54,215 nt of DNA. Source: a virus. The first letter of the stretch is position 1, and each line of letters starts with the position of its first letter. The stretch spans positions 1 through 54,215 of the IMG/VR virus record IMGVR_UViG_3300010885_013679; one strand, written 5' to 3'. Below are positions 1-54,215 of the stretch, in pieces. Under the pieces are notes generated by a model, which was not told the origin of the DNA, searched no databases, and saw nothing but the letters and a program-made list of their open reading frames with translations. Position numbers and translations under genes: made by a program.

Positions 1-548
1 CTCGAATGTATCCCCATACCGATCTTATCCGCTAACACTTTTGCATTGTGCATCCCACCACCTTTTCCATCAAAAGTCATCTGACAAGGCACACTACCAA
101 TACTATCCCATAAAAACAATAAGTTATAAGGTATATCTCCCTTTTCTTGAGAATCAAGAATATTATTAATGAATTCTGTTGCTTGTTCAATTACATCAAA
201 CGAATCATTAAAAATAAACATACCATCATACTCACCAAGTTCGTTTTTCTCCGCTTGCAATCCTAATTCAATCGCATGTTCCCAAGACCATTTTTTCTCA
301 GTAATAATAAGAACAGGTAAATGACCTTTCTTTTGTGCGTCAGCAGCAGCAAGAATCATTGCCGTTGTTTTTGAAGTGTTTGAGTGCCCCAAGAACATAT
401 TAACACCCCCCATTACAGGTCCAGGTAAACCACAAGAGTTCATAAACGCCTCACCACAATTATAAAAACTTTCGGGTTTATATTTTGTTTTGGTGGAGAA
501 CTTATTTTTTATTGCGTCTAAACTAAATTCTTTCTTTTTCAATGCCAT
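1..548 (-). CDS. uvsX: UvsX/RecA-like recombinase (C-terminus beyond window)
   Basis: The first 182 residues are present; the rest lies left of base 1. A Walker A loop GHSNTSKTT sits at residues 54-62, with serine before the catalytic lysine where RecA has glycine, as in T4 UvsX (GPSKSFKS). A Walker B strand ending LLFLWDS has its aspartate at residue 148. The family forms filaments on single-stranded DNA and drives strand exchange, feeding recombination-dependent replication. It lies directly after gp32, its T4 partner, but a terminator hairpin separates the two, so it may have lower or separate expression. The start at 548 (MALKKKEF) is the first ATG in frame, and no Shine-Dalgarno is visible. 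Family assignment is strong; the choice of UvsX over RecA rests on the P-loop variant and the phage context. Confidence 0.88.
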   Translation of the reverse strand, partial: MALKKKEFSLDAIKNKFSTKTKYKPESFYNCGEAFMNSCGLPGPVMGGVNMFLGHSNTSKTTAMILAAADAQKKGHLPVLIITEKKWSWEHAIELGLQAEKNELGEYDGMFIFNDSFDVIEQATEFINNILDSQEKGDIPYNLLFLWDSIGSVPCQMTFDGKGGGMHNAKVLADKIGMGIHS

Positions 549-580
549 AATAATCAATATTTGTTATAAAAAATATATAT

Positions 581-609
581 AAAAAAACGGGAACTTTAAA
601 TGGTTCCCG
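581..609 (-). terminator. Intrinsic terminator after gp32
   Basis: A perfect 7-bp stem CGGGAAC/GTTCCCG with an 8-base loop is followed on the minus strand by seven T residues. It lies 25 bases past the gp32 stop codon and before uvsX. Confidence 0.8.
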
Positions 610-633
610 CCTAATTTTTTGTTGTTAATAAAC

Positions 634-1491
634 TTAGAATGGTAGGTCTTCTGCAGGCTCTTCATTCACTTGTGGATCCACTACAGGAACCTCTTGTTTT
701 GTTTTTGTTCCACCAATAGAAATGTCAGCACTTTCACCATAAACATATTTTTTAAGTTCTGTACTCCACATTGGGGTCTCTCCGATTGCAATCGCTTCCA
801 AATACTCAACAGGTTTTTTAGCGTATACATCATTCCATGTTAATTCGTCATCCATCCATCCACTCATGATTTCTTTATCTTCGTGAAGTAACGCCTGGTC
901 TTCATACATAACCGTTTGAATTACCGTGTACTCTTTTCCTTGTGGGGTTTTTGCTTTCTTAAGTTCGATGATTAAATCACGTCCTTTTTCTGCGTCAGTG
1001 ATATCGCCCTTAGCTTTCCAAATAGGAAGGATTTTATCCAAAATTCCCTCATTTTTGTAGTTGTGTTTGAATCTCCAAAATTTAACACCATCTTGTTCGT
1101 TATCACGGTCAACAACTTTAACAATGTAAAATAAACGTGAACGATATTGTGAAGCTAAATCTTTATCTTCTTTTTTACCTGTTTGGATTAGTTCGTTATA
1201 AACTTCTGTAAGTGGAGAACGTTCGTTGTCATTCTTACTCGGGTCATATAACTTAACCCATTGTCCGTTTACCATGATTTCGTGATACCATACTTCAACA
1301 AATGGCGATGAACCATCTTTTGTAGGTAAAATACGAACTCTACGTTGTGCGGATGTTTCGTTTTTCATTAAGATTGCGGAAAAATATCTCTTTAATCTGT
1401 CTTCTTGTGAGATGTTTACTCTCTGTGAACCACTTGGTTGTGCGTTCTTCTCGTACTGCGCAAGTACGGAATCTAATACTGAATTTGCCAT
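634..1491 (-). CDS. 32: Single-stranded DNA-binding protein, T4 gp32-like
   Basis: 285 residues against about 301 for T4 gp32. The OB-fold core aligns by eye: RVRILPTKDGSSPF (about 51-64) matches the T4 segment VIRFLPSKNDEQAPF, and the FWRFKHNYKNEGILDKI stretch matches its KVFKYRF...IWDKI region. The C-terminus is acidic and ends EDLPF, resembling the protein-docking tip of bacterial SSB. The protein has no cysteine at all, so the zinc site of T4 gp32 is absent. It coats single-stranded DNA at the fork and cooperates with UvsX and the polymerase. A host-type promoter lies about 36 bases upstream of the ATG, and a terminator follows. Confidence 0.88.
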   Translation of the reverse strand: MANSVLDSVLAQYEKNAQPSGSQRVNISQEDRLKRYFSAILMKNETSAQRRVRILPTKDGSSPFVEVWYHEIMVNGQWVKLYDPSKNDNERSPLTEVYNELIQTGKKEDKDLASQYRSRLFYIVKVVDRDNEQDGVKFWRFKHNYKNEGILDKILPIWKAKGDITDAEKGRDLIIELKKAKTPQGKEYTVIQTVMYEDQALLHEDKEIMSGWMDDELTWNDVYAKKPVEYLEAIAIGETPMWSTELKKYVYGESADISIGGTKTKQEVPVVDPQVNEEPAEDLPF

Positions 1492-1526
1492 AAATAAATT
1501 TTAAATTATTACTCTTTTATCTACAA

Positions 1527-1557
1527 CAAATATAGGTACAAATACCAGAATGTCAAA
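1527..1557 (-). promoter_or_regulatory. Bacteroidota-type promoter for gp32
   Basis: On the minus strand TTTG (1557-1554) is followed after exactly 19 bases by TATATTTG (1534-1527). This matches the TTTG and TAnnTTTG elements described for the primary sigma factor of Bacteroides and Flavobacterium. A TTGACA is embedded in the upstream box. The leader before the gp32 ATG would be roughly 30 bases. Confidence 0.75.
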
Positions 1558-1568
1558 TGAAATGGCAT

Positions 1569-1594
1569 AAAAAAAGGGGACTTACAATCCCCTT
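1569..1594 (-). terminator. Intrinsic terminator after the PAPEGA-repeat gene
   Basis: A 6-bp stem AAGGGG/CCCCTT with a 9-base loop is followed by a T-run of seven on the minus strand. It lies just past the stop codon at 1615 and upstream of the gp32 promoter box, insulating the two units. Confidence 0.65.
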
Positions 1595-1614
1595 AAATTT
1601 TTATTTTTAAATTA

Positions 1615-2313
1615 TTAATTATCCTCTTCTTGGTCGTAAATATTAAACGTTTTTTTAACTTCGTTTGGTGAAAAATTTTCAACGTCATCAGAAGTTAAAA
1701 TATACTCATTTTTACCTGTCTCTTCCATCTCACCTTTTTTATCACTAAAAAAATCTGTTAATTTTTGATTATAAGGGTAAGAATCCAATGAACGTAACAT
1801 TAATTTTTCTTCCGGTGTTTTTTCTCTATATTTGTCAAACTTAGCCTCTAAACTATTAATTTTATCTATAATTTGGTCCATATTCGATAGTTTACTTTCT
1901 AAATCATCTAATTTAGCGAACATACCATCCATAAATTCGTCTTGTTTTGTTTTAATATCTTGTTGAGCACTAACTAAATCAGTTATATCTATCTCTTCAG
2001 TATCGCCTTCACCACCTTCACCAGTATCTTCTGCTCCAACTTCTTCCACATCGGGGTCATTATCAACATCAATTGGTTCTGCGATTACATCAGGTGCCGG
2101 TGCTCCTTCAGGTGCCGGTGCTCCTTCAGGTGCCGGTGCTCCTTCAGGTGCCGGTGCTCCTTCAGGTGCCGGTGCTCCTTCAGGTGCTGGCGCTCCTTCA
2201 GGTGCTGGCGGAGTATCAATCTGCTCACTAATTATATAATTATTTATTTGATTAAATCTTTTTAATTCTTCTAAAATTTTCTTGTCTAAACTCATCGTCA
2301 TATTTTTAACCAT
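1615..2313 (-). CDS. Acidic proline-rich repeat protein, unknown function
   Basis: Not recognised. Three regions can be seen: a short helical N-terminus (about 1-30), a low-complexity linker of repeated PAPEGA units (about 34-75) followed by a very acidic stretch, and a C-terminal part (from about residue 110) with a heptad-like coiled-coil pattern (LDDLESKLSNMDQIIDKI). The longest reading starts at 2313; ATGs at 2301 and 2295 (MSLDKKILEE) are equally plausible because no ribosome binding site decides. The first start overlaps the end of the upstream gene by 8 bases, suggesting translational coupling. The form suggests a flexible scaffold or tether. A role in the virion or replication complex cannot be told from sequence. 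Confidence 0.7.
   Translation of the reverse strand: MVKNMTMSLDKKILEELKRFNQINNYIISEQIDTPPAPEGAPAPEGAPAPEGAPAPEGAPAPEGAPAPEGAPAPDVIAEPIDVDNDPDVEEVGAEDTGEGGEGDTEEIDITDLVSAQQDIKTKQDEFMDGMFAKLDDLESKLSNMDQIIDKINSLEAKFDKYREKTPEEKLMLRSLDSYPYNQKLTDFFSDKKGEMEETGKNEYILTSDDVENFSPNEVKKTFNIYDQEEDN
2090..2212 (-). repeat. 18-bp coding tandem repeat (PAPEGA)
   Basis: About 6.8 copies of an 18-base unit lie in one reading frame. The first five copies are identical; the sixth and the partial seventh carry GCTGGC in place of GCCGGT. Such identity points to recent expansion by slippage. Confidence 0.95.
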
Positions 2314-2530
2314 TCAGTAATGTTTTAACCCCTGTTGGGGTTTCAACTTTTAAAGTCCTATTGGTCTTTAATGTATTATCCACTCTTTCGATTAACCCAT
2401 CCTTCATTCTTATGGTATAACAATCTCCCGTGTCAAGGTCACACACTTCTTTGTAACCATTACCGGTTTGTTTTTCAGTAATACGAGTATCTTTTCTTAA
2501 ATAATCGTCTAATAAATTTTTGATGTTCAT
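2306..2530 (-). CDS. Small hypothetical protein
   Basis: 74 residues, charged, with no recognised family. The middle (KEVCDLDTGDCYTIRMKDGLIERVDN) looks like a small beta-sheet domain with two cysteines six residues apart. The start at 2530 is supported by a TATTTATA box 12 bases upstream. Its end overlaps the first possible start of the following PAPEGA protein, so the two are probably cotranscribed. Confidence 0.6.
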   Translation of the reverse strand: MNIKNLLDDYLRKDTRITEKQTGNGYKEVCDLDTGDCYTIRMKDGLIERVDNTLKTNRTLKVETPTGVKTLLNG

Positions 2531-2542
2531 AATTCTTTTTTA

Positions 2543-2550
2543 TATAAATA
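2543..2550 (-). promoter_or_regulatory. TATTTATA late-promoter-like box
   Basis: Exact TATTTATA on the coding strand, 12 bases before the ATG at 2530, with no TTGACA- or TTTG-like box at the usual upstream distance. Confidence 0.5.
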
Positions 2551-2568
2551 TATCGTTTATTAATAAAA

Positions 2569-5500
2569 TTACGGGAATAACGTGAATACCTTTTTTATAA
2601 TGTTAAGATATGCAGAATAAGCCGAGGATATTAAATTATTATTTTGAACGTTTGTTAACACATAATCCCTTATTTCTATTGCGGTTTTTCCATAACCATA
2701 TCCCGTATCCCATGTAGAAATAAGTAATTGTACTATTGCCTTTTGATATTTCTCCTCGTCATCGTCCCCTGTGTTAATATTTTTTAAATCAACAATTAAT
2801 GGTGACATATTTTTATGTAAAGTATAAACAACATTAATAGGGTCCATTACGTTACCAAATGAAAACAATGGTACCGCTTCCCCATCAATGTCAGTACAAA
2901 CCAATTCACTTAATGTTGCATTATCAGCAAAAACATTAGCCGCGCTAATTTCAAATAAATTATTATTAATTGGTTGTAATAAATCGTCGGTAAACCCATT
3001 AGATGATCTTGTAACCGCAATTGTTCCCATCATAATTGCAATGTACCTATCTATACCCGGAACAGAATTTATTTTATTAGCTAATTGAGCATATGTTACA
3101 CTACCTCTTGTAATTCCAACAAATGGTAATGTTCCGTATTTAGTATCAACCAATATTTGACACTCATCTTCTGGTTTTAAAGTCGTACCAACGGCAGCAT
3201 CTTGGTCCAAAGTAGTTTCAACAGGAGTAACGGTGGTTGCGGGGTTTGGTGTTTGTAATATTTCCTGTTGGTACTTTTCTAAATAATTTGTTTTAATGTA
3301 TGTTGCCAAACTGTTAGGTTGTGGTAATGCGTATTTTGGCATCCTATTACCCTCAAACGTAGTTGTAAAATCCCTTTCAGTTATACTATGAGACACATCA
3401 CTAATTAAGTACGGACCATAAAATAAAGGGACATGTCTTAAATTAAAGTACATCATAGGTTGTATCATTACATTACCTAATGATTTAATGGTTGAATGGT
3501 ATGAAGCACTTTTATATAAAGAATACATGGATGTTGTTTGTTGAGCAATTTTATCACCATTAACACCATTAGCCATTTGGTCTCTAACTGCAAATGTTGC
3601 CGCAGTATTTTTCTTATCGTCCATTCCAACATCAACACTATAAAACATATTTTGATTTTGTATTCCAAAATCCACGTTAAACCCAACAACCTTATTAGAT
3701 AATGCAAAATTATACTTAGTAATATCCGTAGGTATCCTATTAGGATTAGTTGATGGATTTTTAAAATCAAAACTATCGTCCCCATAAACCACAAAAGCAT
3801 TATCTTTTTGTTGTGGATGTTCAGATTCTTTACCAACATATATTAATAAAAACTTAGGTCTTGAGTCTAAGTAATTAACTTCAGTATAAGTACCAAAAAG
3901 AGAATTAGGGACATCTATTTGTTTTGGTTGTGCGTTTTTAGCTGGTGATTGGTTCCCATAAAAATTGATGTAAGCAGGCATAGCATAAAATAACATATTA
4001 TCTTGTTTTTTCATTATAAACCCAATAACATCTAAAATAGAAATGGTATTATCCCCCTTTAATATTTCAGCAATACCCATAACATCAACTTGTAACGAAT
4101 TTCCTATATCACCATTAGCAGTATTTTGGAAAAGAAAATCTTCAAATATTGTTCTAGTTGTTAAATCACTTCCAGCAATCCATTTGTCATTAAATGATTG
4201 GAAAGTATTGTAAGTACTTAATTTTGTTATATCTCCGCTGACCGACGAATTAATACCTGATGGTGTTGATTTTGTAGATGGTAAAAACTTATTTAAATAA
4301 TTAGAAATCTCTAAAACCATATCAGCCTGTATATCCGTTTGTTGGTTTAAAAAATTATTAAACGCAGTAAAGAATGTTGTATTTGTCCATGGACCACCAA
4401 ATGCCTTTATTTTTTCTTTTGCATAAATTTTAATTATAGGATAAAGTACTTTTATATTATCCGATGTAAATCCTATATTTTGTTCAATAAAAAAGTCAGT
4501 AATCACTGAACCACTATTTGTATACTGAGAAATGTCAAACGCATTAGAGAATCCAACATACTTTTGTAATGTTTTCCAAGCTTCAGAATTATTAGTTTGA
4601 CTATTTAATAAAGTCACATTTAATCCATCACCAGGTAACGAACCGTCAATATAAGGATTAAATGTTATTCTATCTACAGGATGTAAAGTCGTATCATCTG
4701 AGAAACTATTAAACACTCTCCTATTAAAATTTCCAGGATTACCAATTTTTAGTATACAGTCAAAATTTAAAAACTCTTGCATCTTTTTAGATGCTAAGAT
4801 TTGTTGAGCCTGAGAAATACTAACACAATCTTGATTTTGTTGATTTGTTAGGACATTAGGTAAATCTGTTTCTTTTACTTTTAATAGATTTAATATCTGG
4901 TCCTTAAGTCTTCGTTGTTTAATATTTTTAATCTTATTGGTATCAATATAATTTGGTGAGGTTTTCTCACCTTTTAAAACAAGTATCTCTGACGCATCAG
5001 CATTTGGATCACAGAAACCTAAAAACGCCCTTTCAAACTCATCAAGTATGTCAGGAGTAAACACCGCAAATAAATCCGAAATATCACTATAATTACCATT
5101 AAATGAGTGATTGTACGAAGATGGATATTGTTCAGGTGTTGGTTTTGCTATCTTTGATAAATCATAATACCCATAATTACTTAATCCCCATAATGTCCTA
5201 ACAGACCCATTATACATTGCGGGATTATCTTTAATGTCTATTTTTATTTTACCATTTTTAAAACATTCCAAAACTGATTGATTAAATGGGCTACCCCCAT
5301 TTGATGGTATCGGTATATAGACTTTATTATTTTTATCTACGGACGCATCTTTATCAAAAATCAAATATTGGAAATATGAATTCACAGCAATACTTCTATT
5401 TAAATCAAGTGGGTCTCCATTAAACGGCATAAAATAAGATGAGTTAGTGTTAGCACCAATTCTTAATTTATTTTTATCATAAGCGTCTGAAAATTCTTGA

Positions 5501-8500
5501 CCATTATATGTTGTGAACAAATCTTTTTTAGTGAGATACCAATGCATATCATTAATTAATTTAGGATAAAATCCTGTGTTATATGTTTCAATATAATTAA
5601 TATTAGCGGGCGCCACGGTTTGCGTATCAAAAGCTTTAAAAGTTCTAGTACCACCGGTATAATCTTTAATCGTATATTGGGTAGAAAGGTTATTTAATGT
5701 CGGATCATAATATTTTTTGTAGTCAAAGTCTAACCATCCATCATCTAATATATCCGTAGTTTTATTAGAATCTATCCATGTTTTATATCTATGCCAAATA
5801 GAACCATACCTTAATATATATGAATACGGCATTTGGTGTATTGCGGAAAATTTAAATAGTGTTGGTATTAAATCATCAACGTAACCTTTAATGTCTAAAT
5901 TATAAAATTCTGTGTCATTAAAAAAAGCATTTAAATACACATAACCTAAACTGACGTATGGATTTTCTATCTTATTTTTTTCATTTTCAACCCCTTTAAG
6001 TAAAGAATTAATAAAAAATGGAGTGTTAAATATTGAGGTCGTTTGAGTGTCAGTAACATTACCACTGTAATTATTGTAAATAATGTATGATTCACTTAAT
6101 ACTTTATTGCCATTATTAGCCTTTTCATTAAAAAGTTGAGTTAATTCTATATTATTTTTAACGGGAGTACTTGTATTAGGGATATTAAAAACAATTTGGT
6201 TAAAGTTTTTATATTCATACCGTTCATATATTCCATAAAGACTTAACTTTTGTGATAACGAATTTTCATTTAATCTAGCAATTGTTTTTTTATCATCTAA
6301 AAAAATAAGAGTCTTTGTTGTGTCATAATCGAAGTCGGTACTATATAAGTCAAGAACATCACTAAATAGTTTAGTAGACGTTTCTGTACTTTCTAAATAT
6401 GATTTAAAATTTTCAATTAATGGGACCGCAGTGTCCAAACTTATCGATCTACCATCAATAGTATCTAAACTATATAATCCAGATTGGTTATCCAACATAT
6501 TAACAATATACTGCGTGGTATAATTATCTCTTTCAAAATTCCAATATTTTTGAGAAGCTCCGTTATTAGAAATACTTTTCATATATCCCTCTAAAGTAGT
6601 TAAACTAATTGGCGTTGTTTTTAACTTTTCAGAAAGATTTGGATTCTCTAATGCCGCTCTTTTAGCATTTTGAGCCTCTAAATCAGCAATAAATTTATCA
6701 ACTTGTTTTAGTTTATAATTACCTCTAAATAACTGAGTATAATGACTAGTTAAGTATACCCTCTCATAAAGTTCATAAAAAAATGAAATTTCACTAGTGT
6801 CTTCATATGGTATAACCGTAAATGGAAATTCTAAAGCATTTGATGATGCGTAGTTATTTAATATTGTTGGATTAATATATGAACCACCTCTTGAGCTAGG
6901 GGCCTTAGATACTGCGGCTTCTAAATATTTTTCAGTAAAGAATATTTCAGGCCAAACTGTTCTATCAAAACCATTTGTTTGTGTAACATATTTAGGGTTA
7001 CCTAAATATTGTACCGTGTACATCTCCCTACCGTCCGGTTGTTTTTCAAGAGTAAAATAAGTAGGCCAAGGATAAACAACATTTTTATTATTCTCATTAC
7101 CCACATAATTAACCAAATTTTTAGAATCAACACCAAAATTTTTACCTGGAGGAATTATAGACGATATTCTTTTTGGGTTATTTTTTTTACTCCAAGAGTC
7201 GTAATGTGTTTGGTCCATTAACCTATAGAACGTATCAACTCCCGCCATTATGATTGCAAAAACGTTTCTAATTGTTGGTTGAAAACCTAAACCTGCATTA
7301 CTGTTGATTAATTTCTCCGCTAACTGGTCGGAAAACGTTTGTTCAATAACCGTTTGTTTAGTTTTAAGAGTAGAACTCATTTTATCTAATTTATCTAAAA
7401 AACTATTTGGGGCATAATTGTTTGAACCTATCTCCAACTCCCCATATTTAAAAAAGGTTGGGATGTCGTCTACAATATCTCCCGTTGATACATCTTTTTT
7501 CTTACCAAATAATTCAAAATCCTTTGTTATTTGTGTTTTAAATGTAATTAATTCTGAAGGTGTTGGTGTTCGTCCTATTTTTTTTGTTAATGTATTTTTA
7601 TAATCAGTTTCGGTTAAATTGACATAAGAAAATTGTATAACAATATCATTAGGAGATAAAAAAACCGGAATCTCTTGATTATCATATGTCTCATTACCTA
7701 TTTTATAGAACCCATTCTCACCAAAAGATGCATTTTTTTTAAAGTTTTCTACCCCACCTATAATCTCCGCACTAATATCGGCTTTTAATTGTTCTCTATA
7801 ATCAAAATCAATATTAGGTTTGAATGGGTAATAAATCTCATTATCATGTATAATATAACTATTAGTATCCAAATATGTGTTTATAACTTTACTATAAACC
7901 GTTTTTTTTAATTCCGCTATTAAATTATTATAAGAGTTAATATCATTTAAAACCGCAAAATCACCTTTTTTAATATCCTCTTCTATAGCAGTATTAAAGT
8001 TATCACATCTTAATATAAACTCTTCAATTGTTAATCTTGGAAATCCTTTCTCTATTAATCCCTTTGATTCGTATATACTATAAACCTCATCCATTTTTTG
8101 AGCCCCCAATGAGGTTTGAGTTGTTGTGACGTTATTAGTACTATTTGGGGACGCACTGTTGTTTGTCGATTCAGTTCTTTCGACTACCGTAGGAAACATT
8201 TTTGGAGCAACTCTAGCATAGTCCAATATAGTATCACTTAATAACCCAGTTAGTTTACCAACAAAACTTAATCTAATCTCATAGTTACCACTTTCTTGGT
8301 CAAAAGAAGCATTAAACTTTGTAAGATTTAACGCATATCTTATCGCCTTACCGTAATAACCTTTTATTGTTAAATAAAACAATGGATAGGGTAAATTAAA
8401 AAAAACAGAATAAATAGACTTCTCACCTTGTTCAAATAAGGTTCTACCTTGAATATCAACTAATGTCATATCAACGGTAGGTATTCCATTTGCAACAACT

Positions 8501-8958
8501 TTAACGATAATATTTGTGATTCCCAACATTTGGGTATCCGAATAATTATTAACATCTCTAAAGTTAATAGTTTTACCGTTAACGGTTTTAGATTTTTGAC
8601 TTCCTTGATTTAACCCCCCACCTACACGCGAATTTAATCCCGTTATTTGGTCAGTATACGACGTATCAAAATTATTTTTTCCGCCAGGTTGTAAAAAATT
8701 AATTACAGACGCGGGATCACTCGAATCTGATTTTAGACTTGCAACTGTGGAGTTAACGATATCTAACGTTTCTCCAACCGCAAGTTTTGTTCTTGGTATT
8801 ACTTTAGTTTCTAAATTTGCGTAATACACTAAATCTTCGTGGTCAACTAATCTGTCTTGCACTTTATTATTAACGATTATTTTGTTTGGGTCGATTAGAA
8901 CAATATTGTCATAATCCGTTTCAACATAAATCGGTTGTTTTGAAAGGTTATCTGCCAT
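2569..8958 (-). CDS. Giant baseplate/hub-like structural protein (2129 aa)
   Basis: A very long virion protein at the distal end of the tail operon. The N-terminal part (about 120-260) has a beta-rich module beginning around VDMTLVDIQGRTLFEQG that resembles hub-type domains of contractile tails. Near residue 1880 is GPYLISDVSHSITERDFT, a phrase typical of hub proteins of the gp27/late-control type. The last 230 residues form a further compact domain that might be a cell-wall hydrolase, but I cannot identify catalytic residues. The middle is Asn-, Tyr- and Thr-rich and unrecognised. The start at 8958 overlaps the end of the gp53-like gene by 11 bases. Placement after tape measure and gp53-like genes supports the baseplate. 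Homology of individual domains is an inference from motifs. Confidence 0.7.
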   Translation of the reverse strand: MADNLSKQPIYVETDYDNIVLIDPNKIIVNNKVQDRLVDHEDLVYYANLETKVIPRTKLAVGETLDIVNSTVASLKSDSSDPASVINFLQPGGKNNFDTSYTDQITGLNSRVGGGLNQGSQKSKTVNGKTINFRDVNNYSDTQMLGITNIIVKVVANGIPTVDMTLVDIQGRTLFEQGEKSIYSVFFNLPYPLFYLTIKGYYGKAIRYALNLTKFNASFDQESGNYEIRLSFVGKLTGLLSDTILDYARVAPKMFPTVVERTESTNNSASPNSTNNVTTTQTSLGAQKMDEVYSIYESKGLIEKGFPRLTIEEFILRCDNFNTAIEEDIKKGDFAVLNDINSYNNLIAELKKTVYSKVINTYLDTNSYIIHDNEIYYPFKPNIDFDYREQLKADISAEIIGGVENFKKNASFGENGFYKIGNETYDNQEIPVFLSPNDIVIQFSYVNLTETDYKNTLTKKIGRTPTPSELITFKTQITKDFELFGKKKDVSTGDIVDDIPTFFKYGELEIGSNNYAPNSFLDKLDKMSSTLKTKQTVIEQTFSDQLAEKLINSNAGLGFQPTIRNVFAIIMAGVDTFYRLMDQTHYDSWSKKNNPKRISSIIPPGKNFGVDSKNLVNYVGNENNKNVVYPWPTYFTLEKQPDGREMYTVQYLGNPKYVTQTNGFDRTVWPEIFFTEKYLEAAVSKAPSSRGGSYINPTILNNYASSNALEFPFTVIPYEDTSEISFFYELYERVYLTSHYTQLFRGNYKLKQVDKFIADLEAQNAKRAALENPNLSEKLKTTPISLTTLEGYMKSISNNGASQKYWNFERDNYTTQYIVNMLDNQSGLYSLDTIDGRSISLDTAVPLIENFKSYLESTETSTKLFSDVLDLYSTDFDYDTTKTLIFLDDKKTIARLNENSLSQKLSLYGIYERYEYKNFNQIVFNIPNTSTPVKNNIELTQLFNEKANNGNKVLSESYIIYNNYSGNVTDTQTTSIFNTPFFINSLLKGVENEKNKIENPYVSLGYVYLNAFFNDTEFYNLDIKGYVDDLIPTLFKFSAIHQMPYSYILRYGSIWHRYKTWIDSNKTTDILDDGWLDFDYKKYYDPTLNNLSTQYTIKDYTGGTRTFKAFDTQTVAPANINYIETYNTGFYPKLINDMHWYLTKKDLFTTYNGQEFSDAYDKNKLRIGANTNSSYFMPFNGDPLDLNRSIAVNSYFQYLIFDKDASVDKNNKVYIPIPSNGGSPFNQSVLECFKNGKIKIDIKDNPAMYNGSVRTLWGLSNYGYYDLSKIAKPTPEQYPSSYNHSFNGNYSDISDLFAVFTPDILDEFERAFLGFCDPNADASEILVLKGEKTSPNYIDTNKIKNIKQRRLKDQILNLLKVKETDLPNVLTNQQNQDCVSISQAQQILASKKMQEFLNFDCILKIGNPGNFNRRVFNSFSDDTTLHPVDRITFNPYIDGSLPGDGLNVTLLNSQTNNSEAWKTLQKYVGFSNAFDISQYTNSGSVITDFFIEQNIGFTSDNIKVLYPIIKIYAKEKIKAFGGPWTNTTFFTAFNNFLNQQTDIQADMVLEISNYLNKFLPSTKSTPSGINSSVSGDITKLSTYNTFQSFNDKWIAGSDLTTRTIFEDFLFQNTANGDIGNSLQVDVMGIAEILKGDNTISILDVIGFIMKKQDNMLFYAMPAYINFYGNQSPAKNAQPKQIDVPNSLFGTYTEVNYLDSRPKFLLIYVGKESEHPQQKDNAFVVYGDDSFDFKNPSTNPNRIPTDITKYNFALSNKVVGFNVDFGIQNQNMFYSVDVGMDDKKNTAATFAVRDQMANGVNGDKIAQQTTSMYSLYKSASYHSTIKSLGNVMIQPMMYFNLRHVPLFYGPYLISDVSHSITERDFTTTFEGNRMPKYALPQPNSLATYIKTNYLEKYQQEILQTPNPATTVTPVETTLDQDAAVGTTLKPEDECQILVDTKYGTLPFVGITRGSVTYAQLANKINSVPGIDRYIAIMMGTIAVTRSSNGFTDDLLQPINNNLFEISAANVFADNATLSELVCTDIDGEAVPLFSFGNVMDPINVVYTLHKNMSPLIVDLKNINTGDDDEEKYQKAIVQLLISTWDTGYGYGKTAIEIRDYVLTNVQNNNLISSAYSAYLNIIKKVFTLFP

Positions 8959-9265
8959 AATAAAAAATATGTGTATCTACCGCATTTTTGTAGTCTAAAA
9001 GAGCACCCAATAATGGATATGGAATATTAAGTATTGTTCCGTCAGGAATATTAGTTTCTAATCCCCCATAAGATGGGTTAGCCATCATTATCAACCAACC
9101 AAAATACGGTGAACCATATTTTTCATAACTAAGCTTGTCTAACCTAGTTTGGTTATCTCTATATACGTATCTTTGGTCTGTGGATCTAGATGGTAACGTA
9201 ACATATGGTACAACCGTTTGCGTTCCATTAACAAAAAAGTTTTGGTATCTATTATAATATTGCAT
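8948..9265 (-). CDS. 53: gp53-like baseplate wedge / LysM-type tail protein
   Basis: 105 residues with a LysM-like pattern: RLDKLSYEKYGSPYFGWLIMMANP (about 41-64), then DGTILNIPYP, matching the 'low-complexity start, small-residue helix, NP, IP end' signature of phage LysM/gp53 proteins. In T4, gp53 joins adjacent wedges into the baseplate ring; T4 gp53 is nearly twice as long, so this is a minimal version. It lies one base after the 2032-aa gene and overlaps the 2129-aa gene, so it is part of one translationally coupled baseplate block. Confidence 0.65.
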   Translation of the reverse strand: MQYYNRYQNFFVNGTQTVVPYVTLPSRSTDQRYVYRDNQTRLDKLSYEKYGSPYFGWLIMMANPSYGGLETNIPDGTILNIPYPLLGALLDYKNAVDTHIFYYGR

Positions 9266-9266
9266 A

Positions 9267-12200
9267 TTAATTCATTTTTTTCTTTAAGTTGAAGTCGTCT
9301 CCCCCCGAATCCACCGTATCCCATAACGATAAAAGATTAACATCATTAGGAGGTGAAACCGGATCTTGTTTAGTTAAATCAAATAGTCTTATTTTACCTT
9401 TGTTAAATGGTTTATATTTATCATTTGGTAATTTAACAGAAAAATATTTGTCTTTAAAATTTTTAAAGTTATCATCTAAAGTCTTTTTAGATTTTTCATA
9501 ATTTTTGTACCTCCCCGTTGGTAAATATGTTTTATTAGGTGAACTGTTAAACGAAACACCCGTAATCATTATACCAATATTCTGATACAGAAATTTTTGC
9601 CAATTATTTTGGAATATTGCGTCTGGTATTGAGGACATAATTTCATTTATAAACTTATCGGAGTCTTCTAATATTTCTTTACCAAATATTAAGAAAAACC
9701 TCACATCTTTAGGAACTTTAGAATCTATGTATGTTTCAAAATTAAATTCATCAGAATATACTTTACCAACCCCATTAGGTATCAACTGGTATTCACCAAA
9801 CGCATTAGTAAGACCACTAAGGTCCGTTCGTATTGTTAAGAAATCATCTCTTAACTCATCATAAGTATTGGCCGCAGTACTACCGGCACCAATCTCGGTA
9901 GTCCCTGAAATATCGTATATTACGACACCACCACTTTTATTCTTATATCCATCAACTTGACTTAAAACATAGTTAATTTGGTCAACATATTTTACAAACT
10001 CTATTTGTGATTTTACCAATTTTGATGTATTTTTCTCTAAAGATTGTAAGTATCCACTTTTTCTACTGTCAATCATTTCTTTAATTTTTCTTTTAACTTT
10101 ACGTATCTCACCATTTGTTGGGAAAGTTTCTTGACCTAAACCTCCCAATATCGGTGATGTTTCATTTTCAACATCGTCTTTAGCCCCATTAAATAACTTA
10201 TCAACTCTATCTTGGTATCCATCAGGTTTACCAAAAATAGTAACCTTATTACTTAGGTTACCTAACAAGTAATTAAACAAACCGGACGTAAACTTAGGGG
10301 TGCTCGTATAAAGTATTAATCCCCCCCATAATAAATCAGTATTTAATGTTTGTAGTGTTGAATAGGCCCCATTAATGTAGTTTTCGGTTTTATCAACCAT
10401 GGTATCCATTAGTTCTTTATATCTAATTTTTCCTTTTATTTGTGAAGTATTCACATCCAAATATGTACTTTCAACAACCCCTAACGTTACACCACCATCA
10501 TTAACCTCAGGTCTTTTTTGTGGCCCTATATCTCCTATCTCCTTTTTAATGTCATCAATTAATTGTTTTTCAAACTTTGGATTTATCGGGTCCGTTTCTT
10601 CGGCTCTTTCATCATACATTTCAGTATTAGCATAATAGTTAAAAGACAACGCGTTTTGTAATTTTGCAATTGGTTCTCGTAGACCTTGTCCGCCAATAAA
10701 TTTTATTTGCATCGTAACCTCAGCAATCATGGGCTGTACTCCAATACCCTCAGGGTTTAAATCGTAAACCGCATCATCAAATTTTAAATCTAAACTCTCA
10801 AAAACGGCTTTAGTATGAAAAAAGTCGCCAACCCTAATAACACAAATTGGTGGTGAACCAAATGCACTATTAGTTACGTCATTATATGCTTCCGTTGTCG
10901 TATTCTGACCCGCCTCAACTACGGTTGGTATGGTTTCTCCAGGTCTCATACATTGTTGTAGAAAGGTCAATCTAGCATTTAACCCTTCAGGAGTAATTGA
11001 GTGAAAAACTGGATTAAAGTTTTTTATCTTACTTCGTATTCCGTCATATATCATTGGGTTTTCTTCCCTAATCATCTCAAAATAATTACATTCGCTTAAT
11101 AGTTTTCTAAGTAATCTTTTAGTTATTCCTTCTCTAACCTCATTTGTTAATGTTTTTTTCTGTGTTTGTTTAACAACATATGATGATTCTGATTGTGGTT
11201 GTGTATCATTAGTGTTATTTACATCAGCACCTAGTGGGTCAATTGCCCCCTCAGGAGCATCACTAACTTCTGTTGATGCCGCTTCTGGTACATTGGTTGG
11301 TGCTTCAACTTTTGCGACGCCAACTTTAGTTCTCCTACACATCATACCTTGTACTGAAAATTGGTATATAGTTTGATTATTAAAGGGTTTAGAACAATCT
11401 ATATCTCTATACCCCTCTTCGTCAATTGGTTGGTTTTCACCATTAGCTTCGATGTTGAATAATAAAAGTTTTTTATCAACCATGTCTTTCATCTTTAAGT
11501 CGCCCTCAGTATAATCGGTAATCATCTTAACAACTGAATCTGCACGTCTTTTAGAAAGACTTTGGTTAAACGACACAGACGCAGTTGAGTTAGCAGATCC
11601 GATAACGTCTAAGGTAACCTTAGTCCCTCCACCACAAAGTTTAATAACTTTAGATAATAATTCTTTAAATGTATTATATTCACTATCTAAAAATGTGAAA
11701 ATACCACTTATAGAAGTTTTTCTAGTATCTAAAAAGTCTTTTAAACTAAAATTGGCCGGCGGATTAGGTAATACCGTACCATTATAATTATAAATTTTAT
11801 CTTCCGCCCCGCTGTTATACGTACTTTTAAGTCCGGATAACTCACTATAAAATTTATCATACGAACTACTTGTGTCACTAGAGTCTGGTATCGCATTTTC
11901 AAAAAGCAACTGTATGTTTTGGAATTTAGCGATTTCAATATTTTCTTGTTGTGTTTGTCCAGAAGAACTTCCCGCACTCTCCTCAACTAAATTAGCGTTC
12001 TCTTGTACTATAACTTCACCAACAGGATTAGGATTAGGAGTACTTGGTACTAATTCGGTTACATTATTAATCGTTTCAATAACATTGTAGATATCAGATA
12101 AACTAAATGATTTATATTTTTTTAATAAATCATAAATGTCGTACTCAGTACAACCAGCAATAAACGAATCTATAACTTTAGTCGCAACTGATGAATTTTC

Positions 12201-15200
12201 TTTTGCCAATTCTTTATTAACCAAAACATTCATGATTGATGGGTGGTCAACAACTATTTTAAATTTTAACGTTCCGGTCCTTTCCGTACTTTGGTAAGTG
12301 TATATTGGTTCAGGCCTACCTAAAAAAACATTATCCTTCCATGATGTTCTAACATTATCATCAAAACTTAATTCATAAGGTGGGAACCACATAATTCTAC
12401 CCCCATTTGGACCTATCTCACAACCAGGTAAACTATCAACCGTAAATCCAGGTCTACTAGACGTTCTCCAAGCCAAGTTTTCAATTGAGAACATATATTT
12501 TATCACTTTACCGTCCTTTCCAATATTGGTGGAATCTTCTCCATACATTGGAGCAATGTTCAAGTTATATGTAGAATCTAAAACAGAATAGGTGGCTCCT
12601 CTAATATTACCTTTACCATTATTTAATCTATTTTTTTGTAATTGTTTGTATGTACTATAGGGTCTATCCTTTGTGAATAGCCTACAATACTCATAACCTT
12701 GTACACTACTCACAGCGGCCGTACCAAGTTTTACAGATGTTGGCGTCACGTATCTAAAAACCCTGGACCCCTTAGTCATCTCTTGGTACCCATCGTTAAA
12801 CACTTTAGTAACTTGATTAATAGCATTACCCACATGGTTAGGGCTAGATGATTTGGCACCGGCATCTATTAATTTTTGAGTGATGTCAAGTATCGACCCG
12901 TCAGTAAACGACAAAATAGAAGACTTACCGTCATTAAATGCTTGTTGTAATATGGTATCAAAAACAACGTCAGTAGAATTAATAATTTTATTATTAAACC
13001 CAACAAATAAACCAGGTTTAATAAATGACGAATCGTTAGTTGTCCATATAAAATCACCTATAATACTTGAATTACCAACAACCCCTAAAGTATCTAAAGA
13101 CCCATTGTAATAATTTCTTGTATTTAAACCAAACAACCTTCGATTAACATCTTCACCTTCAAACTCCTTACCTAATACTCCGTAATCAAATACAGGTCCA
13201 TTATTAGGTTTACCATCTCTACCTTTAGGTTGGTCAAGTTTTGGACTAACAATGTCTCTTACAAAATTTTTACTATTACCAATATAAAAATTAGGTTTAG
13301 GTGATGATAAATTAGGACTTTGTAAAGAATCTAAATTATAATCAGGTCTATATGAATTATAAAATAACATGTCAAACAACAACGACCTTGTTGCTTTTGA
13401 TGTATTAGCCATTAATCTTTCAGACCCCGTATCAATATTTGCAGATAATAAATTATTTACAAGATTCCCTATATCTCCCGCAATAGCACCAATAGGATTG
13501 GCCAACATTTGACTTCCAAATTTTTTATCGGGATAATCAAAATATTCACCAGGAATAATAGAGTATGGAGAATAAAGACCTGATAGTCTTGAAGTAAATC
13601 CTAATATGTCTCCAACAATTGTTGATGGTGATGTTATTTGATAATTTTTTTGGACAAGTGGTATGTTATTCGTCACCACACCTAAAATATCAAATGGGTC
13701 GATTGACGGACTTGGCCCAATTCCACCTGATATTGTAGATACGGATGAGTTAGATAAAATAGACCTACCTAATGTTTGTTGGTATAATTCGTAAGCAACC
13801 CTTGTTCTAAATTCTTTTTGTAATTGTTTTGCAGCGATTTTAGCCAAATTAGAATCCTGACTTAAACTTCCTTCAGTTCCATTTGGATTATCGCTGTTTA
13901 AAATATTAATAGGACTATAGAACGACGGAACAAAAGAAAACGTAGTGTCGCTATTAGCATATGGTCTGTTTAAACTATCAGGAAATATCTCATCAATAAC
14001 TAACTCGTCATATGCCCCATCACCAGTATTATAAAGATTTTTACCATAGTTATATGATTGAGATTGTTCTGTTGTTTTTCCAGGTTGTGATGCCGTAAAA
14101 TCATACTCACCTTTATTAGCTTGTGTTTGGGTTTCTCTATTTGGAACAACCACGTCAGGAATAATATCCGGTTGATATGGGTTTTTTACTACCGTAGTTT
14201 TAAGTCTTTGGTCACCAATTCGTTCAAGTTTACTATCGTTACCCGAATTCTCTGTTGGTTCATATGGACCGACATTTGCTCCGAGTGAAAAATTACTATT
14301 TATATTAATTACATCACCGTAGTTTGTTCTTCTAGTTCCTGTTGTATATTTATTTTTAGTATATAAAAACTTACTTGTCGTAATACCAACACTATTTAAT
14401 TCACTATTAATCGCGTCGTTAGCATTATCATATTCACCATAATTAGAAACCCCTAAAGTTCTTGTTGAGAACAATACGGTGTCACCAAAACCATTAGCTA
14501 CCGATTCCGGATTATATTTGTTTAAAACTCTTAATATGTTTTCTTGTGAATCACCTTTTAACTCTAAAGGGCTTAACACCGCATCATCCGGTCCATAATT
14601 ACCCTCATTAGCCTTAGTTTGGAAATTTAGGTTAGGTGTGACTGAAGTATTATTTTGCGTTCCTTGTGGACCATATTGGTTAATAACTATTTGAGCATCC
14701 TTTGAGAATAACCCTATCTTCTCTAAATCACTACCTAAACTATCTATAAAGTCATAGTGACCTTCGTTAGGTTTTGTTTGATTATTTACGTTAGGGTTGA
14801 CAACATTTCTACTATCCGTTTGGTCAGGTCCGTATTGGTTTTTAATTATTAATTCATTTTCTTTAACATCACCAATAACTTCTAAATTACTACCAAAAGT
14901 TTTTTCAAACCCATAAAGACCTTCGTTTGTAATTTTGTTTGTGTTTTTATTAATATTAACGGGGTTACCAAAAGAATTTGAAAACTGAGTTGGTCCATAT
15001 ATGTTCTGAACATATAATAGTTTTTCAGAGTTATCGCCAATAACTTCTAATTTTGACCCTTCAGTATTTTTAAAACCATATAGACCACCATTGGTCTCAG
15101 TTCCTTTATTAATGTTTATTTGAATAACATTACCAAACTCACCACCAGAATTAAATTTATTTTGTTTTGTTAATCTCTCTTCTTGTTTTTTCTGTTCAAC

Positions 15201-15365
15201 ACTAATATCGGGAGAATCACTAACAGAATAATCTACCAATGTGATTTCTTTTTTATTAATCTTTGAAGACGCGAACGAACCGTCAACACTATATGGTTGT
15301 AAATTTTTTACTAATAATTTTTTTCTAAAATTCTCAGTTGAATCAAACGAAAGTGGACTCTCCAT
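9267..15365 (-). CDS. Giant baseplate structural protein with 53-residue repeats and OmpA-like domain (2032 aa)
   Basis: Three parts can be recognised. Residues about 85-420 are degenerate tandem repeats of about 53 residues with the pattern NEGxYG..., LExIGD, NxYGP. Around residue 1000 is a segment FPPYELSFDDN...GRPEPIYTYQSTERTGTLKF, a phrase I associate with baseplate proteins of contractile tails. Around residues 1215-1330 is an OmpA-C-like domain with FNQSLSKRRADSV. The rest is unrecognised. Lying between the tape measure and gp53-like genes, it is most likely a baseplate wedge or hub component able to contact peptidoglycan. The start at 15365 (MESPLSFD) is preceded by a TATTTATC box. Confidence 0.75.
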   Translation of the reverse strand: MESPLSFDSTENFRKKLLVKNLQPYSVDGSFASSKINKKEITLVDYSVSDSPDISVEQKKQEERLTKQNKFNSGGEFGNVIQININKGTETNGGLYGFKNTEGSKLEVIGDNSEKLLYVQNIYGPTQFSNSFGNPVNINKNTNKITNEGLYGFEKTFGSNLEVIGDVKENELIIKNQYGPDQTDSRNVVNPNVNNQTKPNEGHYDFIDSLGSDLEKIGLFSKDAQIVINQYGPQGTQNNTSVTPNLNFQTKANEGNYGPDDAVLSPLELKGDSQENILRVLNKYNPESVANGFGDTVLFSTRTLGVSNYGEYDNANDAINSELNSVGITTSKFLYTKNKYTTGTRRTNYGDVININSNFSLGANVGPYEPTENSGNDSKLERIGDQRLKTTVVKNPYQPDIIPDVVVPNRETQTQANKGEYDFTASQPGKTTEQSQSYNYGKNLYNTGDGAYDELVIDEIFPDSLNRPYANSDTTFSFVPSFYSPINILNSDNPNGTEGSLSQDSNLAKIAAKQLQKEFRTRVAYELYQQTLGRSILSNSSVSTISGGIGPSPSIDPFDILGVVTNNIPLVQKNYQITSPSTIVGDILGFTSRLSGLYSPYSIIPGEYFDYPDKKFGSQMLANPIGAIAGDIGNLVNNLLSANIDTGSERLMANTSKATRSLLFDMLFYNSYRPDYNLDSLQSPNLSSPKPNFYIGNSKNFVRDIVSPKLDQPKGRDGKPNNGPVFDYGVLGKEFEGEDVNRRLFGLNTRNYYNGSLDTLGVVGNSSIIGDFIWTTNDSSFIKPGLFVGFNNKIINSTDVVFDTILQQAFNDGKSSILSFTDGSILDITQKLIDAGAKSSSPNHVGNAINQVTKVFNDGYQEMTKGSRVFRYVTPTSVKLGTAAVSSVQGYEYCRLFTKDRPYSTYKQLQKNRLNNGKGNIRGATYSVLDSTYNLNIAPMYGEDSTNIGKDGKVIKYMFSIENLAWRTSSRPGFTVDSLPGCEIGPNGGRIMWFPPYELSFDDNVRTSWKDNVFLGRPEPIYTYQSTERTGTLKFKIVVDHPSIMNVLVNKELAKENSSVATKVIDSFIAGCTEYDIYDLLKKYKSFSLSDIYNVIETINNVTELVPSTPNPNPVGEVIVQENANLVEESAGSSSGQTQQENIEIAKFQNIQLLFENAIPDSSDTSSSYDKFYSELSGLKSTYNSGAEDKIYNYNGTVLPNPPANFSLKDFLDTRKTSISGIFTFLDSEYNTFKELLSKVIKLCGGGTKVTLDVIGSANSTASVSFNQSLSKRRADSVVKMITDYTEGDLKMKDMVDKKLLLFNIEANGENQPIDEEGYRDIDCSKPFNNQTIYQFSVQGMMCRRTKVGVAKVEAPTNVPEAASTEVSDAPEGAIDPLGADVNNTNDTQPQSESSYVVKQTQKKTLTNEVREGITKRLLRKLLSECNYFEMIREENPMIYDGIRSKIKNFNPVFHSITPEGLNARLTFLQQCMRPGETIPTVVEAGQNTTTEAYNDVTNSAFGSPPICVIRVGDFFHTKAVFESLDLKFDDAVYDLNPEGIGVQPMIAEVTMQIKFIGGQGLREPIAKLQNALSFNYYANTEMYDERAEETDPINPKFEKQLIDDIKKEIGDIGPQKRPEVNDGGVTLGVVESTYLDVNTSQIKGKIRYKELMDTMVDKTENYINGAYSTLQTLNTDLLWGGLILYTSTPKFTSGLFNYLLGNLSNKVTIFGKPDGYQDRVDKLFNGAKDDVENETSPILGGLGQETFPTNGEIRKVKRKIKEMIDSRKSGYLQSLEKNTSKLVKSQIEFVKYVDQINYVLSQVDGYKNKSGGVVIYDISGTTEIGAGSTAANTYDELRDDFLTIRTDLSGLTNAFGEYQLIPNGVGKVYSDEFNFETYIDSKVPKDVRFFLIFGKEILEDSDKFINEIMSSIPDAIFQNNWQKFLYQNIGIMITGVSFNSSPNKTYLPTGRYKNYEKSKKTLDDNFKNFKDKYFSVKLPNDKYKPFNKGKIRLFDLTKQDPVSPPNDVNLLSLWDTVDSGGDDFNLKKKMN
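14110..15100 (-). repeat. Six to seven degenerate 53-residue protein repeats
   Basis: Within the 2032-aa protein, successive units begin NGGLYGF, NEGLYGF, NEGHYDF, NEGNYGP, SNYGEYD, NVGPYEP and NKGEYDF. Three consecutive units are exactly 53 residues. Most carry LE-x-IGD about 15 residues in and N-x-YGP about 30 residues in. DNA identity is low, so the repeats are old. Confidence 0.85.
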
Positions 15366-15381
15366 CTATTATCTTTTATTA

Positions 15382-15389
15382 GATAAATA
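15382..15389 (-). promoter_or_regulatory. TATTTATC late-promoter-like box
   Basis: One mismatch from TATTTATA on the coding strand, 16 bases before the ATG of the 2032-aa gene. Confidence 0.4.
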
Positions 15390-15410
15390 GGTTATAAGGT
15401 TATTTTATAA

Positions 15411-17330
15411 TTACCTTGATTGTAATCTTGTTTTAGATTTTGATAATATGTCTTTTTTATCAAACACATCCATAATTTTTTCTCTCAGTTGTCTCTTAAA
15501 GTCACCGTCTTTAGACAGTAAATCAGATAATGGACTATTAGGTATTCCTTTAATATTTAAATCCACAGTTATGTTAAAATTATTATCTATGGTTTGTGTT
15601 ATATTTTGAGATGTTTCTTGTTTGGATGTAATCGTTTGTGCTGGTAAACTTTTTGGTTCATTACTTTTAAATGATATGTCCGTTGGATTTGATGACTCTA
15701 AACTCTTAACTTTTAAATAACTTTCTTTTAATACTGATAATTTTTTATCCAAATCAGGAGCAAATAGTGCTTGGTCTTCTTTTATAAAACTAAACATCTC
15801 ACCTTTACCCGTAGCCATAGTTTTATTTCCTTCTCCAAAAAACTTATCTTCAGCACCTCCAATTTTAGGTTTATTCATTGCTTCAATCTCAGATATTGTT
15901 TTTTTGCTAGTCTCAAACTCGGCTCCCGCCACGTTATATGCGTTAGGGATACCTCTTAACACTGCTTCTCCAGGTGCAGTCATTGCCTCAGTTGGTACCC
16001 CAAGTTTTGCAAATCCCTCTTGACCTTGGTATTGGGCATTAACTATATCCGTTTTTTCCTGCTTAGTCATTCTATTTAACATAGTATCTCTAATGATTCT
16101 CGTATCTTTTGCTTGTGTTTCCGATAATGTTAACCCTTCTTCAGCCAATTGTCTATCCGACATTTGAGCCTTTTTTTGATATGCCTCAAGAGCATTTGTC
16201 AAGGCTGCCGGATTTTTACTTAAAGTCTCAGTTAAGTTATTAGTTTCAAAACCAGGGATTCTTAATTCCAATTTACCTCCTTTTCCAACCTCACTTAAAG
16301 ATTTAACTAAATTCATTTGTTCTTCACTAAACTTACTTAAATCGACACCCTCTTTCATTAATTTATTCTGAACCATCTGTTCTTTAGCTGCCGTTCTACC
16401 AACTTGTACCAATGTTTCATAATCCCCACCAAATGCGGACGCTTGTTCCCTCAACCTCATCATAGCAACATTGTTGGTTTCAATTGCCCCAGTGACATCA
16501 TTTATTTTAAATGCACTTTTAGCCATCTCTACAATTTTATCTTGTAGATTACCAACATTATTTGCCCCATCATTTAATAAATTAAATGGATTATTTAATC
16601 CCTCAATAGAACCACCTAACATACTAAAATTAGCAGCGGCTTCGATTGCCTTTTCTGGATCTAACATATCCTCTAAAAACTTTTTAGGAACTATCTTATC
16701 TACAGTAGTACCAAGTCTTTGTGCTTGTGCAGACATTTTAGTTAACCCCTCAACCCCATTTTGAAAGTTGAATGCGTCAACCATTGAAAGGTTTTTTTGT
16801 ACATCTTCTAATAGTTTTTTAGCCTCTAATCCCGTCTCTCTAGCCATTTTAGCAATTTTAGCCATTTGAGATGCCGATTGTGTTTGCGATAATGTTAGTT
16901 TTAAAAACTGTCCCGCCATCTTACCAACTTCTTTACCCCCTATTCCCGTAGTTCTAGAAAGTGCAAGCATATTAATCGTCGCTTCTTCAACAGGTAAAGT
17001 CATTTTACCCATCTCACCAGATAACTCACCAGCATATTCTGTGACGTTATCAAACGATGCACCAAATTTAAGTGATTCATTATAAATATTTGTGATGGTA
17101 TTTCTTAACTGAGTAGCCCCTTTATCGGTAGCACTAATATTTATAACTCCACTACCAAGAGTCCTTTGTAGTTTTTTTGCCTCGTCGTCCATCGCCGTTA
17201 TAGAATCAATGGCGGTTTCAAATGCAAGGGACTTTTCAAATGCTTTTTTTACTACTCCTAATATATCTCCAAAGGAGGTCCCTTTAGCATCAAACTCATT
17301 TAAGGTTGTTTCGTCAACAAATAAAAACAT
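15411..17330 (-). CDS. Tail tape measure protein (T4 gp29 position)
   Basis: 639 residues, close to T4 gp29 (590). It is largely helical and Ala/Lys/Met-rich, with the repeated short-helix pattern of phage tape measure proteins (for example MLALSRTTGIGGKEVGKMAGQFLKL at about 145-170). It sits immediately downstream of the tube and the gp26-like/frameshift chaperone, the conserved place for the tape measure gene. It would set tail length and fill the tube lumen. The C-terminal 100 residues are Ser/Thr/Gln-rich, ending in a basic helix. No transmembrane segment is evident. Start at 17330 follows a TATTTATA box. Confidence 0.7.
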   Translation of the reverse strand: MFLFVDETTLNEFDAKGTSFGDILGVVKKAFEKSLAFETAIDSITAMDDEAKKLQRTLGSGVINISATDKGATQLRNTITNIYNESLKFGASFDNVTEYAGELSGEMGKMTLPVEEATINMLALSRTTGIGGKEVGKMAGQFLKLTLSQTQSASQMAKIAKMARETGLEAKKLLEDVQKNLSMVDAFNFQNGVEGLTKMSAQAQRLGTTVDKIVPKKFLEDMLDPEKAIEAAANFSMLGGSIEGLNNPFNLLNDGANNVGNLQDKIVEMAKSAFKINDVTGAIETNNVAMMRLREQASAFGGDYETLVQVGRTAAKEQMVQNKLMKEGVDLSKFSEEQMNLVKSLSEVGKGGKLELRIPGFETNNLTETLSKNPAALTNALEAYQKKAQMSDRQLAEEGLTLSETQAKDTRIIRDTMLNRMTKQEKTDIVNAQYQGQEGFAKLGVPTEAMTAPGEAVLRGIPNAYNVAGAEFETSKKTISEIEAMNKPKIGGAEDKFFGEGNKTMATGKGEMFSFIKEDQALFAPDLDKKLSVLKESYLKVKSLESSNPTDISFKSNEPKSLPAQTITSKQETSQNITQTIDNNFNITVDLNIKGIPNSPLSDLLSKDGDFKRQLREKIMDVFDKKDILSKSKTRLQSR

Positions 17331-17343
17331 ACTACTTTTATTT

Positions 17344-17351
17344 TATAAATA
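17344..17351 (-). promoter_or_regulatory. TATTTATA late-promoter-like box
   Basis: Exact match on the coding strand, 13 bases before the tape measure ATG. It lies just after the stop codon of the gp26 frameshift extension, so the tape measure gene can be transcribed on its own. Confidence 0.5.
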
Positions 17352-17366
17352 GAATAATTTTAATTT

Positions 17367-17513
17367 TTATAGCCTTTCACCTATTAATTTATTCATGAAA
17401 TATTTACGTTCATAAGTGGGCATCCCCATAATATCCAAATATGAAAAATTAACATATTTAGATAAATAATATATTTCGTCTAATAGGTTTTTTTTATTAT
17501 TGGAAGAAAGGCC
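17367..17513 (-). CDS. +1-frame extension of gp26-like protein (putative programmed frameshift)
   Basis: The +1 frame is open from within the end of the gp26-like gene to a stop at 17367, adding 48 residues. The sequence includes NLLDEIYYLSKY and MPTYERKYFMNKLIGE, which looks like a real helical domain rather than chance coding. It has no start codon ahead of this domain; its first ATG lies inside it. A TTT-TTT-C run at 17520-17514 just before a CGG codon would let tRNA-Phe slip forward by one base with full re-pairing (TTT to TTC). The zero frame ends 14 bases further on in tandem TAA TAA codons. A fused product would be about 294 residues. This is the position of the G/GT-type tail chaperone pair in many phages. 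Confidence 0.6.
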   Translation of the reverse strand, partial: GLSSNNKKNLLDEIYYLSKYVNFSYLDIMGMPTYERKYFMNKLIGERL

Positions 17514-18252
17514 GAAAAAACTCAACCCCAAATGCCACATTTACTGTGACGTTTTCTCCTGACGGGGTTGTAATTGTTCTTTTTAAATCGAGTTTAGGTT
17601 CACATTCTGAAATGAACTTTTGTAATTCTTTAGAGTCCCCAATCGGCATTTGTGGAATAAAAGTGACGATTTTACCCCTATCGGTATCACCATCCATTTC
17701 AACAACATGTTTTTCTAATTTTTTTGTTACAACAGGCGCAACCATACCTTGTGGGTAACTTTCAGAAATTTTTTCAATTTCTTTTTCATCAGATAAAGTT
17801 AATAATTTTAATTTAAGATTTCTACCTGTTTTTGGTAATCTAAAATCATAAAACCCTTCATCATTTGGTAAGTGTTTTGGTTGTATGATATTAATTTCAT
17901 CTAAAATAATTGTTGCTTCAAAATCTCTACCCGTCTTACTATCTTTAATTGAAAATGTATATTCAGGGCCAAATGAAGTATTTCTTAAAAATAACAATAT
18001 GGCTTGGATATCTACATTAAGTAGTTGACCAATGTCAAAACCAGGCTCATAAATCTTATTTCTTAATAGTGTTGATATAATTCCTTCTGAATTTGTGTTT
18101 GAAGACATTAACACATTCTCATCTTGAGCGGTTAAATAACCTACCTTTAGACTTTCTTTTTTAGGTTTGTAAAATATTCCTTTTGTTGGTAGTTTTACCA
18201 CGTCATGTGGTAAATTAAAATCCATTTGTCCGTAACTTTCAGCTTGATTCAT
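17497..18252 (-). CDS. 26: gp26-like baseplate/tail assembly chaperone
   Basis: 251 residues against 208 for T4 gp26. It fits the T4 baseplate protein family: LPTKGIFYKPKKESLKVGYL (about 22-41), then TAQDENVLMSS, then a short helical segment with LLNVDIQAILLFLRNTSFGPEY. Proteins of this family act during baseplate hub or tail assembly. It sits between tail tube and tape measure genes, the standard place of tail assembly chaperones. The zero-frame product ends VEFFRPFFQ; an extended form by +1 frameshift is likely (see the adjoining entry). A TTTAAATA sequence (one mismatch from the reverse complement of the late box) lies 10 bases before the start. Confidence 0.75.
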   Translation of the reverse strand: MNQAESYGQMDFNLPHDVVKLPTKGIFYKPKKESLKVGYLTAQDENVLMSSNTNSEGIISTLLRNKIYEPGFDIGQLLNVDIQAILLFLRNTSFGPEYTFSIKDSKTGRDFEATIILDEINIIQPKHLPNDEGFYDFRLPKTGRNLKLKLLTLSDEKEIEKISESYPQGMVAPVVTKKLEKHVVEMDGDTDRGKIVTFIPQMPIGDSKELQKFISECEPKLDLKRTITTPSGENVTVNVAFGVEFFRPFFQ

Positions 18253-18296
18253 AGTTTTTTATTTTAAATATAATCCACTACTAATTTTTTGTAAAC

Positions 18297-18323
18297 AAAA
18301 AACCCACCTTTGTTGGGTGGGTT
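18297..18323 (-). terminator. Intrinsic terminator after the tail tube gene
   Basis: Perfect 8-bp stem AACCCACC/GGTGGGTT with a 7-base loop, followed by T residues on the minus strand. It lies 22 bases past the tube stop codon and separates the tube from the gp26-like gene, consistent with a separate strong tube transcript. Confidence 0.85.
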
Positions 18324-18344
18324 AATGTAATTATATTATTTTTA

Positions 18345-18833
18345 TTAGTAAACTAATATACAACGGTCAGGTCTTAAGGTTGCATCTATGGTCATAATAT
18401 CATCCTTATCGTATCCAACATCACCAAATTTAACTTCGGTTAAGAAACAACCTTGTAATATCCATTTTTCTACCGCCACACCTGTTGGGTCTAACATTTC
18501 TAAATCAATATCTTTTTTGTATCCCGCAGCATAACCCATACGTCCTGTTACTGATTCGGCATGTAAACGAACCCACTCCATTAATGCTTGTGCCGCTGAT
18601 GGACCAATCGGGTCTCTAAATTTAACTGAAATAGTTTCCCATTCAAATTTACTAGCAACATAGGTTTTAGTATTTAAGAAAGGAATATCTTTTGATTCAA
18701 TTTTAATACTAGGTCTTGAAGAACTTTCAACGTACCAAGAGTTTATCCCCAATGAAGTTGGGAAAGTCAGTATAAATCGGTTTGCCTTTTTCGGTTCATA
18801 CTGAAAGGGCATTTTCATTAACAAATCAGCCAT
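18345..18833 (-). CDS. 19: Tail tube protein (T4 gp19-like)
   Basis: 162 residues, almost the same as T4 gp19 (163). The N-terminal part has NRFILTFPTSLGINSWYVESSSRP, typical of tube subunits, followed by a beta-rich body (FEWETISVKFRDPIGPSA) and the characteristic WILQGCFLTEVKFGDVGYDKDD C-terminal strand pair. The protein polymerises into the rigid inner tube through which DNA passes. It has its own terminator and an upstream TATTTATT-like box (18866-18873), 32 bases before the ATG, fitting high late expression. Confidence 0.9.
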   Translation of the reverse strand: MADLLMKMPFQYEPKKANRFILTFPTSLGINSWYVESSSRPSIKIESKDIPFLNTKTYVASKFEWETISVKFRDPIGPSAAQALMEWVRLHAESVTGRMGYAAGYKKDIDLEMLDPTGVAVEKWILQGCFLTEVKFGDVGYDKDDIMTIDATLRPDRCILVY

Positions 18834-18954
18834 TATCTAAATTTTTTTGTTTTTTTTATTTTATTAATAAATATCTAGTGTTTTATTTTTTTTCTATTTA
18901 CTTTGGTTCAGAAATAAAATATTGTTATACTAGAACATTACTTATATATATATA

Positions 18955-19833
18955 TCATACTTCGTTTTTTATATCTCCTTTAGTTAAATATGTTCTTACT
19001 GAACTTTCAGGATATTCTTTTTCTAAAAAACCTTTCATTTTCTCAATATTTCTAGGGTCGTCATCTGAAAAACCAATCTTTGGTGTAAATTCTTGGTTAG
19101 TCATGTCATTTTTAAAAATTGCTCGTTTTCCAATCTCTTGAGCCATTTCTTGACAATATATAATAAACTTTCTCATTGCAACAATTTTTAACTCTTCGGG
19201 ATTCACAGCACTACCTTGACCATAAGTGACTGGTTCAAAACGACACATATCTAAATAATCGTCAATAAGTTCTTTATTTGAAAATTTTAATGTGGTTGAT
19301 TGTTCATAAACCATATCTACTCCAAACTCCCTATATTTTTTAAGGTTTTCCACAAGAGTCTTACTATTGATTCCATTATGATTACCCACAATAAAATTAT
19401 AAACCGTTTCTTTTAAAACCTCTGGATTATGTCCTCTTGCAGTTATAATCGCAAAGATTGACCCCCCATTAATACATTCTACAAAATCATTCCAAGACGG
19501 ACCTAATTTAGCGGTCATAGCATCTAAAACAAATCTCTTATTTCCTTGAACTCCAAAATATTTGAATGGGTCGGGAGCATAACCAACAATTGTTGTCCCT
19601 TTAAAACTAAATGGTTCGACACCTAATTCATGTCTATGTTCTGCAAATTCCTCAGTTGACATTCCAACCTCTTCTTCGTTTTCAGACATAACCATAATCT
19701 TGGTTGGCATAAATACAATATTATCATCCCAATCGAATGCGTAATATTTTGTATCAGGAGTTCCTGATTCATCTATCCCCTCATTTAAATTTTTCTTATT
19801 TAAATACGAGTATACATGTTTTTTAATATTCAT
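18955..19833 (-). CDS. HAD-superfamily hydrolase between tube and sheath genes
   Basis: 292 residues. HAD motif I is YYAFDWDDNIVFMPT (D34, D36 for nucleophile and acid), motif II is IFAIITARGH (about 126-135), and motif IV is IGFSDDDPRNIEKM (about 254-267). A Lys for motif III probably lies in the segment between. The family hydrolyses phosphoester bonds on nucleotides, sugars or nucleic acid ends. T4 polynucleotide kinase also carries a HAD phosphatase domain, but no kinase P-loop is present here. The ATG overlaps the stop codon of the upstream 45-aa gene (TAATG), so the two are translationally coupled. Substrate unknown. Confidence 0.75.
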   Translation of the reverse strand: MNIKKHVYSYLNKKNLNEGIDESGTPDTKYYAFDWDDNIVFMPTKIMVMSENEEEVGMSTEEFAEHRHELGVEPFSFKGTTIVGYAPDPFKYFGVQGNKRFVLDAMTAKLGPSWNDFVECINGGSIFAIITARGHNPEVLKETVYNFIVGNHNGINSKTLVENLKKYREFGVDMVYEQSTTLKFSNKELIDDYLDMCRFEPVTYGQGSAVNPEELKIVAMRKFIIYCQEMAQEIGKRAIFKNDMTNQEFTPKIGFSDDDPRNIEKMKGFLEKEYPESSVRTYLTKGDIKNEV

Positions 19834-19970
19834 TATTTTTTAATAATTTCCAATAATTTTTCTAATTGTTTCTCAGTCAAAATGATATTTTGTTTTACTT
19901 TAGAATAACTTTCATATCCTTTTTTTTGGTCACCAACAGATTCCTTAATAATTTTTTTCTCTATTTTCAT
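19833..19970 (-). CDS. 45-aa hypothetical protein
   Basis: Reads MKIEKKIIKESVGDQKKGYE and continues as a Lys/Leu-rich helix ending LEKLLEIIKK. Its TAA shares a base with the ATG of the HAD gene (TAATG), and an exact TATTTATA box lies 13 bases upstream of its ATG. Both support a real leader gene. Function unknown. Confidence 0.55.
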   Translation of the reverse strand: MKIEKKIIKESVGDQKKGYESYSKVKQNIILTEKQLEKLLEIIKK

Positions 19971-19983
19971 AATAGTATTTTAC

Positions 19984-19991
19984 TATAAATA
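19984..19991 (-). promoter_or_regulatory. TATTTATA late-promoter-like box
   Basis: Exact match on the coding strand, 13 bases before the 45-aa gene that leads the HAD phosphatase. Confidence 0.5.
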
Positions 19992-19994
19992 TAT

Positions 19995-20020
19995 AATGGG
20001 GAATATTTCTACCCCCCATT
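19995..20020 (-). terminator. Possible terminator after the sheath gene
   Basis: A 7-bp stem AATGGGG/CCCCATT with a 12-base loop lies 20 bases past the sheath stop codon. The downstream tract on the minus strand is AT-rich but not a clean T-run, so termination strength is uncertain. Confidence 0.45.
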
Positions 20021-20039
20021 ACGATTTTTATTATTTTAA

Positions 20040-23000
20040 TTATACGTCATCGAAAGACGCACCTGTCGGAGTAATCACAAACTCGATGTCGATATATTCT
20101 AACGCTCTTGTAGGTTTTAAGTAAATCTTACCCGTTAAAGTGTTTGAATCTAAATCTTCAGGAGTGTTAGAAACCGTCACACGGAAATCAATTAAACCTC
20201 TATCTCTTCTTATTTGGTCTAAGATTGGGTTAACTGAATTTAAGAAATCTTGTCTTACTTTATCGTCATTTTGTTCAAACAATAATCTAATTGCTACTGC
20301 TGAAATTAATTTACGAGCTTGTAATAACAATCTTCTTACGTTGATTCTATCAAGTGCCGATTCTCTAATCTGCATTGTTTTGTTACCCCATATTACGGTA
20401 CCAACATCAGAGAAAGTAGCAATAGGGTTAAGTCTTCCCTTATATAAGGTATCTCTATCTTCTTGAGTTAACTTTCTTCTTGCTTTAATTGAATTCACTA
20501 AACCTCTTGTGTAACCCGCAGATGCAAACCAAGGGAATGCGATGTTATCTGTCAACGCTAAGTTTTTAACAACCTCAGCGGTTGGTGGTAAATAGATTTG
20601 TGTATTATTAACACTATCTCTTGTTAATACCCATGGGTAGTAAGATGCGGTATAGTTTGAATCTATTCCTGTCTCTTCTAAGTTATCTACAGCCTCTTGT
20701 GGGTATATTAAACCTTCTGCAACGTCATTCCATGATGGTAAGAACATATTGAAATCAGGAGTAGTACAGATGTAAATTGAATCTGCTCTGTCTGATTCTA
20801 TCAAATTAATCGCTTCCTCAACCAAGTTTGAGTTATTAACATAATCAATACCAGGAGTAACGAATATATTAATGTTAACCGCTTCAGGATTGTTGAATGT
20901 GTTTTGACCCCATTTGTAAGCGTAGTAATCAGAATTTGCCCACGTTTCTTGATTAGGTCCTGAGATTTGTTTGAACGCCCCCCATCCTGTTGCTGTAGGA
21001 TATGTTGGTGATGGTTCAGCTCCGAACTTGTATCCTGTTTGACCAAGTGCGTAAGTATCACCATTAGTTCTATATTCTCTATAGATATCCCATCCATCAA
21101 AACCGCCAGCAGGATATAATGTAAACTTACGAGTGTTAAGTTTGTAATATGGATTATCTGCATCTGTTGGTTCAGAATTAAACGACCCGACACCTACCTC
21201 AAAAGCAGATTGCCCTGAAGTCACATAACCAGGACCCACAGTAACTACAGTTGCTCCACTATCCATGTGGAATCCTTTAACTTGATAACCCCATGAAGGT
21301 CCAGTTGTGTCAGTTCCAAGATTTACAGGTAGTTGTTTTCCTTTGTATTCAAAAAAGTCATAATCAACACCACTAATATTAGAAATACCTAAATACGCCT
21401 TTCTTGGGTTTTCACCATTTGAAATCACAGCGTTGTCTCCACCGTTTGTTGATCCAAAAGGAGGGTTATATACCACATCACCCGGTTTAAGGTATTTAGT
21501 TTTATAGACAATAAATGGTGGGGTAGCACTTGCATAGCTTCTCATTACGTAACCATCAAATCCACAAGGTAATGCGTCTATAGGTGCTTCATCACCCATC
21601 TCTAACATTACATATTTAGAATTTAAATTGTATTCACCATTTGATGTACCAATTTTATTTGCCACATAATTATTTAATGTTGGGTCTAATGAACAATTAG
21701 TGAAACTTTCAATAACTCTAACGTTTTGGTCGTTATCATAAAAATCTCTAATGAACACATCAAACGTACGATTATTAAACGAGATGTTACCGATTGATAT
21801 TTTAACTAATCTGTTAGCCGCGTTACCGTCAGAAATAAGTTTAAATTTAAATAACTTATAAACTAAATTACCTCTTAATTCTGAAACAATATAAGGAGTT
21901 TCTGGTGTTTGATATTGTTCTAAATAGAATCCGATTGACTGAGAGTTTAAAGATTGTGCAGAATTTAACTCAACTAAATCACACTTTAAACCTCTAACTT
22001 TATTTTGTCTATATCCATTAAGTAATAAACTACTATAAATTTCTTCAACAAATAAAGGAACCTCAGTCCTATCTTTTGCAAAGTTACTTCTTCCAAATAC
22101 TTTAGATAGATATTGAGAATCACTTGATGTCATAGATGTTTCAAAATTAAACGTATCATTATCTTTAGTAATTCCAGATATCGCAAAAGTCGCGTAAGGG
22201 TTACTTGATATTCCTGAATAGTTACCCGTACAAACTAAATTCACATCAGTTGTCCCCGTTACTTGATATAATGGTCCGTGTTGTGATGATGAAAAATTTG
22301 TAAGACCTCTAGATCTTAGTGTCGCGACAACTAAATTGTCAAAAGTTGTATACGCAGATGCAGTAAATTTCGTGAGGTTAATCGTAACATTTCCTGAGAA
22401 TACCCCACTTATTGGTGTCCCTGAAATTGTTGCAACCGCAGCTCCAAAACTATAACCATAATATGTTGTCATAGGATTAGCTACTCCAGGTTCAAATAAT
22501 GCGTAGTACCACGAATCATTTGTTGATGCTGATAAATTAGCAGACGCCAACTTAACATTATCAACTCCAAACGTTTCTGAAGTTGCACTAATCGCTCCCG
22601 TACCATTTAAGGTTACACCTGTAATAGTATTGAATGTTGTACTATTAACTGACCCCCAAAATTGGGCGGTTTTTCCTGATAATGGTGACGATGTGGCAAA
22701 ATAACCAAGTTGAGTTGCAAGGTATGATTGTAAATCTAATTTTAAACTTGATGTTCCTCCATCAAATTGTGTATACATATTATTAAACTCACTTAGTAAA
22801 AGTGCCGGTATTGTTGTAATAGTTATGTTTGAACTTGCACCTGTGGTTCCTGTAAATACTAAAGTAGTTGTTGTATTACCTGTAGCGGTAACGGTACCTG
22901 GATTAATGTTACCAATAGTGACGATAGACCAAGATGGACCAGCATCATATCCTGATAATCCCAAAACTCTAGTTACAAACAATTGATTAGATTGTTGTAG

Positions 23001-23252
23001 ATATGCTTTAGCAATATATGATGTTTCATATTTAGGTATTTGTGTGTTTACAAATTTTTCAGGATTGGTACCACCAAAATAGATTTGGTACTCATCAAAA
23101 TTTGTAATGAAAATTGGTTCAAAAGCGGGACCTTGTAATGTCTCACCAACTAAACCTAAGGTTGTTACACCCACACTTTGTGCAACAAAAGTTAAATCTC
23201 TTTCTGATGTATAAACACCAGGCGAAACGAATACTTTGTTTGAAGATGCCAT
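20040..23252 (-). CDS. 18: Tail sheath protein (T4 gp18-like), enlarged
   Basis: 1070 residues against 659 for T4 gp18. The N-terminus SPGVYTSERDLTFVAQSVGVTTLGLVG is the conserved sheath start, and the C-terminal 200 residues carry the conserved polymerisation domain (INVRRLLLQARKLISAVAIRLLFEQND, then LDQIRRDRGLIDFRV and a final LEYIDIEFVITP strand). The extra 400 or so residues lie mainly after residue 120 and are Thr/Ser/Gly-rich beta sequence, likely surface domains decorating the sheath. The protein contracts to drive the tube into the cell. Start at 23252 follows a TATTTATA box 29 bases upstream. Confidence 0.92.
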   Translation of the reverse strand: MASSNKVFVSPGVYTSERDLTFVAQSVGVTTLGLVGETLQGPAFEPIFITNFDEYQIYFGGTNPEKFVNTQIPKYETSYIAKAYLQQSNQLFVTRVLGLSGYDAGPSWSIVTIGNINPGTVTATGNTTTTLVFTGTTGASSNITITTIPALLLSEFNNMYTQFDGGTSSLKLDLQSYLATQLGYFATSSPLSGKTAQFWGSVNSTTFNTITGVTLNGTGAISATSETFGVDNVKLASANLSASTNDSWYYALFEPGVANPMTTYYGYSFGAAVATISGTPISGVFSGNVTINLTKFTASAYTTFDNLVVATLRSRGLTNFSSSQHGPLYQVTGTTDVNLVCTGNYSGISSNPYATFAISGITKDNDTFNFETSMTSSDSQYLSKVFGRSNFAKDRTEVPLFVEEIYSSLLLNGYRQNKVRGLKCDLVELNSAQSLNSQSIGFYLEQYQTPETPYIVSELRGNLVYKLFKFKLISDGNAANRLVKISIGNISFNNRTFDVFIRDFYDNDQNVRVIESFTNCSLDPTLNNYVANKIGTSNGEYNLNSKYVMLEMGDEAPIDALPCGFDGYVMRSYASATPPFIVYKTKYLKPGDVVYNPPFGSTNGGDNAVISNGENPRKAYLGISNISGVDYDFFEYKGKQLPVNLGTDTTGPSWGYQVKGFHMDSGATVVTVGPGYVTSGQSAFEVGVGSFNSEPTDADNPYYKLNTRKFTLYPAGGFDGWDIYREYRTNGDTYALGQTGYKFGAEPSPTYPTATGWGAFKQISGPNQETWANSDYYAYKWGQNTFNNPEAVNINIFVTPGIDYVNNSNLVEEAINLIESDRADSIYICTTPDFNMFLPSWNDVAEGLIYPQEAVDNLEETGIDSNYTASYYPWVLTRDSVNNTQIYLPPTAEVVKNLALTDNIAFPWFASAGYTRGLVNSIKARRKLTQEDRDTLYKGRLNPIATFSDVGTVIWGNKTMQIRESALDRINVRRLLLQARKLISAVAIRLLFEQNDDKVRQDFLNSVNPILDQIRRDRGLIDFRVTVSNTPEDLDSNTLTGKIYLKPTRALEYIDIEFVITPTGASFDDV

Positions 23253-23281
23253 GTTTTTTTAGTTAATTGATTTATTTTATA

Positions 23282-23289
23282 TATAAATA
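23282..23289 (-). promoter_or_regulatory. TATTTATA late-promoter-like box for the sheath gene
   Basis: Exact match on the coding strand, 29 bases before the sheath ATG, which would leave a leader of about 20 bases. Confidence 0.5.
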
Positions 23290-23332
23290 CCCGTATTAAA
23301 CGCAAAAAACATACCAATATAATATTATTTAC

Positions 23333-23362
23333 AAGGTAGTATGAAAAAATTCTACCTTTTTT
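23333..23362 (+). terminator. Rho-independent hairpin facing plus, in a divergent intergenic region
   Basis: Stem AAGGTAG/CTACCTT (7 bp, 12-base loop) followed by a T-run in the plus direction. It stands 26 bases before the start of a plus-strand 49-aa gene and no plus-strand gene precedes it in this window, so what it terminates is unclear. Confidence 0.6.
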
Positions 23363-23387
23363 CTACTATATAAAATATTTATACATA

Positions 23388-23537
23388 ATGAAGAAAATTA
23401 AAAATATAAAAATTTCTGAGGAGTCCCATGACTTATTAAAAAAGTACTGTGAAGAAAATGGTTTAAAAATCTATAAATTTTTAGAATTACTAATTCAAAA
23501 GACTTGTCAAAAAGAAAAAGATATATATGGAGAATAG
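23388..23537 (+). CDS. 49-aa small protein, possible ribbon-helix-helix type
   Basis: Reads KIKNIKISEESHDLLKKYCE, then a helical ELLIQKTCQKEKD. A short strand followed by two helices fits the ribbon-helix-helix DNA-binding plan, but no family can be asserted. It is a lone plus gene between two minus genes, ending immediately before the stop codon of the gp15-like gene. An A/T-rich leader (TATAAAATATTTATAC) precedes it. Confidence 0.5.
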   Translation: MKKIKNIKISEESHDLLKKYCEENGLKIYKFLELLIQKTCQKEKDIYGE

Positions 23538-24779
23538 TTACACTAAGGTAATATTAGTGTATATTATTGATTGTTGTGTAGGGTCTAATTTATTTACAAC
23601 AACATTTAAAGTATCCCCATTAATAATTTGTATTGGTGAAATATCGTCCCCCAAGTAATATGATACCCCATCTCTTGTTATGTTTACAGAATAACTACCA
23701 AAACAAGAAGACGATGAAGATAACGTACCCCCTGTCACATTACTTAATGTTGGTGTTGTGCCTCCCTTAACACAAACATTTCCTGTCGATCCAATAATTA
23801 ACGGTATTGTTGTTGGCGTACCAACACAACTTACATACGACAAAGTGTTTGTTGTTGTTGATGTATAACCTAAATAAAAACAGGTTTTTAAATTTTCAGT
23901 TCTAATTATTTCTATGTTTGCTGTATATCTAAAGACCTCAGTTAATGATGTGTTTCCTGTAACATATAAAAAATCTAATGTAAAATCTTTTGGATTTGGT
24001 GGTTCTATAACCGCCCTTTTAGATGGGGTTCTTGTATCAAACTCAAACAAAGAGACTTGTCTTGTGATGCCAGGAGCAACTTCAAATTCCTCCTCATCAA
24101 TTAAAAGACCCAACATTGTTATTTTATATGTTGAAATATAATACTTTCTTTTACTAATCTCTTTAACTGACTCATCAGTAACATCTTCTAATTTTAATGG
24201 TATGTAGTGACCTTTAATTTGACAATACGCCTGTTTAGACGTAAACGTTCTCATCATAATCCTATTAAACTCATTAACCTCTCTCATTCGATTACAGAAT
24301 ATTTTAACATTAAATGTTAAATCAACAGGAATAGGTTGGGGGATTTTATAAACGTCAACCCCTTTTCTTTGACCATCCCAAGTTGGAACAGTGTAATAAA
24401 AAAATTGTCTTCTTACGGGTATATTTGCTCTACCGGCATTATTTGTGCCGTATTTAACCTCAGGCATTCTAACTGTGGATATAAACGGCAATGAAACATT
24501 ATTATCTAAATCTTTAAAATCCCAAGTCTCAGTAAATTGAACCCAACTTTGGTTAGTAATAATTCTATCTATTGTTGGTATTTTTTTACCGTCAACACTT
24601 AACTCTAACTGGTCTTTAACAAAATCTAACATCCCTCTGTCTAAATCGGCATGTAAAACACCTTTAGGTAAGTAAGTACCTTTGTCAGTTATATCTTCTA
24701 ATAGTTCTTGTCTTCTCTCGACCCCGAACTTTTGTGGTATTAGTGATAATTTATTTTTTACTTGTTTAGGTAACGACAT
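23538..24779 (-). CDS. 15: gp15-like tail terminator/sheath stabiliser with C-terminal extra domain
   Basis: 413 residues. The core (about 90-240) follows the T4 gp15 plan: a Pro-rich entry (IPQPIPVDLTFNVKIFCNRM), a helix with NEFNRIMMRTFTSKQAYCQI, then a beta-hairpin ending KYYISTYKITMLGLLIDEEEF. gp15 caps the tail and joins it to the neck. T4 gp15 is 272 residues; the extra 140 at the C-terminus are Thr/Ser/Cys-rich beta sequence like surface decoration domains. It lies upstream of the sheath gene and downstream of the gp14-like gene, as in T4. Assignment is by pattern and position, not a strong motif. Confidence 0.55.
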   Translation of the reverse strand: MSLPKQVKNKLSLIPQKFGVERRQELLEDITDKGTYLPKGVLHADLDRGMLDFVKDQLELSVDGKKIPTIDRIITNQSWVQFTETWDFKDLDNNVSLPFISTVRMPEVKYGTNNAGRANIPVRRQFFYYTVPTWDGQRKGVDVYKIPQPIPVDLTFNVKIFCNRMREVNEFNRIMMRTFTSKQAYCQIKGHYIPLKLEDVTDESVKEISKRKYYISTYKITMLGLLIDEEEFEVAPGITRQVSLFEFDTRTPSKRAVIEPPNPKDFTLDFLYVTGNTSLTEVFRYTANIEIIRTENLKTCFYLGYTSTTTNTLSYVSCVGTPTTIPLIIGSTGNVCVKGGTTPTLSNVTGGTLSSSSSCFGSYSVNITRDGVSYYLGDDISPIQIINGDTLNVVVNKLDPTQQSIIYTNITLV

Positions 24780-24781
24780 AA

Positions 24782-25297
24782 TTAAATTCCTCTAAATTCA
24801 TTTTCATTGGCTGGCGCCGCAATTATTGTCCTATAATATGGTTTATACCCACCATACGTATGTTTATTGTCTGAAACGACCCTTCCATCATCGACTACAG
24901 AATAATATCTAACTCTTGTTTCAGTTTCATAGTAACCAAGATAATCTCCTAAATTTATATCAACAGATAACTCATCTAAACTTTTTTGATAAACACTAAC
25001 TATTAAATTACCAGGTTCTGTTTGATAAATTTTACTACTTCCCATATCCGCATTTGTTGGGGACTCAACTTTAACATATCCTTTAAATTCCACTGGAGGT
25101 AAATACTGAATGGAATCTGATAATGCCTCCCCATAAACATCATCACTATTTGTTTTTTGTCTATCGACCCGATAAAGAACTAAAGTGAAATTCATATCAC
25201 CCAATAACCATTCCTCACCCATTGCCAACTCTAAATTAAAGTCTTGTTCTGCAAAAAATTTATTAAGTCTTGTAATGGGTACTCTATTTTGTGTCAT
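24782..25297 (-). CDS. gp14-like neck protein (tentative)
   Basis: 171 residues of mostly beta sequence. Segments such as DDVYGEALSDSIQYLPPVEFKGYVKVESP and INLGDYLGYYETETRVRYYSVVDDGRV follow the general plan of T4-like neck protein gp14, where a short peptide is followed by a 'GDxxxYxxxxTxxRYYxV' type strand. T4 gp14 is 256 residues, so this would be short. It lies 2 bases before the gp15-like gene. The TATTTATA box ends only three bases before its ATG, so the transcript may be nearly leaderless or start elsewhere. Confidence 0.4.
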   Translation of the reverse strand: MTQNRVPITRLNKFFAEQDFNLELAMGEEWLLGDMNFTLVLYRVDRQKTNSDDVYGEALSDSIQYLPPVEFKGYVKVESPTNADMGSSKIYQTEPGNLIVSVYQKSLDELSVDINLGDYLGYYETETRVRYYSVVDDGRVVSDNKHTYGGYKPYYRTIIAAPANENEFRGI

Positions 25298-25300
25298 ACT

Positions 25301-25308
25301 TATAAATA
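25301..25308 (-). promoter_or_regulatory. TATTTATA late-promoter-like box, three bases from a start codon
   Basis: Exact match on the minus strand, ending three bases before the ATG at 25297. Read on the plus strand it is TATAAATA, the T4 late box, 48 bases before the helicase gene. Confidence 0.35.
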
Positions 25309-25356
25309 GTTTAATTGATTTTTTCTATTAGATTGTTTATTTTTAATTATATTAAT

Positions 25357-27120
25357 ATGGAAAATATTATATCAAAAACACCGGAAGCTAAGGCCCTTTT
25401 AATTTTAGACGATTATATGGGCTCAAATAATTATATCCTTAATTTAAAACAAAAAAAACAAAATAGCAAATCTTTTGTTCCAACAAGACCTCAGTCGGAC
25501 TATATAATTAACTATCACAATGTTCAACCAAAAGTAGCTAAGAAATGGGTAAAGTTAGATTCTTATTTTGGTAAAAAATTAATGGAGGATAAAATGTATA
25601 CCAAAGAACCAAAAGAAATTTATGTTGAAAAACTTTTGGTGGAAAAAGATAAATCTTATCACATTTGGGGTAAAATATTCTCAGGAGATGTCACTTATGA
25701 TTTTTGGATGCCAAAATCAGCAATTATTAAAGATAACGAAATAAAAAATATTGTTATCGATTATAGTAAGTACCAACATAGAATGCCAATGACACACCAA
25801 CTTGAGGCTATTGAAAAATTGGTTGGGAACAAAAAGTTTATTTTGGCGGATGATATGGGTTTGGGTAAAACAACTTCGGCAATTATTGCGTCTTTAGAAA
25901 CTAAATCAAAAAAAATATTGATTGTTTGTCCAGCATCTTTAAAAATTAATTGGCAACGTGAAATTGAAAATTATTCAGATAGGTCTGTTTATATTGCGGA
26001 AGGTAAGAAATTTTCAGATGAACACGATTTTGTTATTATTAATTACGACATTTTAAAAAATTTCCACGACATTAAAAAGAAAGACAACTCAATAATTTTA
26101 AAGACAAAATTTGACCTTGTGATTATGGATGAGGCACATATGATTTCAAATCCACAAGCAAACAGAACTAAGATTGTAAATGATATTATCTCCAAAATAG
26201 AAAGGGTTTGGTTATTATCAGGAACTCCAATGACATCAAGACCAATGAACTATTATAACTTATTAAATATTGTTGATAGCCCTGTCGCAGCAAATTGGAT
26301 GGCTTACGCCATAAGATATTGTAATGGGTTTCAGTTTAATGTTGGTAAAAGAAAAATTTGGAATGTCCAAGGGGCTACAAACTTAGAAGAATTAAGGGAA
26401 AGAACTCAAACACATATCTTACGTAGATTAAAGGAAGAGGTTTTAGATTTACCTGAAAAAATAATTACTCCTGTTTATTTAAGATTAGTATCTAAAGATT
26501 ATGAAGAAATTATGGGAGAATACTACGATTGGTATGACCAAAATCCTGAAGAATCTAATTCACTAACAATACAGTTTGGTAAATTAATGAAGGTTAGAAA
26601 GATAATTGCTCAGGAAAAAGTTAATAACACTATTGAGTTAGCGGAAAACATTATTGAACAAGGTAAGAAAGTAATTATTTTTACAAACTTTACAGATACT
26701 CTACAACAAATTTATCAACACTTTGGGAAATCTGCGGTTTATTTGGATGGTAGTTGTTCAAAACCACACCGTCAAAACTCGGTAGACGAATTCCAAACAA
26801 ATGACAAAATTATGGTGTTTGTTGGTAACTTAAAAGCCGCAGGCGTAGGATTAACTTTAACCGCAGCGGAGGCTGTAATTATGAACGACTTATCATTTGT
26901 TCCTGCAGAACATGCACAAGCAGAAGACCGATCACATAGAATTGGACAAAAAAATTCAACTTCAGTTTATTATCCGTTGTTTGAAAATACAATTGAGGGG
27001 GCAATTTATGACATATTAAATAGAAAGAAAAAAGTTATTTCAACGGTTATGGGGGATAGTTTAATGGATGATGCGTCTACAATTGAAGAAATGTTGAAAA
27101 TGATTTCTAAAGGTCGGTGA
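25357..27120 (+). CDS. SNF2-family helicase/ATPase
   Basis: 587 residues. Motifs in order: Q-like MTHQLEAIEKL (about 145-155), Walker A ILADDMGLGKTT (about 162-173), DEAH box at 258-261, motif III LLSGTPM (about 286-292), a C-terminal RecA lobe with IIFTNFTDTL, and motif VI EDRSHRIGQ. SNF2-type enzymes translocate on double-stranded DNA and remodel DNA-protein complexes or forks. In a T4-like phage this may fill part of the role of UvsW or Dda. The ATG at 25357 (MENIISKT) is preferred over an in-frame TTG at 25315 because the extra residues are hydrophobic and not conserved-looking. It is read divergently from the gp14-like gene. Confidence 0.88.
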   Translation: MENIISKTPEAKALLILDDYMGSNNYILNLKQKKQNSKSFVPTRPQSDYIINYHNVQPKVAKKWVKLDSYFGKKLMEDKMYTKEPKEIYVEKLLVEKDKSYHIWGKIFSGDVTYDFWMPKSAIIKDNEIKNIVIDYSKYQHRMPMTHQLEAIEKLVGNKKFILADDMGLGKTTSAIIASLETKSKKILIVCPASLKINWQREIENYSDRSVYIAEGKKFSDEHDFVIINYDILKNFHDIKKKDNSIILKTKFDLVIMDEAHMISNPQANRTKIVNDIISKIERVWLLSGTPMTSRPMNYYNLLNIVDSPVAANWMAYAIRYCNGFQFNVGKRKIWNVQGATNLEELRERTQTHILRRLKEEVLDLPEKIITPVYLRLVSKDYEEIMGEYYDWYDQNPEESNSLTIQFGKLMKVRKIIAQEKVNNTIELAENIIEQGKKVIIFTNFTDTLQQIYQHFGKSAVYLDGSCSKPHRQNSVDEFQTNDKIMVFVGNLKAAGVGLTLTAAEAVIMNDLSFVPAEHAQAEDRSHRIGQKNSTSVYYPLFENTIEGAIYDILNRKKKVISTVMGDSLMDDASTIEEMLKMISKGR

Positions 27121-27128
27121 TATTTATA
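27121..27128 (+). promoter_or_regulatory. TATTTATA late-promoter-like box
   Basis: Exact match on the coding strand, right after the helicase stop codon and only four bases before the ATG of the superoxide dismutase fusion. Confidence 0.4.
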
Positions 27129-27132
27129 TATA

Positions 27133-28224
27133 ATGGAAGTTCATATTAGATACAATGGGGTTGATCCAAACAAGGAACAAGAATCATTAATAAATAAATT
27201 TATAGAGAATTTAAAAAAGTCACACCCACTTAAAGATGACATTACTGTCATATTCCAAAATAAAAGAACGGGAACAATGACAACAGGTTCAAGATCCGAC
27301 ACTCATAAGTTAAAAATTTTAGTTAAGGACAGAATCAATAGAGATATTTTAAAAACTTTATCACATGAATGGGTACATGAATACCAAAGAACCGTTTTGA
27401 ATAGAAAACAAGGAAAAGATGTTGGGGGTAAGAATGAGGATGAAGCAAAAGCAAAAGCAGGTAAAGAAGTTAAAGATTTTGAATACAAAAATAAAAAAAT
27501 AGAAAAGTCGATTTATAAACCATTCCAAGAAAGAATTGAAAATTTAGAGTCAGAATTACAAGTTGAATCTACATCTAAACAATTAATTATAAGTGAAATT
27601 AAAAAAATAAGTATAGATAAATTACCTTACGATTTTAATGATGTTAATGTGTTTATAGATTCTGAAACAATGAAAACTCACTATAATAAACATTACAAGG
27701 GGTATGTTGAGAAATTAAATGTTGAGTTAGAAAAAATACCAGGTAAAGATATTGATTTAGAAAACATTATTAAAAAAATATCAAGTTTTAACACTAAAGT
27801 TAAAAATAATGGGGGTGGAGCGTTTAATCATGCTCTTTTTTGGAAGATGTTGTCACCAAAAAAACAAACAATAAAAGACCCTATTTTAAGTAAAATAAAT
27901 AAGACTTTTGGTTCTTTTGAAAAATTTAAAGAAAAGTTTGAGGAAGAAGCAAAAAATAGATTTGGTTCAGGATGGGTTTGGTTGATTATTACAAAAAATA
28001 ATAATTTAAAAATGGTTACAACACAAAACCAAGATAACCCATTAATGAATACTGAAAAGATAAATGGTTATCCATTACTTGGTTTAGATTTATGGGAACA
28101 CGCTTATTATTTAAAATATAAAAACGAAAGAGACAAATATATTCACAATTTTTGGAACGTTGTAAATTGGGAATTTGTTAATGACTCTTACGTAACACAA
28201 ACAAAAAAAATAGACCTAAAGTAA
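27133..28224 (+). CDS. Metallopeptidase-like domain fused to Mn-type superoxide dismutase
   Basis: 363 residues with two domains. Residues 1-120 contain SHEWVHEYQR (HEXXH at 78-82) and a downstream NEDEAKAKAG, a plausible third ligand Glu, as in zinc gluzincins. Residues about 160-353 are a complete Fe/Mn superoxide dismutase: metal ligands H183 (THYNKHYKGYV), H233 (FNHALFW), D319 and H323 (LDLWEHAYY), plus FGSGWVWL and the terminal FWNVVNWEF. Glycine 229 and Gln300 (TQNQDNPLM) match manganese rather than iron enzymes. The dismutase would convert superoxide to peroxide and oxygen. Between the domains is a Lys/Glu-rich helix. No signal peptide is seen, so it is cytoplasmic or packaged. It lies between a helicase and a virion gene. 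Confidence 0.9.
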   Translation: MEVHIRYNGVDPNKEQESLINKFIENLKKSHPLKDDITVIFQNKRTGTMTTGSRSDTHKLKILVKDRINRDILKTLSHEWVHEYQRTVLNRKQGKDVGGKNEDEAKAKAGKEVKDFEYKNKKIEKSIYKPFQERIENLESELQVESTSKQLIISEIKKISIDKLPYDFNDVNVFIDSETMKTHYNKHYKGYVEKLNVELEKIPGKDIDLENIIKKISSFNTKVKNNGGGAFNHALFWKMLSPKKQTIKDPILSKINKTFGSFEKFKEKFEEEAKNRFGSGWVWLIITKNNNLKMVTTQNQDNPLMNTEKINGYPLLGLDLWEHAYYLKYKNERDKYIHNFWNVVNWEFVNDSYVTQTKKIDLK

Positions 28225-28242
28225 TCCTTTTTAAATCGTAGA

Positions 28243-28250
28243 TATTTATA
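28243..28250 (+). promoter_or_regulatory. TATTTATA late-promoter-like box
   Basis: Exact match, 14 bases before the ATG at 28265; no -35-like element upstream. Confidence 0.5.
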
Positions 28251-28264
28251 TAATAAAATATCAT

Positions 28265-29383
28265 ATGTCTACAGTAATTATCACGGAACCAGAAAGAAGT
28301 AAACTTTACAAAAGAATAAAGAATCTTTTGGGTGCGCCTTTAAGATCTGTTGAACTTGAGGATGACATGATGGACTCTTTATTGGAATTATCTATTCAAG
28401 ACTACGCTCAACACGTCAATGATTGGCTTATTGAAAGTCAGTGGGCGTCTTTATACGGGTTAAATCTTGACGAACAATCCGTAACAAGAGCGTTCACTAC
28501 AAGAAGTTTAGATTGGGAAACTCAATACACTTATGCGTATTCTAAAATTGTTGGTTTACAAGCTGGTGGGGATTACGTACTAAAAAAAGACTATATTGAG
28601 TTAGTCGCTAACCAACAAATATATGAGATTCCAGCGGGAAGAGAACTTAATGAGCTTCTTTGGTTTTCACGTTCTGAGTTAGACGCAGCATATTTCGACC
28701 CGTTTATGGGTGGGTTTGGAGGTATGGGTGGTGTTGGTTTAGGTGGTGGAGCAGGTTTTTCACAAATGGGCACCACAGGTAACTATTTTGTTACGTCTGC
28801 GTTTGACATTCTTTTAAGGATGTCTGACATTAATATTAAAAGAAGAATTATTACGGGTGACTTAACATATAGAATCACCGCACTACCTGAAGGTAAAAAG
28901 GCCATCCACTTAATGAATGTGCCTGGTGGTAAATTTGATTTTGGTAATCTAAGACATAATCATAGTCGAGTTTGGTATTGGTATTACGATACGTTTGACC
29001 GTGAGGATTGTTTAAAGAAAAATCCAGATATTGTTAGGTTACCTTCAGACGTACCTATAGATGAAATGAGATGGGATGAATTAAATTCGCCAGCACAAAC
29101 TTGGGTTCGTAGATGGTTTACTGCGTACTGTAAAGAAACACTTGCGAGAGTTAGAGGTAAATATAGTGGTAATTTAAAAACCCCTGACTCTGAATTAACT
29201 TTAGAGTATACATCACTAGCCACAGAATCAAAAGACGAGAAAACTATGTTATGGGAAGAATTAAAAGCAAGGCTTGAAAGACTAAGACCTGAAAAACAAT
29301 GGGAAATAAAAGGTGTTCAAGCGGAAAATATGAATAAAGCATTAAAGTTTAGACCATTTACAAGTCCATATACTGTTATATAA
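28265..29383 (+). CDS. Putative neck/head-completion structural protein
   Basis: 372 residues. The N-terminus (KRIKNLLGAPLRSVELEDDMMDSLLELSIQDYAQ) is a helical bundle reminiscent of head-to-tail connector proteins, followed by a Gly-rich loop (GGFGGMGGVGLGGGAG at about 148-163) and a beta-rich C-terminal half with many Trp and Tyr. Position and length fit a neck protein such as gp13, but no family motif proves it. The next gene follows after 7 bases. A TATTTATA box supports late expression and the start. Confidence 0.5.
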   Translation: MSTVIITEPERSKLYKRIKNLLGAPLRSVELEDDMMDSLLELSIQDYAQHVNDWLIESQWASLYGLNLDEQSVTRAFTTRSLDWETQYTYAYSKIVGLQAGGDYVLKKDYIELVANQQIYEIPAGRELNELLWFSRSELDAAYFDPFMGGFGGMGGVGLGGGAGFSQMGTTGNYFVTSAFDILLRMSDINIKRRIITGDLTYRITALPEGKKAIHLMNVPGGKFDFGNLRHNHSRVWYWYYDTFDREDCLKKNPDIVRLPSDVPIDEMRWDELNSPAQTWVRRWFTAYCKETLARVRGKYSGNLKTPDSELTLEYTSLATESKDEKTMLWEELKARLERLRPEKQWEIKGVQAENMNKALKFRPFTSPYTVI

Positions 29384-29390
29384 TTTATTT

Positions 29391-29723
29391 ATGCCAGTTT
29401 TTAGATCGTTCCCCTCAAAAAGAATTATTAATGGTTTCGAAATTGAAACTTCGGATTCCTCTGTAGTCATTAATCAAAATTATCACACACAAGGAGAATA
29501 TGTTATAATTTTTAAAGGTGATAGTGGTAATGTGTTATTTTTAGATTCAAAAAATACGGACCACGTCGTTGTTAAATCATTAACAACCGTTTTAGTTAAA
29601 TCAGACAAATTAATCGATGAAGAGTTTGAAGAAGTCGAACTTAGTCATGGGTCATGTGTAGAATTCAAATGGGTTGGTGATTTTTGGTATATCCTCTCAT
29701 CCGATGGATTAAAAAGTTCTTAG
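29391..29723 (+). CDS. Small beta-rich virion-type protein, unknown function
   Basis: 110 residues, nearly all predicted beta strand, ending FWYILSSDGLKSS. The ending resembles trimerising tip or capping domains of phage appendage proteins, but this is a visual impression only. It shares four bases with the 3' end of the convergent DNA polymerase gene, so no terminator fits between them. Confidence 0.55.
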   Translation: MPVFRSFPSKRIINGFEIETSDSSVVINQNYHTQGEYVIIFKGDSGNVLFLDSKNTDHVVVKSLTTVLVKSDKLIDEEFEEVELSHGSCVEFKWVGDFWYILSSDGLKSS

Positions 29724-32545
29724 TCAAAACTAAGAGACATTAAATCCCCATCAACATCAAATTCATATAATTCTTCAGAATCCACTTTAGTGTTTTTATT
29801 AACAACCTCTAACATTAATTTTCTGTTACTTTCAACAAAATCAGTATTAACCATAGTTAAAGTATCATCAATATACATATAGTAAGGGTCGATTCCTACA
29901 CTTTGCCAAAACGATATTTCAGTATCTGATAATGTTAAAACTTCGTCAAGAGTATCTTGGTGAAACTCTTTCATTGGGTATCCCCTAACTAGTTCCGTTT
30001 GAGATTTTGTAAAAATTGGTTGGTCCTTAGGGTCCTCAATTAAAATTTCTTCTCTAATTTCAGGACTATAAACAACTAACAAAGGTTCAATCCTTTTATT
30101 AAATGCCGCTAAATATCTTGGTACATTATACTCACCTAACAAATCAGGATTCATTTCAATTTCCCTCTCATCAATCATATAACAATTTAACACCAAAGAA
30201 TCTTTTCTTTTTTGAACATCTCCATGTGATTTTCTTTCTCCATTATTTACATAAAAAATGGTATCTCCAAGACCCGGACTTTTATTTGCCTGTAATAATA
30301 ATTCCATATGTGCTTGTCGTGACATCATACTTCCAGACTTTGTTGTTTTTGTAATATGAACTTTATAGTCTTCTAAGGATTGTTTAACACGAGCCTTGTT
30401 TGCAATTTTAGATAGTGGAATTTCTTTGTAAAAAATTTTATTTACATATTCATAATAAAAATCTAAAAATTCAGAACCCTTACCATCAAGTAACATTCTA
30501 AGTCCCTTATCCAAAAATTCCGCAACATATGTTTGTAATTTTTTAGACTTAATTGAGTTACCCGTTAATTTTACTTTTCCTTTATCGGTAAGAAGGGCGT
30601 AGTTCTTACGAGCAACATTAATCGTTGCTGGCCATATTCCATCAATATCAAGACCCATTTCATTTCTCATAAATAAATCATTATACTCCGCAACATCAGC
30701 TTCCGAACCAACATACTCTTTACCCTCTTTAACTAACCCGTTAAGTCCCTTACCGATATATTTGTATTCCACACGTTCTTGAGGTGTTTCAAAGTTAACA
30801 CCATCCGTATCCATCACTAATGGAACGTAACCTCTTTTCATAAAATACATAATCATCTGTCGAAGATATTGTCTACCGGTACAGGTAATTTGCTCACCCA
30901 TATCAATATCCCCCCAAGGGAATACGTGAGGAGCCGATAATGAACCAAAGAATGCGTTAATAAAGATTTTAATTGGTAATTGTTTTCTGTCGTATGAAAT
31001 TGCAAGTTTAGGGTCAGACATTTTAAATTCACCGGCTAAGTTCTTATACATTATACGGGTATCACGAAAATACTTTAACATACTCTTCATTGCTCCTGTA
31101 ACATCACATTTAGGAAATACATCATGAACTAACTGAATAGATGGGTATAGTGATGAGTAGTCAAGTTTCAATACGTTTCTTGAGTACCCAACTTGAACCA
31201 AACGTGATAAACCACCCGTAAACTTTCTTTTCTCTAATTTTTTAGGTATTGCTAATTTATGTTTGTATGACCATGAACACATAATCATTTTCCATAAAGT
31301 TGCGGTACCCATTGTTGACAGTCTTTCATATGTGGTTGGTACCAGTTTGGACAATAAAAAGTTTGCTTGATTAAATTGTTCATCAACTACCATTGTCTCA
31401 TAAAGGTCATCGTCCAAGTATCGTTCAATAATATTTGAACCTTTTACTTCTAAAAACTTACCGGGGAATCTCTCCATAAGATTTTCTGTTCCTGGCATAC
31501 CAACCTTTTTAAACCCACCACTCTCAGGATTTAAATAATAATCTTCATTATCAAAATATATTTTACCAATCTTATCCCCTTCTACGTAAACACGACTTGT
31601 CTTTTCCGCCTCAATAAACTTGGTGATATATTTCAAAGACCAACTCTTAATGTCTGAGTTAATGGCTTGTGCTCTACGAACAGCGTGAGCAATATCCACA
31701 ATGTTATATCCCCACATTTGTGTTTGAACATAAGGTTCCATTTCATTTGCCAACTTTAATATGCCGTCTTTTTGTTTTAATGAATAATCGGGATGTAGGG
31801 TCTTTGATATTTTTTTAATATTTAAGTTTAACAATTCCGCTCTTTTTAAAATGTAAGGAAAGTCAAAGAATGCTGAGTTGTAACCCCCAATTAATGATGG
31901 TTTTAACTCATCAATTGTTCTAAAGAATTCAACAATCATTTGTCTTTCTTCATCTTCATTTTGTGCGGATAACAATTTTAGAAAACCACGATTATCTCTC
32001 ATTCCGATTAAGAACATTTTACTGGTCTTAGGGTCTAACCCCGTGGTCTCAATATCGAATACAAATCTGTGAATATCATCGTATTCGTCAAACCCCTTAA
32101 ATAGTCTTTTACCTTTTTGAATTAAGTATTGTTCAACTGGAGATAAAATTGTAATAACATCTGAGTTGTCTCTACCCCATGGGTCAAGACCACCACCTTT
32201 AAAAAAGTTTATAAGGTTTGAATATGTTTTTGTTGTTTTAACCAAATAGGTTAATCCTTGTTGTAGTCGTTCATCTCCGTGGTCTTCTAACTTTTCAATA
32301 AGGATTCCATTTTCACTCATCGCACGTTTTTGTGCGTGCTTATCGTTCTTGTAAAAGTTTTTACCTTTTAGGTCACCAACCCAAGCAAATGGAATGAATG
32401 TGTCAGGACGTAACATTTTTCCCTTAACAGGGTCCTGAATAACTTTATATATTTTTGAGGTTTTATAATCGTATTCGAGTGAAACGATATATTTTTCATC
32501 ATCTTCTCCTAAGAGAAAACGTTCAATTTCTTCTTGTGGTACCAT
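29720..32545 (-). CDS. 43: Family B DNA polymerase (T4 gp43-like)
   Basis: 941 residues (T4 898). The 3'-5' exonuclease has ExoI FVFDIETTGLD (D164, E166), ExoII GGYNSAFFDFP (about 220-230), and a likely ExoIII around residue 305. Polymerase motif A is LKLDYSSLYPSIQ (D462), motif B KQLPIKIFINAFFGSL (K521 to L536), and motif C VMDTDGVNF (DTDG at 579-582), where the usual serine is glycine. It replicates the phage chromosome with UvsX and gp32. It has a TTGACA-type promoter and a 17-bp palindrome upstream. Start at 32545 is the first ATG with a continuous match. Confidence 0.95.
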   Translation of the reverse strand: MVPQEEIERFLLGEDDEKYIVSLEYDYKTSKIYKVIQDPVKGKMLRPDTFIPFAWVGDLKGKNFYKNDKHAQKRAMSENGILIEKLEDHGDERLQQGLTYLVKTTKTYSNLINFFKGGGLDPWGRDNSDVITILSPVEQYLIQKGKRLFKGFDEYDDIHRFVFDIETTGLDPKTSKMFLIGMRDNRGFLKLLSAQNEDEERQMIVEFFRTIDELKPSLIGGYNSAFFDFPYILKRAELLNLNIKKISKTLHPDYSLKQKDGILKLANEMEPYVQTQMWGYNIVDIAHAVRRAQAINSDIKSWSLKYITKFIEAEKTSRVYVEGDKIGKIYFDNEDYYLNPESGGFKKVGMPGTENLMERFPGKFLEVKGSNIIERYLDDDLYETMVVDEQFNQANFLLSKLVPTTYERLSTMGTATLWKMIMCSWSYKHKLAIPKKLEKRKFTGGLSRLVQVGYSRNVLKLDYSSLYPSIQLVHDVFPKCDVTGAMKSMLKYFRDTRIMYKNLAGEFKMSDPKLAISYDRKQLPIKIFINAFFGSLSAPHVFPWGDIDMGEQITCTGRQYLRQMIMYFMKRGYVPLVMDTDGVNFETPQERVEYKYIGKGLNGLVKEGKEYVGSEADVAEYNDLFMRNEMGLDIDGIWPATINVARKNYALLTDKGKVKLTGNSIKSKKLQTYVAEFLDKGLRMLLDGKGSEFLDFYYEYVNKIFYKEIPLSKIANKARVKQSLEDYKVHITKTTKSGSMMSRQAHMELLLQANKSPGLGDTIFYVNNGERKSHGDVQKRKDSLVLNCYMIDEREIEMNPDLLGEYNVPRYLAAFNKRIEPLLVVYSPEIREEILIEDPKDQPIFTKSQTELVRGYPMKEFHQDTLDEVLTLSDTEISFWQSVGIDPYYMYIDDTLTMVNTDFVESNRKLMLEVVNKNTKVDSEELYEFDVDGDLMSLSFD

Positions 32546-32576
32546 ATTTATATTTTTTAGTTTTGGGTTATTATAC

Positions 32577-32593
32577 TCACAAATGATTTGTGA
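32577..32593. promoter_or_regulatory. Perfect palindrome upstream of DNA polymerase
   Basis: TCACAAAT-G-ATTTGTGA, 17 bp, perfect, 31 bases from the polymerase ATG and downstream of its promoter. It has the size and symmetry of a dimeric repressor site. The one-base loop makes an RNA hairpin less likely than a DNA operator. Confidence 0.55.
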
Positions 32594-32605
32594 TTTCCCT
32601 TACCT

Positions 32606-32640
32606 AATAAATACGATTTATATAACTAAATGTCAAATGA
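32606..32640 (-). promoter_or_regulatory. Promoter for DNA polymerase
   Basis: On the minus strand TTGACA, 17 bases, TATTTATT. The first ten bases TCATTTGACA are identical to the gp32 promoter's upstream element. The -35 region overlaps the stop codon of the preceding gene. Confidence 0.6.
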
Positions 32641-32986
32641 TATTGATATAAAGATTTTCCCTAATTGGTGCAATTAAATCACCATTCGCTAAAATAACAG
32701 AAAACTCACCAAGGTAACGACCAGCTTTGTTTGTGTCTTTAACGTCCCATTTGTAATATATGTAGTATTCTCTTGGTGAATCGGGATTAGTCCTATACTT
32801 TTCGGTTAAGTACGCATCTTTCATAAATATTTTTTGTATTCCGTTACTTTCTAACTTCATTGAAAATCTTATTGACGCATTATCTAAAATGTTGTAGAAA
32901 TCTTTAGCCGCGTCGGTTCTACCATCATAGACCACATCCATTTTTAATATTGGTAAAGTTGCGTTTTGTTTTATAAAAAAGTCCAT
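32633..32986 (-). CDS. BppU-like tail/appendage domain protein
   Basis: 117 residues with the pattern of the BppU N-terminal beta-sandwich: FFIKQNATLPILKMDVVYDG near the start, NASIRFSMKLESNGI in the middle, YYIYYKWDVKDT with GRYLGEFSVIL later, and a final ENLYINI strand. Such domains attach side or tip proteins to baseplates. It lies 13 bases after the 763-aa appendage gene and is probably its partner. Assignment is a pattern match without diagnostic catalytic residues. Confidence 0.45.
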   Translation of the reverse strand: MDFFIKQNATLPILKMDVVYDGRTDAAKDFYNILDNASIRFSMKLESNGIQKIFMKDAYLTEKYRTNPDSPREYYIYYKWDVKDTNKAGRYLGEFSVILANGDLIAPIRENLYINII

Positions 32987-32999
32987 AAATAATATTTTA

Positions 33000-35291
33000 T
33001 TAACAAGGGGGGGATAATAGTGTATATTGGGTAACTATACCACTAGCGTTTATTACAACCCAATACAATACAGTTAGAGGTGAAACATTACCATTATTCG
33101 CCACTATGAAATGTCCTTCTTGGTACGGACTACTAGGATTATTATATTGACCAACAAATGAACCGACAATTAAAGGTGCGGTTATCACCCCAGGTTGGCC
33201 GGCATATTGATTATTATTACATACAATAATTTGAGCGGCTTCAGGATTGGCAACATAAGTAAATGAATCCCATTGTTCTTGACCAACAATTCTAAAACTA
33301 TTCCAAAAAGTTGGTTGAGCATTAAGTGTTGGTGTTGGTGTCGGAGTCGGGCTTATTGTTGGTGTCGGCGTCGGAGTCCCTATTGTAGGAGTAGGTGTAG
33401 GTGTTGGGGTTGCAGGATTTAAACAATTAGGACACCAAAAGTTAAATAAACGATATTGTTTTTCTAAAATCCTAAAATTATGTTGTATTGATGGTGACCC
33501 TAATGGTTCCGTATACATCCTAAACTGAGAAATACCACCCATAAATGTTCCCCCAAAATTTTGTTCAATAAGAATGTTAGTACTTAACCCACTATATGTT
33601 GTTGCCGATAAAATATTATTTGGGAACAATTCTGGATCCTGTATGTATGGACCATAAGGGGTTGTTGTTGATGAAAATATTAAATGGTCGTGTAGTCCTT
33701 GTGACCCACCACCAAAAGATAAATTAAAAGGAACTCCTATCTGTTTTTCTTTTTCGGTGTTTAACTCTCTAGGAATAATCTCCTCAAAGTTTTCAATCAC
33801 CATAAATTTATATCCGTTAACATATAACGTTAACGTACCCATCCTATAAAATGTATCATCAAACCATTTTCTATTAAAATTAACTTGGTATACCTTATTT
33901 TCTTTAGTCCCGCTAGAATTTGTTTCAGGTGGCATTATCAAATTATATGACGTACCATTTAATATTGATTGGTATGTTACCTTTCTAATATCATTTAATC
34001 CTCCTAAATTTAATAGGTCACAGTTCTCTATTGTTGTATACCTCTCAAATACTGCGCTAATCATAACCCATCTGTCTTCAGTAATTGCGGTACAAACATA
34101 GTCACAATCATCATATATTGGTGGTGAACAAACTTCTGTAATTGTATATCCTGTTTGATACGTTAATCCCGTAGTTAAACAACTACCAGTTGTTACACAA
34201 TCTCCCGTTATTTTAATATATTTAACACACAAACTTGGATTTGCAGGGCAACCATTAAATCTTATTGATACGCCATTAGATAATACATCAAACTTAGGGT
34301 CTAATGGTGGTACAGACATTTGTTCGGTACATGCACCACAACCACAACCAATATTATGATAAGCTGTTGTTGCACTTTTAGGGTATACCGTAATACAATT
34401 AGAATTTGTAACACCGGTATTAGAACAACTACATGTGCTCAATTCGGTCAATCCTAATGTTGCCCTTGTATACCCACTATTAGACAACGGACTACCATTT
34501 GCAAAATGATAATATTTATTCTCAGCTCTTGTACCAAAATAAAAGAATGTACCAGCATTATTATTATAAATGTTGTTCAAGTATTGTTGGGTATTTGTGT
34601 TTGCGGTATATATATCAGTGATTCTTGGTTTTAACATCATCTCCACAGTCCATCCCTTATTAACTCTTTCGGGAAATACCTCATAATCATATCCAAATAA
34701 CTTATAGAATCCTTGGTAAAAACCACCATAAAGTTGTTGGTAGTAACCAATATAAGGGTCATAATCAGAAACAATATTATATAATGTATTTTTTGGTCTA
34801 CCCGAAAAAACCACATTTGGTGATGTGGTATACCCGGTAACCATGTGAAGCTTCATTCTTCTATCATAATAATGTGGGTGAAATTTATAATCGTTTCTAA
34901 TACCCATTGTGTAATACAAAGTGTTTCCGGTCATACCAGTGTATAATCCGTTATCTGTAGCAACTAAACCAACATCACACGATCCGGTAAATGCCGAATA
35001 ACAACTTAAATCCAAATTGTTTGGGTTATAATAGTTTTTAGAAACTATAGTTGCCCCTGAAAGGTATTGACCAAAACTTATACTATTTTGTGGGGAACAA
35101 TTTGAACTTGTTATGTCAATGTTAATTGGCAATCTATTGCCGTCATTTTCGGCAATTAAATTAGTTGAAAACACTCCTTCTTGATTGTAGTCACCCTCAT
35201 CCGCAGATAAAGTTAAGTCAAAATATTGACCGTATCTTAAATTAGATTTGTATTTTGGAAAATAATACGTATTTAGATTCTGCGTTGGCAT
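33000..35291 (-). CDS. Large appendage/tail-fibre-like protein with PT-rich linker
   Basis: 763 residues, rich in Tyr, Thr, Asn and Cys. The first 640 residues resemble beta-rich surface proteins (several concanavalin-like strands, such as WTVEMMLKPRITDIY and SFGGGSQGLHDHLIFSS). A PT-rich linker (about 625-655) separates a terminal beta domain of about 100 residues. The unusual number of cysteines suggests disulphides or metal binding. Such proteins commonly recognise the host surface. It has its own TATTTATC box and is divergent from the plus-strand gene at 35343. The binding target is unknown. Confidence 0.6.
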   Translation of the reverse strand: MPTQNLNTYYFPKYKSNLRYGQYFDLTLSADEGDYNQEGVFSTNLIAENDGNRLPINIDITSSNCSPQNSISFGQYLSGATIVSKNYYNPNNLDLSCYSAFTGSCDVGLVATDNGLYTGMTGNTLYYTMGIRNDYKFHPHYYDRRMKLHMVTGYTTSPNVVFSGRPKNTLYNIVSDYDPYIGYYQQLYGGFYQGFYKLFGYDYEVFPERVNKGWTVEMMLKPRITDIYTANTNTQQYLNNIYNNNAGTFFYFGTRAENKYYHFANGSPLSNSGYTRATLGLTELSTCSCSNTGVTNSNCITVYPKSATTAYHNIGCGCGACTEQMSVPPLDPKFDVLSNGVSIRFNGCPANPSLCVKYIKITGDCVTTGSCLTTGLTYQTGYTITEVCSPPIYDDCDYVCTAITEDRWVMISAVFERYTTIENCDLLNLGGLNDIRKVTYQSILNGTSYNLIMPPETNSSGTKENKVYQVNFNRKWFDDTFYRMGTLTLYVNGYKFMVIENFEEIIPRELNTEKEKQIGVPFNLSFGGGSQGLHDHLIFSSTTTPYGPYIQDPELFPNNILSATTYSGLSTNILIEQNFGGTFMGGISQFRMYTEPLGSPSIQHNFRILEKQYRLFNFWCPNCLNPATPTPTPTPTIGTPTPTPTISPTPTPTPTLNAQPTFWNSFRIVGQEQWDSFTYVANPEAAQIIVCNNNQYAGQPGVITAPLIVGSFVGQYNNPSSPYQEGHFIVANNGNVSPLTVLYWVVINASGIVTQYTLLSPPC
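33333..33413 (-). repeat. Pro-Thr dipeptide repeats in the appendage protein
   Basis: Coding repeats of PT dipeptides in three blocks broken by IG and IS, forming an extended flexible linker. Confidence 0.85.
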
Positions 35292-35301
35292 TCTTTTTTA
35301 T

Positions 35302-35309
35302 GATAAATA
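35302..35309 (-). promoter_or_regulatory. TATTTATC late-promoter-like box
   Basis: One mismatch from TATTTATA on the minus strand, 10 bases before the appendage ATG. It forms an 8-bp inverted repeat (ATAAATAC/GTATTTAT) with the plus-strand box at 35322. Confidence 0.5.
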
Positions 35310-35321
35310 CTTTGTTTGAAG

Positions 35322-35329
35322 TATTTATA
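35322..35329 (+). promoter_or_regulatory. TATTTATA late-promoter-like box
   Basis: Exact match on the plus strand, 13 bases before the ATG at 35343, divergent from the minus box only 12 bases away. Confidence 0.5.
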
Positions 35330-35342
35330 GGTAAAAGACGGA

Positions 35343-36080
35343 ATGAAAAGTTATAAATACTCAACAAAAGATAGAGCAGAAAGAGTTGCTAAAACTTTAG
35401 GGTGTGCAGGATTTCATCATCATAACGAAAATGGTGAAAAAAAATTCATGCCGTGTAAGACTCACGAAATTTTTAAATCTAAATTAAAAAAAGATACAAA
35501 AGACAAACAGGAAGTCACTGAACTTGTTGATACTGACGGTACTTGGTTATCATCAAGTATTGGTATTTTAGATCCGGCAAGTACAGGTATTGGAACAAAA
35601 ACTACAGACCAAATAGTTCCAGGCTCAAGAAACCCTAGATACCCATTTTTAAGAGGATGGGGTGAAGGGGAAGTAAAAGAGGAGGATATGTCAAAGGCAT
35701 TTGGATATGAAGACACAAAGAATTTAGATGCTAAAGACACTATTAAATATTTTAAAAAAAAAATAGGTGACGAACAATCGGCAATTGAGAGAACGACAGC
35801 ATTTGGTAAAAAAGAAACATTAGAAAAAAATGCACCTAAAAAAATAAAAAACCTTAAAAATTTTATAGATAGGTTAATTCTTAAAGAAAAAGAATTAGAC
35901 GAGTCTAAAGTCCGTGAAGATAAAATCGTTGATAAAGATAAAAAAGATGACGATTTAACAAAAAGAAAATTAGACGTTTCTCCATTATTACTTAGAAATA
36001 TAAGATTAATAAAAAAATCTGCTAAAGAAAATGGTTTAACATTTAAAGAGTTAATAGAATTAATGAGAGATGAACAGTAA
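35343..36080 (+). CDS. Conserved-looking hypothetical protein with Cys-His motif
   Basis: 245 residues, strongly charged. The N-terminus has RAERVAKTLGCAGFHHHNEN followed by KKFMPCKTHEIF: a pattern of Cys, His and Met-Pro-Cys-x-x-His that could bind metal and recurs, to my memory, in structural proteins of marine T4-like phages. The C-terminal half is Lys/Glu-rich helix with a terminal segment SAKENGLTFKELIELMRDEQ. The start is supported by the TATTTATA box. The next gene overlaps its end by 11 bases. Function not assigned. Confidence 0.6.
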   Translation: MKSYKYSTKDRAERVAKTLGCAGFHHHNENGEKKFMPCKTHEIFKSKLKKDTKDKQEVTELVDTDGTWLSSSIGILDPASTGIGTKTTDQIVPGSRNPRYPFLRGWGEGEVKEEDMSKAFGYEDTKNLDAKDTIKYFKKKIGDEQSAIERTTAFGKKETLEKNAPKKIKNLKNFIDRLILKEKELDESKVREDKIVDKDKKDDDLTKRKLDVSPLLLRNIRLIKKSAKENGLTFKELIELMRDEQ

Positions 36081-36519
36081 TCTATACGACAGAGAAGCAA
36101 AGTTACCCGAATCGTTATTAAAACATTTAAAACAATGTATTAATTCGACTAACGGTAACACAAACATAGAAGGATATAAAAGAAATCAAGAATTAACCAA
36201 AAGTGGTTTAGCAACATATCAACAAATCAAAAGAATAAAAAATTGGTTTGACAATTATGGAGGTAATAAAGAAGATTCACCATTTATCTTAAATGGTGGT
36301 GATAGGATGAAAAATTGGTGTGATGAAGTTTTAAAAACTTGGAGGGGGTCTGACGACTCTTCTAAAAAAATAAAATCAGATACTGGAATGCAAAACCAAT
36401 ATTTGGATTCACACAAAAAAAATTCTTTTAATTTAAACGATAAACACACCACAACGGTAGATAGTTTATCGGTAACTGAAGAAATAAAAAAAATAAATAA
36501 ACTTATAAAACACATTTGA
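36070..36519 (+). CDS. Hypothetical protein
   Basis: 149 residues, hydrophilic and largely helical. Its start overlaps the end of the preceding gene by 11 bases, and the next gene starts after one base, so it belongs to a coupled five-gene block. The middle segment IKRIKNWFDNYGGNKEDSPF looks like a folded motif, but I do not recognise a family. Confidence 0.55.
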   Translation: MNSNLYDREAKLPESLLKHLKQCINSTNGNTNIEGYKRNQELTKSGLATYQQIKRIKNWFDNYGGNKEDSPFILNGGDRMKNWCDEVLKTWRGSDDSSKKIKSDTGMQNQYLDSHKKNSFNLNDKHTTTVDSLSVTEEIKKINKLIKHI

Positions 36520-36520
36520 T

Positions 36521-36814
36521 ATGGCTATTCAATCTGATAAATTAGATTTTTCGCAACCAAACAATGTCTTATCTAAAATTGCAGAAGAGCAAAGAAAAAA
36601 ACTATTTCCTAGAAATGACTTTTCACCTGTTGACCAATATTCGTCGGTTCACCCTGATGCATTGGCAAATGGTGATAAGATTGGTAGAGGGACTGGAGTT
36701 GAGCTAGACATTTATAATAACAACATAGGAACAAGTACTGATGTTGCGGAAAGAAAAGATGACTTAAAAGTAAATAAATACTCACAAAACAACCCCTATT
36801 ATTCAGTACAATGA
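36521..36814 (+). CDS. Hypothetical protein
   Basis: 97 residues, polar, with SKIAEEQRKKLFPRNDFSP in the N-terminal part and many Asn and Asp residues at the end. No family recognised. The stop codon overlaps the ATG of the WYL-like gene (ATGA). Confidence 0.5.
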   Translation: MAIQSDKLDFSQPNNVLSKIAEEQRKKLFPRNDFSPVDQYSSVHPDALANGDKIGRGTGVELDIYNNNIGTSTDVAERKDDLKVNKYSQNNPYYSVQ

Positions 36815-37236
36815 AATTAATGAATAGTCTTAAAGGTCTAATTACTGAGATTGCATCGGCACAAGATATACAACGATCGATAAACATGAAAAACGTTATA
36901 ACGATAAATTATAATGGAAGAGAATACGGTAAAGGATATCGAGATATTGAACCCGTATGTTTTGGTATTAGTAAATCAGGTAATTTTGTTTTAAGGGCTT
37001 GGGAAATAGAAGGTTCGTCACATTCAAATAAGGTTAAGGGTAATCCAATACCTGGATGGAGATTATTTAGATTAGATAAAATATTGACTTATCAACTACA
37101 AGGGGATAAATTTACTGAGTCGCGTCCATTTTATAACCCAAATGGTGATAAATCGATGTCTAGAGTTATTGTTAACGCAGTATTCGATAATCAGGGTAAT
37201 GAGGACAATACCGATAATTTAGAAAATATAACATAA
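36811..37236 (+). CDS. WYL-like domain protein
   Basis: 141 residues. The pattern from about 29 to 92 follows the WYL fold: ITINYNGRE, RDIEPVCFGISKSGNFVLRAW, then GWRLFRLDKI. WYL domains bind small ligands or nucleic acid and usually accompany an HTH; none is present here. Thus it is a stand-alone domain of unknown role, possibly a sensor or nucleic-acid binding component. An alternative start at residue 4 (36820) is possible. It is coupled on both sides. Confidence 0.5.
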   Translation: MKLMNSLKGLITEIASAQDIQRSINMKNVITINYNGREYGKGYRDIEPVCFGISKSGNFVLRAWEIEGSSHSNKVKGNPIPGWRLFRLDKILTYQLQGDKFTESRPFYNPNGDKSMSRVIVNAVFDNQGNEDNTDNLENIT

Positions 37237-37237
37237 T

Positions 37238-37861
37238 ATGGGATCAGCAGAAGAATTGATGCAGAGACTCGCAGTCTCAAAAAAAATAATGGATAAACAT
37301 AACGTATTAAAAAGAGGTGAGGTAAGAAATACAAATATACCAATGGTTGAGGAATTCCAACCAACAAACGCATCGTATAATTTACCTCAAGAATTTTTAC
37401 CGGAAAATGTAACTCCAACACAAACACACGACCCTAGCGGGATATTAGATATGGACAAAATTAAACATTCAAAATTACCTGACGAAATTAAAAGGTTAAT
37501 GATAGAACAACCAATTGTACAACATTCAAGTATGACTCCAACGATCTCAAACGATATTATTGAGGGGGCTCAAAGATTAATGAACATTAATAATGGTAAC
37601 AAAACAAACCAAAAACAAACTATAAGTGAAAACAAACCACAAACACAAACACAAAACAATAATGGAAACGTTAATATGGACGATATCAAAACAATGATAC
37701 GTGATGTGGTGAGGGATACGGTTAGAGACGCGGTTAGAGAAGAACTTAAAGAGGCTGGTATGTTAGTTGAGTCCACCCAAAATTCAAACGAAACTATACA
37801 ATTTAAAGTGGGTAACCATCTATTCATTGGTAAAGTTAACAAAGTAAAAAAACTAAGTTAA
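37238..37861 (+). CDS. Hypothetical protein with amphipathic coil
   Basis: 207 residues. The first half is disordered with short conserved-looking runs (LPDEIKRLMIEQPI). A Gln/Asn-rich linker is followed by a strong amphipathic helix (DDIKTMIRDVVRDTVRDAVR, about 148-167), then a small beta end VGNHLFIGKVNKVKKLS. The shape suits an oligomerising adaptor or scaffold. It ends the small-gene block and is followed by a terminator three bases later. Confidence 0.55.
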   Translation: MGSAEELMQRLAVSKKIMDKHNVLKRGEVRNTNIPMVEEFQPTNASYNLPQEFLPENVTPTQTHDPSGILDMDKIKHSKLPDEIKRLMIEQPIVQHSSMTPTISNDIIEGAQRLMNINNGNKTNQKQTISENKPQTQTQNNNGNVNMDDIKTMIRDVVRDTVRDAVREELKEAGMLVESTQNSNETIQFKVGNHLFIGKVNKVKKLS

Positions 37862-37863
37862 TC

Positions 37864-37889
37864 AAATCCACCTTAAGGGTGGATTTTTT
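37864..37889 (+). terminator. Intrinsic terminator ending the small-gene block
   Basis: A 9-bp stem AAATCCACC/GGTGGATTT with a 5-base loop followed by a T-run, starting three bases after the stop codon at 37861. Confidence 0.85.
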
Positions 37890-37928
37890 GTTTTAAATAT
37901 ATTATTTTTTACTTAAATAAATTTTTAT

Positions 37929-39137
37929 ATGAGTAAAATAAGAGTATTAGTATTACCTTCAGATAAAACAGGTGTCGGTAAGTTCAGAAGTTTGGACCCG
38001 CACATTTGTTTACAAAATAACCATTCAGATGAATTTCATGTTGACATTGATTACGAACCAAGGGTTAATGATTTAAATTATTGGAAACAATATGACATCG
38101 TCCATTTTCATAGAACAATTGGTCATGAGTATGAACATTCTGTAGAATTAATAAAAACAATTAATTCATTAGGTATTGTAACAATTGCCGATATTGACGA
38201 CTATTGGTTACCAACAAAAGAACATCCTGTACATAGTTTAGTAATGGAACACCGATTACATGAAAAAATTATGAATAATTTAAAAGTCGCTCAACATGTA
38301 ACAACAACAACTTCGGTTTTTGCAAAAGAAATATCAAAATTAAATAAAAGCGTTTATGTTTTACCTAACGCAATAAACCCCAATGAACCACAGTTTAAAT
38401 ACAAAACAGAAACGTCAGACAAATTAAGATTTGGGTGGTTAGGTGGGTCATCTCACCTTCACGATTTAAAACTATTGGACGGCACAATAAATAAGTTAAG
38501 ACCACAACAAGATAAGTTTGAAATGTATCTATGTGGATTTGATATTCGAGGTACGGTTACTGAAATTAATCAACAAACTAGAGAACAAAAACAAAGACCA
38601 ATCACGCCTCAAGAAACTGTTTGGTCAAGATATGAAGAAATTTTTACAAACAATTATTCTTTTGTTGATGACCAACATAAAGAATTTTTAATGAAGTTTG
38701 AAGATACTCCGTATGATGGAAAAACATTCTATAATAGAATTTGGACAAAACCAGTAACTTCTTACGCATCTAATTATAGATTATTTGATGTATCTTTAGC
38801 CCCTATTAAAAACCACATTTTTAATAGAGTAAAATCACAACTTAAAGTAATCGAAGCGGGATTTTATAAAAAGGCGATAATAGCATCAAACGTAGGTCCG
38901 TACACCGTAGATTTAAAACACGCACTTAAACATGGTGAATTTACTGATGGTAACGCACTTTTAGTTGATGAAGTTAGGAACCATAGCGATTGGTCTAAAT
39001 ACATGAAAAAATTAATTGATAATCCTAATTGGGCTTACGATTTAGGTCAAAGATTGTATGAAACGGTAAAAGACACGTACGACCTAAATAAAGTAACGAA
39101 AGACAGGGCTGAACTATATAAATCCTTAATAAAATGA
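37929..39137 (+). CDS. GT-B glycosyltransferase (GT4-like)
   Basis: 402 residues. A Rossmann-type N-terminal domain (IRVLVLPSDKTGVGKFRSL), an IVHFHRTIGHEYEHS segment, and a second domain with RFGWLGGSSHLHDL and a C-terminal sugar-nucleotide-binding pattern (KVIEAGFYKKAIIASNVGPY) match GT4-type enzymes. It would transfer a sugar from a nucleotide donor. It leads the glycan operon after a terminator. The stop overlaps the start of the exonuclease gene (ATGA), so nucleic-acid genes are embedded within the same transcript. Substrate cannot be read. Confidence 0.75.
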   Translation: MSKIRVLVLPSDKTGVGKFRSLDPHICLQNNHSDEFHVDIDYEPRVNDLNYWKQYDIVHFHRTIGHEYEHSVELIKTINSLGIVTIADIDDYWLPTKEHPVHSLVMEHRLHEKIMNNLKVAQHVTTTTSVFAKEISKLNKSVYVLPNAINPNEPQFKYKTETSDKLRFGWLGGSSHLHDLKLLDGTINKLRPQQDKFEMYLCGFDIRGTVTEINQQTREQKQRPITPQETVWSRYEEIFTNNYSFVDDQHKEFLMKFEDTPYDGKTFYNRIWTKPVTSYASNYRLFDVSLAPIKNHIFNRVKSQLKVIEAGFYKKAIIASNVGPYTVDLKHALKHGEFTDGNALLVDEVRNHSDWSKYMKKLIDNPNWAYDLGQRLYETVKDTYDLNKVTKDRAELYKSLIK

Positions 39138-39862
39138 TAAATACACCTATTAACAAAATCCTATTTTTAGATATTGAAACCGTTGGTTTGTGTCGTAATT
39201 GGGAAGGATGTAAAGAAAATCATCCAAATATTGCAGAACAATTTGTAAAATATTTTGATTGGTTTTTAAAACGTTTCCCTGAAGATAATGTGGAAACAGA
39301 TGGATTAGAGGAAGAACTACAAAAGATGAACGACGTTTATGAAAAACGTTCCGCACTTGTTCCAGAATTTGCAAAGATTGTTTGTGTTTCGATGGCATTT
39401 ATGACTAAAGATGGAATTAAACAACAAACGTTTTCTAACCACGACGAAAAACAATTATTGATGGATGTTAGAGATTTATTGGATCGTTGCCACAAATTAG
39501 ATTTTTATTTATGTGGTCACAATCTTAAAAACTTTGATATCCCAATGTTAGCAAAACGAATGATTATCAATGGAATTATGCCATCAAAAATTCTACCTTC
39601 ATATGATACCAAACCATGGGAAGTAAAAGCTATAGACACAAAAGAAATTTGGCAATACGGAGCATACACCTCCATTGGTTCATTGGATTTAGTTTGTTCT
39701 ACTATGGGTATTGACACACCAAAGGATGGTCCGATTCACGGAGGAAATGTGCATGAAGTATATTGGAATAACCAAAGTAGATTGGATGAGATTTCAGAAT
39801 ACTGCGAAAAAGACGTTAAAGTACTTGTCGATTTCATAAAAAAATTAAAAGAATTAAAATAA
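39134..39862 (+). CDS. DEDDy 3'-5' exonuclease (PolB exonuclease-like)
   Basis: 242 residues. ExoI is ILFLDIETVG (D13, E15), ExoII is LCGHNLKNFDIPML (about 130-143), and ExoIII is YCEKDVKVLV (about 222-231), the Y-x-x-x-D form of the DEDDy group. It resembles stand-alone relatives of the polymerase B proofreading domain. It would trim 3' ends in repair or recombination. It overlaps genes on both sides (ATGA, then TAATG). Confidence 0.85.
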   Translation: MINTPINKILFLDIETVGLCRNWEGCKENHPNIAEQFVKYFDWFLKRFPEDNVETDGLEEELQKMNDVYEKRSALVPEFAKIVCVSMAFMTKDGIKQQTFSNHDEKQLLMDVRDLLDRCHKLDFYLCGHNLKNFDIPMLAKRMIINGIMPSKILPSYDTKPWEVKAIDTKEIWQYGAYTSIGSLDLVCSTMGIDTPKDGPIHGGNVHEVYWNNQSRLDEISEYCEKDVKVLVDFIKKLKELK

Positions 39863-40464
39863 TGTTTGAAAAATTAAAAGAAATGAAAGAAGGTATGAAA
39901 ATGATTAAAGACCTTCAATCAAAATTTGGAGATTTAAATATGGAAAACCCCGAAGAGATGTTAAAATCTATGGGTGTTACATCAGAAGATTTAGAATCTC
40001 ATTTTATGGAATCTATGGTTAATAGAGTTCAGATGAAATACGCTAACGACAGCAACAATAAAAACCCAGAATACGCATATAAATCAGACTCAGGATTTGA
40101 TTTAAGGGCGGTAGATGACATTTGGGTTCAAGCAAACGACAGAAAATTAATACCGACAGGATTAAGATTTGACATACCCGATGGGTTTGAAATACAAGTA
40201 AGGTCAAAAAGTGGTTTAGCGTTAAATCATGGGTTAATGGTTTTAAATTCTCCAGGAACAGTAGATAGCGGTTATCAAGGCGAGATTAAAGTCATAATGT
40301 TTAACACTACAAATCAAAAAATTAAAATAGAAAAAGGTCAAAAAATTGCACAAGCGGTTGTGTGTCCGGTAGTTAATGGAAGATGGATAGATTTAATTAA
40401 AGTTGATGTCTTACCAGAAAAAGATAGAAACGATAATGGGTTTGGATCAACAGGTTTAAAATAA
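39862..40464 (+). CDS. dut: dUTPase with N-terminal helical extension
   Basis: 200 residues. Trimeric dUTPase motifs are all present: motif 1 SDSGFDLRA, motif 2 RSKSGLA, motif 3 GTVDSGYQGEI, motif 4 GQKIAQAVV and motif 5 RNDNGFGSTG. It hydrolyses dUTP to dUMP, protecting phage DNA from uracil and feeding thymidylate synthesis. About 65 extra residues precede the catalytic part; they form amphipathic helices (KLKEMKEGMKMIKDLQSKF) not found in standard enzymes (about 150 residues) and may mediate a contact. The ATG overlaps the preceding stop codon. Confidence 0.9.
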   Translation: MFEKLKEMKEGMKMIKDLQSKFGDLNMENPEEMLKSMGVTSEDLESHFMESMVNRVQMKYANDSNNKNPEYAYKSDSGFDLRAVDDIWVQANDRKLIPTGLRFDIPDGFEIQVRSKSGLALNHGLMVLNSPGTVDSGYQGEIKVIMFNTTNQKIKIEKGQKIAQAVVCPVVNGRWIDLIKVDVLPEKDRNDNGFGSTGLK

Positions 40465-40469
40465 TAGAT

Positions 40470-41564
40470 ATGATTACTATAGGATTTTCAACAAGAAAAA
40501 TTGATAACGATTTTATTGACATGATTAAGAAAACTTCAGGGGTATCTAATCCTGAAATAATTCCTGTGGAAAATAATGGTCAGTTGTCATTGACTGAAAT
40601 TTATAATAAAATATTAAATGATTCAAAAAACGATATCGTAATATTATGTCACGATGACATTTATTTTGATAGTAAAAATTGGGGTCAAAAAATATTAAAA
40701 CATTTTAAAAGAAATCTCGATTATGGAATTTTAGGTCTTGCGGGCACAACTCACATGCCAAAATCCGCAAAATGGTGGGAAGATTTTTCTAAAATGAAAG
40801 GGATTGTAAATCATGAACATGAAGGTAAAAAATGGGAATCAAAATATTCTTCAAGTTTAGGTAATCAAATTGATGATGTAGTTTTGGTTGATGGTCTTTT
40901 TATTGTCATAAACAAAAATAAAATTAAACAACCTTTTAACAAAGAAATAAAAGGGTTCCACTTTTATGATGTGGATTTTTCATTTAGAAATTTTATTGAC
41001 GATGTAAAGATTGGGGTTATGTATGATGTAAGAGTTACACATAAATCCATCGGTCAAACAAATGAACAATGGGAAAAAAATAGAGAAATATTTGCTGAAA
41101 AATATGAAGATGTTTTACCGGTTAAAATTAAAAAAGATGTGAATAAAAACTCAAATTTAAAAATTTTAATTTTTGAGAATGATTTTTATAGATGTGAGAA
41201 CTTACTAACATCTTTAAAAAAAATAAAATTCACCCCATCTTTTTGTGGTATGGTATACGATGAAAAAATTATTAAAAAATTAAAACTTAATAATGTTAAA
41301 AGTTTTAATATAAATGAACCTTGTGGATATAAACTTGGTGACGGCAAATGGGGCTTTAATAATCCAAATGGATTTATTCCTGCTGAAGTGAACAAACTAT
41401 ATAAAATATCTGAAGTTAACTTTGACATTATTCATATTTTTGATGAAAACTTATTACCAATGGTTAAAGGTCTTTATCCTAACTCTGATATTTTTTTACA
41501 AAATAAAACATATAACTCGGAAGACGAATTAATAAACGATTATAATAATTTTTTAAATGGTTAA
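40470..41564 (+). CDS. Glycosyltransferase-like protein (GT2-type, PF13712-like)
   Basis: 364 residues. The first 230 have a GT-A pattern: IVILCHDDIYFDS (DxD-like HDD at 61-63), LGLAGTTHMPKSAKWW, VDGLFIVINKNKI, and FHFYDVDFSFR. The last 130 residues are a separate domain with no recognised family. It would transfer a sugar to a glycan or protein. The gene end overlaps the next by eight bases. Confidence 0.7.
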   Translation: MITIGFSTRKIDNDFIDMIKKTSGVSNPEIIPVENNGQLSLTEIYNKILNDSKNDIVILCHDDIYFDSKNWGQKILKHFKRNLDYGILGLAGTTHMPKSAKWWEDFSKMKGIVNHEHEGKKWESKYSSSLGNQIDDVVLVDGLFIVINKNKIKQPFNKEIKGFHFYDVDFSFRNFIDDVKIGVMYDVRVTHKSIGQTNEQWEKNREIFAEKYEDVLPVKIKKDVNKNSNLKILIFENDFYRCENLLTSLKKIKFTPSFCGMVYDEKIIKKLKLNNVKSFNINEPCGYKLGDGKWGFNNPNGFIPAEVNKLYKISEVNFDIIHIFDENLLPMVKGLYPNSDIFLQNKTYNSEDELINDYNNFLNG

Positions 41565-42348
41565 AATATTATCAGGATGGAGTAATAAAGGAGGATCTAC
41601 TTTCGCCTTTATAAATTTAACAAACGAGTTAAACAAAAACGGAATAGACACTACATTCTATGGTCCACATAATTGGCATTTAGATAAATGTAAATCAGGA
41701 TTATTGGACAATACTTTTACACTTAATAAGGAAGATACAATAATTGTCCATTTTTTAAATTTAGGGGTTAGACCTGACGTAAAAAGAGTTATCCTATCTT
41801 GTCATGAAAAGAATTTATTTGAGGTTGGGGATATGAAACCTTTTTGGGACGAAACAGTCTTTATCAATAATAAACATAGAAACTATCATGAGAGATACAC
41901 GGGACCATTTAACATCATCCCTAATTTAAGGGAATCACTAATTAAAAATAAAAAAAGTAAAGAGGTTATTGGCGTTGCAGGAGTTGTCGGGTCAATAGAT
42001 GAAAATAAACAAACCCATATCTCAATTCAAAGAGCATTAAGTGATGGTAACAAAAAGGTTTATCTTTTTGGTAATGTTACAGATACAAACTACTATAACA
42101 CCCAAGTTAAACCATTAATTGACGGGGATATTGTTGTTGAGTATGGTTACATATCTGACAAACAAAAAATGTACGATATGGTTAGTTCGGCGTATCTTTC
42201 ATCTAAAAGTGAGGTTGCTTCCTTAGTTAAGGATGAGTGTGAAAGTACTGGAACAAATTTTAAAGGTAATTATGCGACAAATAATGACTCTGAATTTTTA
42301 ACAAATGAAGAAATCATTAATAAATGGAAAAACATTTTAAAACTATGA
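41557..42348 (+). CDS. Short GT4-like glycosyltransferase
   Basis: 263 residues, shorter than typical GT4 enzymes (about 350-400). N-terminal WSNKGGSTFAFINLTNEL and a second half with GVAGVVGSIDENKQTHISIQ and KKVYLFGNVTDTNYY match GT-B domains. C-terminal catalytic elements are compact (SSAYLSSKSEVASLVKDE). It starts within the previous gene and ends at a TGA that overlaps the ATG of an 18-codon remnant. Confidence 0.6.
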   Translation: MVKILSGWSNKGGSTFAFINLTNELNKNGIDTTFYGPHNWHLDKCKSGLLDNTFTLNKEDTIIVHFLNLGVRPDVKRVILSCHEKNLFEVGDMKPFWDETVFINNKHRNYHERYTGPFNIIPNLRESLIKNKKSKEVIGVAGVVGSIDENKQTHISIQRALSDGNKKVYLFGNVTDTNYYNTQVKPLIDGDIVVEYGYISDKQKMYDMVSSAYLSSKSEVASLVKDECESTGTNFKGNYATNNDSEFLTNEEIINKWKNILKL

Positions 42349-42401
42349 TAATCGTTACTACATTATACAATGCGGAAAATTATTTAAAAAATAAATACTA
42401 A
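42345..42401 (+). pseudogene. Remnant of a GT2 glycosyltransferase 5' end
   Basis: An 18-codon reading frame begins at the ATG overlapping the previous stop (ATGA) and reads MIIVTTLYNAENYLKNKY. The start is very close to the N-terminus of the intact GT2 gene at 43085 (MVILTGFYNAEKYVERS). The remainder of the gene is absent; the SDR gene follows instead. Confidence 0.6.
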
Positions 42402-42407
42402 AATAAA

Positions 42408-43097
42408 ATGGTTATAGGTAACGGTTCTTTGGCTACTGTTTTTTTTGATGAGTTTAATAGTAATGACGAAATATTAATTTTTGCATCCGGTGTTTCTGAT
42501 TCCACTGAAAACAAAGAAGAAAATTTTAATAGGGAAAAAAACTTATTGTCTAAAACAATAAAAAATAATTATGAAAAAAAAATTGTTTATTTTAGTAGCA
42601 TATTTGTAGAGTTTAAAGAAACCAAATATTATTCCCATAAATTAGAAATGGAAAATTTAATATCGACAACTTGTAAAAATTTTTTAATAATTCGTCTACC
42701 TCAGGTTGTTGGAGAAAAAGGAAATAAAAAAAATATTGTAAATTTTTTTATTGAATGTTTAATAAATGAAGAAAAAACAATTATATTTTCTGATAGTTGG
42801 AGATCAATAATTGGTGTTGATGATGTTTTTAAGTTGTCTAAAGAATTAATTTTTAATCACAATAATAAAGTTTTAAAATTTTCTAATATAGAAATCATAA
42901 GTGTTGTAGACCTTTACAAAAAAATTTGTAAAATTATTAATAAAAAAGAAAATTTTGAATTGTCCGACTACCAAGAAAAAATCCCAAGTATAGATAATAG
43001 TCAAGAAGTTATTGATATATTAAAAAAATTAAATATTATTACTGAAAATTATACTGATAAAATTTTAACAAAATATTTAAAAAAATGGTCATATTAA
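42408..43097 (+). CDS. Short SDR/NAD-dependent epimerase-like enzyme
   Basis: 229 residues. A Rossmann start VIGNGSLATVF (GxGxxA), VYFSSIF (catalytic Ser region), YYSHKLEME (Y-x-x-x-K) and LIIRLPQVVG (the usual SDR strand) fit extended SDR enzymes, but this is short (usual about 310). The sequence is strikingly Lys/Asn/Ile-rich and AT-rich. It would modify a nucleotide sugar or related intermediate. It replaces the body of the broken GT2 gene before it and overlaps the next GT2 gene by 13 bases. Confidence 0.6.
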   Translation: MVIGNGSLATVFFDEFNSNDEILIFASGVSDSTENKEENFNREKNLLSKTIKNNYEKKIVYFSSIFVEFKETKYYSHKLEMENLISTTCKNFLIIRLPQVVGEKGNKKNIVNFFIECLINEEKTIIFSDSWRSIIGVDDVFKLSKELIFNHNNKVLKFSNIEIISVVDLYKKICKIINKKENFELSDYQEKIPSIDNSQEVIDILKKLNIITENYTDKILTKYLKKWSY

Positions 43098-43807
43098 CAG
43101 GATTTTATAATGCCGAAAAATACGTTGAGAGAAGTATTTTATCCATGATGGGTCAAACTCATAAAGATTTTAAATGTTATATCACTCATGATATGTCAAC
43201 TGATAATTCTGTACAGATTGTTAGTGATTTAATTAAAAATGATGAAAGATTCGTTTTAGTTAATGATTACGAAAAAAAACTATATCAAGCCGGAAATTTT
43301 GACAGAACCATAAGATTTAATTCTGAAATAGAAGATGATGAATTACTTATTGAGGTTGATGGTGATGATTGGTTACCTGACGCAAAAGTATTTGAAAGGA
43401 TTAACGAGGTTTATAAAAATCCCGACGTATGGATTGCTAATGGTAGTTTTAAATATTCAAATGGACATCCAGGATTCTCAAGCCCCCAAACAAATTTTGA
43501 AAATTTAAGAGGGGCTAGATTTACTGCTTCTCATATAAGAACATGGAGAGCATTTTTATGGAGAAATATTAAAGAAGAAGACCTAAGAGATGAAAATGGT
43601 GATTACTGGCAATGGAGTGGCGATTTATGTTTTATGTTCCCTATGCTCGAGATGTCTGGTAAAGAACATTATAGTTTCATGACAGATATAAATTATGTCT
43701 ATAATGCTGAAAATCCGATAAACGAACACAAAGTAGATATGTCAATGGTAACCGACCACGCAAACAGAATTAGGAATAAAACCCCTTACAAAAAACTAAT
43801 AAGATAA
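43085..43807 (+). CDS. GT2 family glycosyltransferase
   Basis: 240 residues. Canonical GT-A features: VILTGFYNAEKYVERSILSM (1-21), THDMSTDNS (about 34-42), DGDDWLPD (92-99, the DxD metal site) and a later ENPIN loop. It would add a sugar from a nucleotide donor. The start overlaps the SDR gene and the stop shares a base with the GT11 gene (TAATG). Confidence 0.85.
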   Translation: MVILTGFYNAEKYVERSILSMMGQTHKDFKCYITHDMSTDNSVQIVSDLIKNDERFVLVNDYEKKLYQAGNFDRTIRFNSEIEDDELLIEVDGDDWLPDAKVFERINEVYKNPDVWIANGSFKYSNGHPGFSSPQTNFENLRGARFTASHIRTWRAFLWRNIKEEDLRDENGDYWQWSGDLCFMFPMLEMSGKEHYSFMTDINYVYNAENPINEHKVDMSMVTDHANRIRNKTPYKKLIR

Positions 43808-44574
43808 TGATAAGTTGTAATTTACAAGGTGGTTTAGGGAACCAAATGTTTCAAATATCGGCCACTTATGCGTTATCACTTAGAAATAACGACACATGCT
43901 GTTTCAATTTCAACCAATGCTATACACCGTTACAAGGCAAACCATCTAGTAATTATAGAAACAATGTCTTCATAAATATTGTTGAAGACAATGAGTATAA
44001 ACCTATCGTTGGTTACACTGAACCTAAATTTGGTTACAAAGAATTACCTTACACTAGCGGATTAATTTTAAACGGATATTTTCAAAGTGAAAAATATTTT
44101 TCAGATTATAAGAATGAGGTAAAAAAATTATTTATTGTAGATAAAAATAACGCTGAAAAATTCTTAAATACGATAAAAAAAGATGGTCTTCCAATAACAT
44201 CAATCCATATTAGACGTGGCGATTATGTTAACTTATCTGACATGCATCGTCTATGCACTTTAGAGTATTTTCAAGAGGCTATGGACATTATTGGAAAATC
44301 AATTTTTGTAATTGTTTCAGATGATTTAGAATGGGTTAAAGAAAATGTAAAAGGGGATATGATTTACTATTCACCGTTTCAAAATGAACTTGATGATTTG
44401 GCTATAATTATGTGTTGTGATAACAATATTATATCAAATAGTAGCTTTAGTTGGTGGGGAGCTTATTTAAATGAAAATACAAATAAACGAGTAATCGCCC
44501 CTAAATTATGGTTTGGTCCAAGGGGGCCAAAAGACACTGAAGACATTATCCCATCAACTTGGGTAAAAAGGTAA
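43807..44574 (+). CDS. GT11 alpha-1,2-fucosyltransferase
   Basis: 255 residues. GGLGNQMFQ (8-16), HIRRGDY (134-140, GDP-fucose binding) and SNSSFSWWGAYL (210-221) are the diagnostic GT11 blocks. It transfers L-fucose from GDP-fucose, usually to galactose. The donor can be made by Gmd and Fcl at the end of the same operon. Slightly shorter than many bacterial relatives (about 290). Confidence 0.88.
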   Translation: MISCNLQGGLGNQMFQISATYALSLRNNDTCCFNFNQCYTPLQGKPSSNYRNNVFINIVEDNEYKPIVGYTEPKFGYKELPYTSGLILNGYFQSEKYFSDYKNEVKKLFIVDKNNAEKFLNTIKKDGLPITSIHIRRGDYVNLSDMHRLCTLEYFQEAMDIIGKSIFVIVSDDLEWVKENVKGDMIYYSPFQNELDDLAIIMCCDNNIISNSSFSWWGAYLNENTNKRVIAPKLWFGPRGPKDTEDIIPSTWVKR

Positions 44575-44586
44575 AAACTTTAACTC

Positions 44587-44594
44587 TATAAATA
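44587..44594 (+). promoter_or_regulatory. TATAAATA box inside the glycan operon
   Basis: Exact T4 late-promoter octamer in the T4 orientation, 21 bases before the ATG at 44616, in one of the few gaps inside the cluster. Evidence is the single motif only. Confidence 0.3.
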
Positions 44595-44615
44595 CATTAA
44601 ACCAAAAACACAACA

Positions 44616-45350
44616 ATGAATTTAACAAATTTAAACTATATTTTAAATGATAAACCGTTTTTTTCTATTGCTATACCAACATATGAAATGAATGGATATG
44701 GTGAGGAATTTTTATCATATAGCTTTGGTTTACTTAGTAAACAAACATTTAAAGATTTTGAAATAATAGTTTCAGACCACAGTAAAACTAATATCATTAA
44801 AGAAACATGTGATAATTGGTCTAAAATTTTAAATATTAAATATTATAAAAACACCTATAAAATAGGTGGTTCATCGCCCAATATAAATAATGCTATCAAA
44901 TTATCTAATGGCCAATGGATAAAATTATTATTTCAAGACGATTTTTTATATGATAATAACTCTTTAGAAAACTTGAAGAAACATATAGATGGTAATAGTG
45001 GTATTACTTGGATAGCCACGGCTTGTGAACACACAAATGATGGTATAAATATGTATAGACCTTTTTATCCTTCATGGAATAAAAATATTCATATCGGTAT
45101 CAATACTATTAGTTCACCAAGTGTAATAACAATAAAAAATACAGATAATAAACTTTATTTTGATGAAGATTTAATATGGTTAATGGATGTTGAATACTAT
45201 AAACGTATGTACGATATTTATGGTGAACCATCTTATATGCAAACTATTAATGTTGTAAATAGAACGTGGGGTAATAGCCTTTCAAATACTTTACCACAAA
45301 TAATTAAAAATAAAGAAGTGGAAATTGTTAATCATAAATTTAATAAATAA
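44616..45350 (+). CDS. GT2 family glycosyltransferase
   Basis: 244 residues. FFSIAIPTYEMNGYGEEFL (about 15-33) and FEIIVSDHSKTN, then a Q-D-D (FQDDFLYDNN) acidic site and WLMDVEYYKRM fit GT2 enzymes. A gap of 41 bases precedes it, unlike the overlapping genes around it. Donor and acceptor unknown. Confidence 0.75.
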   Translation: MNLTNLNYILNDKPFFSIAIPTYEMNGYGEEFLSYSFGLLSKQTFKDFEIIVSDHSKTNIIKETCDNWSKILNIKYYKNTYKIGGSSPNINNAIKLSNGQWIKLLFQDDFLYDNNSLENLKKHIDGNSGITWIATACEHTNDGINMYRPFYPSWNKNIHIGINTISSPSVITIKNTDNKLYFDEDLIWLMDVEYYKRMYDIYGEPSYMQTINVVNRTWGNSLSNTLPQIIKNKEVEIVNHKFNK

Positions 45351-45355
45351 AAAAA

Positions 45356-45952
45356 ATGACTAGAACTGAAATAATAAACGGATTTATTTATAAAAATAAT
45401 TATAAATCTTATTTAGAAATTGGCGTTAATACTCCATCACAACCTGGATATAATTGGGTTGGTGTTAAAATAGATATAAAACATGGTGTAGACCCTAATG
45501 TTGACACAACATATAGGATGACATCTGATGATTTTTTTGAAAAACATATTACACAAAAGTATGACATAATTTTCATTGATGGTTTACACATATTTGAACA
45601 AGTATACAGGGATATAATAAATTCGTTAAATAATTTAAATGAAGGGGGTATTATAGTTGTACACGATTGCAATCCAGTAACAGAAATAACACAACGAAGA
45701 GTAAGAGCGTCTGACGCATGGCATGGGGATGTTTGGAAGGCAATAGTTAAATTACGTATTGAAAACTCAGATTTAGATATTTGTACAGTTAATACTGATG
45801 AAGGGTGTGGTATAATTAAAAAGGGTAAACAAGATTTGCTTTTTGTTAATGATAATGTAAATGTTTATGATTATAGTTTTTTAGAGGAAAATCGTAAAAT
45901 TGCTTTAAATTTAATAAGTGTTGATGAATTTATAAAAAAATATTTAAACTAA
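45356..45952 (+). CDS. Class I SAM methyltransferase-like
   Basis: 198 residues. YLEIGVNTPSQPGYNWVGVK (motif I region, ExG), KYDIIFIDGLHIFEQVYRDI (about 65-84) and GGIIVVHDCNPVT resemble the Methyltransf_24 group. It probably methylates a sugar or other cluster product. The glycine loop is shortened, so inactivity cannot be excluded. Confidence 0.65.
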   Translation: MTRTEIINGFIYKNNYKSYLEIGVNTPSQPGYNWVGVKIDIKHGVDPNVDTTYRMTSDDFFEKHITQKYDIIFIDGLHIFEQVYRDIINSLNNLNEGGIIVVHDCNPVTEITQRRVRASDAWHGDVWKAIVKLRIENSDLDICTVNTDEGCGIIKKGKQDLLFVNDNVNVYDYSFLEENRKIALNLISVDEFIKKYLN

Positions 45953-45958
45953 TTTATT

Positions 45959-46612
45959 ATGATTAATTTAGATAATGTAACGTTAGTATCGGTAACATCT
46001 GTTAATTTAGATAGAACAATAAAGGCTCTAAAATATTCATGTAAAAACATAATTTTTAACGATGTTATTTTATTAACAGATAAAGATGTGTCAACAGACA
46101 ACATAAATGTTATCAAAATTGAAGAATTAGATTATATTGGGTATAGTAAATTTATCGTATACGAATTACACAAATATATTAAGACTGATTTTGCTCTAAT
46201 AATACAAGAAGATGGTTTTGTGGTGAATGCAAATAAATGGGATGATAATTTTTTAAAATACGATTATATAGGCGCGCCATTTATATTACCAAGACAAGAC
46301 GATAACATATCGTATAGAGACTCTTTTGGTAATTTAATTAGAGTTGGTAATGGAGGGTTTAGTTTAAGAAGTAAAAAATTGTTATCATTACCGACATTAT
46401 TAAATTTTGAATGGAAATCGTATTTTGGTTATTATAATGAAGATGGTTTTTTTGTGGTACATAATAGACATATTTTAGAAGAGAATGGTTGTGTTTACGC
46501 ACCAGTAGATGTTGCTGCTAGATTTTCACACGAAAGACAAACAGATGAAACAATTGGTATAACGCCTTTCGGGTTCCATGGTAAATCGCACCATAATAAT
46601 AATTTGATATAA
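45959..46612 (+). CDS. DUF5672-type glycosyltransferase-like protein
   Basis: 217 residues. YIGAPFILPRQ, VGNGGFSLRSKKLL, and a later EDGFFVVHNRHILEE follow the DUF5672 pattern found in bacterial and phage glycan clusters and presumed to be a glycosyltransferase. It is embedded between a methyltransferase and another glycosyltransferase, supporting this. Confidence 0.65.
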   Translation: MINLDNVTLVSVTSVNLDRTIKALKYSCKNIIFNDVILLTDKDVSTDNINVIKIEELDYIGYSKFIVYELHKYIKTDFALIIQEDGFVVNANKWDDNFLKYDYIGAPFILPRQDDNISYRDSFGNLIRVGNGGFSLRSKKLLSLPTLLNFEWKSYFGYYNEDGFFVVHNRHILEENGCVYAPVDVAARFSHERQTDETIGITPFGFHGKSHHNNNLI

Positions 46613-46614
46613 AA

Positions 46615-47382
46615 ATGGGAAAGAAAAAAATAACTCTTGTAACTTTAGCACATAAAGATGAATTATATGTACAAGAATGGATTGATTACAATTTAAAATT
46701 AGGTTTTGACGATATTCACATATTTCAAAATAATTGGAGATGGGAAAACGCATTAAACAATAGTCGTGTGCACTTGCATGAATATGATGGACAAACCTAT
46801 AAAAGTGATGAACCTATTTGGGTTAGAAACATTCAAGCTAAATGTTTTACTGAATTCGCTAGAAAATATCATAATGAATATGAGTGGATCGCTTTTTTTG
46901 ATATTGACGAGTTTCTTGTGTTAAAAAAAACAAACGATGTTAAAGTATTTATTAAAGATTATGAGGCACATGATTGTCTTATTATAAATTGGGCGATGTT
47001 TGGTGATAATGGTTTAAAAACATACGATGAAAAAAACACTAGCCAACTTAAAAGATTCACCAAAAGACAAAAATCACTACATTTACAATTCAAAAGCATA
47101 TGTAAACCTAAACCAACTTTTGAGCATCAAGTACATTGGACTACTGGTGAATGGGTTGATACAACGTTTCATCGTGGAAATATCCCTTTTAATTATAGTG
47201 CTAGTGATGAAATTGCACAATTAAACCATTATTATCTTAGAACTTATCCTGAATTTTTAATTAAAAGAGAAAGAGGTGGTGTTGATGATGTAAATGTTAA
47301 AAAACCTATAGAAACTTTTGATGAAAATAACCATAACGAAATTGAAGACACACTTGCAAGAGATTTTTTATATAACATCTAA
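46615..47382 (+). CDS. GT92/GT2-like glycosyltransferase
   Basis: 255 residues. LAHKDELYVQEWIDYNLKLG (about 11-30), WIAFFDIDEFLVL (DID at 96-98, the metal site) and a His-rich FEHQVHWTTGEW region match the Glyco_transf_92 or related PF13704 group. It starts two bases after the preceding gene. Confidence 0.78.
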   Translation: MGKKKITLVTLAHKDELYVQEWIDYNLKLGFDDIHIFQNNWRWENALNNSRVHLHEYDGQTYKSDEPIWVRNIQAKCFTEFARKYHNEYEWIAFFDIDEFLVLKKTNDVKVFIKDYEAHDCLIINWAMFGDNGLKTYDEKNTSQLKRFTKRQKSLHLQFKSICKPKPTFEHQVHWTTGEWVDTTFHRGNIPFNYSASDEIAQLNHYYLRTYPEFLIKRERGGVDDVNVKKPIETFDENNHNEIEDTLARDFLYNI

Positions 47383-47387
47383 TAATT

Positions 47388-48143
47388 ATGAGGCCTAAAA
47401 AAATATTATACGTTAACTATGGTGGTTTAGGAGACCATCTAGCCTTTTCAACTCTTCCAGAAGTTTGCGATAAAAACGGATATGATTTTTATTTAAGTGA
47501 TAAAACTAAATTTAGGGATAATGAAATATTTCAATTAATTTATAACATAAACCCTTTTTTTAAAGGGGTTATCGATGAAGAACCAAATTGTGGTCATGAT
47601 GGATACACCAATCTTGATGGTGGGTATGATTTAAAATTATCAGTCAATAGAAATTTTGAAATTAAAATTGGTTTTGTTGATTCATTAACGGAAAATCAAA
47701 GCGAATATCCAATAATTTATTATACCCCTAAAAAAATAAACGAATATGATGATTGTGTTTTATTAGACTTAAACGCTATTAGTAGTTTTGGTGATTATGA
47801 TTTAGAAATAGTTAAAAATTACATCATTAAAAATAAAAAGGAAAGGTTTTTATTAATATCCCCAACTTATGCTAAGGCAATAATTGGTGATGAATTTTTT
47901 AAAGATTTTAATGTTGTTAGAATCACGACAACTGACATATTTAATTATTGTGATTTAATTTTCTCATGTAAAAAAATTATTTGTCTTTGGTCAGGTAGTT
48001 CAGTTTTAAGTGCGACTATAAAAAATCAATACAAAAAAAATCTAGAAATAGATTGTTTCAAAAATTATAAAAAACACCAAAATTTTGGCATATCAGATAA
48101 AACACATTTTTGGTATGAAAATATAAATTATATAAACTCTTAA
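47388..48143 (+). CDS. GT9/heptosyltransferase-like protein (tentative)
   Basis: 251 residues. YGGLGDHLAFSTLPEVC near the start resembles the nucleotide-sugar transferase pattern GGLGD of heptosyltransferases, and IICLWSGSSVLSATI near the end resembles the donor loop. The centre is poorly conserved. Functional assignment is an inference from these two pieces and the location. Confidence 0.45.
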   Translation: MRPKKILYVNYGGLGDHLAFSTLPEVCDKNGYDFYLSDKTKFRDNEIFQLIYNINPFFKGVIDEEPNCGHDGYTNLDGGYDLKLSVNRNFEIKIGFVDSLTENQSEYPIIYYTPKKINEYDDCVLLDLNAISSFGDYDLEIVKNYIIKNKKERFLLISPTYAKAIIGDEFFKDFNVVRITTTDIFNYCDLIFSCKKIICLWSGSSVLSATIKNQYKKNLEIDCFKNYKKHQNFGISDKTHFWYENINYINS

Positions 48144-48156
48144 ATAAATTAAAATT

Positions 48157-48777
48157 ATGTTAGAAAACTACAAAACAAACAAATACGGTGTTATTGAACA
48201 AATCGTTAAAAATAAATTTAATTACGATAAAGTATACGGTGATAGATATGACATGTTCAGTACAAAAAAAATTGAAAACCTTAGATTAGGATACATCATA
48301 GGTTCAATAGGTGGGGTACCAAAATCATTGATGGATGTTGGATATGGAAATGGGGATTTTTTAATAAATTCAATTGGGTTAATCAAAGAATTATACGGAA
48401 ATGATGTAGAACCTGCGTATGATTTACCAAATAATATAAAATTTATATCAAATATAACAGAACAAGAAGTTGAAGTAATAACATTTTTTGATAGTCTTGA
48501 GCACTTTCATGATATTGAATTTGTTAAAGATTTAAAAGCAAAATATGTGGTGATTAGTTTACCTTGGTGTACAAATGGATTAGATGAGACTTGGTTTAAG
48601 AATTGGAAACATAGAAAACCAAATGAACATTTATTTCATTTTAATGAAATTAGTTTAGAAACATTCATGAAGAGTCAAGGATTTAAAATGATTAATTTCT
48701 GTAACTTAGAAGATAATATAAGGGTTGATAAAACTTTAACCCCTAACATACTAACCGCTTGTTTTAAAAAAATATAA
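48157..48777 (+). CDS. SAM-dependent methyltransferase
   Basis: 206 residues. SLMDVGYGNGDFLINS (motif I, about 57-72), ITFFDSLEHFHDI (motif post-I/II) and VISLPWCTNGLDE are typical of the Methyltransf_23 group, which methylate sugars or small molecules. It is the second methyltransferase of the cluster. Its target is unknown. Confidence 0.75.
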   Translation: MLENYKTNKYGVIEQIVKNKFNYDKVYGDRYDMFSTKKIENLRLGYIIGSIGGVPKSLMDVGYGNGDFLINSIGLIKELYGNDVEPAYDLPNNIKFISNITEQEVEVITFFDSLEHFHDIEFVKDLKAKYVVISLPWCTNGLDETWFKNWKHRKPNEHLFHFNEISLETFMKSQGFKMINFCNLEDNIRVDKTLTPNILTACFKKI

Positions 48778-48778
48778 T

Positions 48779-49666
48779 ATGTACATAGAGTTATTTGGTT
48801 CTAGCGATAGATTGGGGGGTAATATTGTTGATATGGTATCTCAAATATCATACGCCATCAATAACAACATGGGTATAAAATATAACAGGCAAAATGTTAG
48901 GGTTTACAACGGAGGATACAATCAACGTTATAATAATAGTGTTTTTATGCAGACGATATTTGATATAATTGATAAACATAATGACACACTAGTAAACGAA
49001 ACTTTTACCGAATATGTTGAATTAGCTGCACCGTCACATTTTGAAGTGCTCAGTAAAACAACTTTAAATATTGGTCAGGATTTATTTACATATTTCACAA
49101 AAAACTTATATTATGATGATATAAAACAAGCGTTCATAGATAGGGCAAAAGCAAATAATTATACAATACCATTTGACCCAAAAAAAACAATATTAGTACA
49201 TCTTAGATTAGAAGACGTTAGAGAAAGAGTAGATTACGATGGTAGACCATGTGCTGATTATATGAAAGATAAAATTGAAAATGATGTTATACCTAATAAT
49301 GATGTTTTGACGTTAACAAATCCATCACCATGGTGTCAAATGCAAGCCCCTATACCAGTAGAAAAAATAAAAACCATTATAGATAAAATTTTAATTGATA
49401 AACCAAATCATAAAGTGATATTGGTAACCAACCCTAATGAATATTTATCAGATTTACCTTATGAAGTTATTTCAAATAGTGATGAATTTTACGATTTATT
49501 TTTGTTATGCAATAGTGAAACGGTTATTTTGTCTAAAAGTAATTATGCTTTAAGTTCATTATTTTTTGGTATTGCTAAAGACGTTTATTTACCCATATGG
49601 GGTCACATACCATGTTATGGACTATACACAAAATATGATAAAACAAATTTCAAATATTTCTATTGA
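48779..49666 (+). CDS. Fucosyltransferase-fold protein (tentative)
   Basis: 295 residues. The N-terminus has a LGGNIVDMVSQISYAI segment replacing the GT11 GGLGNQMFQ block, then VHLRLEDV (replacing HxRRGDY) and LLCNSETVILSKSNYALSSL (replacing SNSSFSWWAAYL). The order of three blocks matches GT11/related fold, but the residues diverge, so it may use another donor. The gene after it begins within its last 32 bases. Confidence 0.5.
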   Translation: MYIELFGSSDRLGGNIVDMVSQISYAINNNMGIKYNRQNVRVYNGGYNQRYNNSVFMQTIFDIIDKHNDTLVNETFTEYVELAAPSHFEVLSKTTLNIGQDLFTYFTKNLYYDDIKQAFIDRAKANNYTIPFDPKKTILVHLRLEDVRERVDYDGRPCADYMKDKIENDVIPNNDVLTLTNPSPWCQMQAPIPVEKIKTIIDKILIDKPNHKVILVTNPNEYLSDLPYEVISNSDEFYDLFLLCNSETVILSKSNYALSSLFFGIAKDVYLPIWGHIPCYGLYTKYDKTNFKYFY

Positions 49667-50438
49667 CGTGATTAAATACAAACAACCAACAGAAGTTTAC
49701 AAGACAATCTCTATTGAAAATAGGATAATACAAACTGGTGCTAAATTAATAATAACCGATTTTAACATGTTACCAACAAAAATTGAAGAATCTTGGGTGG
49801 TTGATTTTACTGATAATTTTTTAATTTATGACAGAGCAAATCGTTATCCTGAAAGCGAAAAGATAAAACACCAAAAAAATGTTGGTGCCAACATCTATGA
49901 TATCTTTGATTTTATAGTCAATAATTATGAAAATCTACCAAAAATAATGATATTTTGTAAGGGTAATGTTATACCAAGACATTGTGGTATTAGAAAATTT
50001 ATTGAAATATCTAACAACACTAAATTTACCCCTATTGAGAATTATATAAGAGAAACACCGGCATTTCATGATGGTATTTATTCATATGTTGATAAAAATG
50101 ATTCTTATTTTGAATGTTTTATGGAGGTTAACAATACAGTATCTGGTAGATATAGGTCAAAAACATTCTTTAGTTATAAAAGTTTATTAGATGAAATTTT
50201 TGAAAACGGGACACATGGGCATTATTTAAGATTTGCTCCTGGTTCAAATTATATAATAACAAAAGAAGATGCTTTAAAATATAACAAACATTTTTATGAA
50301 ACTATGAGAGATTTGGTGTCTTGGGGTGTGCAACCTGGAGAGGCCTATCTATTAGAAAGAATGATGTTTACATTATTCGAAAATAATTTTATAATTAAAG
50401 AAAAATACAAAAATGATAACAACAAATTTAACGGGTAA
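49635..50438 (+). CDS. DUF3431-like glycan protein
   Basis: 267 residues from the ATG at 49635 (MIKQISNIS); an in-frame ATG at 49566 exists but would overlap the preceding gene by 101 bases. The segments YENLPKIMIFCKGNVIPRH and W..QPGEAYLLERMMFTLFENN resemble the DUF3431 family, whose members are thought to act in glycan synthesis. Cluster membership supports that. The next gene begins within its last 26 bases. Confidence 0.5.
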   Translation: MIKQISNISIDVIKYKQPTEVYKTISIENRIIQTGAKLIITDFNMLPTKIEESWVVDFTDNFLIYDRANRYPESEKIKHQKNVGANIYDIFDFIVNNYENLPKIMIFCKGNVIPRHCGIRKFIEISNNTKFTPIENYIRETPAFHDGIYSYVDKNDSYFECFMEVNNTVSGRYRSKTFFSYKSLLDEIFENGTHGHYLRFAPGSNYIITKEDALKYNKHFYETMRDLVSWGVQPGEAYLLERMMFTLFENNFIIKEKYKNDNNKFNG

Positions 50439-51324
50439 TCTAGGGAACCACATGTGGCAATATGCTGTGTGTAGAACCATTGCTGAAAAATTAGGCTATA
50501 AATGGGGTATAAACCCTACCACTAGTCACGATTATTTTGGTGGACAAAGCCAAATGACGTTTATGAATGTCGATTTTGGTAGACCCGTGGACGGTATCAC
50601 AACAGAATACCACGAGGAGTGGAAAACAATTCACCATGCAGATGAGGTAAATATAACAATGTTAAACAAAAGTTTATACAACATTGGTGATAACACTATT
50701 ATGTTAGGAGCTAATGGATCCAAGGGTGGCATCTATCAATCTGAAGATTATATAATTGATAGGAAAGAGGATATAAAAAAATGGTTTGAGATTAAATCAG
50801 AATCAAAAACTAACTATGATAATTTATTAACTGAGATGGGGATTGTTATTGATGATAACCTATGTGTTATTAATTTTAGAGGTGGTGAATATCGCGGGAT
50901 ACCAAATGTTTTATTGAGACGTGAGTATTGGAAGAACGCCATTGATAACATGGTTTCCATTAACCCTAATATGAAATTCTTATTAATTACCGACGATGTG
51001 CTATGCGCTAATAGCTTCATGCCATTTCCAATACAAGCGGTTCATGTTGACGTAGGGTTTGACTATTATGTTGTAAACCAAGCTAAATATTTAATCATAT
51101 CAAACTCGACTTTTGGTTGGTGGGCGGCTTGGTTAAATATTAACGCTAAAATCATTATAGCACCAAAATATTGGGCTAGACACAATGTTAGTGATGGTTA
51201 TTGGGCCACTGGTGATGCATATACAAGATGTTTTACTTATATGGATAGAGAAGGTCGTTTATTTGATTATGAGACTTGTAGGTTGGACGCCAATAATTAC
51301 TATAAACTTAAAAACATAATTTAA
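50413..51324 (+). CDS. GT11-like fucosyltransferase, divergent
   Basis: 303 residues. TGNLGNHMWQYAVC (about 7-20) matches the GT11 N-terminal block, NFRGGEY replaces the usual HxRRGDY, and SNSTFGWWAAWLN (about 237-249) matches the third block. The change of Asp to Glu and loss of the first Arg suggest altered donor use, but the fold is clear. It is the second clear GT11-type gene of the locus. Confidence 0.72.
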   Translation: MITTNLTGNLGNHMWQYAVCRTIAEKLGYKWGINPTTSHDYFGGQSQMTFMNVDFGRPVDGITTEYHEEWKTIHHADEVNITMLNKSLYNIGDNTIMLGANGSKGGIYQSEDYIIDRKEDIKKWFEIKSESKTNYDNLLTEMGIVIDDNLCVINFRGGEYRGIPNVLLRREYWKNAIDNMVSINPNMKFLLITDDVLCANSFMPFPIQAVHVDVGFDYYVVNQAKYLIISNSTFGWWAAWLNINAKIIIAPKYWARHNVSDGYWATGDAYTRCFTYMDREGRLFDYETCRLDANNYYKLKNII

Positions 51325-51327
51325 AAT

Positions 51328-52185
51328 ATGAAAAAAATTTACGATTGTTTTACTTTTTTTAATGAGTTAGAATTACTTGAATTAAGAATGGAAATTTTAA
51401 ACAAATACGTTGATAAATTTGTGATTGTTGAATCTACGGTTACCTTTTCAGGTAAAGAAAAAAAATTATTTTACGAAGATAATAAAGAAAATTTTAAAAA
51501 ATTTAACGATAAAATTATACATGTAATTGTGGACGACACTCCAGAAGATTTTGTTAATTTACCATTTATTAAAAATCCAAAAAATAAACAAGAAGAAATT
51601 AAAAATAAAATACTTAATTATTTAAATATTTCAGAGGGTTGGGGAAGACATGAAAAACAGTGGGGTAGAGAAATATACCAAAGAGAATCTATTTTTTATG
51701 GGCTGTTAGATTGCAATGATGATGATTTAATAATCGTATCAGATTTAGACGAAATACCAAACCTTGGGGGTGTAAGTTCTTTTAATTTTAATGACGTTTT
51801 TGATTTCAAACAAAATACGTATTATTATTATTTTAATTTATTAAAAGAAAAAAATTGGAGTGGGTCAAAATTAATTTCATGGGAAAATTTAAAAAATACG
51901 TCAACAAATTCGGTTAGACAAAATAAACACACCACTAAGATAATAGAAAATGGTGGGTGGCATTTTAGTTTTATGGGTGGTCCGGATAGTGTAAAAATTA
52001 AAATAGACGCATATTCACACCAAGAATATAATAATCATAGAATACTATCTAATGTTGAAAACAACATAGAATCGGAAAATGATCCGTTTTTTAGAGGTAA
52101 ACTATCTAGGGTTTTAATTGATGAGACATACCCTTCAGAAATTACGGAAAACATAGGTAAATATGAAAATTTTATTAAAAAATGA
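51328..52185 (+). CDS. GT17 family glycosyltransferase
   Basis: 285 residues. IYDCFTFFNELELLELRMEI (about 4-23), FVIVESTVTFSGK (about 31-43), IIVSDLDEIPN (DxD at 139-141) and GGWHFSFMGGPD (209-220) are signature segments of GT17, a family whose eukaryotic members add beta-1,4-linked N-acetylglucosamine. Bacterial and phage donors are unknown. The end overlaps Gmd (ATGA). Confidence 0.82.
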   Translation: MKKIYDCFTFFNELELLELRMEILNKYVDKFVIVESTVTFSGKEKKLFYEDNKENFKKFNDKIIHVIVDDTPEDFVNLPFIKNPKNKQEEIKNKILNYLNISEGWGRHEKQWGREIYQRESIFYGLLDCNDDDLIIVSDLDEIPNLGGVSSFNFNDVFDFKQNTYYYYFNLLKEKNWSGSKLISWENLKNTSTNSVRQNKHTTKIIENGGWHFSFMGGPDSVKIKIDAYSHQEYNNHRILSNVENNIESENDPFFRGKLSRVLIDETYPSEITENIGKYENFIKK

Positions 52186-53159
52186 AAAAGGCGCTAATTA
52201 CCGGTATTAACGGTCAAGATGGTTCTTACCTTTCAGAATTTTTAATTAATAAGGGTTATGAAGTGTGGGGAACAGTAAAAAGAAATTCTGTTTCCGAAAC
52301 CCAATCATCAAGAATTGAACATCTACATACGAACAATTTAATTAATTTAGAGTATGCCGATTTAACCGATATGGCATCTTTAGTTAGGGTATTACAAAAA
52401 GTACAGCCTGATGAAATTTATAACTTAGCCGCACAATCACATGTAAGAGTTAGTTTTGACCAACCTATCTACACCGCAAATGTGACCGGTGTTGGGACTT
52501 TAAATCTTTTAGAATCAATTAGAATGGTATCACCACACTCTAAGGTATATCAAGCATCCTCTTCAGAAATGTTTGGTAATTCAATTGATGAGGATGGTTA
52601 CCAACGAGAGTCAACACCAATGAATCCTGTGTCACCATACGGATGTGCTAAAGTATTTTCATACAATATTTGTAGAAATTATAGAAATTCATACGGAATG
52701 AAAATATGGAATGGCATTTTATTTAATCACGAATCACCAAGACGAGGAACCAACTTTGTAACTAACAAAGTTGTAAAGGCGGCAGTAAGAATTAGTTTAG
52801 GATTACAAGACAATTTACATTTAGGTAATCTTGACGCAACAAGAGATTGGGGCCACGCTAAAGATTATGTTGAGGCGATGTGGATGATGTTACAAACCGA
52901 CAAACCTGATGATTATGTGTGCTCCACCGGCATATCTCACTCAGTAAAAGATTTATGTGAATATACCTTTTTAAGTTTAGGTTTAAATTTTCGTGACTAT
53001 GTTATCGTCGATGAAAAACACTTTAGACCTGAGGAGTTGAAGAATTTAAAAGGAGATTCTTCTAAATTAATGGACGAATTAAAATGGGAACCAAAATACA
53101 CATTTGAAACCATGTTAGATGAAATGATTGAATATTGGATTAATTATTATGGAAAATAA
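52182..53159 (+). CDS. gmd: GDP-mannose 4,6-dehydratase
   Basis: 325 residues (usual 340-370). NADP-binding GINGQDGSYL (8-17), the catalytic region ASSSEMFGN (S126-S128, E129), SPYGCAK (Y153, K157) and the hallmark NHESPRRGTNFVT are present. It converts GDP-mannose to GDP-4-keto-6-deoxymannose, the first step to GDP-L-fucose. It is followed at once by Fcl, which overlaps its last 11 bases. YGCAK takes the place of the common YAAAK. Confidence 0.95.
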   Translation: MKKALITGINGQDGSYLSEFLINKGYEVWGTVKRNSVSETQSSRIEHLHTNNLINLEYADLTDMASLVRVLQKVQPDEIYNLAAQSHVRVSFDQPIYTANVTGVGTLNLLESIRMVSPHSKVYQASSSEMFGNSIDEDGYQRESTPMNPVSPYGCAKVFSYNICRNYRNSYGMKIWNGILFNHESPRRGTNFVTNKVVKAAVRISLGLQDNLHLGNLDATRDWGHAKDYVEAMWMMLQTDKPDDYVCSTGISHSVKDLCEYTFLSLGLNFRDYVIVDEKHFRPEELKNLKGDSSKLMDELKWEPKYTFETMLDEMIEYWINYYGK

Positions 53160-54060
53160 AATTTTAGTTACCGGTGGCCATGGTTTAGTTGGTTCTGAAT
53201 TTATTAGTGGTCAATATTTTAAACCAACATCAAAAGATTATGATTTAAGAAAAAGAGAAGATACAAATCGACTAATGATTAAACAATTCGATAGCGTTAT
53301 CCATTGCGCCGGTAAAGTTGGTGGTGTTGGCGGAAATATGAACCATAAGGGTGAATTTTTTTACGATAACATTATGATGAACACAAATGTTATTGAGGGA
53401 GCAAGAATGTCAGGTGTCAAAAACTTAGTCGCGTTTCTATCTACTTGTGTTTTTCCTGATAAAGTTGAATACCCCCTTACAGAATCAAAAATACATCTTG
53501 GTCCCCCACACTTCTCAAATGACGCATATGCATACGCAAAAAGGATGTCTGACGTTCAAATTAGGGTATATAAAGAACAATACGACTTAAACTATAAGTC
53601 AGTAATACCAACAAACATTTATGGCCCTAATGATAACTACGATATTGTTAATGGGCACGTAATCCCCTCTTTAATTCATAAATGTTACTTAGCAAGAGAA
53701 AATAAAACACCATTAACAATATGGGGTTCGGGTAAACCAATGAGAGAATTTATTTTTAGTAGGGACGTGGCAAAACTAACAAAATGGGTTTTAGATAACT
53801 ATAACGAAAACGAACCAATAATATTATCAACCTCAGAAGAAATATCAATAAAAGACGTTACAAATATCATCGTTGAGTTAATGGATTTTAAGGGTAAAAT
53901 TATTTTTGATTCATCAAAACCTGACGGACAATTCAGAAAACCATCAGATAACTCTAAGATTAAAAATTATTTACCTGATTTTAAATTTACACCACTATAT
54001 GATGGTCTAAAAGAAACTATTGAGTATTTTGAAAAAAATTATACTATTATAAGAAAATGA
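53149..54060 (+). CDS. fcl: GDP-L-fucose synthase
   Basis: 303 residues from the ATG at 53149; an upstream in-frame TTG at 53128 was not used. GGHGLVGS (9-16), FLSTCVFPD (S98-C100 region) and YAYAK (Y127, K131) are the epimerase/reductase active site, and DGQFRKPSDNSK is the conserved C-terminal element. It epimerises and reduces the Gmd product to GDP-L-fucose, the donor for the GT11 enzymes in the same operon. Its stop overlaps the next ATG. Confidence 0.93.
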   Translation: MENKILVTGGHGLVGSEFISGQYFKPTSKDYDLRKREDTNRLMIKQFDSVIHCAGKVGGVGGNMNHKGEFFYDNIMMNTNVIEGARMSGVKNLVAFLSTCVFPDKVEYPLTESKIHLGPPHFSNDAYAYAKRMSDVQIRVYKEQYDLNYKSVIPTNIYGPNDNYDIVNGHVIPSLIHKCYLARENKTPLTIWGSGKPMREFIFSRDVAKLTKWVLDNYNENEPIILSTSEEISIKDVTNIIVELMDFKGKIIFDSSKPDGQFRKPSDNSKIKNYLPDFKFTPLYDGLKETIEYFEKNYTIIRK

Positions 54061-54215
54061 TGAATAATAAAATTGTAGGGATAACCTGTAGTACGTTTGA
54101 TTTATTACACACCGGACACATCATTATGTTAGAAGAATGTAAAAAACATTGTGATTATTTAATATGTGCATTACAGAACGACCCAACAATAGATAGAAAA
54201 GATAAAAATAAACCA
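54057..54215 (+). CDS. Cytidylyltransferase-like protein (N-terminus, cut by window)
   Basis: 53 codons remain. The HxGH motif HTGH (18-21) within TCSTFDLLHTGHIIMLEECK is that of TagD/RfaE-type nucleotidyltransferases, which couple glycerol phosphate or a sugar phosphate to a nucleotide. The ATG overlaps the Fcl stop (ATGA), so it belongs to the same operon. The rest lies beyond the right edge. Confidence 0.8.
   Translation, partial: MMNNKIVGITCSTFDLLHTGHIIMLEECKKHCDYLICALQNDPTIDRKDKNKP

Follow-up and report, generated by a model that had tools for sequence, protein, structure and literature searches.

A manganese-type superoxide dismutase fused to a zinc-peptidase-like domain, a candidate head cargo of T4-like phages

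Why should a virus encode, within one protein, an HExxH metallopeptidase-like domain followed by a complete superoxide dismutase (SOD)? The gene that raises this question lies in a stretch of 54,215 nucleotides (hereafter the window), which is a 54-kb virus record in its own right (IMG/VR record IMGVR_UViG_3300010885_013679). The answer that we favour, and that we consider somewhat probable from sequence patterns, is that the SOD is packaged in the phage head, matured by a prohead protease and ejected with the DNA. The biological purpose of the SOD is less certain than its packaging and processing.

The gene under study is the following:
27133 to 28224, + strand: HExxH-SOD fusion gene, 363 amino acids in a single frame with an ATG start; 36 nonredundant fused representatives

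The same fusion with the same neighbours was recovered across many independent contigs, which rules out an assembly or gene-calling artefact and confirms the first-pass annotation in its reading of a true fusion. The two halves are not separate in all relatives, a situation that this annotation had named as the mark of an artefact, since at least 36 distinct relatives carry them fused. A query with the fusion protein retrieved at least 588 candidate stretches from viral contigs, and all of the best 80 loci among them carried the fusion. It is thus common, and not unique as had been supposed. No fusion was detected among the 50,697 phage records searched (cultured phages). Judged by capsid protein, Flavobacterium phage immuto is among the nearest cultured relatives, and a protein search revealed no SOD in it. 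Long open reading frames in relatives had also led us to suspect a SOD-adaptor fusion; this candidate was rejected, because the adaptor gene stands on its own downstream and the added parts are other domains.

The C-terminal part of the protein comprises the SOD and its metal ligands:
27598 to 28221, + strand: Mn-type Fe/Mn superoxide dismutase domain, residues 156-363, identified with Pfam, phmmer against the PDB and Foldseek
27679 to 27681, + strand: H183, SOD metal ligand, invariant in 35 aligned phage SODs
27829 to 27831, + strand: H233, SOD metal ligand, invariant in 35 aligned phage SODs
28087 to 28101, + strand: D319-L-W-E-H323, with two of the four metal ligands (D319 and H323), both unchanged across the 35 aligned phage SODs

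Both Pfam domains were detected above their cut-offs, Sod_Fe_N (PF00081) over residues 161-241 (E=3e-20, 72.9 bits for a cut-off of 27) and Sod_Fe_C (PF02777) over residues 250-351 (E=2e-41, 140.5 bits for a cut-off of 20.9). The best PDB match obtained with phmmer was a Sphingobacterium MnSOD, with E~1e-57 over residues 163-354. The SOD fold was also found where the first-pass annotation had proposed to look for it, the predicted structure matching MnSOD with E~1e-18 using Foldseek. The second-sphere residues are of the Mn type, namely Gly228/229, the C-terminal Gln300 (in NQDNPL) and G317 at X(D-2), just upstream of D319-L-W-E-H323. A C-terminal Gln and G(D-2) are associated with Mn preference in SODs (PMC10172142). 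With its two Pfam domains, its four ligands and its second-sphere Gln and Gly, the protein indeed contains the complete Mn-type SOD that had been claimed, and the enzyme looks functional.

The N-terminal part was modelled with AlphaFold2 and contains the following elements:
27133 to 27516, + strand: gluzincin-like zinc-peptidase domain, residues 1-128 (pLDDT 94.9, pTM 0.90)
27364 to 27378, + strand: HEWVH motif, with H78, E79 and H82 as predicted zinc ligands and catalytic Glu, invariant in 48 homologues
27436 to 27438, + strand: E102, predicted third zinc ligand, invariant in 48 homologues

E102 is the first E of the EDEA motif in which a third ligand had been anticipated, and in the model it belongs to the second helix (residues 100-119). 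Because it is invariant in the 48 aligned homologues, which include stand-alone proteins, its prediction as third zinc ligand is well supported. The metallopeptidase-like character first assigned to the domain can be specified as gluzincin-like from the invariant HExxH and E102. In BFVD, the structure matches comprise a stand-alone phage protein (TM 0.91) and IrrE-like proteins, the IrrE-like viral models matching with E of 1e-4 to 1e-5. Matches in the PDB were weak (M61/thermolysin, E of 0.04-0.35) and none had an E below 0.001. No Pfam or NCBIfam family was detected over cut-off for the HExxH proteins, the members with scores shown having only sub-threshold matches. The stand-alone HExxH gene, of about 129 residues, stops at the position where the linker starts; it sits elsewhere in related genomes and was never seen adjoining the SOD gene. 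Searching bacterial genomes with the HExxH domain gave one match, located where a contig of a Flavobacteriales MAG ends. This stand-alone HExxH (locus L100, positions 1-234) is perhaps a prophage remnant or a binning error. In four other loci (L225, L233, L238 and L245), HExxH is joined to another C-terminal domain, ParB-like by eye.

The genes and promoter elements that surround the fusion gene are listed below:
24782 to 25297, - strand: p171, a neighbour in conserved synteny; in relatives it has the same promoter motif upstream
25357 to 27120, + strand: SNF2-family helicase gene (PF00176), conserved upstream neighbour
27119 to 27128, + strand: GATATTTATA, upstream of SOD and probably a late promoter element, from the conservation of TATTTAT in relatives
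28241 to 28250, + strand: GATATTTATA before the adaptor gene, with TATTTAT in 84/84 distinct upstream sequences
28265 to 29383, + strand: head-tail adaptor-like gene, directly downstream (phrog_211, E=3e-9)
29391 to 29723, + strand: p110, a gene in conserved synteny that lacks the promoter motif

We fetched 78 loci by the adaptor protein alone, requiring enough upstream sequence, so that the profile-based count avoids choosing loci by SOD. The SOD was directly upstream of the head-tail adaptor in all of them (78/78), 45 with and 33 without HExxH. The SOD is therefore a fixed gene of this T4-like phage group, a core gene and not the rarity that the first-pass annotation had taken it to be. The promoter box noticed at that stage was supported, TATTTAT being found upstream of SOD in 82/83 distinct upstream sequences. 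For p171, 76/77 distinct upstream sequences contain the motif, for the helicase gene 19/38 upstream sequences and for p110 none (0/45). In nine relatives each, it also precedes the gene of the gp21 protease and that of the gp22 scaffold; it is absent upstream of gp23 in the relatives, gp23 being presumably in an operon with the scaffold gene. Within the window, TATTTATA is not enriched (18 occurrences for 15.6 expected) and is informative only as conservation across relatives. From this conservation we read TATTTAT as a probable late, head-type promoter element.

A tree of SODs from phages (60) and Bacteroidota (32) places all the phage enzymes in one clade, with a support of 100/100 and a long branch. 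Related SODs of Bacteroidota are up to 50% identical. As judged from its relatives and from an earlier remark, the T4-like phage group probably infects Bacteroidota. On the SOD tree, the distribution of HExxH requires at least 6 gain or loss events. In some SOD-only proteins (L101, L148 and L152), the very start of the HExxH domain is still present, and by eye they look as if they were derived through in-frame deletion. The relatives encode gp21 (PF03420) in 9/20 records and gp23 (PF07068) in 10/20; the window record is a fragment and reaches neither of them. Every capsid protein of the relatives that we examined has LINE↓A[ATS]S ahead of the conserved mature part, the cut position (marked by the arrow) being assigned by homology with T4.

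Between the two domains of the fusion protein lies a segment with a candidate cleavage site:
27517 to 27597, + strand: linker or propeptide, residues 129-155, ending in the candidate cleavage site IISE155↓I156

The junction between the two domains has a pLDDT below 50 at residues 144-163 and the linker is predicted to be disordered. In phage T4, gp21 cuts after [LI]xE and Alt is processed at both ends, at ITE-6 and LTE-619 (PMC5694885), while proteins are directed into the head by short peptides at their N-terminus (PMC9026906). In 58/59 representatives, the last [LI]xE precedes LPY by exactly 8 residues; in the window protein it corresponds to E155. Cleavage at this point would give a SOD that begins 8 residues ahead of LPY, close to where ordinary MnSODs start. 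In the SOD-only relatives, the N-terminal peptide has only 31-55 residues and is equivalent to the fusion's linker. In the window protein, the segment ending at E155 is internal and behind HExxH, which speaks against a targeting peptide of the T4 kind, these being N-terminal. Sites were also counted over the 40 residues that follow SOD in the 24 representatives with extensions, where [LI]xE[ASG] occurs 24 times versus 2.2 ± 1.4 in shuffles; the same motif is depleted in the SOD core (2 versus 15.6 expected) and in the HExxH domain (2 versus 8.9 expected), and these site counts are not independent because the representatives are related. A point against such processing is the atypical P1' residue after E155, mostly I or M, where many of the C-side sites have S, G or A and the capsid site has A. 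Some short proteins end with a stub such as KKLNESISTK.

Many relatives carry differing C-terminal extensions after SOD. No match over cut-off was found for the extension domains in Pfam or NCBIfam, and nuclease-like motifs were noticed by eye in two of them. Several have stand-alone homologues starting with MKIIITESS, MKITISEGQYKILSE or MKFIMSESQ. In locus L215, a gene of 318 amino acids located between gp21 and gp22 (2605-3558, + strand) is a homologue of the C-terminal SOD extension of locus L068. Calculated over 464 nonredundant genes, the frequency of the tag motif [ILM][TSNK]E[SGQA] is 6.7 per 1000 in residues 1-10 versus about 1.2 elsewhere, corresponding to a 5.6-fold enrichment. TATTTAT was found upstream of 26/56 tagged genes versus 111/398 others (p=0.008). 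The head-tail adaptor, which is no core protein, also begins with MSTVIITEPE; the tag motif is therefore suggestive and no proof of packaging. Cultured phages, searched for the consensus N-terminal tag, gave no match.

Tag- or site-like sequences were noticed in other genes of the window. A protein of 292 amino acids (18955-19833, - strand), with no Pfam or NCBIfam family, exhibits a DWDDN motif, HAD-like by eye, after a tag-like N-terminus MNIKKHVYSYLNKKNLNE↓G. A 141-residue protein (36811-37236, + strand) has the tag-like start MKLMNSLKGLITE↓IASAQ. Finally, in a protein of 232 amino acids (1615-2313, - strand), APEGAP repeats come after an IISE↓Q located around residue 30; this protein is possibly a head cargo or core protein. 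Further genes of the window are of a different kind. A long + strand cluster (37929-54060) contains genes that are glycosyltransferase- and nucleotide-sugar-enzyme-like by eye (e.g. 52182-53159 and 53128-54060), which suggests phage-encoded glycan synthesis. A 2032-residue protein (9267-15365, - strand) gave weak, sub-cut-off OmpA-type peptidoglycan-binding matches at about 1232-1284, and a 763-residue protein (33000-35291, - strand) with TPTPTPT repeats near its C-terminus is possibly a tail or surface protein.

The promoter motif common to head genes, the candidate sites and the variable C-terminal modules suggest head packaging. From these elements, together with the fusion, its domains and metal sites, the adjacency to the adaptor, the enrichment of sites at the joints, and gp21 and LINE↓A in the relatives, we infer the following course of events. 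The precursor would be expressed late as a head protein, and residues about 129-155 would act as a targeting or propeptide segment that takes the SOD into the prohead. A gp21-type prohead protease would then cut at [LI]xE, freeing the SOD after E155, and the mature SOD would stay in the capsid until it is ejected together with the DNA. The N-terminal HExxH would be an optional module travelling within the precursor and co-packaged with it; in relatives, further modules would be attached C-terminally behind like sites. The ejected SOD, if active, may remove superoxide in the newly infected cell, or the packaged SOD may shield the genome and proteins. Protection against oxidative host defence, put forward in the first-pass annotation, is a possible purpose. 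More broadly, and tentatively, a large group of T4-like phages, probably of Bacteroidota, may deliver an active Mn-SOD as part of a modular head cargo joined or tagged by protease-cut LTES/LNES-type sequences, whose mutually unrelated modules would be the zinc-peptidase-like unit and several extension domains. No case of SOD packaging in a tailed phage was found in the open-access literature searched, which may lack a paper on the subject.

The main rival to head packaging is a late cytoplasmic enzyme, that is, an ordinary auxiliary metabolic enzyme limiting superoxide during assembly, the linkers being flexible joints. Such a role would suit a complete, Mn-type SOD whose relatives in the Bacteroidota hosts are up to 50% identical, and the SODs of freshwater phages are listed among oxidative-stress genes (PMC6802176). 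It leaves unexplained, however, the fixed [LI]xE sites as well as the tag-like joints and the stand-alone tagged homologues of the extensions, and an occupancy of 78/78 beside a head-tail gene differs from that of sporadic accessory genes. We regard it as rather unlikely.

The strict adjacency to the adaptor and the common promoter type could also indicate a structural or neck protein, the SOD fold being a part of the virion near the head-tail joint, catalytic or otherwise. We find this improbable, given that the metal ligands and second-sphere residues are invariant as for a working enzyme, that gene adjacency is weak by itself and that the variable extensions are cargo-like. A coupled two-domain enzyme, whose HExxH peptidase would act on a partner and whose SOD half would serve as redox sensor or switch, had been suggested in the first-pass annotation. 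The halves are fused in 45 of the 78 adaptor-fetched loci and the HExxH-E102 site is invariant, but HExxH and SOD each occur without the other, HExxH is missing in 33 of the 78 loci and the linker is predicted to be disordered. Because HExxH also occurs as a gene of its own and the SOD tree requires at least 6 changes in its presence, a redox switch is not borne out and appears very unlikely. Were the SOD instead packaged in the head, a tailed phage would bring an antioxidant enzyme at the moment of infection and not make it later, an algal virus being the only precedent found. The pattern of tags and sites would then offer a means of predicting the head cargo of many uncultured phages from sequence alone.

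Among known systems, T4 Alt and the internal proteins IPI-IPIII, which have capsid targeting sequences and are processed by gp21 (PMC9026906, PMC5694885), are late head proteins with propeptides, [LI]xE sites and unrelated cargo domains, as proposed for the phage SOD. The processing of Alt at both ends would likewise have a counterpart in the candidate sites on either side of SOD in relatives with extensions. Unlike in the T4 internal proteins, the cargo here would be a Mn-SOD, the candidate targeting segment may be internal, and packaging is predicted from sequence. The Cu/Zn SOD a245r of chlorovirus PBCV-1 is late-expressed and packaged in the virion, and was proposed to lower superoxide in infection (PMC7019647). 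By analogy, this packaged SOD appears as the closest functional parallel, although it belongs to an unrelated Cu/Zn SOD family and to an algal virus. We know of no fusion or prohead-protease sites for the PBCV-1 SOD. The Bacteroidota SodFM1 Mn-SODs, such as that of Sphingobacterium sp. T2 (PDB 5a9g and 6gsc), have the same fold, the same ligands and the same Gln/G(D-2) with 43-44% identity, whereas the phage SODs form their own clade with a long branch and extra segments. The stand-alone phage HExxH proteins and the IrrE/ImmA-like gluzincins are similar to the window domain in HExxH, the downstream Glu and, by prediction, the fold; as differences, no Pfam family scored over cut-off in the members shown and the PDB matches were weak. 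Finally, the freshwater phage SODs listed as oxidative-stress genes also come from environmental phages, and the accessible part of that source mentions neither fusion nor head packaging nor processing (PMC6802176). Phage SODs are thus already known from the literature, and the new part would be their candidate packaging in the head of a tailed phage.
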